A stretch of DNA of 39,503 bases from Acidobacteriota bacterium (GTDB taxonomy: Bacteria > Acidobacteriota > Terriglobia > UBA7540). This document shows, in pieces, positions 1-39,503 of the stretch. Location of the stretch: assembly GCA_003224635.1 (NCBI GenBank), contig QHZK01000045.1, positions 3,157 through 42,659 on the forward strand, given 5' to 3'. Within the stretch, counting starts at the first letter, position 1; each line of letters begins with the position of its first letter. The notes beneath the pieces are model-generated. The model ran no database searches. It worked only from the letters and a program-made list of their open reading frames with translations, and was not told where the DNA came from. Both the position numbers and the translations under genes were made by a program.

Positions 1-2
1 AG

Positions 3-614
3 ATCACGATCAAAGGCGCCGGCCTCGCAATGCTGATTGAGATCACCGATCAAAACATAAGAGGATTTGGTGTGTGGGTGGGCCCCGGAATTTGCGTTAA
101 TGGTGTTGAGCAGACCGAAGGCTTCATCATTGACTGGTCGAAGGGCGTCGTCGGGCAACTGCCGGCCGGACTCCAACAGTACGAAGTGTCGTTCTACACA
201 GCCTGCCGAATGAGCGAGTACGGCTGCCGGACGAGCGAAGTGTCCCTCGTCTATGTAGTGCTCTATGCCTATAGTCCTTCGACGGAACAGGGCTACGTTT
301 ATTTGCCCGGGAGGGATGACGAATTGTTTAAGTTCAACCATGCGATGTGGCACGGGCATGGCTTCGAGGGGAACTGGCTCCGCGCGACGAGCGCTTGGGA
401 GAAGTTCGTGAGGCCGCTCATCGCGAGAGCGACGGAAGGTGCCGGCCGAGCAGTTGCGGAGCTTGCTCGGATTAACGAGCGCTCACTACGTGGCAGGCAA
501 GCATACCCTGGCCATCGTCGATTCATCGTTGGCGTAATCGAGCGCGCGAGTCTGAAGTACGCAAGGCCAATATTCAAAAGGAGCGTGCAAGAAAATGAAA
601 AAAAACGCTTGTAA
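3..614 (+). CDS. Unrecognised protein, 5' end possibly outside window
   Basis: The reading frame is open from the first bases of the window to TAA at 612-614. The first ATG is at 30 (194 residues from there), but the in-frame codons before it also read as plausible protein (ITIKGAGLA), so the true start may lie upstream. The N-terminal 130 residues are rich in aromatic residues, Gly and Val, with beta-strand-like stretches (VSLVYVVLYAYSP). The C-terminal 60 residues are basic and helical (ERASLKYARPIFKR). I see no signal peptide, membrane segment or catalytic motif that I recognise. The stop overlaps the ATG at 595 of the next, broken gene, which suggests the two were co-transcribed. Function unknown; that it is coding rests on frame length and composition. 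Confidence 0.5.
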   Translation: MTIKGAGLAMLIEITDQNIRGFGVWVGPGICVNGVEQTEGFIIDWSKGVVGQLPAGLQQYEVSFYTACRMSEYGCRTSEVSLVYVVLYAYSPSTEQGYVYLPGRDDELFKFNHAMWHGHGFEGNWLRATSAWEKFVRPLIARATEGAGRAVAELARINERSLRGRQAYPGHRRFIVGVIERASLKYARPIFKRSVQENEKKRL

Positions 615-934
615 GTGCATCAGCCACAGCCTTGCTGGTTTTGTCCTTCGGCTTATCGAAGGCCAGCCACGCCAGGGCGGCCGCGGGTGACCAGAACGGT
701 TCAATATTCGCCAGTTTGAGCTTCAGGAGGAGGCTGCAAACAAGGGCGCCCACGCCGCGCTCGAACGCGTATACAACATTCTCGCACGCCCGCGGTTGAA
801 GCCTTGTGACGACGCCTTGCTGAAAGACCCGGAGGCCCCGGTCCTGTTTCCTTACGGCGGTTTCGGGTCTCATCTGGCGGCTTGGACGCTGCGAAGCTGC
901 GGACGTACTAGCGCCCCTGCATTACAAGAAGCCT
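595..934 (+). pseudogene. Broken gene for a small secreted protein (two compensating frameshifts)
   Basis: ATG at 595 is followed by a run of eight A (598-605). If one A is removed, the frame reads MKKTLVSASATALLVLSFGL followed by SKASHARAAAG: a textbook Sec signal peptide with a Lys-Lys start, hydrophobic core and Ala-x-Ala cleavage region. That frame later degenerates. From about 690 a different frame, the same one as the ATG, reads protein-like sequence (PERFNIRQFELQEEAANKG, then ALERVYNILARP and LLKDPEAPVLFPYGGFGSH) with GC-rich third positions. One base gained in the A-run and one lost near 686-690 would explain both parts. That frame stays open into the convergent neighbour, so the true 3' end is unclear and the end given is nominal. 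It is either a decayed gene or an intact one with two indel errors. Function unknown; the export signal is the only clear property. Confidence 0.4.
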
Positions 935-1903
935 TTAGTCGCCCTTGCGCCACCGGGCAACCAGTTCGCGGGCGGCGGCTGGCCATTCCGGAAAGAGAAA
1001 CTGGAAACCGGCAGCCAGTAGGCGGCCCGGCACAACACGACGGCTCTTCAGAATCAGTTCCGACTCCGTCCGTAACACGAGGGCTCCTGTCTCGATCAAC
1101 CATTCGGGAATGGGCAAGCCGACACTGATGCCCCACGCGTCGCGGAGGCCTCGCATGAAATCGGAGTTGGGCAGCGGATGGGGAGAAGCTAGATTAATGC
1201 GGCCTGAGAGATCTTCACGAGCGATCAATAGCTCCATTGCCCGCACGAAGTCGGCTTCATGAATCCATGAAACAAACTGGGTGCCGGGACCTTGCCTGCC
1301 CCCAAGGCCGCGGCGCACCAAGCCGAGCAGCACGTCAAAGACACCGCCACGATCCGGGCTGAACGTCATAGCGCTGCGTATGGCGATCTTGCGGGTGTGC
1401 GGGGTGGGGGTTGAGAAGAACGCTTCTTCCCATCCTTTTGCAACCTCAATGGAAAAGTTCCAGGTGTCCGGAGCTCCAGGCTCGTTCCCGCCCAGTTCGC
1501 CGTTCGCTTCGTCCATGGCTCGATCCAGTGCATGGCGGTAGATGGTCGCCGTACTGGCGTTCACCCACAGGCGCGGAGGTCGATCAAGGGATGCCATCAC
1601 CCGATTTAACAAGAGCGTGCTTCGAATGCGCGATTCGTAGATCGCGCGCCGGTTCTGAGCGTTGTAGCGGCAATCCACACTCCGTCCGGCAAGATTGATG
1701 CAAACGTCGCTCTGCTCCAGTTCCGTGGTCCACGCGCCGGGCGCAGCGCCATCCCAGGCCACCACACGCCATGGTGCGGGTTGCGGACTGCGACTGAGAA
1801 CAGTGACGCTGTGGCCTTCGGCATGAAAGTGGCGCGCGAGGATGCGACCCACCTGCCCGCTCCCGCCGGGCATGATGATCCGCATCGGTTCGGGTCCAGT
1901 CAT
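935..1903 (-). CDS. TIGR01777 family epimerase (SDR39U1/YfcH-like)
   Basis: An atypical short-chain dehydrogenase/reductase of the TIGR01777 (YfcH, SDR39U1) family, probably cytosolic. The N-terminal nucleotide-binding loop reads GGSGQVGRILARHF, followed by VTVLSRSP at the end of beta-2. NLAGRSVDCRYN is the family's NLAG motif. WVNASTATIYR occupies the place of the catalytic strand. The C-terminal DUF1731 region ends with SRRVVPGRLLAAGFQFLFP. The start is ATG at 1903, overlapping the upstream stop as TAATG, which implies translational coupling. The frame extends 12 codons further upstream, but those lie inside the neighbour. The natural substrate of this family is not established. It is the last gene of the tetR-SRPBCC-SRPBCC-epimerase operon; pairing with SRPBCC proteins is common for this family. 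Confidence 0.9.
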   Translation of the reverse strand: MTGPEPMRIIMPGGSGQVGRILARHFHAEGHSVTVLSRSPQPAPWRVVAWDGAAPGAWTTELEQSDVCINLAGRSVDCRYNAQNRRAIYESRIRSTLLLNRVMASLDRPPRLWVNASTATIYRHALDRAMDEANGELGGNEPGAPDTWNFSIEVAKGWEEAFFSTPTPHTRKIAIRSAMTFSPDRGGVFDVLLGLVRRGLGGRQGPGTQFVSWIHEADFVRAMELLIAREDLSGRINLASPHPLPNSDFMRGLRDAWGISVGLPIPEWLIETGALVLRTESELILKSRRVVPGRLLAAGFQFLFPEWPAAARELVARWRKGD

Positions 1904-2400
1904 TACTGTTCCTCTCCCGACGGGAGATAATTCCCCCAAGCCGGTGATTCAGCGATTTGCTGAATCGCGGCATTTCGCTCCCGGAGGAGTGCCTGCATAT
2001 AACGGCGGAGCACTACCAATTCGGCCAAGCGTCCCAAGATTCCCAGCGGCGCCGCAAGACAGAACACGTCTCGCATTTCGGTCTCCTCCGGTGACAAGGA
2101 CCGAAAGAAGTGGCCGTGCTTCATCGATTGGAAGGGGCCCCGAACCATTGTGTCCTCAAAGTACGTGGGCCGATTCATAGCCGTCATTTCGCTCGTAAGT
2201 CTCTGCCACACTCCGAAGTGCTTGGCGCGCCAAGTGACACGCTGCCCCATACCTATCAGTCCGGCGGTAACCCCAGCCTCCGCCACGGCCGCTTCGCCCC
2301 AATGGACATTGCCCGCGAGATGCACTTCCACACTTCGGGCGAGATCGAAGCATCGTTCAATCGGGGCACGGATCAGCGTGAGCTCCTCTAGTTTCACCAC
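1903..2400 (-). CDS. SRPBCC (START/Bet v1-like) family protein
   Basis: A 165-residue protein with the SRPBCC helix-grip fold pattern. It opens with a beta-strand and the motif RAPIERCFDLARSVEVH, the usual 'APxexvFdla' beginning of this fold. Later come WRAKHFGVWQRLTSEMTAM and FEDTMVRGPFQSMKHGHFF, the central strands, and a long C-terminal helix (RRYMQALLRERNAAIQQIAE). Such proteins bind hydrophobic ligands in a deep cavity; this one's ligand is unknown. The start is one of two adjacent GTG codons (2400 or 2397). The second gives the four-base GTGA overlap with the upstream stop. Its own stop overlaps the epimerase start. It is the third gene of the TetR-controlled operon. No signal peptide is present, so it is probably cytosolic. 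Confidence 0.85.
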   Translation of the reverse strand: MVKLEELTLIRAPIERCFDLARSVEVHLAGNVHWGEAAVAEAGVTAGLIGMGQRVTWRAKHFGVWQRLTSEMTAMNRPTYFEDTMVRGPFQSMKHGHFFRSLSPEETEMRDVFCLAAPLGILGRLAELVVLRRYMQALLRERNAAIQQIAESPAWGNYLPSGEEQ

Positions 2401-3322
2401 GTCTGGTTACTCTCTCGCTCTGCCAGCATCCGCACATGACTCAGGACCCGCAAGTGAATACGATGGATGATCGCGTCTGACCACCATTTCCAGTATTCCG
2501 CCGGCCACAAGCCGTGTTGATACCACGTTGCCCCTTCCAGCAGCGTGTGGCCATTCGCCAGCTTCGTCAGCCGGAACTGGCCTCGTTCGGAAACGAGGTA
2601 CCCGTGCAGATGTTTCGGCTGTATGTGGCCGTAGGGACTCCGCTCGTGCATTGGAGCCGGATTCTCCGTGACCCGAAACTGGAGAAGGCGCGGCTCGTCC
2701 CAGACCTCAATCGGCTCCACGAAGGGGCCGGTGGAGAATTCGCAATACCGTATCGCGCCGGGGCCTAACCCCTCAATGCGCGCCCGCATTGGGTAAGCCA
2801 GTCCTGCGCGGAAGTACCACTCCTGCGGCTCAGGCAACTCCGAAAAGGCCAGCACGTGTTTCCAGACCTGCTCGGGCGTGGCCGCAACGGTGATTGCAGT
2901 CCGCACTTCAAAGACGGGCGGCGGAGCCTTGACGTCCCACGCAAGGGTGGCGGGGGACAGCAGGAGCAACATGGTGACGTTGCGCGCGGTTTGCCTTCCA
3001 GGCTCGGCTCGGTAGGCCAACCAACCGCCGAGTGCTCCCAGGGGGCGACCAGTGGCAGGGACATTAGAATACATATCGAGCCTTCCAGTCCCCCGATCAA
3101 CAAAGAGCAGGCGGATGCCATCGCCGTGACGGCCCCGATGGCTGCGGCGCGTCCTGCGGTAGGGGGACGAAATGCCCATGACGCGAGAACCCCAAATACG
3201 AAGGGGAGGAGAGCAAAAAGAGTCCAGCCGTAGGCGCCCATACGCAACAGAGCAACCCCACAGGCAATCAAGAGGGCCGCAACGCCTAGACCGCCACCAT
3301 AACGCCTTGTTGGACTCATCAC
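2394..3322 (-). pseudogene. Membrane-anchored SRPBCC protein, single-base frameshift
   Basis: Two overlapping frames make up one protein of about 309 residues. The first (from ATG at 3322) gives about four membrane helices: GVAALLIACGVALLRM, LFALLPFVFGVLASWAF, AIGAVTAMASACSLLIGG and ICILMSLPLVAP. The second frame, entered near 3041-3045, continues with LGALGGWLAYRA, another hydrophobic stretch (MLLLLSPATLAW) and an SRPBCC domain (TVAATPEQVWKHVLAFSELP, then EWYFRAGLAYP). A run of five C on the coding strand (3045-3041) is the likely site: one more C would give VAPLGALGGWLAY. The start overlaps the tetR stop (ATGA) and the stop overlaps the next gene, so it sits inside an intact operon. That favours either a recent mutation or a sequencing error over old decay. 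The family is seen as an acidobacterial membrane SRPBCC protein of unknown function. Confidence 0.7.
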
Positions 3323-3996
3323 CTAACCCCCGCTGCGATTTCGATCAGTTGCAACGCCGTCTTCCGCAAAGGCCGCATGAAAGGCAGCGAAGAGAGGCGG
3401 ATCAAACCCACCACGCTCTTCGACGCCAGTTCCAGCAGCCTGACGGTCCTGTCTTGATGCGCCGACTCATCGATGACCCAGAAGAAAATCACACCCATCT
3501 GAAAGAACCAGAGCACGCCGGGCAGGTGGGGTTCCAGGTCCCGCGGAATGCGCACCCCACAATCGACCAGAATGCGGCGAAACCAGGCAATGTCGATGTC
3601 GCGGATCTCTTTCGTTTGCGGGCCGAAGGGCGAAAGCGGGTGTTTCGGGTCCGCGCCGTTTCTCAGAAGAGTCCGCAAGACGCCCCGGTTGGGCGCGAAA
3701 TGATCAAGCTTCACTCGAATCAACTTCCGCAATCGGGCTTCTAGACCCTTGGAATGTTCCAAGGCCGCCTCGATCTTGGGTTGCATCTCCGCGCAGGAGC
3801 GCTGGTAGAAGTCCATGACAATGGCGTCCTTCGACGGGTAGTAGTAATAGGCTGCGCCCGTCGCGACCCCCGCCTTTTGGGCGATTTCCCGCATGGTGGC
3901 GCTGTCAAACCCTTCCTGCCGGAAGAGCTCCAGGGCGGCGTCCAAAATCCTGAGGCCGGTCTCTTCGGCTTTGGGGGTCACCTTAGTAGTCGGCAT
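3319..3996 (-). CDS. TetR/AcrR family transcriptional regulator
   Basis: A TetR-type repressor. The N-terminal DNA-binding domain has RILDAALELFRQEGFDSATM, then REIAQKAGVATGAAYYYYPS and KDAIVMDFY, the canonical three-helix HTH with the YYYF/YYYYPSK motif. The rest is a helical ligand-binding and dimerisation domain (LEARLRKLIRVKLDHFAPN; WFFQMGVIFFWVIDES). Three starts are possible: TTG 4014, ATG 4008 and ATG 3996. I chose 3996 (MPTTKVTPKAEETG), because the two earlier ones lie within a perfect palindrome just past the promoter -10. The stop overlaps the ATG of the membrane SRPBCC gene by four bases, so it is first in a four-gene operon. Two TGAAC-n2-GTTCA sites flank its promoter, which suggests autorepression of the operon. 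The inducer is unknown, possibly a lipophilic molecule that the SRPBCC partners bind. Confidence 0.93.
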   Translation of the reverse strand: MPTTKVTPKAEETGLRILDAALELFRQEGFDSATMREIAQKAGVATGAAYYYYPSKDAIVMDFYQRSCAEMQPKIEAALEHSKGLEARLRKLIRVKLDHFAPNRGVLRTLLRNGADPKHPLSPFGPQTKEIRDIDIAWFRRILVDCGVRIPRDLEPHLPGVLWFFQMGVIFFWVIDESAHQDRTVRLLELASKSVVGLIRLSSLPFMRPLRKTALQLIEIAAGVR

Positions 3997-4000
3997 AGAT

Positions 4001-4014
4001 TTGAACATGTTCAA
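4001..4014. promoter_or_regulatory. TetR operator 1 (perfect 14-bp palindrome)
   Basis: TTGAACATGTTCAA is a perfect inverted repeat placed just downstream of the -10 and upstream of ATG 3996. A protein bound here would block promoter clearance. The shape and size fit operators of TetR-family proteins. Binding by this TetR is inferred from position and from the matching second site. Confidence 0.75.
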
Positions 4015-4019
4015 GACCC

Positions 4020-4048
4020 AGTATAGGGGTGCGCGGTAGGCTTGTCAA
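4020..4048 (-). promoter_or_regulatory. Sigma-70 promoter of the tetR operon
   Basis: On the minus strand TTGACA (4048-4043) is followed, after a 17-base spacer, by TATACT (4025-4020). The -35 is a perfect consensus match, the -10 is 5/6, and the spacing is optimal. Transcription would start near 4013, so the leader before ATG 3996 is only about 17 bases. The operator palindromes lie immediately on both sides. Confidence 0.8.
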
Positions 4049-4055
4049 GAACTTT

Positions 4056-4069
4056 TTGAACACGTTCAG
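4056..4069. promoter_or_regulatory. TetR operator 2 (near-palindrome upstream of -35)
   Basis: TTGAACACGTTCAG keeps both TGAAC/GTTCA half-sites (4057-4061 and 4064-4068) of operator 1 and ends eight bases upstream of the -35. Centre-to-centre distance to operator 1 is 55 bp, about five helical turns, so two dimers could lie on the same face. Confidence 0.65.
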
Positions 4070-4192
4070 GAACGCGTCCCGCCTCTGGTTTGGCCCCTCG
4101 GTGAGGCCTGTTTCTCGGCGTATAAGGAGATTTTTCACTCGGACGTATAATGCCCTAACCGTTCCTAGACCGGACTGAACGGTCCTAACCTC

Positions 4193-4220
4193 TGGCCAGC
4201 CGTCAGGAGGCGGCTGGCCA
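4193..4220 (+). repeat. Perfect inverted repeat with AGGAGG in its loop
   Basis: The arms TGGCCAGCCG (4193-4202) and CGGCTGGCCA (4211-4220) are exact reverse complements around the eight-base loop TCAGGAGG. The last base of the right arm is the A of an ATG that opens an integrase-like fragment. The loop displays a perfect Shine-Dalgarno sequence, but the stem would cover the start region. It could be a translational control hairpin, or the end structure of a mobile element. Confidence 0.6.
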
Positions 4221-4310
4221 TGAGGAGAAAAACATATAGCGTTGGGAAGAGAGCCCACCGACCGAAAATGAAGCTTGGGCTGCCCGATCTTTAGATCAGG
4301 CTAAAGAGCA
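4220..4310 (+). pseudogene. Remnant of tyrosine integrase N-terminus
   Basis: ATG at 4220 reads MRRKTYSVGKRAHRPKMKLG then LPDL and a stop at 4292-4294. Two bases further, in a shifted frame, DQAK continues. KMKLGLPDLDQAK matches, from memory, the beginning of a family of site-specific tyrosine recombinases (XerC/phage-integrase type) often seen in acidobacterial and metagenomic sequence, in which an SAM-like core-binding domain follows. Here a two-base insertion (TA at 4292-4293) breaks the frame, and the rest of the integrase, including the catalytic RHRY domain, is absent. It is clearly non-functional. The family assignment rests on a short stretch recognised by eye. Confidence 0.4.
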
Positions 4311-4440
4311 GTCCTCAGCAGGAACTCCAGGGGGTCGAGCACGCCCTGGCCCGGCTGGAAGTCGGCAAGCCGGGTCACATCCCAGAGGCTTACAGCCGCT
4401 TTCACAACCACAGCCTTGGAGTAGGATTTCGGAATTCAAA
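4303..4440 (+). other. Gap sequence with a possible ArdC-like gene scrap
   Basis: One frame reads KSSPQQELQGVEHALARLEV then GKPGHIPEAYSRFHNHSLG. The phrase '..LQGVEHALARL..AYSRFHNHSLG' resembles the beginning of ArdC/DUF1738 antirestriction-type N-terminal domains (usual form 'FHRYSFNN'). There is no start codon and the similarity ends after the SLG. With the integrase scrap next to it, this stretch is probably debris of a mobile element. The remaining bases up to the receptor gene (4441-4525) show nothing I can name. Confidence 0.2.
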
Positions 4441-4525
4441 TTTCATCCCGATGAACGGCGTCAAGCAGAGGGTTGGAATCTTTCGTCGTCCCTCCGCCAT
4501 CAACCCGCTTCGGCGCCTTTGCCGC

Positions 4526-7500
4526 TCAGAACGTCCACTTCAAGGCGAACTGAATCTCGCGCTGGTTGTCGGACAGGGTGCTGGTCACCGCGGCGCCCCC
4601 GGCCACGTCCACCGTCCCGCCAGGCAGTGCGAAATTGGGCGTGTTGGCGATATTGAAGAACTCGGCGCGGAACTGGAGCCGATGACGCTCCGTCACCCGG
4701 AACTCCTTCAGCATGGCGACGTCGAAGTTGACGAGTTCAGGTCCGCGAAGGTTCCCGTTACCGCCGTTGCCGAACACGTGCGCCGAGAGTTGGCCGGGAG
4801 CAAGCGGCGCAGGACGAAAAGCCGACGGGTTGAAGAAGCACGCCAGCGTCTGCTTGCCCGACCCGCACAGCGGATCGATGGACTGCGCGGAGGCGGTGTC
4901 AAACGAGAAGTCGTAGGGATTGTGAATTCGGTCCGGACGATAGCTGTTAGTCCCCGTGTTGCTCAGGTCTGTGGACAGGTTCGCGGTATACGCCTGTCCG
5001 CTCTGCAGGGTTGTAATTCCTGAGACCTGCCACCCGCCGAGCATGACGTTTGGAGCGCCGGCCAGGCTTCCGAGGAAACGTTTTCCGCGCCCGACCGGAA
5101 GCTCGTAGAGGTAACTTAACGAGAGGTGGTGGCGAATATCGGGAGGCGCCGCTCCTTTTTCCGCGACGACGTTGTGGGCGTTCTGGATGTTCCCGGCCAC
5201 GTTACCATCCGCCGTTCCCAGGCTCTTCCCCAGCGTATAAGCCGCGAGGATGTTGAAGCCGTCCGCAAATCGGTGATTCACAGACGCCTGGAAGGAATTG
5301 TACGAGACACTAAGCTGCGGGAAATCCAGAGGCAGGATGGTCACCAGATTGGGCAGGACGTTGAAATACGGGCGTCCCAGATTGCCGGTGGCGTCGGAGA
5401 AATTGGTGTCCAGGGGCAGGAGCGGCTGGTTCAGGTCGCTGGCTTCGTGGTTCCACAAACGATAAGCGTGCGTCCCCACATAGGCCACCTGGATGACCCA
5501 ATTCTCGCGGACCTCCTGCTGCACGTTGAAATTCCACTCGAAGATGCGGGGCATGAGCCGCGTCGGTCCGTTCGTGCGTACGGTCCCGGAGGGGTTGGCG
5601 GGGTCAGGGAAGACGACCGCGGCTGGAAACCCGGCGGAAACGAACTGGCTCGCCGGAGGAATGATGGAGGATGGAAAGCTCTGGGAGTCCACCGAAAGGA
5701 AAGGCGGGTTCAAACCGAGATCGTCGAAAATATTCGCCTCGGCGGAATAAAACACTCCGAAAGCGCTACGCACCACGGTGTGTTTGTTGCCGAAAGGCGA
5801 GTAGGCCAGGCCGAGGCGCGGAGCCCAGTCGCTCTTGTCGAACTCGACGCCGGCGTGCGGCACCGCGTTTGGCCCGACGGAATTCACGACCACGCCGCGA
5901 TGCAAGTCGAAGTTTCCGACGCGCCCATTCGCCGGGGAGGTGACTTCGTATCGCAGACCCAGGTTCAGGGTGAGGTTTGGCGTGGCGTGAAAATCGTCCT
6001 GGATGAACTCCGCCAAGTCCCAATAGCGAGTGGGATACTCGCCGACCAAGGCGTCCTGCTCGAAGAAGTTCGGCGGGCCGAGCAACAAATCGGCCAGGCC
6101 GTTCCCGCCACTTGCGGTCGTCAAATCCTGCGTATACTGGCCGTTAAAGCTGTACCAGCCACGCGGCGCCGTCACCTGGAAGAAATTGCGCTGCTGGCGC
6201 CGGAAATCAACTCCGAGCTTGAGGGAGTGCCGACCGCGCAGCCAGGTCACCGTGTCGGCGAGCTGATAGATGTTCTCGACGGCGAACTCGGGCGTCCAGA
6301 GCGAGTCGCCCATGCCGGTATAGCCGCTGACATCGAAATTCGGCAGCCCGGAGGACGTCGGGTCGCCGCGGTTGGCGTTCGGAATCCCCAGTTGCTGCCC
6401 CAAAGCTTTGCCAAAATTCAGTGGCTGGCCGGTTACCCGGAAGCGGAAGTAGCCACCGTGCAGGTCGTTGAGCAAGGTCGGGTTGAACGAATGCGTCCAG
6501 CCCGTTCCGGCGTGCTGGTTTCCGTCCTTGCTGTTGCTGGGGCAACAGTCGCCGCCACCCAGGATGCCCAAGGGCCCCGGCAAAATGCTCCGCACAGAGC
6601 CGTAACTGTAAGAGACGAAGAACTGATCTCGGTCCGAGAACCGGTTGTCGAAGTGAACGTCAAAGGAGTCCTGATCGTTGCTTTGGCTGGGATTCAGCAG
6701 GAGGTTCTGGGTGATTCCCGGCAGGGTGGCCGTCGGGTAGAGGTTGACGACGTTTTGACCGACGGCGTTAATGAGGTTGGGGGGAATCACGTTCACCTGG
6801 CCGTTGTACGAGAGCGGGTCGCGGAGCAGGACGACGGTTCCGTTCGAGCAAGTGAAGTTGCGCGTCGTGAAGGGATTGAAAATGGTGCCGGTGTCGTAAA
6901 CCGGGATCTGGCTCAAGTCGCCGCAGGGCGAAAAATTCACTCCCGTCAAGCGGTCGCTGAAGTCGCCGCCGCGCTCGCCGTTGGTGGGGACCGTCTCGAG
7001 GTTCGTCAAACCTTCGCGGATGCGGGTGCCTTGATAATCGCCGAAGATGAAGGTCTTGTCCTTCCGGACCGGCCCCCCCGCGAAGAATCCAAACTGGTTG
7101 CGGCGGAACGGAGGGCGCGCCGTGCCGGGGATTTGAGCTCCGGTCGTCAGGTCAGTCTGGTTCTGATCGAAGAAATTGCGCGCGTCGAGGACGTCATTGC
7201 GGATGAATTCGTAGAGACCGCCGTGGATTTCGTTCGTCCCGGACTTGACGGCCACGTTGACGGCGGCGCCACCCCGGCCGAACTCGGCGCTCATGGCATT
7301 TTCCTCCGTCCGAAATTCCTGGATGGCGTCCGGCGGAGGAAGGGCTACGACGCCACCCAGGCCGAACTCGTTGTTGTCCACTCCGTTGAGCAGGAAGTTG
7401 TTGTTGGAAACGCGCAAGCCGTTGATGGAAAGCGCCTCGTTGGCCCGCTCGTTCTCAAACACTCCTCCACTGACGTTCGAGCCCTGCTGGCCTCCGTTCG

Positions 7501-7999
7501 CGCCCGGGCCGAGATACGCCAGTTGGATGAAGTTCCGCCCGTTCAAAGGCAGGTCTACGACCCGGCGGGTCGTTTCAATAGTCCCGAGCGAGGAGGTCTC
7601 CGCCTGCACCAAGGGCGGTGCGCCCGTCACTTCCACGGTCTGAGTCGTCGCCCCGACCTGCAAGGTTAAATCAACGCGCACCACTTGGTTGACGCCCACC
7701 TCGACGCCAGGCCGCACGGTCTTCCGAAACCCTTCTTTCTCCATGGTGACCGTATACGTCCCGATGCGGAGCAGAGGCGCTTCGTAGTATCCGGAGGCGT
7801 TGGTGGAGACTTGAACCCCCTGGTTGGTGGCCGTGTTAGTGATAGTCACCGAGGCTTCTGGAACGACCGCCCCGGACGCGTCAGAGACCGTCCCCACAAT
7901 TGCTCCACGGTCCACTTGGGCGAGGAGGCCCGAACAACCGAGGGTGGCCATCGAGACCAGGAAGAACAGGTTGGCCCTTTGCCGAACACGCGCACTCAT
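4526..7999 (-). CDS. Oar-like TonB-dependent receptor with carboxypeptidase-regulatory domain
   Basis: A large outer-membrane receptor (1157 residues), usual length for the acidobacterial Oar-like family. Residues 1-27 are a signal peptide (LFFLVSMATLGCSGLLAQ). A CarboxypepD_reg/Cna-B-like beta-sandwich follows at about 33-115 (GAIVGTVSDASGAVVPEASV; SGYYEAPLLRIGTYTVTMEK). The plug is at about 120-260 (RRVVDLPLNGRNFIQLAYLG; LNGVDNNEFG; IQEFRTEENAMSAEFGRGG). The rest is a beta-barrel ending in the aromatic C-terminus FALKWTF recognised by the Bam machinery. The start is supported by AGGAGG four bases before the ATG. Such receptors import ligands, probably oligosaccharides or peptides, using TonB energy; the substrate is unknown. 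It lies downstream of the CRTAC1 and TPR genes but has its own promoter. Confidence 0.93.
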   Translation of the reverse strand: MSARVRQRANLFFLVSMATLGCSGLLAQVDRGAIVGTVSDASGAVVPEASVTITNTATNQGVQVSTNASGYYEAPLLRIGTYTVTMEKEGFRKTVRPGVEVGVNQVVRVDLTLQVGATTQTVEVTGAPPLVQAETSSLGTIETTRRVVDLPLNGRNFIQLAYLGPGANGGQQGSNVSGGVFENERANEALSINGLRVSNNNFLLNGVDNNEFGLGGVVALPPPDAIQEFRTEENAMSAEFGRGGAAVNVAVKSGTNEIHGGLYEFIRNDVLDARNFFDQNQTDLTTGAQIPGTARPPFRRNQFGFFAGGPVRKDKTFIFGDYQGTRIREGLTNLETVPTNGERGGDFSDRLTGVNFSPCGDLSQIPVYDTGTIFNPFTTRNFTCSNGTVVLLRDPLSYNGQVNVIPPNLINAVGQNVVNLYPTATLPGITQNLLLNPSQSNDQDSFDVHFDNRFSDRDQFFVSYSYGSVRSILPGPLGILGGGDCCPSNSKDGNQHAGTGWTHSFNPTLLNDLHGGYFRFRVTGQPLNFGKALGQQLGIPNANRGDPTSSGLPNFDVSGYTGMGDSLWTPEFAVENIYQLADTVTWLRGRHSLKLGVDFRRQQRNFFQVTAPRGWYSFNGQYTQDLTTASGGNGLADLLLGPPNFFEQDALVGEYPTRYWDLAEFIQDDFHATPNLTLNLGLRYEVTSPANGRVGNFDLHRGVVVNSVGPNAVPHAGVEFDKSDWAPRLGLAYSPFGNKHTVVRSAFGVFYSAEANIFDDLGLNPPFLSVDSQSFPSSIIPPASQFVSAGFPAAVVFPDPANPSGTVRTNGPTRLMPRIFEWNFNVQQEVRENWVIQVAYVGTHAYRLWNHEASDLNQPLLPLDTNFSDATGNLGRPYFNVLPNLVTILPLDFPQLSVSYNSFQASVNHRFADGFNILAAYTLGKSLGTADGNVAGNIQNAHNVVAEKGAAPPDIRHHLSLSYLYELPVGRGKRFLGSLAGAPNVMLGGWQVSGITTLQSGQAYTANLSTDLSNTGTNSYRPDRIHNPYDFSFDTASAQSIDPLCGSGKQTLACFFNPSAFRPAPLAPGQLSAHVFGNGGNGNLRGPELVNFDVAMLKEFRVTERHRLQFRAEFFNIANTPNFALPGGTVDVAGGAAVTSTLSDNQREIQFALKWTF

Positions 8000-8063
8000 A
8001 CCGCCTCCTGACAGACTTTAAGAAAGAGATTAGCCCAAGTATTTCTGCCCAACGCTCGACTTC

Positions 8064-8091
8064 GTATAACACGGAGCGCCGACGGATTCAA
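8064..8091 (-). promoter_or_regulatory. Putative promoter of the TonB receptor gene
   Basis: On the minus strand TTGAAT (8091-8086) and TTATAC (8069-8064) are separated by 16 bases. Read one base on, the -10 is TATACG preceded by TG, an extended -10, with a 17-base spacer. The leader would be about 58 bases and contains the AGGAGG ribosome site. The rest of the 8000-8191 gap shows no other feature. Confidence 0.5.
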
Positions 8092-8191
8092 TATGAACCC
8101 GGTGTCGAACTCCCTGGGCATTGAGGCGAATGGGTGCCGCGATCTTCGCTGAAATATCCCTCCAAGGGATTGAATGGCCGCCGCCTCAGGA

Positions 8192-10126
8192 TTAGAACGA
8201 GGTCTTCGGCTGGGACGGGTTGCCCGGCGACTGGCCGAGAATGAATTGCTTGATGGCGCTGCGGGTGCTCGCCATCTCTTCGCGGCGACGTCGGCTCAAC
8301 TCGGCGTAGAGAGCCAACTCCTTCTGCGCCTCCGTCAGCCTGCCCTGGTCGCGATAGATTTGGCCGAGGCGATAGTGGCCCATCTCAGAGCCTGGCTGAA
8401 GCTTAATGACTTCGCGAAACTCGGCCGTGGCCTTTTCCTTCTCGCCGCGCGCCGCATAGAGGTTGCCGAGCTCGAGACGCGCCTCGGGCAAATTGGGTCT
8501 GAGCGCCACCGTGCGCTCAAGAAGTGATCGGGCCAACTCGTAACCACCGCGCTGCCCCTCCACAGATTCCGACCGGAAGAGGGCAATGCCGTAGCAGAAC
8601 AGGACCTCCGGAGTCTGCGGGTGAAGTTTAGTGAGGCGGCGCAGGCGAGGCAGGAACCTTTCCCATTCCGCCGGAGGCAGAAACGCGGGCAGCGAGTTCC
8701 AAGCTGTCATCGCCAGCCGTGAGGCGGGATCAATCTCGAGCGCGGCCAGGAAGGCCTCGCCGGCCTCAGGGTATTGCCGCTGGGCGTAGCAGGCGTATCC
8801 CAAGCCCAAGAACTGACGGGCCGAGCGAGGAAACTTTCGCGTTCCAACGCGGAAGATCTCGGTCGCCGGGACAAACGTAAAGTGAGCGAGGTACTCCGCA
8901 CCCAGATCGAAGAGATATTGCTCGCTCGCCGGGTCCAGTTCCACGGCGCCCTGAAAATGACGGACAGCCTCGAGATAGCGGCCGGAGCTTTCCTCGAGCG
9001 TCGCCAGGAAGTCGTAAAGCTCAGCGGTGGGCTGGCGAGCCAAGGTTTTCGTCGCGCAATCCACGGCCGCCTGGCGGTTGCCCGCCCTGTCGTAAGAAAC
9101 GGCGAGATTGAAGGCCGCGGAGTAACTCGCCGGCGCGAGGCGCAGCGTCTCTTCGAAATGCGGAATTGCCTCGGGGTACGCGCCGCGTGAGGCGAAAAGC
9201 ACTCCCAGCGCGAAATGATCTTCGGCGGAGAGGTGTGCAGGCGGCGGCAAGGACTTCAAGCTCTCCGAGGGATTGCCCCTCAGCTCGCCCGCCGTCATTT
9301 CGAGGCAAGTGCGAACGAGCGCCAGGTAGATATCGAAAGAGTCGGGAGCAAGCTGATAGGCGCGGGCGTAGAGTTGCGCTGCCCGCTTCCGGTCGCCGAC
9401 GTCCTCGGCGAGCGTGGCGGATAAGGCGTGATACTTCGAGGCGAGCCCTGGGGAATCAGGCGCGCTGATGCCGTGCAAGACTCGGCCGGCCTCGGCGGGC
9501 CGTTTCAGCTCGCGCAGCACGCGAGCGTACTCGTAGGCCGTCTGGAAGTCTGAGGGAGACAGCCGCCGTGCTTGCCGCAGATAATTCGCAGCTTCCGGGT
9601 AATTCCGAAGCGTCGCTAAGGTTTCGCCCAGTCCGAGCAGCGCGGCGGAACTATGCGGGTCGCGTTCGAGCGCGGCCCGGAACAACGGCTCGGCCTCCCT
9701 ATTCCTCCCGAGACGCGCCAGCAGGGCCGCGAGGTTGTTGTAGCCCACCGAAGAGCGAGGCGAGAGTTCAATGACCTTGTGAAAACTCGCTTCGGCTTCC
9801 TGAGTTCGGCCAAGTTGGTCGGCGGCCATCCCTCGCACATTGTAGAGCTCCGAACTCGCAGGATCCTTGTTGAGGGCGGCATCGGCCTCGGCCAGGGCCT
9901 CAACGGCATGGCCGCTCGAGAGGAGTTCGAAAGCGCGCCGATAGACCGAGCGGTCGCCCGGGAGAGCGCCCTGCGCTCCGTCGCAAATTAGGACGCCGCC
10001 AGGAAATGCGATGAGCGCCAGCACGAAGCGAAGCAAGGAGCGCCGGATGCGCGCCCGAGACCGCTCGATCAAGCGTCCGGCGGCAAGGTCCGCCCGGATT
10101 CGAACTGACCGATATCGTTCACCCAT
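8192..10126 (-). CDS. Tetratricopeptide repeat protein, secreted or membrane-anchored
   Basis: A 644-residue protein made almost wholly of TPR units. The first part (MGERYRSVRIRADLAAGRLI) is basic and is followed by a hydrophobic segment at about 30-48 (LLRFVLALIAFPGGVLIC), which would anchor or export it. At least a dozen 34-residue repeats follow, with typical phrases such as AEASFHKVIELSPRSSVGYN, AEPLFRAALERDPHSSAALL, AIPHFEETLRLAPASYSAAF and ATAEFREVIKLQPGSEMGHY. The start is ATG 10126: the frame extends about 209 codons further upstream, but that part is the opposite-frame shadow of the CRTAC1 gene. It lies 20 bases downstream of CRTAC1, surely in one operon. TPR domains act as protein-protein scaffolds; a partner role for the exported CRTAC1 protein or the receptor is inference. 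Confidence 0.9.
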   Translation of the reverse strand: MGERYRSVRIRADLAAGRLIERSRARIRRSLLRFVLALIAFPGGVLICDGAQGALPGDRSVYRRAFELLSSGHAVEALAEADAALNKDPASSELYNVRGMAADQLGRTQEAEASFHKVIELSPRSSVGYNNLAALLARLGRNREAEPLFRAALERDPHSSAALLGLGETLATLRNYPEAANYLRQARRLSPSDFQTAYEYARVLRELKRPAEAGRVLHGISAPDSPGLASKYHALSATLAEDVGDRKRAAQLYARAYQLAPDSFDIYLALVRTCLEMTAGELRGNPSESLKSLPPPAHLSAEDHFALGVLFASRGAYPEAIPHFEETLRLAPASYSAAFNLAVSYDRAGNRQAAVDCATKTLARQPTAELYDFLATLEESSGRYLEAVRHFQGAVELDPASEQYLFDLGAEYLAHFTFVPATEIFRVGTRKFPRSARQFLGLGYACYAQRQYPEAGEAFLAALEIDPASRLAMTAWNSLPAFLPPAEWERFLPRLRRLTKLHPQTPEVLFCYGIALFRSESVEGQRGGYELARSLLERTVALRPNLPEARLELGNLYAARGEKEKATAEFREVIKLQPGSEMGHYRLGQIYRDQGRLTEAQKELALYAELSRRRREEMASTRSAIKQFILGQSPGNPSQPKTSF

Positions 10127-10146
10127 GGCCCGCACACAGCAAGGCT

Positions 10147-11877
10147 CTACCAGGGCTGCTCGGCGACAATTCCTTTGCCTTCCTGAATCGTCACCAGGCG
10201 ATTGGCTCTGATGCGACTGAGGACTTGCTTCTCTCCGCCGAGCCATTGCACCTGGACGCGCTCGGCAATGGAAGCTTTGCCCAGACCGAAATGCAAGCGA
10301 AGGTCGCTCTGCGAGCAGAAGCTGCCGCCGCTGCGGACTTCCTGGACCTGGCGGCGGGCCTCCGCCTCGACGATCACGCGCGACCCGATGGCGGCCCGGT
10401 TCGCGCGCGTCCCGAGCAGCTTGATCAGCAGCCAATTGTTCTTCGCTGGCGACTGATTGTGGAGCAGCGTCGGACAGTCGTTGATATTGTTGATAACCAC
10501 ATCCACTTGCCCGGTGTGGAAAAGGTCGCCGACCGCCAACCCGCGTCCACATGCGGAACTCGAAAAGCCTGGCCCGGCAGAGGCCGTGATCTCTCGAAAC
10601 CGGCCATCGCCGGTATTGCGGAACAGGGCCGCGCCCCCTCCATGGGCCGTCTTGGGATGCCGGGGACTGATTCCGGGGGGATAAATCGGCCCGCTGGCGA
10701 TGATCAAGTCCGGCCAGCCGTCGTTGTCGAAGTCGAGAAACGCGGCGCCCCACTTGACGGATTCGGTGACGCGCCCGAGCCCCGATGGGAACGTGGCGTC
10801 CGCAAAGAAGCCTTTCCCCTCGTTGTGATAGAGGGTGGGCGCTTCGTCGGAGAAATTGGTCTTGACAATATCCAGAAGCCCGTCGCCGTCAATGTCGGCC
10901 GTATCCACGCCCATGCCGGCTTGCGGACGGCCGTTCAAATCGAAGGCTACGCCGGCGAGCAAACCCGTCTCTGTAAACGTCCCGTCGTGGTTGTTGCGGA
11001 AGAGCAGGCTGGGAGTGGAATCGTCGGCCACGTAAATGTCCGGCCAGCCGTCGTCGTCGAAATCGGCGACGAGGGGCGTGAAGCCGTAGGCGGGCTGCGG
11101 ACTCAAGATGCCCGCCGCCTTAGACACGTCCGTAAACGTGCCGTCACCGTTGTTGCGATAGAGCGTGTTGCGCGTTCCCTCCAGGCCCGCCACGCCGTAG
11201 AGCACCGGCGACTGCTCGCCCTCGAGCGAAGCGTTGCTCTCATACAACGTGAGCCCCTCCTTGTATCCCACGTAGTGGCTGACGAAGAGGTCGAGGCGGC
11301 CGTCGCGGTCGAAGTCGAGGAAGGCGGCGCCGGCGTTCCACTTGTCCTCACGCTCAAGAAGGCCGCCCGCGCGCGTCACGTCTGTGAAGGTGCCGTCGCC
11401 GTTGTTGTGGTAAAGCGCGTTTTGGCCATAATAGGTGACGAACAGATCGAGAAAGCCGTCGTTATCGAAGTCGCCCGCGCACACGCCCTGGCCCCATCCG
11501 TGCTTCACGAGACCGGCCTTGACTGTGACGTCCGTAAACGTGCCATCGCGGTTGTTCCTGTAGAGGTGATTCGTCGGCTCCTGGCCTCTCGGGAAGTCGG
11601 CGAGGCCCCAGCCGTTGACGATGAAAACGTCCGGCCACTCGTCGTTGTCGTAGTCGAAGACCGCCACGCCCCCGCCGGTTGTGCTGAGAAGGAAATCCTT
11701 CCTATCGCTTCCCCGGATGATGGTGGGGCTGGTCAGGCCCGCCCGCGCCGCGAGGTCCACGTAATGCGGGAAGTAGGGGCCCACCGCGTCGGCCGACAAC
11801 TTGAGCCGCCCCATCCGGACCGCAGGGCTGAGCGCCGCGCCCCGCGCGAGCCTGTACAGGAATGCGCGTCGATTCAC
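10147..11877 (-). CDS. CRTAC1 family protein (FG-GAP/VCBS repeats, ASPIC/UnbV domain)
   Basis: A 576-residue exported protein. The N-terminus MNRRAFLYRLARGAALSPAV resembles a twin-arginine signal. At least six FG-GAP/VCBS beta-propeller repeats follow, each with a calcium-binding DxDxDGxxD-type loop (FDYDNDEWPDVFI, FDNDGFLDLFV, FDRDGRLDLFV, FDDDGWPDIYV, IDGDGLLDIVK, FDNDGWPDLII), alternating with RNNGDGTFTDV phrases. The C-terminal ASPIC/UnbV domain is at about 500-570 (GSRVIVEAEARRQVQEVRSG; LHFGLGKASIAERVQVQWLG). These proteins fold as calcium-dependent extracellular propellers; their biochemical role in Acidobacteria is not known. The start is GTG 11877, almost at the predicted transcription start. 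It is first in an operon with the TPR protein. Confidence 0.93.
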   Translation of the reverse strand: MNRRAFLYRLARGAALSPAVRMGRLKLSADAVGPYFPHYVDLAARAGLTSPTIIRGSDRKDFLLSTTGGGVAVFDYDNDEWPDVFIVNGWGLADFPRGQEPTNHLYRNNRDGTFTDVTVKAGLVKHGWGQGVCAGDFDNDGFLDLFVTYYGQNALYHNNGDGTFTDVTRAGGLLEREDKWNAGAAFLDFDRDGRLDLFVSHYVGYKEGLTLYESNASLEGEQSPVLYGVAGLEGTRNTLYRNNGDGTFTDVSKAAGILSPQPAYGFTPLVADFDDDGWPDIYVADDSTPSLLFRNNHDGTFTETGLLAGVAFDLNGRPQAGMGVDTADIDGDGLLDIVKTNFSDEAPTLYHNEGKGFFADATFPSGLGRVTESVKWGAAFLDFDNDGWPDLIIASGPIYPPGISPRHPKTAHGGGAALFRNTGDGRFREITASAGPGFSSSACGRGLAVGDLFHTGQVDVVINNINDCPTLLHNQSPAKNNWLLIKLLGTRANRAAIGSRVIVEAEARRQVQEVRSGGSFCSQSDLRLHFGLGKASIAERVQVQWLGGEKQVLSRIRANRLVTIQEGKGIVAEQPW

Positions 11878-11884
11878 AGTGACG

Positions 11885-11914
11885 ATTATAGCGACGTACC
11901 ATTCCAGCCGTCAC
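11885..11914 (-). promoter_or_regulatory. Putative promoter of CRTAC1-TPR operon
   Basis: A perfect TATAAT (minus strand, 11890-11885) lies 18 bases from GTGACG (11914-11909, 4/6 match to TTGACA). Transcription would begin at about 11878, one base before the GTG start, so the message may be leaderless. The -35 is weak, so the promoter is moderately sure. Confidence 0.5.
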
Positions 11915-12024
11915 CCGAGTCTGACAAATTAGCGGTGCACTGTCCGCCCGATTTTCGATAAACTCCTGACCGAGGAAGTAAGAAAGCGTCGGCCTGGCTC
12001 GCTGAATCGCACAAGGAGACCAAG

Positions 12025-12852
12025 ATGAGAAGAGGCCTCTACTCCGTTCTCTTAGTCCTCGTGGTTGCCCCCGCAACACCCGCTGCGGAGGAGCCGCGCC
12101 TGGAAGAAATGCGCGACAAGACGGTTCTGCTGTTCACTCCGCACCCTGATGACGACCTGTTCGGAGCCGGCGGAACTATCGCCCTGCTCAATCGGAATCA
12201 CAACAAAGTTTTCGTGTGCCTCTACACGAATGACGACAAGGGTTCTTATGATCTGGAAATGACTTCGCAGCGCTTGGCGCGAATCCGCAAGGCCGAGGAA
12301 GAGGCGGCGGAAGCGGAACTCGGCACGCCCAAAGAGAATCTGATCTGGATGGGTTATGACGACGGCATGCTGGAATACGCGCCGCAGCCGAAGCTGGTGG
12401 AGGAAGCCACGGCGATCATCCGGCGTATCCACCCGGACGCCCTGTTGAGCATTGACCCCGGCGAGTGGTATCAGCGATGGCACAAGACGGACCATCGGAT
12501 GGCGTCTTACAACACCATCGACGCCGTGCGCGCCGCGGAGTTCTGGCTCTACTTTCCGAATCAGCTTCTCGAGCGCGATCTGCGCCCTTACAAAGTGCCG
12601 GTGATGTACTTCTTCTACCCGTCTCCTCAGGAGGCCAACTACTGGGTGACCATTGATAGCGTTATGGACCTCAAGGTCGACGCGGCCACGAAGCACGTCA
12701 GCCAGTTTGAGCCTTCCATTCACAAGTACCGGACTGACTGGGACCCTGCGGACCTCGCGCGAACCAAAGCAGGACTCGAAGGCGAGCAGCCGAAAAAGGA
12801 TGGGCACTATGTCGAGCCGTTCCGGCGCGCGACGGAGTTCAACCAGTTTTAA
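12025..12852 (+). CDS. PIG-L/LmbE family deacetylase, secreted
   Basis: A 275-residue zinc-dependent deacetylase of the PIG-L/LmbE/MshB family. Residues 1-20 form a signal peptide (LYSVLLVLVVAPATPAAEE), so it acts in the periplasm. The metal and catalytic motif is TPHPDDDLFGAGG (HPDDD at about 39-43; His and the second Asp bind zinc, the first Asp is the catalytic base). The third zinc ligand is in the family's C-terminal motif, here WHKTDHRM at about 151-158. Family members remove acetyl from N-acetylglucosamine-type sugars. The start is backed by AAGGAG seven bases upstream. The aminotransferase gene follows 68 bases later on the same strand, which hints at a job on amino sugars. It is divergent from the CRTAC1 operon. 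Confidence 0.92.
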   Translation: MRRGLYSVLLVLVVAPATPAAEEPRLEEMRDKTVLLFTPHPDDDLFGAGGTIALLNRNHNKVFVCLYTNDDKGSYDLEMTSQRLARIRKAEEEAAEAELGTPKENLIWMGYDDGMLEYAPQPKLVEEATAIIRRIHPDALLSIDPGEWYQRWHKTDHRMASYNTIDAVRAAEFWLYFPNQLLERDLRPYKVPVMYFFYPSPQEANYWVTIDSVMDLKVDAATKHVSQFEPSIHKYRTDWDPADLARTKAGLEGEQPKKDGHYVEPFRRATEFNQF

Positions 12853-12920
12853 CTGTCAACGACGAGGGTGAAGCTGCTTATTCTTAGATCGCAAATCAGA
12901 ATTTCTCAGGAGAACATGGG

Positions 12921-14234
12921 ATGGGAAAACTGGCGATCACCGGAGGCGAGCCCGTTCGTCGCAAACCGTTCCCACGCTGGCCAGTCTACACGCGGGAAGA
13001 GAGCCGCGCGATTCAGAAAGTCCTCGCCAGTCGCAATTGGGGCGGCTATCCGTTTCCGAACCAGTGCGCGAGTTCCTTCGCTCAGAAATTTGCGTCGTTT
13101 CACGGCGCCAAGTATGGCTTGGCCGTCGCCAACGGGACGGTAGCGATTGAGATTGCGCTCCAAGCCGCGGGAATCCGGCCGGGTGATGAAGTGATCGTCC
13201 CGGCTTACACGTGGGAAGGCAGCGTCGGTCCCATCATGTTGCTGAACGCCGTTCCGGTGTTTGTGGACGTCGATCCGGACACTTATTGCCTTGACGCCAA
13301 GCTCGTTGAGAAGGCGATAACAGCGAAGACCCGGGCCATCCTTCCAGTGCACCTGGCGATGCGGTTTGCTGACATGGATGAAATCGTACGTATCGCCCGC
13401 GCGCACGATCTCCGGGTGGTAGAGGACTGCGCGCACGCACACGGAGGGAAGTGGCGCAATAAGGGAGCAGGCGCGATCGGCGATCTGGGCTCGTTCAGCT
13501 TTCAATCCAGCAAGCTGATGACGGCGGGTGAAGGCGGCGCCGTGGTGACCAGCAGACTGGAGTTTTACGAACGAGCCCAGACCTACACCAACTGCGGGCG
13601 CGCCAGCCAGACCGATAAGTTTCGGCACCGATTCATCGGCCACAACTATCGCATGACCGAGTTCCAGGCGGCGATCCTCGAGGTGCAGCTGAAGCGCTAT
13701 CCGCGGCAAAGCAAGGTCCGACTCGCCAACATGGACTACTTCGAGAAACGCCTGCGCGGGACGCCGGGAATCGAATTCCTGAAGCGCGACCCGCGCCAGA
13801 CACGGGTGGCTCCCTATCAGTACGTTTTCAAGTATCGGGCGGAACACTTCGGCGCTTCTCGCTCTTCCTTCCTCGGTGCTTTGGAGGTGGAAGGTATTCC
13901 CTGCGACGGTTTATTCTACGAGCCGGTCTACAAGAGCCCGCTTTTCCCGGCTGACCCCGCCGCATTTCCTGCCCTGAGCTGGGGACGGCCAGAGCCGCTC
14001 GAGCTGAAAAGCATGTACCACTGCCCTGTCTCGGAACGCGCGGCGTATCAGGAAGCGGTTTGGTTGCCACACCACATCTTTCTGGGTACTCGGAAGGACG
14101 TCGACGACATCTCCGACGCCATCCTAAAAGTCTGCGAGAACTCCGCGGAGCTTCGCGGACTGAACCACCCCGCCATCGCGCGTAAGACGATGAGCCGAGC
14201 GGAGCGGCCACGAATTGAGAAGCGCCAATACTAA
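12921..14234 (+). CDS. DegT/DnrJ/EryC1/StrS family PLP aminotransferase
   Basis: A fold-type I, PLP-dependent sugar aminotransferase (437 residues). It opens with LAITGGEPVRRKPFPRWP, the typical beginning of the AHBA-synthase/StsC-like subgroup. Visible motifs: AVANGTVAIEIALQAAGIRP (cofactor phosphate region), GDEVIVPAYTW, VVEDCAHAHGGKW (Asp that binds the PLP ring nitrogen) and SFQSSKLMTAGEGG with the Schiff-base Lys198. It would convert a keto-sugar or cyclitol ketone to an amino sugar using glutamate or glutamine. An AGGAGA site precedes ATG 12921. It follows the deacetylase gene and may share its transcript. Which ketone it uses cannot be told from sequence alone. The last 25 residues (MSRAERPRIEKRQY) are basic and look like an extra tail. 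Confidence 0.93.
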   Translation: MGKLAITGGEPVRRKPFPRWPVYTREESRAIQKVLASRNWGGYPFPNQCASSFAQKFASFHGAKYGLAVANGTVAIEIALQAAGIRPGDEVIVPAYTWEGSVGPIMLLNAVPVFVDVDPDTYCLDAKLVEKAITAKTRAILPVHLAMRFADMDEIVRIARAHDLRVVEDCAHAHGGKWRNKGAGAIGDLGSFSFQSSKLMTAGEGGAVVTSRLEFYERAQTYTNCGRASQTDKFRHRFIGHNYRMTEFQAAILEVQLKRYPRQSKVRLANMDYFEKRLRGTPGIEFLKRDPRQTRVAPYQYVFKYRAEHFGASRSSFLGALEVEGIPCDGLFYEPVYKSPLFPADPAAFPALSWGRPEPLELKSMYHCPVSERAAYQEAVWLPHHIFLGTRKDVDDISDAILKVCENSAELRGLNHPAIARKTMSRAERPRIEKRQY

Positions 14235-14271
14235 ATTAACTGTAGCGAGCGGGTTTAGGTATAGTCTGCCG

Positions 14272-14469
14272 TCACGTTCTCCATTTCTTGTCTTTTTCGA
14301 TACTCTCTCGAACGCGGAATGCGGTGATCTCGCGGATCAGAGGTAGAGGTAGCGGAAACTGGACCGACCCTTTAGCCGTGACGAATTTCGAAAGATCATT
14401 GGCGAAGGCCCTCACGGCTGACGGCGTGGGATAGAAGCCGACGTGATGTTTGAACGCGGCGAACGCGAC
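14272..14469 (-). pseudogene. 3' fragment of a DUF1801 (YdhG-like) gene
   Basis: The minus strand reads VAFAAFKHHVGFYPTPSAVR then AFANDLSKFVTAKGSVQFPLPLP, LIREITAFRVRES and a TGA at 14274-14272. FKxHxGFYPTPSA and KGxxQFPL are hallmark phrases of the DUF1801/YdhG family (small cytosolic alpha/beta proteins, some called iron chaperones). The N-terminal half is missing: on the far side of about 14469 the frame meets a stop and the DNA belongs to a sigma-54 activator fragment on the other strand. So this is a truncated pseudogene, joined by recombination to a different gene remnant. LPLPL is a small local duplication. Confidence 0.6.
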
Positions 14470-14764
14470 CTTCGTGAAGCGTTATGCGGACAAAGCCAGG
14501 AAGCAAATCAGCAAGATCGACAAGAGTACGCTCAAGCTATGTCAGTCCTATCGTTGGCCGGGAAACATTCGTGAACTCCAAAATATCATCGAGAGATCTG
14601 TAATCCCCTGCACCGGGGATACCTTTTGGATCGATGAGGCCTGGCTTTCAAGTCAGGACGCACCTCGCCTGGAATCATCAGGGCCTCTCACCCAGAACCT
14701 CCAGAACTATGAGAAGGAACTCATCGAAGCCGCTCTTGCGGAAAGCAACGGAAAAGTTGCTGGT
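14468..14764 (+). pseudogene. C-terminal fragment of a sigma-54-dependent activator
   Basis: The frame reads TFVKRYADKARKQISKIDKS, then LKLCQSYRWPGNIRELQNII and ERSVI, the AAA+ C-terminal (sensor II) region typical of NtrC/FhlA-type enhancer-binding proteins. A linker follows (WIDEAWLSSQDAPRLE), then the beginning of the Fis-like HTH (NYEKELIEAALAESNGKVAG). The Walker A, Walker B and GAFTGA parts are absent. After G at 14764 the frame loses similarity; in another frame GWSTLKLRRR (about 14810-14840) looks like a degenerate second helix of the HTH (usual 'PPSTLxxKIRRL'). It is a dead 3' remnant, joined head to a DUF1801 remnant. Confidence 0.7.
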
Positions 14765-14903
14765 TACACCCCTCACGCCGTTCCCTTTCTCCCTCACAGA
14801 AGGGCGAGGCTGGAGTACCCTGAAATTGCGCCGTCGCCCGCCCTGCTGCGGTTACAGATGATGGAAAGGAACGCGGGCGAGACGGCCGCGCTCCCAGGTT
14901 GTT

Positions 14904-16070
14904 CTATTTCCCGACCGAGCCCTGGGCGGAAGCCGTAATCCGATTCCCAGCCGACTCGCGCCCGCCGTGGCCGCCGTCCCCGGGCAGCAGCAGGTAGCCG
15001 ACAACGCCGCGCTTGCTGACGGTTGTCACCACGAGGTCATAAGGACGCTTGGCCTGCTTCGAGTAGAAGTCCACCGCCTCTTGGGCGCCCCCATTGGGCA
15101 GCCACAGGGTCCGCCCCTCCGTGGTCAATGACACGTAGCCCGCAAAGCGCTGGTAGCTCACGTCGGTCCTGATAACGGTCAGGGAGACGCCGGGCGCGAG
15201 TTCGACCGTGGAATTCTTGACCGCCTCAAAATCTACGCGCTGGCGATCGATCTCGTGGGCGAGCGTGTCAAGGCTGCTCTGGCTCCGGTTGACCTGGTCG
15301 CGCAGACTCGCCAAGTTCTGCCCCGTGGTGTTCTGCTGGCCGGCCATTTCCTGTCGAAGGCTGGCGACTTCGGTTTGGAGCTGGGCCTGCTTCTGGAGCT
15401 GGTCCTGCACCTGGGCTAGGCGAGCCGTCTGTTCCGCCTGATCCGACTCCACTCGGGCCAGGCGGGCGTCCGTCACTCGAGCCTGCTTATCCATTTCCGC
15501 CCGCATGCGCCCTTCTGCCTGCGCAATGCGTTCCTGGGTCTGGTGGCGCGCGACGGCCAGCGTCGAGCTGATCTTGTGATCGAGCTTGTCGACGCGCTCC
15601 GCGAGTCCATTCCAGTTGGCCGTCAGGTCACGCAGACTGGCTTCGGCTGAGTTCATTCGTCCGCCCAGCGCCGCGAGCACTGGCTGCGGACCGGGCAATT
15701 GCGATAGTGAGATGTTGTTTTGCCGCAGAACGAGGTAGACGTATCCCATCACACAGATCAAGGCGAGAGACAGCAGACTTACAGCCGACCAGAGCGCCCT
15801 GGTCGTGTGCCGGCCCTCTTGCAGGGGCCGCACGGGCCGATCGGGGAAGCGCTCGCGGCCCGAGGCTGCGGGCCGGTGCTCGCTCGGCCGGCCGGCGGCT
15901 CCGCCTCTTCCAGACTGCGGCGCCGCGCCCGCGCGCTCGCCGACATCGGTCAAAGGAATCTCCCCAACGTTGATTTGCTTTGGGTCCATGCTGCTCTTCG
16001 CTTGATCCGTCCTGGTCTTCTCAAGGTCGGAATTTGGTCTGTGCTCATTCAGGTCACCCAAGATACCCAT
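14904..16070 (-). CDS. Membrane-anchored coiled-coil protein, unknown role
   Basis: A 388-residue protein. Residues 1-88 are hydrophilic and rich in Pro, Gly and Arg, probably disordered and cytosolic. One membrane helix follows at about 91-115 (LWSAVSLLSLALICVMGYVY). A long Gln/Glu/Ala-rich coiled coil comes next, at about 135-275 (RMRAEMDKQARVTDARLARV; ARLAQVQDQLQKQAQLQTEV). A globular C-terminal domain of about 100 residues (VELAPGVSLTVIRTDVSYQR; YDLVVTTVSKRGVVGYLLLP) would lie outside the cytosolic membrane. GGAGGTG eight bases before ATG 16070 supports the start. It is divergent from the polysaccharide operon across a 767-base gap. Family name not recognised; I believe similar coiled-coil proteins occur in Acidobacteria. 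A scaffold role next to the export machinery is only a guess. Confidence 0.85.
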   Translation of the reverse strand: MGILGDLNEHRPNSDLEKTRTDQAKSSMDPKQINVGEIPLTDVGERAGAAPQSGRGGAAGRPSEHRPAASGRERFPDRPVRPLQEGRHTTRALWSAVSLLSLALICVMGYVYLVLRQNNISLSQLPGPQPVLAALGGRMNSAEASLRDLTANWNGLAERVDKLDHKISSTLAVARHQTQERIAQAEGRMRAEMDKQARVTDARLARVESDQAEQTARLAQVQDQLQKQAQLQTEVASLRQEMAGQQNTTGQNLASLRDQVNRSQSSLDTLAHEIDRQRVDFEAVKNSTVELAPGVSLTVIRTDVSYQRFAGYVSLTTEGRTLWLPNGGAQEAVDFYSKQAKRPYDLVVTTVSKRGVVGYLLLPGDGGHGGRESAGNRITASAQGSVGK

Positions 16071-16228
16071 CCGTTCACCTCCGGGATTTGACTCAACTTC
16101 CCGTTGCCTCGCCCGCCGCTTAGCCGGCCGTTTTCCGAGACGTCATTTCCCGTCCTAGGTAGTGCAAGCTGTTTGCCATACAGTAGCGCGGCTTTACAAC
16201 CCTTGTGGATTCATCGGATTGGCCGACT

Positions 16229-16245
16229 GTCGCGCCTCAGGCGAC
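16229..16245. repeat. Short hairpin in the intergenic region
   Basis: GTCGC and GCGAC flank a seven-base loop (GCCTCAG). It lies in a GC-rich stretch that resembles the other GC-rich intergenic repeats of this window. Function unknown. Confidence 0.35.
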
Positions 16246-16349
16246 GGCAGGCGGAGCGCGGCCGCAGCGCCCCGAAAGGTGAAGAATTTACCAAGGGGGC
16301 CGCCTGGCCAGGGAGGTCCAGCCTCCTTGATGCCGGCAGAAAGTATGGC

Positions 16350-16379
16350 TTGAAATTTTTTCCTGTGTTGGCATATATT
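16350..16379 (+). promoter_or_regulatory. Putative promoter upstream of wzc
   Basis: TTGAAA (16350-16355) and TATATT (16374-16379) are separated by 18 bases in an AT-rich island within GC-rich DNA. Each box matches the sigma-70 consensus at 5/6. The transcript would have a leader of about 450 bases before the BY-kinase gene, so other promoters may lie closer. Confidence 0.4.
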
Positions 16380-16683
16380 TACGGGCGTTAGATTTGAAGT
16401 AACGAGTGCTCAACCAACTACTCACCGGAGACACCGGCCGGACGCGCACTTTGGATCGAAGATCGCTGATGGTTTACGACAAGCCGGCTACCCTTAACGC
16501 ACGATATCAGACCTCTTTACTCGCACCTTGAACTGCCGCACTTCATTCCGACGGCGTTTGAGGTGGGGGGCCCCCGGCAAGCATGAATCATCCAGTCTGA
16601 CCTTCGTCTCGTGGGCCGGCTCATTGAAGATACTTCCAGGGCCTGCCTGTAGGTCACAGGGCGAAGCCGTAGACGCCCGTAGC

Positions 16684-16700
16684 GCCGCCGTCTCGGCGGC
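16684..16700. repeat. GC-rich hairpin, part of dispersed repeat
   Basis: GCCGCC and GGCGGC form a perfect six-base stem around GTCTC. It begins a block of repeat units that runs to 16807. The phrase 'GCCGCCGTCTCGGCGGC' followed by 'GCGGGCAGGATGCCCGC' is, from memory, common between genes in Acidobacteria and related genomes. Confidence 0.5.
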
Positions 16701-16712
16701 TGTCGCTGGGCG

Positions 16713-16740
16713 CCCCGCCTCAGCGCGTGCGGGCAGGATG
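16713..16740 (+). repeat. 28-bp direct repeat, copy 1
   Basis: Begins CCCCGCCTCAGCGC and ends GCGGGCAGGATG. It matches copy 2 (16775-16802) at 27 of 28 positions (G versus A in the middle). The copies start 62 bases apart. Two copies only, so not a CRISPR. Confidence 0.8.
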
Positions 16741-16774
16741 AGACCCCGAGCGGCGGCCTCCAGCTACGACGGCA

Positions 16775-16807
16775 CCCCGCCTCAGCGCATGCGGGCAGGA
16801 TGCCCGC
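16775..16807 (+). repeat. 28-bp direct repeat, copy 2, with perfect hairpin at its end
   Basis: The 28-bp unit spans 16775-16802. Its end plus five more bases form GCGGGCA-GGA-TGCCCGC (16791-16807), a perfect seven-base stem with three-base loop. Copy 1 lacks the right arm. The block ends 30 bases before the BY-kinase ATG and could affect its leader RNA. Confidence 0.75.
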
Positions 16808-16837
16808 TACCACGAGAGGTTCTGACAAAAAGCGATC

Positions 16838-19087
16838 ATGGAAAATGACCCGATAGAAAGCAGAGAACTTGCTCCCGTCGAAGCTGCTCCTCAGGACCGG
16901 CTGAGCTATCCTCGCCCGCCCAAGATTACCGAGCTCGATGCCGGCAGTGATGAAGCCTATTCGTATGTGCGCGCCTACTGGCGCATGCTGGTCAGACACG
17001 GTTGGACGATCCTTACCGTGGCGTTCGTGGTCACAATGCTGGTCGCCCTGATTTCCTTCAGGCTGCAACCGGTGTACCAGGCAACGGCGCGAGTGGAGAT
17101 TGAGGCCGCGACGCCCGAGATCCGAACCCTGAGCGACCTTTTCGAGGCGATGCCTGCCGACGATATGTTTTTGCAGACCCAGGTCAACGTGCTGCAGAGC
17201 GATAACCTGGCCTGGCAAACGATCGAGCAACTGCGTCTGGGAGAGAATCCCGCTTTTGCTCCTCCGCTGAAGGGCGCTTCGCCCCAGCGAGGCGAGTCCG
17301 CCGAGGCGGAGAGCCCGCTCGTCGGGATATTCAAGGGCGGCCTGCGCGTCGAAATCATGAGGAACAGCCGCATTGCGGCCGTGAGCTTCGAGAGCCCCGA
17401 CCCGAAGCTTGCCGCTCAAGTGGTCAACGCGCTGGTCTATAACTACCAGGAATATAACTACCACAAGAACTACGAAGCGACGCGGAAGGCCTCCGGCTGG
17501 ATGGAACAGCAGCTCGACGAGTTAAAGGCCAAGGTGGAAAGGTCCCAGCAGGCGCTGGTGGACTACGAGCGAGACAACAAGATCATCAACATCAGCGACA
17601 AGGAAAACGTTGAAGAGAAGAAGCTCGGGGACCTGAGTAAAGAGCTGACCGACGCTCAAGCCGAGGTCGTGCGAGCCGAGTCCCTCTACAATGTGGCGCG
17701 CAACAACGAAAACCAAATGGCGTCGCTCGTGGGGAATGACCTGCTTTCACGGCTCGAGGAGAAATACGCCGAGCTGAAGTCGCAATACGTCGAAGCCCGC
17801 GAGCAGTACGGGCCCAATTTCCCCAAGGTCGTCAGGCTCAGGGACCAGGCCGAAGAAATCCGGTCCAGCCTCGAAGCCGAACGGAAGCGCATCGTGGAGC
17901 GCTACCATGGGGAGTATGTTGCCGCCCAGCAGAGGGAGGCCATGATCTCGGAGGCGCTGGCCCGGCAGAAGGTTGAACTCGAAAAGCTGAACCAGCTTCT
18001 GATTCAGCAAAATATCCTGAAGCACGAATTTCAAACCAACCAGCAACTCTATGAGGGCCTTCTCCAGCGGCTGAAAGACGCTACCCTCTCCTCGGGCCTG
18101 CGAGCGACCAACATCCACATCGTCGATCAGGCGCGCGTTCCCGGCGCACCCGTGCGGCCGAGGAAGCTCTTTAACGTCACCATTGGCTTGCTGGTCGGCC
18201 TGATCTTGGGGGTCGCCCTTGCTTTCGTCCAGGAGGCGCTGGATGATTCCATCAAGAGCATCGGGCAGGTGGAGCGCTACCTTTCAACCAACGCCCTGGC
18301 GGTGATACCGCTGGCGCGCACCGTGCGATCGCGCTCGCTGGATCGCGGCGGCAACGGGTCAGCGGACCGGCGCGAGGCCGTGGAGTTGACGCTGCTCAAG
18401 AGGCCGGCCTCGGAACTGGCGGAAGCCTATCGCTCGATGCGCACGGCGATCCTGCTCGCAACGTCGCCACGCCCGCCCCAGGTGATTGTGATGACCAGCG
18501 CGCAGCCGAGCGAGGGCAAGACCTGCACCTCACTCAACCTGTCGCTGGCGCTCGCCCAGCGAAGGGTGCGAGTGCTGGTCATCGACGCCGACTTCCGCAA
18601 GCCGGGCATTGCCGCAGCGATGGGGATGTCCAACGAAAGGGGTCTCAGCAACATTCTCAGGGGGGAGCAGAGCGTGGACGAGGTGCTGCTCCAGGCCCAC
18701 ACCCTCCCGAACCTCTGGGTGCTTCCCGCCGGGCCCGTCCCCAGCAACCCGACCGACCTGCTGTCCTCGCCCGACATGGCCAGGCTGGTCGAGGAGCTGA
18801 AGCAGCGGTTCGAGCACATCGTGCTGGACAGCCCGCCCATCCTTCTGATGACCGACGCTACGGTGCTTTCCATTCTCTCGGACGGCGTAGTGCTGGTGGT
18901 GGAGGGGGGTGTGACACCGCTTGGGGCCGTGCTGCGCGCTCACCGGATCATCGAGAACGCGGGCGGAAAGATTCTGGGCGTGGTCTTAAACAAGGTTGAC
19001 GTCCGCCGCGGCACCTATTATGGCTCATACTACGGTTACGGACGCGGCTACTATAATTACTACTACGGCGCGCGGTCGGGGCGATGA
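16838..19087 (+). CDS. wzc: Wzc/ExoP-type polysaccharide co-polymerase with BY-kinase domain
   Basis: A 749-residue inner-membrane chain-length regulator fused to a bacterial tyrosine kinase. The Wzz domain starts at about 40 with TM1 (WTILTVAFVVTMLVALISF, about 54-73), followed by a periplasmic coiled-coil region and a GNVR-like part (APVRPRKLFN) just before TM2 (about 445-464). The cytosolic kinase has the deviant P-loop MTSAQPSEGKT (about 551-561), Walker A' VLVIDADFRKP (about 578-588) and Walker B HIVLDSPP (about 660-667). A C-terminal cluster of ten tyrosines (about 729-744; YYGSYYGYGRGYYNYYYG) is the autophosphorylation tail. It sets chain length and couples polymerisation to export. 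First gene of the polysaccharide locus; only a weak ribosome site precedes ATG 16838. Confidence 0.95.
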   Translation: MENDPIESRELAPVEAAPQDRLSYPRPPKITELDAGSDEAYSYVRAYWRMLVRHGWTILTVAFVVTMLVALISFRLQPVYQATARVEIEAATPEIRTLSDLFEAMPADDMFLQTQVNVLQSDNLAWQTIEQLRLGENPAFAPPLKGASPQRGESAEAESPLVGIFKGGLRVEIMRNSRIAAVSFESPDPKLAAQVVNALVYNYQEYNYHKNYEATRKASGWMEQQLDELKAKVERSQQALVDYERDNKIINISDKENVEEKKLGDLSKELTDAQAEVVRAESLYNVARNNENQMASLVGNDLLSRLEEKYAELKSQYVEAREQYGPNFPKVVRLRDQAEEIRSSLEAERKRIVERYHGEYVAAQQREAMISEALARQKVELEKLNQLLIQQNILKHEFQTNQQLYEGLLQRLKDATLSSGLRATNIHIVDQARVPGAPVRPRKLFNVTIGLLVGLILGVALAFVQEALDDSIKSIGQVERYLSTNALAVIPLARTVRSRSLDRGGNGSADRREAVELTLLKRPASELAEAYRSMRTAILLATSPRPPQVIVMTSAQPSEGKTCTSLNLSLALAQRRVRVLVIDADFRKPGIAAAMGMSNERGLSNILRGEQSVDEVLLQAHTLPNLWVLPAGPVPSNPTDLLSSPDMARLVEELKQRFEHIVLDSPPILLMTDATVLSILSDGVVLVVEGGVTPLGAVLRAHRIIENAGGKILGVVLNKVDVRRGTYYGSYYGYGRGYYNYYYGARSGR

Positions 19088-19151
19088 AGGAAGCTGGCTC
19101 CTTTGTGACGCTCGATGCTAGGATGCTTGGTTAGTGGATTGGAAGGTTGCC

Positions 19152-19334
19152 GTGGAAACGAAGCAGCAGATATTGAAGGCAATTGAAGATCTCCCCGACG
19201 ATGCCGGAGTCGAGGATGCCCTGGATCGGCTCTACCTGCTCTACAAGGTCGAGAGAGGCCTTCGCCAAGCGGACCAGGGTGAACTCCTCACTCAAGAAGA
19301 GCTCCGCGAGCGTATGGCGAAGTGGCGCAAGTAA
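19152..19334 (+). CDS. Small antitoxin-like protein
   Basis: A 60-residue acidic protein (METKQQILKAIEDLPDDAGV, then EDALDRLYLLYKVERGLRQA and LLTQEELRERMAKWRK). The form, a short helical protein with a C-terminal 'lTqeEa..rm..W' tail directly ahead of a ParE/RelE-like gene, is that of addiction-module antitoxins. The start is GTG 19152 with GGAAGG five bases upstream; a GTG at 19134 is possible but less well placed. It overlaps the toxin gene by 13 bases. It would bind and neutralise the toxin and repress the pair. Confidence 0.8.
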   Translation: METKQQILKAIEDLPDDAGVEDALDRLYLLYKVERGLRQADQGELLTQEELRERMAKWRK

Positions 19335-19627
19335 GGTGGACGCCGCAGGCGGCCGATGATCTCGATGCGATCTGTCTGTTCATCGCTCGGGACGCTCCTA
19401 CATTGGCGGCGATATTCGCCGACCGGGTACTGCGCGCCTCAGACCGACTGGCGAGTCATCCACGGTTGGGAAGAGTTGTTCCGGAGTTGGGGAACGAAAA
19501 CATCAGAGAGATCATCGTTGGCAGCTACCGCGTCATCTATCGGATTCAGCGAGAACAAGTCCACCTTTTGACCGTGCACCACGGGGCTCGACCTCTCGAC
19601 ACCACAAAGATTGACGCAGGCAGCTAA
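19322..19627 (+). CDS. ParE/RelE family toxin
   Basis: A 101-residue protein of the ParE/RelE fold. It shows VRWTPQAADDLDAICLFIAR, the common helix-1 pattern, then ASDRLASHPRLGRVVPEL, the turn IREIIVGSYRVIYRI and the ending VHLLTVHHGARPL. These are the standard ParE-type marks (P..GR.VPE, R.i.v..YRviYri, v.v..v.HgaR). ParE toxins attack DNA gyrase and RelE toxins cut mRNA; the pattern fits ParE better. The start is GTG 19322 inside the end of the antitoxin gene. The pair sits inside the polysaccharide locus between wzc and the ligase, as an inserted stabilising module. Confidence 0.88.
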   Translation: MAQVRWTPQAADDLDAICLFIARDAPTLAAIFADRVLRASDRLASHPRLGRVVPELGNENIREIIVGSYRVIYRIQREQVHLLTVHHGARPLDTTKIDAGS

Positions 19628-19653
19628 CCAACAGAGCAACCAACCCCTTGCCC

Positions 19654-20009
19654 ATGGCCACTTCGAAAGTCCTTAGCGAGATCGCCTCGTTCTTGGAAGA
19701 ACGGGCCCACCAGGGCGCGCCGATTTTCTATAACGAACTAGCGAAGGCGTTCGGGCTGTCTCCAGTAACCGAAGCTTGGTTCTCTCATCCCCTTTGCGAC
19801 GTATTTGCCACGCTTGATGATGCGGACCAAGCGAAGGAGTGCCTTTTCGAACCGCCCTCGTGGTTAGCAAAGACAAAGGCATTCCAGGTGAGGGCTTCTT
19901 CAAGACGCTCCATGCGCTTCGGGGTACTCCCTATCCGATACGAAACGAACTCGAGAAATTGCGCATATGGAAGGAAGAGTTTGACCGCTTGGTGTCATTC
20001 TACAAATGA
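19654..20009 (+). pseudogene. Conserved hypothetical protein with HTH-like N-terminus, frameshifted
   Basis: ATG 19654 opens MATSKVLSEIASFLEERAHQ then GAPIFYNELAKAFGLSPVTE and AWFSHPLCDVFATLDDADQ. Near 19837 the frame breaks. In the next frame the protein resumes as PFRTALVVSKDKGIPGEGFF, then KTLHALRGTPYPIRN and ELEKLRIWKEEFDRLVSFYK, ending in TGA at 20007-20009. One extra G in 'AAGGAGTGCC' would restore one protein of about 118 residues (..AKGVPFRTALVV..). The family, as I remember it, is a widely spread hypothetical whose N-terminus looks like a winged-helix. It is either inactivated or has a sequence error. Directly follows the toxin-antitoxin pair. Confidence 0.65.
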
Positions 20010-20091
20010 GTTTTTGTCCTCGCGGAAGCTCACGGTCAATCACGGGTACGATTGACCGTGGCCACCGTTCATGATCACGATGACCATCCGC

Positions 20092-20120
20092 TTGCCTTCC
20101 GGTCTCAATCCTGCTATACT
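20092..20120 (+). promoter_or_regulatory. Promoter of the polysaccharide synthesis operon
   Basis: TTGCCT (20092-20097), a 17-base spacer, and TATACT (20115-20120) preceded by TG (extended -10, TGcTATACT). Transcription from about 20127 would give a leader of about 250 bases ahead of the ligase gene. It is the best plus-strand promoter I see in the locus. Confidence 0.6.
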
Positions 20121-20129
20121 CGGTCTAGT

Positions 20130-20379
20130 ATTTATGTTTCATTAGGTCGAAGGCCTAGCCTAGCCGCCTCGTAGAACCCCAAGAAACCTCGAAAAAAGGG
20201 GCATTTTTCAGGGGAACAAAGCCAATATGTGACTTATAATCAACAACTTAACTCAAAAATGGCAGAAAAACAAAGCCAAACTGGATTGGCCTTCCCGCTC
20301 CCTTGACAATGTAATCCCGGCGCCGTGCCGCTGACCGACCGGCCGAGCTCGCGCCGTAAACGCCCACGCTACTCTCACA
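20130..20379 (+). other. AT-rich leader before the ligase gene
   Basis: This gap has no gene. It is unusually rich in A and T for the window between 20190 and 20285. It contains two copies of AACAAAGCCAA (20215-20225 and 20269-20279), 54 bases apart, a lone TATAAT at 20235-20240 without a good -35, and a TTGACA at 20303-20308 without a -10. The doubled motif could be a protein site or part of an RNA structure; no known riboswitch or JUMPstart/ops element (GGCGGTAG) was found. Confidence 0.45.
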
Positions 20380-21720
20380 ATGTCAACCTCGTTGACCGCA
20401 ACGCGCGCGTGTCCGGTTGCACTGGAAACGACGGCACAGGAAAGCGCTCGCGCAGCATCGGCCTTATGGTTCTCGGCAGGGCGGGTCTTGCTCCTCCTGA
20501 CGCTGCTCGGCGCGCCGCTCGCCTTCGGCGCGGTTGAAACATGGGCGTGGGCGTCGCTGGCGGTTCTGGTCTGTGTGAGCCTCTTCCTCTGGACGCTCGG
20601 CAGCGTCCGGCAGCGAGTAGCGCGGATCTGGTGGTCGCCGCTGTATCTCGTCGGGATGCTATTCCTTCTCCTCGGAGGCGCTCAGTATTCCGGTCACCTC
20701 ACCCTGGACCCGATCCGGACTCGCGAGTCACTGCTGAAGCTCGCGGCCTATCTGCTTCTCTTTTTCGTCGCCACGCAGCTCGTGGTGAGTGGGGGCGAGG
20801 AGTCTCTCGTGCGCTTCGGGTTCGTGGTCGCCGCTTATGCGTGCGCCCTGGGGTTGTTTGCCATGCTGCAGTTCTGCTCCAGCAACGGGCGGATCTACTG
20901 GACGGTCAGACCGGAGAACGCTTGGCCCTTCGGCCCGTATGTGAATCGGAACCACTACGCCGGGCTGATGGAGCTGCTGATCCCGATGGTCATCGGCCTT
21001 CTCCTCTCTCGACCCGAACACGATCCGAGGCGCAAGTTTGTGGCCGTGGCGGTCCTGGTCGCGGTCGCGTCCCTGCTGCTCTCAGGCTCGCGGGGAGGGC
21101 TGATTTCTTTCCTGGTCGAGGCCCTGTTGCTGGGAGGCATCTTCTGGATCCACTCGAAGCGCGAAGGCCGCCGCGCCTCGGCGACGCTTCTGGCCCTGGG
21201 AGGGGCGGCCGCCGCTACGCTCTTCTTCTGGCTGGACCCTGGAGAAATCTCAACCCGTCTGGCGACGGCCTTCGAGTACTCCCACGCGGCAGAAGCAACC
21301 AACGACACCCGGCTGATGCTGGCGCGGGACTCGCTGCGCATGGTGCGGGACCATCCCTGGGCGGGGGCCGGCCTGGGCAGCTTTGAGGATGTTCATCCCC
21401 GCTACCAGAGTTTTGCTTCGGACCTAGTGTTCACTCACGCCCACAACGACTACGCCGAGGCGCTGGCCGAAGCCGGGCTGGCGGGCGGAGCGCTGGTCCT
21501 GCTGGCGCTGGTGATCTTCTTGCGCCGGGCCTTCACGGACCTGCGCGAGCGCCTGCGATACGAAGCCGGCTGGATCCAGGTGGGCGCGGCGGTGGGCTGT
21601 TCGGGCCTGCTCGTCCATAGCCTCGCTGACTTCAATTTCCACATCCCGGCCAACGCGGCGTGGTTTTCTGTTTGCCTGGCTGTAGCCTTGTCGAGTTGCT
21701 GCAAACGATTGAGCTCATGA
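20380..21720 (+). CDS. O-antigen ligase/polymerase family membrane protein (Wzy_C)
   Basis: A 446-residue protein with about ten membrane helices (VLLLLTLLGAPLAFGAV; LAVLVCVSLFLWTL; LYLVGMLFLLLGGA; LLKLAAYLLLFFVATQLVV; AVAVLVAVASLLLSGSRGGL; LVEALLLGGIFWI and more). WPFGPYVNRNHYAGLMELL and LLLSGSRGGLISF are hallmark sequences of the WaaL/Wzy_C (PF04932) family. The large periplasmic loop includes DTRLMLARDSLRMVRDHPWA then GAGLGSF and THAHNDYAEALAEAGL, where Arg and His act in glycan transfer. It would either ligate or polymerise undecaprenyl-linked repeat units. Its stop overlaps the next gene as ATGA. No clear ribosome site precedes ATG 20380. A second, unrelated polymerase-like gene lies at 28477. 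Confidence 0.92.
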   Translation: MSTSLTATRACPVALETTAQESARAASALWFSAGRVLLLLTLLGAPLAFGAVETWAWASLAVLVCVSLFLWTLGSVRQRVARIWWSPLYLVGMLFLLLGGAQYSGHLTLDPIRTRESLLKLAAYLLLFFVATQLVVSGGEESLVRFGFVVAAYACALGLFAMLQFCSSNGRIYWTVRPENAWPFGPYVNRNHYAGLMELLIPMVIGLLLSRPEHDPRRKFVAVAVLVAVASLLLSGSRGGLISFLVEALLLGGIFWIHSKREGRRASATLLALGGAAAATLFFWLDPGEISTRLATAFEYSHAAEATNDTRLMLARDSLRMVRDHPWAGAGLGSFEDVHPRYQSFASDLVFTHAHNDYAEALAEAGLAGGALVLLALVIFLRRAFTDLRERLRYEAGWIQVGAAVGCSGLLVHSLADFNFHIPANAAWFSVCLAVALSSCCKRLSS

Positions 21721-22451
21721 GCGAATACCCGGAAAGAATATATGCCAGATACTCGGAGATTCGACCCCATGTGACTGTTCCGAGGAGTAAGGATAACCTG
21801 CTCGTGGGCCGGGAACGGGTCTTCCGGAAGGTGCTCCTTCCCTTGCTGCCGGCGGACAAGCAGGCCAGGATTCTCGACCTCGGCTGTGGTTACGGCGAGT
21901 TTCTTTGCTTCCTTCAGAAGGAAGGCTACCAGAACGCCGCCGGAATCGATTTGAACCGGCGCCAGCTCGATGCAGCGGAGCGCCTCGGGGTAAGAAACCT
22001 TCGGTACGGCGACGCGAGGGACGCGCTACTCGAATCATCAAACACACTTGACTGCATCTCTGCCATTGACGTCCTGGAACACATCCCCAAGGGTCAGATT
22101 CTGAGTTTCCTGGATACCGTCTACGGAGCTCTGCGAACGGGCGGGAGATTTATTTGCCAGGTGCCCAATCTCGCCGCCTTCTACACTCCACTTTTCTACA
22201 TGGACTTTAGCCACGAGAGTCCTTTCACGGCAACCAGCCTGACTCAGGTGCTGGAGCTGGCCAATTTCACCAATGTGCGGGTCTACCCGAGGGGCCCCGT
22301 TGCCACGAGCGTGAAAAGCGCAGTGCGGTGCGTGCTGTGGAAGCTCATCAGTTCGGGCCTGCGGTTCATCCAGACCGTGGAAGGAGGACCGCATCACCCG
22401 TCGGACTCGATTTATACCGCCGCCATCCTTGCTGTCGCGGACAAGGGCTGA
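21717..22451 (+). CDS. Class I SAM-dependent methyltransferase
   Basis: A 244-residue methyltransferase of the Methyltransf_23/UbiG-like group. The SAM-binding motif I is ARILDLGCGYGEFLCFLQ; then AAGIDLNRRQLDAAERLG (motif II acid at the end of beta-2), YGDARDALLE, and ISAIDVLEHIPKGQILSFL (motif IV with the 'DVLEH' signature), followed by ALRTGGRFICQVPNL. ATG 21717 overlaps the ligase stop (ATGA), so the genes are translationally coupled; an upstream extension of the frame lies inside the ligase gene and is ignored. Cytosolic. In this context it probably methylates a sugar or capping residue on the repeat unit; the acceptor is unknown. Confidence 0.92.
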   Translation: MSEYPERIYARYSEIRPHVTVPRSKDNLLVGRERVFRKVLLPLLPADKQARILDLGCGYGEFLCFLQKEGYQNAAGIDLNRRQLDAAERLGVRNLRYGDARDALLESSNTLDCISAIDVLEHIPKGQILSFLDTVYGALRTGGRFICQVPNLAAFYTPLFYMDFSHESPFTATSLTQVLELANFTNVRVYPRGPVATSVKSAVRCVLWKLISSGLRFIQTVEGGPHHPSDSIYTAAILAVADKG

Positions 22452-22588
22452 GGTTAGGGCCCTGCGAGGGCGAAGCTTGCTGCGACCACCTCCCTCAGGC
22501 AATCGTTCTCGCTCATGGAACCGGGCAGGGCCGGCCCCGGTGGAGGACTTCGCGTTCACGCCTTGCGTCCCGACGAGAGCGAGCGCAG

Positions 22589-23455
22589 GTGCAACAGCGT
22601 GAAAAGTTGAGCGCCGAGGAGATGCTCGCCTTCTACGAGCAGGTCCACCGGTCTGCAATTGAGCGCGACGCGGCGGACGATCTGAGCCCCGCTCTTCATT
22701 GGGCAGGGAACCGGTTCTTCAACCGGTTCACGGACTACGCGCACCGGCTCGGAATGCGAAAGGCGCTCGCTTACCTGGATACGGAATGGGGCTCGCTCAA
22801 GGGCCGTTCGGTGCTCGACGTTGGGTGTGGACGCGGCCGCTGGACCAGAGAATTTGCTTCCCGCGGATGCCGCGTTACGGGAGTGGATATTTCGCCTGAG
22901 GCGATCAGCCGCTTGGCCAAAGAAATGCCCCAGCATACCTTTGTGGTGCGAAGGGTCACGGAGGCCGGGTTTCCTCCCGGCGCCTTCGACCTTGTGAACT
23001 CTGCCACCGTGCTGCAACATCTGCCGGACGAAAGCCAATGGAGCGCTTTGCGGCAGATTGGAGTTTCGATCAAGGACGGCGGTTACTTTGTGGCGCTCGA
23101 AAATTGCTCTGCCTTTGCAAACCCGTTCGTGTTCCCCCATTCTCCGGAAGATTGGGTCCGGATGATCGAATCCACAGGGCTGCGGCTGCGCGCGTCTTGG
23201 GGCTGCAACTTTGAGATTCTCTTCCGGGCCTGGGCGCGGTTAAGCGCCGGCCTGCGTCGTCGTTCGGCGGGCGGAACAGAGGTCGCGGCCGGGAGGGGCG
23301 CCCCTCCGTCATTCTCCCGCTCGAGAAACCTCCTGCGCTCCTTTGTGTACAGCTCGCTCGCCGTGGCGTCCTACGCGCCAGAATGGTGCTGCCACCAAGT
23401 GCCTCTGGCCGCGCCGACCCACGTCGCCATGGTATTTCAGAAACCCAAGGCGTAG
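22589..23455 (+). CDS. Class I SAM-dependent methyltransferase
   Basis: A second methyltransferase, about 288 residues. Motif I is RSVLDVGCGRGRWTREFASR; motif II GVDISPEAISRLAKEM; then FDLVNSATVLQHLPDESQW (motif IV) and IKDGGYFVALENC. The C-terminal part (SWGCNFEILFRAWARLSAG) is basic and ends VAMVFQKPKA. The frame extends upstream to 22328, but that part is not convincing as protein and overlaps the previous gene. The likely starts are GTG 22589 or ATG 22622 (MLAFYEQVH, with GAGGAG directly before it); I took the former, with doubt. It ends six bases before the flippase-fusion gene. Substrate unknown; methylation of the polysaccharide or its lipid carrier is inferred from context. Confidence 0.83.
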   Translation: MQQREKLSAEEMLAFYEQVHRSAIERDAADDLSPALHWAGNRFFNRFTDYAHRLGMRKALAYLDTEWGSLKGRSVLDVGCGRGRWTREFASRGCRVTGVDISPEAISRLAKEMPQHTFVVRRVTEAGFPPGAFDLVNSATVLQHLPDESQWSALRQIGVSIKDGGYFVALENCSAFANPFVFPHSPEDWVRMIESTGLRLRASWGCNFEILFRAWARLSAGLRRRSAGGTEVAAGRGAPPSFSRSRNLLRSFVYSSLAVASYAPEWCCHQVPLAAPTHVAMVFQKPKA

Positions 23456-23461
23456 CTCGGA

Positions 23462-25759
23462 ATGAGATCCCTTGATAATGCAATCTCGGTCGGCGATCGG
23501 CGAGCCGAAGCTGAGTCGTCGGAATCGGCGACTTTGACGGGCCTGAGGCGAGCTTTAGATATTCCTCGGCTTTTCAGGTCACGCTCGAGGACCGACTTGG
23601 GACTGACCGTCCTTGCCCAGCTTAGCCTGCTCGCTCTTGGCGCTTTGACCGGGGTTCTATCAGCCCGTGTGCTGGGTCCGCAAGGTCGAGGCGAACTTGC
23701 CGCCCTGACGCTCTGGCCTCTCGCATTGATTTCCCTGGCAACCCTGGGGATGAACCAATCCATCGTGTTCCACTCCGGAAGGAACTTATACTCCCTTTCA
23801 GAGATTTGGACATCATCGGCCGTTATCGGACTTGGGCAATCCCTGGCCGTCATTCTCGTCGGCCTGTTGGTCCTACCGCTGGCCTTGCGAAATTATTCGC
23901 CCTCTGTGAAACACCTCGGGTTGCTCTTTCTCGTCATAATGCCCTTGCTGCTCTTCCAAGGTAGCTCCTATCCGGCTAACATCGTGCAGGGCAAGCTCGA
24001 CCTTGACTCCTTCAATTTGATTCGGTTGCTGCCTGGTCTGGCCTATGCACTCGGTCTGACAGCTCTCTGGTGGCTCAAGATAAGCAGTATTTCTTACGTG
24101 GTGGCTTCGCAGATTCTGGGCTTGGCTGTCGCTACGGTCTTCGGGTACTGGATCTTCCTGAGAAAGTTCCCGGTCGGTCTTGCGTGGCATTCGGGCGCCG
24201 GCGCGAGTTTGTTGAGATTTGGATGGCAAAACCAAGCCGGACAGGTATCAAGCTATGTCAACCAACGCCTTGACCAGCTCATCCTTTCCCTGTTTATCGC
24301 TCCGAGACAGTTGGGTTTATATGCGGTGGCTGTGACCGTTTCGTCAGCCGTCTGTTTCATACCCCAAGCAATTGGCGTCGTGACGCTGGCCCAAGGCGTG
24401 AACCTTACCCCGGAACTAGCGAAGACGATGATCTCAAAGTCGTTCCGTCGTTCCCTGAAGTACCTCCTCCTGGCGTGCGCTGTCTTATTTACCGTCGCAC
24501 CTTGGCTCATCACCCTCGCCTTTGGAAGCCGATTCTCTGACGCGACCCTCCCGTGCAGGATTTTGTTGTGCGGCATGGTAGGCGTCGGTGCGGCTCAAGT
24601 GCTTTACGACGGCGCGCGCGCTTTGGGACAGCCTCTGCTGGTGTTCTACGCGGAGGGTCTTTCGATGGTTGTAACCGTTGTTGGGCTGTGCCTGCTGCTG
24701 CCACGCTACGGGATTGTGGGCGCGGCCATCACGTCAACCGTCGCCTACTGCTCCGCGCTTGGTGTCACGCTCGCACTCTATCGGTTCCGGCTAGGTGTCG
24801 GGTTACTCAATCTCGCGGGAGGAGCGAGCGGTGTACAAGCGGAACCTATCGGAACGGCGGCGGCCCTAACAAGGAAAGCCAAGCTGCTCGAGGGAGCGTG
24901 CAGGCGTTGGGCGGCGTTCGCAGGGACTCCTCGCGGGCTGTTTAGAGTCGTGAGAGCGTGTGCCGCGCTGAATCCTCGCTTTAGGCGCTACCAGGCTACT
25001 CTTGTGGATGGGTCCGAGATATGTGTGGACCTCAAGGAGTCGATGTGCTTCCCAATTTTGTTGCACGGCTGCATCCCCCACGAGGTCTCCGAGGCCCAGG
25101 TCTTGGAGCGTTCAACTCGGGAAGGGGACGTTTTTGTGGACGTGGGAGCGAACGTCGGATTCTATACAGCGCTTGCGCGCCGGTGGGTGGGCTTGTCAGG
25201 AACGGTCGTCGCCTTTGAACCCAACCCGAATTGTGTCCAGTTATTGCGGCAATCTTTCGGAACAGATCCCAACGTTTTAATCATTCCTAGCGCACTCGGC
25301 AAGGAAAAGGGCACCGGTCAGTTATGTGTCCCTTACCACGGTGATAGAGCGACTCTCGGAAAGCGCCCATCAAAGAGCGCCAGGGTTTACGAGGTCGCTG
25401 TCGACACATTGGACGATTTCCTGCGTCAAAGGCACCTGCCTTCTCCCTCAGTTGTCAAGATTGATTGTGAGGGGATGGAATACCTGGTCCTTCAAGGAAT
25501 GGAGGGCGTCCTAAAAACGCCGCGCCCTCCGGTTATCGCCTTCGAGTACATCGAGCCATTGACTCAAGACTTCACGGTTTCCCTCCCGGAGATCATCGAG
25601 TTCGTCCAGGAGAAATCAGGTGGCGCCTATCAATTCTTCAGGATCGATTATGCCGGAAAACTCAGGGACCACGACCTCCACGTGGCGACAGCACAGAACG
25701 ACCTCGTGGCGGTTCCCAGTTGGAGACAGGATTTACTGGTCGGTGTCGTGGGCGGCTGA
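23462..25759 (+). CDS. Fusion: Wzx-type flippase + FkbM methyltransferase
   Basis: A single uninterrupted frame of 765 residues holds two proteins normally separate. Residues about 45-450 are a polysaccharide flippase of the MOP superfamily with 12 or so membrane helices (LTVLAQLSLLALGALTGVL, SARVLGPQGRGELAAL, QAGQVSSYVNQRLDQLILSL, PRQLGLYAVAVTVSSAV). The ARxLGPxGRG motif after TM1 and the D-x-lilS motif are classic Wzx marks. A linker of about 30 residues follows. Residues about 480-760 are an FkbM-family methyltransferase: DVFVDVGANVGFYTALARR (motif I), VVAFEPNPNCVQLLRQSF, VDTLDDFLRQ, VVKIDCEGMEYLVLQGM. The join puts a cytosolic methyltransferase on the C-terminal tail of the flippase. No internal start with a ribosome site was seen in frame at the join. 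It suggests methylation coupled to lipid-linked repeat-unit flipping. Confidence 0.9.
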   Translation: MRSLDNAISVGDRRAEAESSESATLTGLRRALDIPRLFRSRSRTDLGLTVLAQLSLLALGALTGVLSARVLGPQGRGELAALTLWPLALISLATLGMNQSIVFHSGRNLYSLSEIWTSSAVIGLGQSLAVILVGLLVLPLALRNYSPSVKHLGLLFLVIMPLLLFQGSSYPANIVQGKLDLDSFNLIRLLPGLAYALGLTALWWLKISSISYVVASQILGLAVATVFGYWIFLRKFPVGLAWHSGAGASLLRFGWQNQAGQVSSYVNQRLDQLILSLFIAPRQLGLYAVAVTVSSAVCFIPQAIGVVTLAQGVNLTPELAKTMISKSFRRSLKYLLLACAVLFTVAPWLITLAFGSRFSDATLPCRILLCGMVGVGAAQVLYDGARALGQPLLVFYAEGLSMVVTVVGLCLLLPRYGIVGAAITSTVAYCSALGVTLALYRFRLGVGLLNLAGGASGVQAEPIGTAAALTRKAKLLEGACRRWAAFAGTPRGLFRVVRACAALNPRFRRYQATLVDGSEICVDLKESMCFPILLHGCIPHEVSEAQVLERSTREGDVFVDVGANVGFYTALARRWVGLSGTVVAFEPNPNCVQLLRQSFGTDPNVLIIPSALGKEKGTGQLCVPYHGDRATLGKRPSKSARVYEVAVDTLDDFLRQRHLPSPSVVKIDCEGMEYLVLQGMEGVLKTPRPPVIAFEYIEPLTQDFTVSLPEIIEFVQEKSGGAYQFFRIDYAGKLRDHDLHVATAQNDLVAVPSWRQDLLVGVVGG

Positions 25760-25849
25760 CACAGGCTTGTGGGGTGGGGCGCGCCAGCACGACCACAGTT
25801 ATTTGGGAAATCCTCAAGACCCGCAGACTTAAAAACAAGCCCGCGCACT

Positions 25850-25925
25850 ATCACTCCGAGTGGAGCGAGGAATCTCGCTCTGAAAATGCGGCACTGGCGA
25901 GATTCGATTCCCTCTTTCACCTCGT
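25850..25925 (+). repeat. Dispersed intergenic repeat with hairpin
   Basis: The stretch beginning near TCACTCCGAGTGGAGCGAGG carries GAGCGAG-GAAT-CTCGCTC (25863-25880), a perfect seven-base stem with a four-base loop. One frame of it reads HSEWSEESRSE, a phrase familiar from dispersed small repeats in many environmental bacterial genomes. The rest of the gap 25760-26057 holds a duplicated TTTGCGAT near 25957-25976 and no gene. Confidence 0.55.
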
Positions 25926-26057
25926 TCGGGGCCGCCTGCGGCTTCTCGGAATCACATTTGCGATCATTTGCGATAACTTCTTCAGCAGCCCGCTAGCTCA
26001 GCTACACGGGCCAGAGGCCGGGATGCAGGCTTGGGGGAAATGGAACGGGAATTGGGA

Positions 26058-27254
26058 ATGAGTGCTCCTTCGCTGGCAATCCTGATGTCCCACCCCTCCA
26101 ATTTGGACGGCCCCTTGTTTTCCAAGATCGCGGCATCAGCCCCGTTCGACCTGACCGTTTACTACCTCGAAACCGACCAGATAGCTGAAAAGGTCGATCC
26201 TGAACTGGGCTTTTCACCGAACTGGGATATTCCCGTGGTATCGGGCTATCGCTCGATGCTGTGTCCGCGCGGATTCATTCGCAGGGTGCGCTTTCTTTGG
26301 CGAGAATGCTTTGCCGGAGCCAAGTACGGTTTGGTGATTGTGCCTGGTTATAACCGGCTCGATGTAGCCCTGCTGGCTCAGTTTTCTCGCCGCCAGGCGC
26401 TCGGGATGCGCCTGGATGCGGTATCGATCTATCCTGAGCCGCCCTGGAAAAGGCGGCTGAAGAGGATGGCGCTCAAGCAAGTTCTTCGGCGCTATGCGGT
26501 GTTTCATCCCGTGGGTTCGCTCACCGAACGTTTTCTTCAGGAATTGGGCGTCCGATCAACCCAGATGTCCCGCTTTCCCTATGCTGCTGATAACGGGTAT
26601 CTGAGTACAAGAGCCGAGCGATTCCGCAGGGAAAGGGAGGGGCTGCTGGCAGAGTTAGGGATTCAAGCTGGAACGTTTGTGGTGCTCGGGGTGCTCAAGT
26701 TCGTCCCAAGGGAAAACCCGATGGAGCTACTGCGCGGCTTCTGTTCGTTTCGCAAGAGGTTTCCGGATTCGGCGCTGATTCTGGTGGGAACCGGGCCGCT
26801 GGAAGGGGAAATCAGGGAGTGTTTAGGGGCGATGAACCTTTCCGAGGCGGCTCGGCTGGTGGGATACGCACGGTACAGCGACCTCCCCCAATGGTACGGA
26901 ATTTCAAACGTGTTTGTACACCCGGCCGCGCGCGAACCCTGGGGTGTGTCGGTCAACGAGGCCATGGCGTGCGGACTCCCTGTGGTCGCCTCGGACAGAG
27001 TGGGCGCGTCCCACGACCTTGTGATCGAAGGCCTGAACGGATTTTGCTACCCTAGCGGAGACTCCGAGGCTCTTGCGGATTGCCTGGGAAAGATTGCTTC
27101 GCGACCGGAACAGGGCAGGGAAATGGGAAAATGGTCTCAACGCATTGCTCACCGGTGGAGCCACGAAGAAAGTATCGCTTCCCTCAACGCGATGCTGCAC
27201 AAGATAGTAGGAATGAGCTCGGCCTGCCCTGCCAGTGCTGCGTCATCGACGTAG
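26058..27254 (+). CDS. Glycosyltransferase family 4 (GT-B)
   Basis: A 398-residue glycosyltransferase with the GT-B fold. The N-terminal domain is the acceptor side (LAILMSHPSNLDGPLFSKIA). The C-terminal Glycos_transf_1 domain has VVLGVLKFVPRENPMELLRG, ALILVGTGPLEGEIRECL, VGYARYSDLPQWYGISNVFV and REPWGVSVNEAMACGLPVVA, the last being the E-x7-E nucleotide-sugar motif. I chose ATG 26058 (MSAPSLAILM), preceded by a G-rich stretch; ATG 26040 and TTG 26031 are also in frame. Cytosolic or membrane-associated, it adds one sugar to the lipid-linked repeat unit. Donor and acceptor cannot be told. It follows a repeat-bearing gap of nearly 300 bases after the flippase fusion. Confidence 0.92.
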   Translation: MSAPSLAILMSHPSNLDGPLFSKIAASAPFDLTVYYLETDQIAEKVDPELGFSPNWDIPVVSGYRSMLCPRGFIRRVRFLWRECFAGAKYGLVIVPGYNRLDVALLAQFSRRQALGMRLDAVSIYPEPPWKRRLKRMALKQVLRRYAVFHPVGSLTERFLQELGVRSTQMSRFPYAADNGYLSTRAERFRREREGLLAELGIQAGTFVVLGVLKFVPRENPMELLRGFCSFRKRFPDSALILVGTGPLEGEIRECLGAMNLSEAARLVGYARYSDLPQWYGISNVFVHPAAREPWGVSVNEAMACGLPVVASDRVGASHDLVIEGLNGFCYPSGDSEALADCLGKIASRPEQGREMGKWSQRIAHRWSHEESIASLNAMLHKIVGMSSACPASAASST

Positions 27255-27340
27255 CTTTCCATAATTCTGTAGTGGCGGCGGCGAATAAATACGCTCATTT
27301 CGATGACACACGTCCGCAGCTCGTGGCGAAAGTCACGTTC

Positions 27341-27374
27341 GCGCCTCGGAGGCGGGCTGAAGCTCTGCCCTCCA
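27341..27374 (+). repeat. GC-rich intergenic repeat-like sequence
   Basis: In the 173-base gap before the next glycosyltransferase, GCGCCTCGGAGGCGGGC and the following GCTCTGCCCTCC form an imperfect inverted repeat around TGAA. It resembles dispersed repeats of the 'GAGGCGGGCTGAAGCC' type. Weak evidence, from form only. Confidence 0.3.
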
Positions 27375-27427
27375 AAGCGTGGCCCAGCGCCCTTTGCCGC
27401 CAGCTCCTAGCCTAAGCCGAGGATCCA

Positions 27428-28480
27428 GTGAAGATCTTACTTTCTGCGAGACTCTTCCCCGATTCCTTCGGTCGTAATATCGCCGCTGCGGCGGAGCATA
27501 TGGGGCATACGGTTCGCACCGTGGAAGAGAACGTTGAACATCGGTATTTCAACAAGTACTGGAGAGCCTTCTGGGTCCTTCTCCCCAAAGTTTTCCCGGC
27601 GGTTGAAACGCGGCGACACCGCAGCCTGCTCCGAGCTGCCAAAGAGTTCGATCCGGATTTGACTCTACTGACGGATGGCACAGTGCCACCGGCAGTCATG
27701 GATCAACTGAAGCTCGTAAACAACGGCAAGATTGCAGCGTGGTACCCGGATCATTTGGCCAATCTTGGCCGTCAGTATCTGCTGGCATCCGACTTCGACG
27801 CTTGCTTCTTCAAGGACCCTTACATGGCCGAACAATTCCGGGATAAACTGGGAATCAACGCTCACTACCTTCCCGAAGCGTGCAACCCGCTCTGGCACCG
27901 CCGGGTCGAACTGACGCCCGACGACCGCAGGAGGTACGAGTGCGACCTCTGCACGGCTTCGAACATGTATTATTACCGCGCCCGGATCCTCGAAATGTTC
28001 AAAGACTACGACCTCAAGATTTGGGGAATCAGTTATCCCTCCTGGCTGGAGTCGCCGCTGCGCCCCTGGTATCCCGACGTCTATGTGGCCGAGCTGGAGA
28101 AAGCCAAGGCTTTCGCTGCCGCCAAAGTCGTGCTCAACACGATGCATTACGCCGAAATCAAAGGAGTTAACTGCCGCCTGTTCGAGGCCGCGGGTTGCGG
28201 CGCCTTCCAGATCGCCGACTGGAAGCCGGGCCTGGCCGAGCTGTTCGAGCCGGAGCGGGAAATTGTGACCTTCCGGACGCGAGAAGAACTCAAGGAGAAA
28301 GTTGACTACTACCTTGCCCATGCCGACGAGCGGGGCGAAATCGCGGACCGGGCGTACCGGCGAGCGCACCGGGAGCACACCTACGAAATCAGGCTCCGAA
28401 AAATGTTCGACGTGCTGGGCCTTGCCTCAGAAGCCGAGGCTCCAAAGGCGCACGCGGCCGCCGGAGGGAACAACTATTGA
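27428..28480 (+). CDS. CgeB-like GT-B glycosyltransferase
   Basis: A 350-residue protein of the CgeB/Glyco_trans_1_2 type. It opens with MKILLSARLFPDSFGRNIAAA and has IAAWYPDHLANLGRQYLLA (an aspartate-rich turn typical of the family), FFKDPYMAEQF, then KAFAAAKVVLNTMHYAEIKG and VNCRLFEAAGCGAFQIADWK, the family's C-terminal nucleotide-sugar site ('nxRxFEaxgcGaf'). It ends LAELFEPEREIVTFRTREEL, the usual tail 'l..lf.pg.eiv.f.s.eEl'. GTG 27428 is preceded by GAGG about nine bases upstream. Its stop overlaps the next gene as TTGA. A cytosolic sugar transferase of the repeat-unit pathway; sugar unknown. Confidence 0.88.
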   Translation: MKILLSARLFPDSFGRNIAAAAEHMGHTVRTVEENVEHRYFNKYWRAFWVLLPKVFPAVETRRHRSLLRAAKEFDPDLTLLTDGTVPPAVMDQLKLVNNGKIAAWYPDHLANLGRQYLLASDFDACFFKDPYMAEQFRDKLGINAHYLPEACNPLWHRRVELTPDDRRRYECDLCTASNMYYYRARILEMFKDYDLKIWGISYPSWLESPLRPWYPDVYVAELEKAKAFAAAKVVLNTMHYAEIKGVNCRLFEAAGCGAFQIADWKPGLAELFEPEREIVTFRTREELKEKVDYYLAHADERGEIADRAYRRAHREHTYEIRLRKMFDVLGLASEAEAPKAHAAAGGNNY

Positions 28481-30090
28481 CGACGGGAATTCACACCCAG
28501 CGCGAGTGGACAGCCACCGCCGCGGTCGGGCGCAAATGGGCCTTGGCTCGGCGGTTTGGGGAATTCAATCCCTTGCATTTCCTGCTGCTGCTGAGCCTGG
28601 CGTTGGGAGGCACGACGCTGCTCGCGACCGTGCTCGTCCACGGCGTTGACAGGATCGAATTCGAAGTCTACCTTTTGCTGCTGGTGCTTTATGCGGCGGC
28701 GACGGTCTCATTTCTCCTTTCGCAGGGCAGAAGCGGCCGGCTCCGTTTTTTCGACATTCCTGTCTTCACCACGATAGTTTGCTTCCTTCGTTTCGGGCTC
28801 GTGCCCCTGGCAGCCTATCTGGACGCCGATTCGCTGAATCAATCCTTCCATCACGGGGAGTACGCGCAACTCAATCGATCCCTGGCATATTTCATACTCG
28901 GAATGTTCACTTTTTGGACCGGTTGCCATCTCTCGCGCCGGAGGAAGGCCAGAATCACTGACGCGAGGGAAGGCGTCAAAGGGACCCCCGAGCTGCGTCC
29001 GGTGAATTGGGCCGTCATTCTGTTCCTGGCCAGTCTGGCCACGCGAGCCTATATTACATGGAATTACGGCTACGGCTATGCGCTGGACATGGACGCCTAT
29101 TTTCAGAATCTGGCCTTTTTCCAGTTTTGGGCGTTCTTTTCAGATCTTGGGGTGTACGCACTGCTTCTCGCCACCATCGAGATGTGCTGCCATCCCCGCG
29201 ACGCCTTACGCGTGGGGCTCTTTGTAGTCATCTTCCTGAACGAACTCCTCTGGGGTGCGCTCTCCGGCATGAAATATGACCTGTTGAGAGGCTTCATTAT
29301 CCTGGCGTTAGTCGTCTCGATCACGAAGGCCAGGATCGAAAAAAAGTGGATCGCGGCCACGTTGCTGGGTCTGATTGTAGTCTACCCGGTACACGACCGC
29401 TATCGAAATATGCTTCGAGGAGGCCAAGTTGACGTGAGGCGTGTTGGGTCGCTGGGAGAGGCGGGTGCCATGGCCACCGCGCAGACCGCAAAGACGGAAG
29501 CGGGCTGGAGCGGCTGGCTTCGGAGCGGGTGGCAGCATGCGGTGTCGCGCCTGGACCTTTTGCAGGGTATGGCGATCGTTATGTCCTTGGATGCCGCGCA
29601 GGCCGACCGCGTGCGCACCGACGAGCGCTGGTGGATGCTTCCTTTCTACCCGTTCGTCCCGCGCCTCCTGTGGCCGAAAAAACCGGTCCTGAACAGTGGG
29701 GTCAGATTGAGCCTTGTGCTCGGGTCGACCAAGGAGACGTCGACTGCCCTTACCTACCCTGGAGATTTGTATATGGACTACGGACTTCCGGGCATCCTGG
29801 TGGGGATGTTTGTGCTCGCCGTTGTGGGACAGTTGCTTACCAACACCGTGACGGGGTCTTTCCCCAAGCGGAGCCTGTTCTTCTACTCAGCGATTTTTGT
29901 CTCATTTGCTAATATGATGGAAACGCAGGCGTTTCCTGTCTGGACAGGCGTCATCAAGACCATGGTGATCTTCGGGGTTCTGAAGTACCTGATCTACGGC
30001 CGTGGGCCGCGAACCGTAGGCAAGCGCGTGCGTCAGGGCGGCGCGGCTTCAGCCATGCCGAAGGGCGCCCCTTCACCTTCAGCTACTTGA
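28477..30090 (+). CDS. Wzy-like O-antigen/oligosaccharide repeat-unit polymerase
   Basis: A 537-residue membrane protein with about 11-12 helices (FLLLLSLALGGTTLLATVLV; FEVYLLLLVLYAAATVSFLL; VFTTIVCFLRFGLVPLAAYL; LAYFILGMFTFWTGCHLS; GVYALLLATIEMC; LFVVIFLNELLWGALSGM and others). The loop WMLPFYPFVPRLLWPKKPVL matches the 'PRfiWPdKP' motif seen in oligosaccharide repeat-unit polymerases of the Wzy kind, and TYPGDLYMDYGLPGILVGMF is the next helix entry. The start is TTG 28477, overlapping the previous stop (TTGA). It would join lipid-linked repeat units at the periplasmic face. With the Wzy_C protein at 20380, the locus has two candidate polymerases or ligases, so one may act as ligase. Confidence 0.85.
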   Translation: MTTGIHTQREWTATAAVGRKWALARRFGEFNPLHFLLLLSLALGGTTLLATVLVHGVDRIEFEVYLLLLVLYAAATVSFLLSQGRSGRLRFFDIPVFTTIVCFLRFGLVPLAAYLDADSLNQSFHHGEYAQLNRSLAYFILGMFTFWTGCHLSRRRKARITDAREGVKGTPELRPVNWAVILFLASLATRAYITWNYGYGYALDMDAYFQNLAFFQFWAFFSDLGVYALLLATIEMCCHPRDALRVGLFVVIFLNELLWGALSGMKYDLLRGFIILALVVSITKARIEKKWIAATLLGLIVVYPVHDRYRNMLRGGQVDVRRVGSLGEAGAMATAQTAKTEAGWSGWLRSGWQHAVSRLDLLQGMAIVMSLDAAQADRVRTDERWWMLPFYPFVPRLLWPKKPVLNSGVRLSLVLGSTKETSTALTYPGDLYMDYGLPGILVGMFVLAVVGQLLTNTVTGSFPKRSLFFYSAIFVSFANMMETQAFPVWTGVIKTMVIFGVLKYLIYGRGPRTVGKRVRQGGAASAMPKGAPSPSAT

Positions 30091-30107
30091 TATTCCGCTT
30101 CGTTTTC

Positions 30108-30127
30108 GGCACGGCTGAGGCCGTGCC
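30108..30127. terminator. Strong hairpin after the polymerase gene
   Basis: GGCACGGC-TGAG-GCCGTGCC is a perfect eight-base stem with a four-base loop, 18 bases after the polymerase stop. No T-run follows, so it is not a classical intrinsic terminator. It may cause partial termination, stabilise the message end, or be a dispersed repeat. The next gene begins about 120 bases later. Confidence 0.4.
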
Positions 30128-30246
30128 CTGACGATGCCTCAATCGGCGTTTTTCAGCAACCCTGTTTTTAGCTTAGTTTAGTTAGAGCGGGCGGTTACAT
30201 TCGCCACAGCCGCGAAGAACTCTAATTATAAGTACTTGGAGCGCTG

Positions 30247-31425
30247 ATGGTCCTCGGACTCTTTGGCTCCCTGCTGCAATGCGGAGGAATCGAAAGGGCC
30301 AACCGGCTCATCGGGGCCGTGCTGACCGAAATGGCCCGTGACCAAGGCCAGAGGTGCGAGCTTCTCTCCCTCAATGAGCCACCCGGTCCGCTGTCGTTTG
30401 TCATGGGGGGGCGTCAGTACTCGGGTATAGGATTCGGGCGCCAGAAACTGAAATTCGTGGTCCGCGCACTGAGGCTGGCGCCCCGAGTCCGGGTGGCTTA
30501 CTTGGCGCATCCTAATCTGGCGCGGGTGGGGTTGGTCATGCGCCTGGCGAAGCCGGGGCTGCAGTATTGGGTCGCCGCTCACGGGTTTGAAACCTGGGAA
30601 CCCCTCAACCCGCTGGGCCGGTGGGCGCTTCGCGCGGCGCAAGGAGTAACAGCGCCCAGCCGTTTCACGCTCGAACAACTTCTCCAAGCCCAGGGCCTCG
30701 AACCCAGCAAGGTTAGTCTGCTCCCGCATGGTTTGGAGGTGGGCTTCGCGGATTCAGTATTGAACGACCCCGACCCCCCATGGCCGTCTCAGCCCGGACT
30801 CATCCTCACGGTTGCGAGGCTTGCAGCGTCCGAACCAGGCAAGGGCGTGGACTCCGTCATACGCGCCCTTCCGCAGGTCTTGAGGGCGGTCCCCCGCGCT
30901 TCCTACGTCGTGGTTGGCGACGGGGACGACCGCCCCCGTTTGCAACGGCTCGCCAAAGGGACCGGAGTACACCAGAGCGTTCATTTTGTCGGACACCAGT
31001 CCGAGGCGGAGCTGAAAAGCTACTATCGGAAAGCCGAGGTCTTCGTGATGCCGAGCTGCCAGGAAGGCTTTGGTATTGTGTTCTTGGAGGCGATGGCCTT
31101 TGGAAAGCCGGTCATCGGCGCAGCCTCGGGGGGGATACCTGACATCGTGATCGACGGCGCGACAGGTTACCTCGTGAACTACGGCGACGTGGACACCCTG
31201 GCCGCCCGCCTCATCCGTCTCCTGGCCGATCCGGATTTGCGCCAGAAAATGGGCGTCGCTGCCAGGCAGCGAATAAAGGAAAACTATACCTTTGACCATT
31301 TCCGGCGACACCTTCGCCAACTCTTCGAATCTCACGACGCGTCCCATCGCGCCCATCAGCCTTGGGGCAGAAGCGTTCGCGGGGAGGACCGCGAGACCGC
31401 CCCGCCCGGGCGATTGGCGTCGTGA
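30247..31425 (+). CDS. Glycosyltransferase family 4 (GT-B)
   Basis: A 392-residue retaining glycosyltransferase. The N-terminal domain carries GLFGSLLQCGGIERANRLIG (glycine-rich acceptor loop) and YWVAAHGFETWEPLNPLGRW. The C-terminal domain carries LILTVARLAASEPGKGVDSV, ASYVVVGDGDDRPRLQRLAK, VHFVGHQSEAELKSYYRKAE and CQEGFGIVFLEAMAFGKPVI (the E-x7-E motif), followed by GGIPDIVIDGATGYLVNYGD. GGAG lies seven bases before ATG 30247. The last 35 residues are Arg-rich and look disordered. It lies downstream of the hairpin at 30108 and close ahead of another GT-B gene. It adds one sugar of the repeat unit, which one is unknown. Confidence 0.94.
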   Translation: MVLGLFGSLLQCGGIERANRLIGAVLTEMARDQGQRCELLSLNEPPGPLSFVMGGRQYSGIGFGRQKLKFVVRALRLAPRVRVAYLAHPNLARVGLVMRLAKPGLQYWVAAHGFETWEPLNPLGRWALRAAQGVTAPSRFTLEQLLQAQGLEPSKVSLLPHGLEVGFADSVLNDPDPPWPSQPGLILTVARLAASEPGKGVDSVIRALPQVLRAVPRASYVVVGDGDDRPRLQRLAKGTGVHQSVHFVGHQSEAELKSYYRKAEVFVMPSCQEGFGIVFLEAMAFGKPVIGAASGGIPDIVIDGATGYLVNYGDVDTLAARLIRLLADPDLRQKMGVAARQRIKENYTFDHFRRHLRQLFESHDASHRAHQPWGRSVRGEDRETAPPGRLAS

Positions 31426-31439
31426 GCGGGCGCAGCACG

Positions 31440-32654
31440 ATGAAAATAGTTATCAATGCGGCTTCCGCCAAGATGGGCGGGGCCGTTACTTATCTCACGA
31501 ATCTTCTCCGGCACGTACCCCCGCCAGAAAGCGGCCACGAATTCCTGGTTCTCTTGCCGCCCGGAACCGCTGAGGCCCAGAAAAACCTTGCTCCCAACAT
31601 CAAACTCTTCCCATCGCCGGTTGGAAGCGCCGGCCTGTGGAAGCGGATCTGGTGGAGCCAGGTAACGCTGCGAAGTTTCCTCAAAAGACAGCGTGCGGAT
31701 GTTTTGTTCTCGTCGGCCAACTTCGGAATGTTCTTCTGCCCCATACGGCAGGTCTTGCTGATCCAAAATCTGCTCTACGTTTCCGATATCTATCAACGGA
31801 TGTTCTTACCCAGGCACCGCCTGAGGAAGAAAATCAATTTCAGATTGCGCCGCCGGCTGCTTCGCTGGAGCGCGCAGGCGGCGGATGTGGTCATGACCCC
31901 GACTGAGGCTGCGATGGAAGCGCTCCGGCACTACGTTGAGCTTCCAGCCTCGAAGGCGCTGGCGAACCCCTACGGTGTTTCTGGAGCGGATGGGGGCCTG
32001 GACGGGCCGCCTGAGAAACGAGAGCGCCCTCGTTCCTGCGAGGAGCCAACCGTGGTCCTTCTCTTCCCCTCGTTGTACGCCGAGCACAAGAACCTGGGAA
32101 CGCTCTTGAAAGCGCTGCCCCTGCTTAACGGAAGCGGAAGGCGCAAGTTCTTTCTGAGAACGACGGCGGCCCCCAATTGGATGAATTGGGCAGTCACTTT
32201 CAAAGACGACCTTGCCCTTGCCCAATCCCCTGACGTGGCGCCCAGGGTGGAGTTCATCGGCCCGCTGGGGCGAGAGCAGACACTGGAAACCTATCGTCAC
32301 GCCGATATATTGGTCTTTCCGTCTTTGGTCGAATCCTTCGGCTATCCAATGGTGGAAGCGATGGCGGCCGGTCTGCCGATCGTGGCTTCTGACACCGCGA
32401 CCAACCGAGAAATCTGCGCCGAGGCAGCCGTGTATTTCCGCCCGATTAGCCCTGAGGATCTAGCTCATCAGATCAGACAATTGGCGGCAGACGACTCTCT
32501 CCAGGCGAAGCTCGGCGCCGCCGGCCGCGAGCGTGCAGCGACCCATTTTCGTTGGGAGGAGCACGTTCGGCGGCTCCTTGCAAGAGTCGGCGCCCCCTCG
32601 CCAAAGGTCGTAGCATCCGATCGCGCCGCACCGAAACCGCTGTCATGTCGGTAA
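31440..32654 (+). CDS. Glycosyltransferase family 4 (GT-B)
   Basis: A 404-residue glycosyltransferase. It opens MKIVINAASAKMGGAVTYLT with the acceptor-side glycine loop, and has VLLIQNLLYVSDIYQRMFLP, ADVVMTPTEAAMEALRHYVE, then TVVLLFPSLYAEHKNLGTLL, VEFIGPLGREQTLETYRHAD and ESFGYPMVEAMAAGLPIVAS (E-x7-E). It resembles mannosyl- and rhamnosyl-type GT4 enzymes of O-antigen loci. The start is ATG 31440; the frame is open 78 bases further upstream, overlapping the previous gene, but that part has the composition of a shadow. The stop overlaps a possible ATG of the radical SAM gene (TAATG at 32652-32656). Confidence 0.93.
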   Translation: MKIVINAASAKMGGAVTYLTNLLRHVPPPESGHEFLVLLPPGTAEAQKNLAPNIKLFPSPVGSAGLWKRIWWSQVTLRSFLKRQRADVLFSSANFGMFFCPIRQVLLIQNLLYVSDIYQRMFLPRHRLRKKINFRLRRRLLRWSAQAADVVMTPTEAAMEALRHYVELPASKALANPYGVSGADGGLDGPPEKRERPRSCEEPTVVLLFPSLYAEHKNLGTLLKALPLLNGSGRRKFFLRTTAAPNWMNWAVTFKDDLALAQSPDVAPRVEFIGPLGREQTLETYRHADILVFPSLVESFGYPMVEAMAAGLPIVASDTATNREICAEAAVYFRPISPEDLAHQIRQLAADDSLQAKLGAAGRERAATHFRWEEHVRRLLARVGAPSPKVVASDRAAPKPLSCR

Positions 32655-33634
32655 TGGGTTTAGCCGGGACCAACAGATTCCTCCGAACGCTCGGCATTTA
32701 CCTGATTAAGCGCAACCGGGCTTTTCGCAGCCCGTTGGGCCAGGCGATGTACCTGGGATACGTCTCCCGCAGGATGCGCAAGCTCGATAAGCGTCCGCCG
32801 TTTGTTCACATTGAAACCACGAATGTGTGCAATGCCCGCTGCACGATGTGCTCGTATCCGATCATGCAAAGACCCAAAGGTTACATGAGCGACCAGCTTT
32901 ACCTCAAAATCCTCCGGGATTGCGCGGAGATGAGAGTTGCCGACGTCAACTTGCAATACCTGGGCGAGCCTCTTCTGGACCAAAAAATCTGCGACCGCAT
33001 CCGAGAGGCCAAAGAGTACGGCTTTCGAGTGCAGATGGTCTCCAACGCCTCGCTCCTCGACGAAGCCAAGGCGCGCGGACTCCTCGCCAGCGGCGTCGAC
33101 GAGCTGCGTATCAGCATGGACGGCTTCACACCGAAGACGTTCGAGGATATCCGAGTCGGGCTGAAGTTCGAAAAGGTCAAGGGAAACGTCGAGAGATTTC
33201 TCGACCTGCGGGCCCGTCATCGGGGCGCCAGGCCCCGAGTTGTCATGTGCTTCGTGGGGTTGGCCGGCAATCAATCAGAGAGCAAACAATTCTACGATTT
33301 CTGGCGAGGCAAAGTTGACCTCGTCCTGATCTCGCAGGCTAGAGACTGGGCCGGGCAGCTTCCCCTCGTCCAACTGGGTGCCACTTATTCCACGAGTCTT
33401 CCCAGAGTTCCTTGCAACCACCTGTGGGAGGAAGTGATCGTCCTGCACGATGGCCGAGTCACGGTTTGCTGCGAATCGTACGACGGCCAAATTACGGTCG
33501 GCGACGTCCGGGAGCAGCCCTTGGCTGAAATCTGGAGAGGACCTGCGTACGAAAGGCTACGCAGGCTCCACCGAGAGAATCGCGCCGGGGAAATTCCCCT
33601 TTGCGGCGCCTGCAAGTATTATGCGATCTGGTAA
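32645..33634 (+). CDS. Radical SAM/SPASM domain protein
   Basis: A 329-residue iron-sulfur enzyme. The core motif ETTNVCNARCTMCSYPIM gives the CxxxCxxC cluster (C62, C66, C69 with the 32645 start) that binds a 4Fe-4S centre and SAM. QYLGEPLLDQKI is the usual 'GGEPLL' motif with the first Gly replaced, and ELRISMDGFTPKTFEDIR is the next radical SAM barrel strand. The C-terminal SPASM-type region (PCNHLWEEVIVLHDGRVTVC, then CESYDGQITVGDV and IPLCGACKYY) has several Cys for an auxiliary cluster. Start is ATG 32645 or ATG 32654 (TAATG). Cytosolic. In a polysaccharide locus it might carry out a radical modification of a sugar, such as epimerisation or dehydration; no peptide substrate gene is near. 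Confidence 0.9.
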   Translation: MSVMGLAGTNRFLRTLGIYLIKRNRAFRSPLGQAMYLGYVSRRMRKLDKRPPFVHIETTNVCNARCTMCSYPIMQRPKGYMSDQLYLKILRDCAEMRVADVNLQYLGEPLLDQKICDRIREAKEYGFRVQMVSNASLLDEAKARGLLASGVDELRISMDGFTPKTFEDIRVGLKFEKVKGNVERFLDLRARHRGARPRVVMCFVGLAGNQSESKQFYDFWRGKVDLVLISQARDWAGQLPLVQLGATYSTSLPRVPCNHLWEEVIVLHDGRVTVCCESYDGQITVGDVREQPLAEIWRGPAYERLRRLHRENRAGEIPLCGACKYYAIW

Positions 33635-34307
33635 CAAAGCTCCCGCTTACGTCGATGCGCCGCTCTTCCACAACGGGAACCCGCGCACCCCGATCGAGCG
33701 CAGCTACTATGAAGGCTATTGGCGTGTTCCCGTCGCGCCGCCGGAAGAAGATCCGCTGACCGAGGAGCGCGTAAGGAGATTTGCCGCACTCTGCGGCAGC
33801 CAGGCCGCAGTGCTCGACCTCGGGTGTGGAAGTGGACGCGGGACCAGGTTGTTGGACGCTTCAGGACGCCAGGTCGTGGGGCTGGATATTTCCCGTGAGG
33901 CGCTCGGCCGGGCGAGGCAAGTCGATAGAAAAGGAGTTTACGTCCAGGCGGCTTGCGACGCGCCGTTGCCATTCGACTCGAACACCTTTGACGCCGTGTA
34001 CTCAGCGGAAGTCATCGAGCATCTGCTGGACCCCAGGGCAATGGTATCGGAATGCCGCCGTGTCTTGAAACCCGGAGGAATTCTTTTCCTCACCACGCCC
34101 TATCATGGCCTCATCAAGAACCTGATCGTTGTGGCAGCGGCTTTCGAGCGGCATTTCGACCCCACCGGGCCCCATATCCGCTTCTTCACCGCAAACTCGT
34201 TGTGCCGGCTCCTGGTGAGTTGCGGCTTTGCGATCCGGCAGATTTCCTATCTCGGAAGATTTTGGCCGGTTTGGATGAACATGGCTGTTTGCGCCCGAAA
34301 AGTCTGA
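33621..34307 (+). CDS. Class I SAM-dependent methyltransferase
   Basis: A 228-residue methyltransferase (Methyltransf_11/25 type). Motif I is AAVLDLGCGSGRGTRLLDAS; motif II GLDISREALGRARQVD; then LPFDSNTFDAVYSAEVIEHL (motif IV) and RVLKPGGILFLTTPYHGLIK, with LVSCGFAIRQISYLGRFWPV at the end. The start ATG 33621 overlaps the radical SAM gene by 14 bases, so the two are tightly coupled. The frame extends further upstream within that gene, but that part is a shadow. Probably acts on the same sugar or intermediate as its neighbour; acceptor unknown. Confidence 0.92.
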   Translation: MRSGNKAPAYVDAPLFHNGNPRTPIERSYYEGYWRVPVAPPEEDPLTEERVRRFAALCGSQAAVLDLGCGSGRGTRLLDASGRQVVGLDISREALGRARQVDRKGVYVQAACDAPLPFDSNTFDAVYSAEVIEHLLDPRAMVSECRRVLKPGGILFLTTPYHGLIKNLIVVAAAFERHFDPTGPHIRFFTANSLCRLLVSCGFAIRQISYLGRFWPVWMNMAVCARKV

Positions 34308-34406
34308 CGTGATGGCGGACTCAAGGCGGCCCTGGCATGAGCAACCGGTGCAGCGCAGGCGATTGCGTCCAGCAGCTCCTCGCATCGGTCTCGGCAAGGC
34401 ACGGAA

Positions 34407-35354
34407 ATGATTCTTGAAGATGCCGACATCCCGGCGCGCGCGCCGGTCAGCGTTCTGGTGCTGACGCGCAACGAAGAGGCGAATATCGCCGAGTGTTTGG
34501 AGAGCCTTCGGTGGGCCGCCGAGGTCCTGGTGGTGGACTCCCTGAGCACCGACCGGACGGCGGAAATCGCCGAAGCCTTGGGCGCCAAGGTTTGTCCTCA
34601 TGCCTTCGCCGGTTATGCCGATCAACGTAACTGGGCGCTTCAGAACCTGCCCTTCGCTTACGACTGGGTCCTGATGATCGACGCCGATGAGCGCATTCCC
34701 GGGGCGCTGGCCCACGAAATCAGGAAGGCGGTCAGCCGCTCGAACGATACGTACTCGGGGTTTTACATCTCACGCCGGCTCTTCTTCATGGGGCGCTGGT
34801 TAAGGCACGGCGGGCTCTATCCGACCTGGCTTCTGCGGCTCTTCAAGCGACAGTTGGCTCGCGTGGAGGAACGTCCGGTGAATGAGCACGTCATCGTGAA
34901 CGGCCGGGTCGGCTACCTGGGTCAGCCCCTCGACCACGTGGACCGCCGGCCCTTGAGCGATTGGGTGGCCAAACAGAATCGCTATGCCGGTCTCCAGGCT
35001 GCGGAATACCTTCGCGAAAAGTCCCGGAAAGGATTCGAGAGCTCAATCCGCGCCAGCCTGCGGGGCAGCCAGGCCGAACGAAAGCGATGGATCAAGCTCC
35101 ACGTCTGGAATCGCCTGCCTTTGCTCGTGCGCCCTTTCTTGTTCTTTGCTCGGAATTATTTTCTCAAGGCAGGCTTCCTCGACGGGCGCGCGGGATTCAT
35201 TTATCACGTCTTGTGGAGCTTTTGGGTGAAATTCCTCATCGACGTGAAAGTCATCGAGCGGCAGTCAGGCGTTGGCAGGCCAGGCGGCACCGCGTGGAGC
35301 CTCGATCACCTCGGTCGCGGGGATTCGAAGTCCGAGAAGGTAACGGCGTCCTGA
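34407..35354 (+). CDS. Glycosyltransferase family 2 (WaaE/KdtX-like)
   Basis: A 315-residue inverting GT-A glycosyltransferase. VSVLVLTRNEEANIAECLES is the family 2 beginning, VLVVDSLSTDRTAEIAEALG follows, and WVLMIDADERIPGALAHEIR holds the DAD (DXD) metal-sugar motif. YISRRLFFMGRWLRHGGLYP then RLFKRQLARVEERPVNEHVI and YLGQPLDHVDRRPLSDWVAK are typical of the WaaE/KdtX lipopolysaccharide-core subgroup. The C-terminal part has an amphipathic, membrane-associating segment (LPLLVRPFLFFARNYFL). No strong ribosome site precedes ATG 34407. It is separated by 99 bases from the methyltransferase and 93 bases from asparagine synthase. It probably adds a glucose-like residue. Confidence 0.93.
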   Translation: MILEDADIPARAPVSVLVLTRNEEANIAECLESLRWAAEVLVVDSLSTDRTAEIAEALGAKVCPHAFAGYADQRNWALQNLPFAYDWVLMIDADERIPGALAHEIRKAVSRSNDTYSGFYISRRLFFMGRWLRHGGLYPTWLLRLFKRQLARVEERPVNEHVIVNGRVGYLGQPLDHVDRRPLSDWVAKQNRYAGLQAAEYLREKSRKGFESSIRASLRGSQAERKRWIKLHVWNRLPLLVRPFLFFARNYFLKAGFLDGRAGFIYHVLWSFWVKFLIDVKVIERQSGVGRPGGTAWSLDHLGRGDSKSEKVTAS

Positions 35355-35386
35355 GCCGTCGGCGGTAGCCCCTCGAACGCCGGAAG

Positions 35387-35415
35387 GACCGCTGCTCGCA
35401 GAGCAAACGGCGGTC
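35387..35415. promoter_or_regulatory. Two-tier stem-loop before asparagine synthase gene
   Basis: GACCGC (35387-35392) pairs with GCGGTC (35410-35415), and within it TGCTC-GCA-GAGCA forms a second stem. It lies 32 bases before ATG 35448. No T-run follows. It may be a leader structure for the asparagine synthase message or a repeat; no Shine-Dalgarno is visible for this gene. Confidence 0.35.
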
Positions 35416-35447
35416 ACGGTATTCTGTAATTCTCGATCGGTCTGTTT

Positions 35448-37379
35448 ATGTGCGGCATAGCAGGAATAGCTGGAGAACCGAGCGGACCCTTCATCCGCGC
35501 CATGACCCGCGCGCTGGTCCACCGCGGTCCGGACGGCGAAGGCTATTACTCCGCCCGGGGTGTAACGCTGGGGCATCGACGACTTAGCGTCATCGACCTC
35601 GAAACCGGCTCCCAGCCCATGACCACCGCCGACGGGCGATACACCATCGCGTTTAACGGAGAGATTTACAACTTCCGGGAGCTGCGGAAGGAACTCGAGT
35701 CGCACGGCGTGCGTTTCCGGACGGAGTCGGATACGGAGGCGCTCCTCCACGCCTACGCGCGCTGGGGCAAGAGCTCACTCACCAAGCTGGTGGGGATGTT
35801 CGCCTTCGCGCTCTGGGACTCGAAGGACCGTCGCCTGCTTCTCGCCCGCGATCGCCTCGGCCTCAAGCCCCTGTATTACGCCGAGGTCGGCGGAAGCTTC
35901 CTCTTCGCGTCCGAGATCAAGGCTCTGCTCGCGCATCCCGAGGTCGAGCGCGAACTCGACCCCGTCGCCCTGGATGATTATTTGACCTACCTTTACGTTC
36001 CGGCGCCCAGGACCATTTTCCGGGGGATCCATGAACTTCCTCCCGCGCACTGGCTGGAGTGGCAGGACGGGAACGCGAGGCGGGAATGCTATTGGGACGT
36101 TTGTTTCCAAACCCAGCGGCACTCCTTCCAGGAAAGCGTCCTCGAAGCGCGAGAGAAGCTGGACGAGTCCGTCAGGGCCAGGTTGGTGAGCGATGTGCCG
36201 CTGGGAGTCTTTTTGAGCGGGGGCCTCGATTCGAGCACGGTCGCGTATTTGATGGCGCGGCACTCGTCGGAACCCGTGCGCGCTTTCACGCTCGGGTTCA
36301 GCGAAGGCGCCCATCTCTATAACGAATGGCAGTTCGCGCGCGAGGTCAGCGACGCCATCGGGGCCGACGCGCGCGAGCTCGTCATCCCGCCGCCCTCCAC
36401 GGCCTTGCTCGAAACCGTCACGAGGTACTTCGACGAGCCCTTCGGCAATCCCACCAATCTTCTGCTTTATCAGTTGTCGGAGGCGGCCCGGAGATACGTC
36501 ACCGTGGCCCTGGTGGGCGACGCGGGCGACGAAGTCTTCCTGGGCTACCCGCGCTATCAAGGGGCGGTCCTGGCCCAGGGGTATCGCGCCGCGCCGCTCA
36601 TGCTGCGGCAGGCGCTCGGGCGCTGCGCCTCATTACTTACCGAGCCCGGCAACGGGAGCCACTTTACGCGCCGGCTTCGGGAGTTTCTTACGGGCGCCAC
36701 TCAACCCCCTGAAGAGATGTATCTCGACTGGATCTCATACTTCAACCGGCCGCTGCGCCGGCGGCTCTACACCTCGGACGCTCAGCGCGAGCTCGGGGAT
36801 TACGACTCCTCGCAGTTTCTGCTGAGGCTGTTCTCCCGGAGCGCCTCCAAGGACTTGCTGGACCGCATCAGTTATGTGGACTTGCACTCCTACCTTCCTT
36901 ACAACATCCTTCGTTACTCCGATCGCATGAGCATGGCCCACGGCCTGGAGATCCGGTGTCCCTACACGGACCACCGGCTGGTTGAGTTTGTCGCCGGCTT
37001 GCCCTGGCAATACAAACTGCACCGCACTGAGACCAAGGTTCTCTTGCGGAACGCCGCCAAACCCTGGCTGCCGAAGAGCGTCTTCCGCCGCTCCAAGATG
37101 GGGCTGAATCCTCCGATGGGTCTATGGCTGCGCGAACACTTGAAGCCGTCACTCGGAGAGTATCTGTCGACGGAGTGCGTTCGCCGCCGCGGATACTTCC
37201 GGACGGAAACGATCGAAGAGTTGGTCCGAGATCACCTGAACGGGCGCCGGGACTATTCACTTCATCTCTGGGCGCTCATTTCTTTTGAAGCATGGCACCG
37301 CCAGTACCTCGACTCCAGACCGGACCCGTCGCTCTCGCTGACGAGCGCCTCCGCCTGCCCGAGTTCGCGCCTCGCCTGA
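35448..37379 (+). CDS. asnB: Asparagine synthase (glutamine-hydrolysing)
   Basis: A 643-residue class II amidotransferase. The N-terminal glutaminase domain starts MCGIAGIAG, so Cys2 is the nucleophile after Met removal, with RALVHRGPDGEGYY, GHRRLSVID and AFNGEIYN as further marks. The C-terminal synthase domain has the pyrophosphate motif LSGGLDSSTVAYLMARHS at about 256-273, VGDAGDEVFLGYPRY and DRMSMAHGLEIRCPYTDHRL. It uses glutamine and ATP to amidate aspartate or, in polysaccharide loci, possibly a uronic acid or other carboxylated sugar. Such genes commonly sit next to heparinase-like lyases in exopolysaccharide loci. The 3' end overlaps the lyase gene by 88 bases. Confidence 0.95.
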   Translation: MCGIAGIAGEPSGPFIRAMTRALVHRGPDGEGYYSARGVTLGHRRLSVIDLETGSQPMTTADGRYTIAFNGEIYNFRELRKELESHGVRFRTESDTEALLHAYARWGKSSLTKLVGMFAFALWDSKDRRLLLARDRLGLKPLYYAEVGGSFLFASEIKALLAHPEVERELDPVALDDYLTYLYVPAPRTIFRGIHELPPAHWLEWQDGNARRECYWDVCFQTQRHSFQESVLEAREKLDESVRARLVSDVPLGVFLSGGLDSSTVAYLMARHSSEPVRAFTLGFSEGAHLYNEWQFAREVSDAIGADARELVIPPPSTALLETVTRYFDEPFGNPTNLLLYQLSEAARRYVTVALVGDAGDEVFLGYPRYQGAVLAQGYRAAPLMLRQALGRCASLLTEPGNGSHFTRRLREFLTGATQPPEEMYLDWISYFNRPLRRRLYTSDAQRELGDYDSSQFLLRLFSRSASKDLLDRISYVDLHSYLPYNILRYSDRMSMAHGLEIRCPYTDHRLVEFVAGLPWQYKLHRTETKVLLRNAAKPWLPKSVFRRSKMGLNPPMGLWLREHLKPSLGEYLSTECVRRRGYFRTETIEELVRDHLNGRRDYSLHLWALISFEAWHRQYLDSRPDPSLSLTSASACPSSRLA

Positions 37380-39277
37380 CGCGACCCTCTTGGGGAGTGT
37401 ACTGGCGGACGGCGCGCCACTTGAGCGGACCGCAACTCGTCTGCCTGGTCCGAAGGCGACTGTTGGGCGGCGGTGGTCTGGCCAAGCCCGCTCGCGCCCA
37501 GGCCCGGCTTCGGATACCGGCGCGCCCTCCAAAGTTTGCCGAGTGGAGGCCAGGATGGTCGCGGGATATGCTGGAGACTCAGGCGTGGGAATTCTTGAAT
37601 GTCCCGAGAGCCGCGCCCGGCCCCATTCCCTGGTCCGGCGAGGACCTTCCAAAGCTTTGGCACTACCACCTGAATTACTGCCATTTCCTGAACGTAGACC
37701 TCACCGACTCCGAAGACGAGCCCTTGCTGCGCTCGGCGCTCGCCATCGCGCTGGACTGGATCGATCGCAACCCGACGGGCGGCGAGATCGGCTGGGAGCC
37801 TTACCCTTTGTCGTTGCGAATCGTCAACTGGCTGAAGTTCCTCGCCCGAAATGCTGAGCGCCTGAAAGAACTCGGCGAAGATGCGGCGCCCGGAGGTTCG
37901 GCCATCGACCGCATCGCCGCCAGCCTGCACGTGCAAGCGCTCACGCTCGAGCGGCGGCTCGAAAAGGACCTTCGAGCCAACCACCTCCTCAAGAACGCGA
38001 AGGCGCTTATCTTTGCCGGAGCGCTCCTCGAAGCTCCCGAAACTCCGCGCTGGCTGGAAAAAGGCGGAAAGCTCCTGAAGGCCGAGCTCGCGGAGCAGGT
38101 CCTGGCGGATGGCGGGCACATCGAAAGATGCCCGATGTACCACGCCCAGGTGTTGGACGACCTCCTCGACCTGCAGGCGCTTACCTCCGCCTCTGCCGAG
38201 ACCGTCGGCTACGGGCCGATGTTATCGGGACTCATCGCGCAGATGGCCGGCTTCCTCCGCGCCATCCTTCACCCCGATGGCGAAATCCCCCTGCTGAACG
38301 ACTCGGCCTTAGGCATAGCGCGGTCCCCCCAGGAGTTGCTCCACCTCGCGGGACGTCCCGCCGCGCCCCCGAGCGTCCGGGGCGTGACCGTGCTGGCCGC
38401 CTCGGGTTACGCGGTTGTCCGCGATCTGGGTTCCGAAAGCTGCCTCGTTTTTGACGGCGGTCCGCTCGGCCCTGATTACCAACTCGGGCACGCCCATTGC
38501 GACGTCCTGAGCTACGAGCTGTCGCTCGAAGGACAGCGAGTGGTCGTCGATACCGGCGTGAGCACTTACGAAAAGGGTCCCGAGCGGCACTACGAGCGCT
38601 CGACCGCGGCCCATAATACGCTCCGAATCGATGGCGAGGAGCAGGCCGAGATCTGGGCCGCCTTCAGGGTCGGGCGCCGTCCGCGCGTCGGGCGGATCGA
38701 GGGCGGCGACGTCCAGGGATGCCAGTTGGTGCGTGGAAAGCACTTCGGCTACCGGCGCCTTGGCGTCACGCACACCAGAGTGGTCATTCGCACCCCGGAA
38801 AGCTCCTGGCTGGTTTTGGACTCCCTGACCGGAAAAGGACGACACCGGGTTGAATCATTCGTTCATTTTCACCCCGCCGTCGCGCTCGTGCCTTGTGCGG
38901 AAGGTGGTAGAGATGTTCCGGAGGAACGTCTCCCGACTGCAGCAGAGGGTTACAAAGACGTTCCGCCGGAACGTCTCTCCGGAGACGAGGAAGCCGGCGA
39001 GGTCCAAGCAATGCTGCCCCGCTGGACCTTGCAGTTCGGAGACTATCGATACTTCTTCATGACCTTGGGCGGCGGCGAACTCACCGTGACGCGAAGCTGG
39101 TATGCATCCGAATTCGGCCTTCGCCAGACCCGCCCTGTGATCCTCTGGACTTGGACGGGGGACTTGCCCACAACGATGCTTTACGCCTTCGTGCCGGCGG
39201 ACGCCACACCGCCGATCGTCCGTCGCGTAGACGCGAACACCGTCGAGGTCGATGGTGCGACGATACGTCTGGCCTAG
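37292..39277 (+). CDS. Heparinase II/III-like (alginate lyase) family protein
   Basis: A 661-residue polysaccharide lyase-like protein. The first part is an alpha/alpha toroid (LWHYHLNYCHFLNVDLTDSE; EIGWEPYPLSLRIVNWLKFL; ANHLLKNAKALIFAGALLEA; MYHAQVLDDLLDLQALTSA). The Heparinase_II_III domain has LGHAHCDVLSYELSLEGQRV, VVDTGVSTYEKGPERHYERS and TAAHNTLRIDGEEQAEIW. Asn/His in NHLLKN, Tyr in the YHAQV loop and His in LGHAHCD correspond to the usual active-site residues. It has no evident signal peptide. The start ATG 37292 lies 88 bases inside the asparagine synthase gene; later starts are possible. Near its C-terminus, two palindromic repeats add about 30 residues in frame (DVPEERL and DVPPERL). 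It would trim or cut the polymer made by the locus. Confidence 0.9.
   Translation: MAPPVPRLQTGPVALADERLRLPEFAPRLTRPSWGVYWRTARHLSGPQLVCLVRRRLLGGGGLAKPARAQARLRIPARPPKFAEWRPGWSRDMLETQAWEFLNVPRAAPGPIPWSGEDLPKLWHYHLNYCHFLNVDLTDSEDEPLLRSALAIALDWIDRNPTGGEIGWEPYPLSLRIVNWLKFLARNAERLKELGEDAAPGGSAIDRIAASLHVQALTLERRLEKDLRANHLLKNAKALIFAGALLEAPETPRWLEKGGKLLKAELAEQVLADGGHIERCPMYHAQVLDDLLDLQALTSASAETVGYGPMLSGLIAQMAGFLRAILHPDGEIPLLNDSALGIARSPQELLHLAGRPAAPPSVRGVTVLAASGYAVVRDLGSESCLVFDGGPLGPDYQLGHAHCDVLSYELSLEGQRVVVDTGVSTYEKGPERHYERSTAAHNTLRIDGEEQAEIWAAFRVGRRPRVGRIEGGDVQGCQLVRGKHFGYRRLGVTHTRVVIRTPESSWLVLDSLTGKGRHRVESFVHFHPAVALVPCAEGGRDVPEERLPTAAEGYKDVPPERLSGDEEAGEVQAMLPRWTLQFGDYRYFFMTLGGGELTVTRSWYASEFGLRQTRPVILWTWTGDLPTTMLYAFVPADATPPIVRRVDANTVEVDGATIRLA
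38910..38932. repeat. Palindromic element inside the lyase gene, copy 1
   Basis: GAGATGTTCC-GGA-GGAACGTCTC: ten-base arms that differ from perfect pairing by one G:T. It encodes DVPEERL in frame. It belongs to the same type as copy 2, 47 bases on. Confidence 0.8.
38956..38976. repeat. Palindromic element inside the lyase gene, copy 2
   Basis: AGACGTTCC-GCC-GGAACGTCT: perfect nine-base arms with a three-base loop, encoding DVPPERL in frame. It is directly followed by a second small hairpin, CGTCTC-TCCG-GAGACG (38972-38987), which shares its arm. Confidence 0.85.
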
Positions 39278-39357
39278 CCGGATCTTCATAATTCGCGCAG
39301 TAAGATACTAATAAGCCGAAGGCATCGCGCGCAAGTAGGCTGTGTGAACTGATAACG

Positions 39358-39503
39358 ATGGCTGCCAGGAAATCTCTTGCCATCTCCGTCCTGTATAAGG
39401 AGGCAGCGAGATTCAGTCGGCAGGAATCCAAACACGATGAGCCAGCTATTTACGGCGTGGACAACGGCAAGACCATAGGAACTTATTTCGAGCACAAATT
39501 CCA
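39358..39503 (+). CDS. 5' end of an unrecognised gene, cut by window end
   Basis: ATG 39358 opens MAARKSLAISVLYKEAARFS, then RQESKHDEPAIYGVDNGK and TIGTYFEHKF, with no stop before the window ends (48 residues seen). The composition is that of a real protein: mixed helices, no shadow pattern. The N-terminal form, a basic helix then a conserved-looking GKTIGTYFEHKF turn, makes me think of restriction-endonuclease-like proteins, but this is a weak memory and not a firm call. It begins 80 bases after the lyase stop, without a clear ribosome site. It may mark the end of the polysaccharide locus. Confidence 0.55.
   Translation, partial: MAARKSLAISVLYKEAARFSRQESKHDEPAIYGVDNGKTIGTYFEHKF

Follow-up and report, generated by a model that had tools for sequence, protein, structure and literature searches.

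A single open reading frame in the 39,503-nucleotide stretch of Acidobacteriota DNA analysed here (the window) was confirmed by translation, Pfam and NCBIfam analyses to encode a Wzx-type flippase, a short linker and an FkbM methyltransferase, as a preliminary description of the sequence had proposed (Table 1). We consider it about an even chance (roughly 50%) that the product of this gene is a bifunctional protein in which the flippase carries a tethered cytoplasmic methyltransferase and lipid-linked units would be methylated at the site of export.

Table 1. Coordinates of the fusion gene, its parts, its neighbours in the window and other flippase fusions of the phylum (prefix L, locus handle).
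Feature	Position	Strand	Size, evidence or remark
Whole fusion gene	23462..25759	+	765 aa; ATG start, stop at 25757-25759; single open frame
Wzx/MOP flippase domain, residues about 45-455	23594..24826	+	PF01943, PF13440; stand-alone orthologues; model
Linker, residues 456-480	24827..24901	+	alignments, codon listing, BLAST boundaries, pLDDT
FkbM methyltransferase half, residues 481-765	24902..25756	+	PF05050, TIGR01444; alignment to stand-alone FkbM L042
Pfam FkbM core, residues 560-717	25139-25612	+	Methyltransf_21 (PF05050)
Wzz/tyrosine autokinase co-polymerase gene	16838..19087	+	PF02706, GNVR, AAA_31; syntenic
Wzy_C/O-antigen ligase-type polymerase gene	20380..21720	+	PF04932; syntenic with relatives
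Upstream class I SAM methyltransferase gene	22328..23455	+	PF13649/PF08241; maximal ORF, true start probably later
Downstream glycosyltransferases	26031-27254, 27428-28480, 30247-31425	+	order common to relatives
Wzy-like membrane protein	28477-30090	+	537 aa; weak Wzy matches; conserved downstream of flippase in relatives
Flippase-NodS fusion	L088:1482-3812	+	777 aa
Flippase-NodS fusion	L090:694-3162	-	823 aa
Flippase-NodS fusion	L092:953-3289	-	779 aa
Flippase-NodS fusion	L118:2122-4267	+	fragments
Flippase + Methyltransf_11	L076:2171-4369		733 aa
GT4 + flippase + asparagine synthase	L077:3700-8331		1544 aa
Flippase + GT4	L089:2428-5388		987 aa
Flippase + GT2 (C-terminal)	L113:667-3474		936 aa
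GT2 (N-terminal) + flippase	L114:1462-3759		766 aa

Translation of the plus strand of the window revealed no internal stop in the 765 codons of the fusion frame, and no N bases were present in the window. As the remaining two plus-strand frames contain 31 and 17 stops over this interval, an open frame of such length with two conserved domains is not explained by chance. The corresponding copy in the host genome (G000:C315:26618-28912) was likewise a single stop-free frame. Both folds were modelled by AlphaFold with high confidence, which fell to low values at residues 457-466 within the linker (pLDDT below 50) and at residues 500-536, ahead of the FkbM core. A PDB sequence search with the fusion protein (P0001) gave no matches, and the best structural match of the whole model in the PDB was the E. 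coli flippase WzxE (9g9p; TM normalised by target 0.80), followed by MATE and MurJ structures. Both halves look intact.

In the N-terminal half, Polysacc_synt (PF01943) matched residues 48-297 with 56.5 bits (cut-off 28.2) and Polysacc_synt_3 matched residues 68-361 with 41.6 (cut-off 23), and the pLDDT of the domain was mostly about 90. The preliminary description had given the flippase about 450 residues; its presence was borne out, but the core comprises about 410 residues (45-455). A hydropathy scan resolved 11 clear helices of the 12 in the MOP fold, and the model points to the 12-helix fold. Judged from its sequence, this half is a complete Wzx-type flippase, predicted to translocate lipid-linked oligosaccharide. 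It shares with WzxE and other Wzx flippases of the MOP superfamily the fold, the Polysacc_synt match above cut-off and the Wzz and Wzy neighbours, and differs from them by the FkbM part, which adds about 290 residues at the C-terminus.

The C-terminal half scored 65.9 bits with Methyltransf_21/FkbM (PF05050; cut-off 22.7) and 94.1 with TIGR01444 (fkbM_fam; cut-off 37.7). It contains the motifs VFVDVGANVGFY, FEPNPN and KIDCEGME; VDVGANVGFY, FEPNPN and KIDCEGME could be aligned to FkbM proteins that stand alone, the SAM-binding glycine motif and the KID-x-EG motif both being intact, and identity to the stand-alone FkbM protein L042 was 34% over 277 residues. This half is thus a predicted complete FkbM methyltransferase with putative O-methyltransferase activity. 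Like other members of the family it has intact motifs and scores above both curated cut-offs, whereas it differs from them in having no start codon of its own and in being attached to a membrane transporter.

The fusion gene sits in a conserved Wzz-Wzy-Wzx exopolysaccharide locus. The Wzz/tyrosine autokinase gene scored above the cut-off of TIGR01007 and below that of TIGR01005, and the class I methyltransferase gene ends 6 bases 5' of the fusion gene. With the Wzy_C protein and the Wzy-like membrane protein, the locus may have two polymerase-like proteins. It also holds a radical SAM protein, a heparinase-like protein and a relative of XrtA-type amidotransferases; the last, an asparagine-synthase-like protein at 35448-37379 (+), was closest to the XrtA/PEP-CTERM amidotransferase model, with 608 bits, below the cut-off of 816.9. 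On the minus strand, 4526-7999 encodes a 1157-aa outer-membrane beta-barrel protein with an N-terminal carboxypeptidase-regulatory domain. In relatives, Wzz, Wzy_C, Wzx, a glycosyltransferase, the Wzy-like protein and a further glycosyltransferase follow each other in similar order, with the flippase unfused, and the fusion is therefore the locus's own flippase. The gene after the flippase varies, being a methyltransferase gene in L026, a PMT_2 membrane glycosyltransferase gene in L027, a GT2 gene in L028 and a Glyco_trans_1_2 gene in L031 and L087; in L029 an FkbM gene lies two genes upstream of the flippase. The preliminary description had named a stop codon and a separate start between the two domains in related genomes as evidence against a fusion. 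Relatives indeed carry the flippase alone at this position of the locus, but no FkbM gene directly after it. A lone flippase followed by a variable slot suggests that the FkbM half was probably added at this slot in the present lineage.

As the fusion is known from one assembly, a draft of 601 contigs with 84% completeness and 5% contamination, the junction was considered with care. Stand-alone flippase orthologues from genomes of the family and class were 43-52% identical to the fusion (60% in one fragment); their similarity ended at residues 439-453 of the fusion, and they terminated 11-29 residues further on (51 in one case). The nearest stand-alone FkbM proteins aligned from residue 479 (L042, 34%) and residue 462 (L084, 30%), the first in-frame start of L042 being a TTG at its codon 7, equivalent to about residue 465 of the fusion. 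From these boundaries the junction comprises about 10-25 residues of unshared sequence. No in-frame ATG, GTG or TTG was present between codons 441 and 496 of the fusion, and a CTG at 24884 with AGGA upstream was the only in-frame near-start before codon 493. A simple artefact is made less likely by this lack of a normal start codon from which FkbM could be translated as a gene of its own.

At 24818-24833, GGAGGAG is followed after 6 bases by a GTG at 24831, which lies out of the fusion frame and whose own frame closes after 12 codons. This GTG may be a relic of a once separate FkbM start. It also bears on the possibility that an assembly or base-call error in this single draft genome has joined two separate genes, as the FkbM frame would come to lie behind this GTG, with its good ribosome site, if a base had been dropped between 24831 and about 24866; the flippase, however, would then extend about 40 residues beyond residue 453 and the FkbM gene would overlap it by about 110 bases. 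If a base error had removed a stop codon, FkbM would still have no ATG, GTG or TTG start, and a spurious extra base would give the flippase a normal end but again FkbM no start. GC3 is alike in the two halves (0.66 and 0.64), and one and the same gene cluster flanks both sides of the junction. As no single-base error restores two ordinary genes, we regard an artefact as improbable.

In order to define how common this pairing is, one phylum and a plasmid collection were searched. In 40 genomes of the window's order, with every candidate scored, 133 Polysacc_synt and 85 FkbM matches shared one frame, that of the window itself, and no second flippase-FkbM fusion was present among the matches listed from the class and phylum samples, from which long frames were fetched and tested. 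When a flippase profile was run against the FkbM frames exceeding about 560 aa, which came from more than 20 loci, only that of the window contained a flippase. None of 64 plasmid records had one place covering 80% of the fusion protein, and a search of genome contigs with the fusion protein gave only distant FkbM matches. Matches to a mixed flippase and FkbM profile (A1), in which the FkbM rows were misaligned over the flippase, were counted as flippase only. The long frames of flippase homologues were inspected individually, and several (L028, L067/L075, L078, L112, L115, L116 and L117) proved to be open-frame extensions, upstream of or outside the gene, with no second recognised domain. The 709-aa FkbM frame of L039 is no fusion either, as the flippase gene that it overlaps is encoded on the opposite strand. 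The flippase-FkbM pairing was thus singular in the genomes sampled, in line with the preliminary description, and because the data contained no close homologue of the fusion, no conservation across its junction could be demonstrated.

The accompanying statement that FkbM enzymes usually stand alone was correct in part, but several FkbM proteins of the phylum are fused to glycosyltransferases (GT2 in L068 and L071, GT4 in L033) or to another methyltransferase (L073 and L074). In the latter two (L073:2246-4054 and L074:1275-3173), a class I methyltransferase precedes FkbM in proteins of about 540-630 aa according to Pfam, and L079, L080, L081 and L082 are probably of the same type by their like length and FkbM position. 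Two further FkbM domains on contig C8 of genome G096 (252867-253391 and 260051-260614) lie in open frames of 7415 and 2829 aa, which are probably giant synthetase genes.

The suggestion that a flippase-methyltransferase fusion has no parallel was not supported, since the window's family has a conserved NodS-type fusion and the phylum contains further flippase fusions. Three proteins consist of a flippase with a C-terminal NodS-like methyltransferase, L088 sharing 63% identity with L090 and 57% with L092 along almost their entire length; a fourth copy (L118) is in fragments, interrupted by masked bases, and in L091 the flippase is a different one and the NodS part is truncated. Their conservation across species argues that the NodS-type fusion is no artefact, and on this count it appears better supported than the fusion in the window. 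It was not found outside the window's family in the genomes sampled, and a search of the host genome with L088 gave no matches at E <= 1e-30. Like the protein of the window, these are flippases followed by a SAM methyltransferase, of about 780-820 aa, but they belong to another flippase subfamily and another methyltransferase family (PF05401 as opposed to PF05050) and are not homologous to it as fusions. A literature search, with most subscription journals outside its reach, found no paper describing a pattern of flippase-enzyme fusions. As flippase fusions in the phylum are varied (Table 1), the protein of the window can be placed as one member of a loose, convergent class; it is unusual, yet seems to be an instance of a design that recurs.

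These parallels bear on a second, tentative explanation, namely that the fusion is real but neutral, two adjacent genes having been joined when the stop of the flippase and the start of FkbM were lost, while both halves work as they would alone and tethering is not under selection. Its occurrence in a single genome among those searched, the short and poorly structured linker and the out-of-frame GGAGGAG and GTG, if these are indeed relics of a separate FkbM start, are consistent with such an origin. However, flippases have been joined to sugar-modifying enzymes more than once in the family and phylum, and one such fusion is retained in three to four genomes, a pattern not expected of neutral accidents. 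We consider neutrality less likely than tethering.

According to the tethering explanation, which we prefer, the N-terminal 12-helix part would flip the undecaprenyl-diphosphate-linked repeat unit of the exopolysaccharide, while the FkbM part, held by a flexible linker at the cytoplasmic face, would O-methylate a sugar of the lipid-linked unit waiting at or entering the flippase. SAM is cytoplasmic, and the topology of Wzx proteins is established. Tethering would fix modification and export at a 1:1 stoichiometry in the same place, and a larger share of units would thereby be methylated before leaving for the periplasm, where SAM is absent. In Pseudomonas aeruginosa, Wzx crosses the membrane with 12 segments and takes over the unit from the cytoplasmic side, where it is assembled, and residues important for function are located in the cytoplasmic half (PMC3412221), a topology and site of assembly in keeping with this proposal. 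If the N-terminus is cytoplasmic and the number of helices even, the C-terminus of the fusion, and hence FkbM, should face the cytoplasm. As hydropathy gave only 11 clear helices and the positive-inside bias was modest (18 versus 12 K+R), both of which count against tethering, this placement rests on homology to WzxE, which puts the C-terminus on the side of SAM and of the lipid-linked unit and so agrees with the earlier proposal of methylation at the flippase. Further support comes from the single frame with its two complete conserved domains, from the confident two-domain model with its flippase half closest to WzxE, from the shared locus order that identifies the fusion as the locus's own flippase and from the absence of a conventional FkbM start between codons 441 and 496; the conserved NodS-type fusions indicate, in addition, that flippase-methyltransferase fusions can be maintained. 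On the other hand, a close homologue of the fusion itself was absent from the data and FkbM proteins may act on other substrates; we infer both the substrate of FkbM and the benefit of tethering.

The preliminary description had further envisaged that flipping could be licensed or blocked by a terminal O-methyl group which the FkbM half adds, a quality control coupled to the flippase. The mycobacterial MviN, a MurJ-type flippase, resembles the fusion in being a MOP-type flippase that handles a lipid-linked precursor and bears an additional domain at its C-terminus, and offers a precedent for regulation through such a domain. In Mycobacterium tuberculosis this domain is a regulatory pseudokinase (PMC12599244); MviN thus differs from the fusion in handling a peptidoglycan precursor and in carrying no sugar-modifying enzyme. 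A precedent for modification that controls export is WbdD, the E. coli O9a kinase-methyltransferase, which caps the chain by phosphorylation and methylation, unmodified chains not being exported (PMC3482155). There, as proposed for the fusion, methylation of a polyprenol-linked glycan is tied to export, but WbdD belongs to an ABC-transporter pathway and not to the Wzx pathway, has no flippase in the same chain and is a different methyltransferase. As the flippase of the nearest relatives has no fused methyltransferase at all and nothing in the sequence of the fusion bears on gating, we consider such control unlikely. The broader notion of an FkbM checkpoint, at which flipping would occur only after, or only if not, methylated, with flippase fusions as a general coupling of modification and export, seems similarly doubtful.

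Where the modifying enzymes of Wzx pathways act, and whether flippases read the modification, are difficult to address as long as the parts are separate proteins. With one enzyme placed at the flippase, a natural fusion would allow a test in a single gene, in which flipping and methylation could be told apart. That flippases have repeatedly become fused to methyltransferases and glycosyltransferases within one phylum suggests a physical coupling between completion of the unit and its export.
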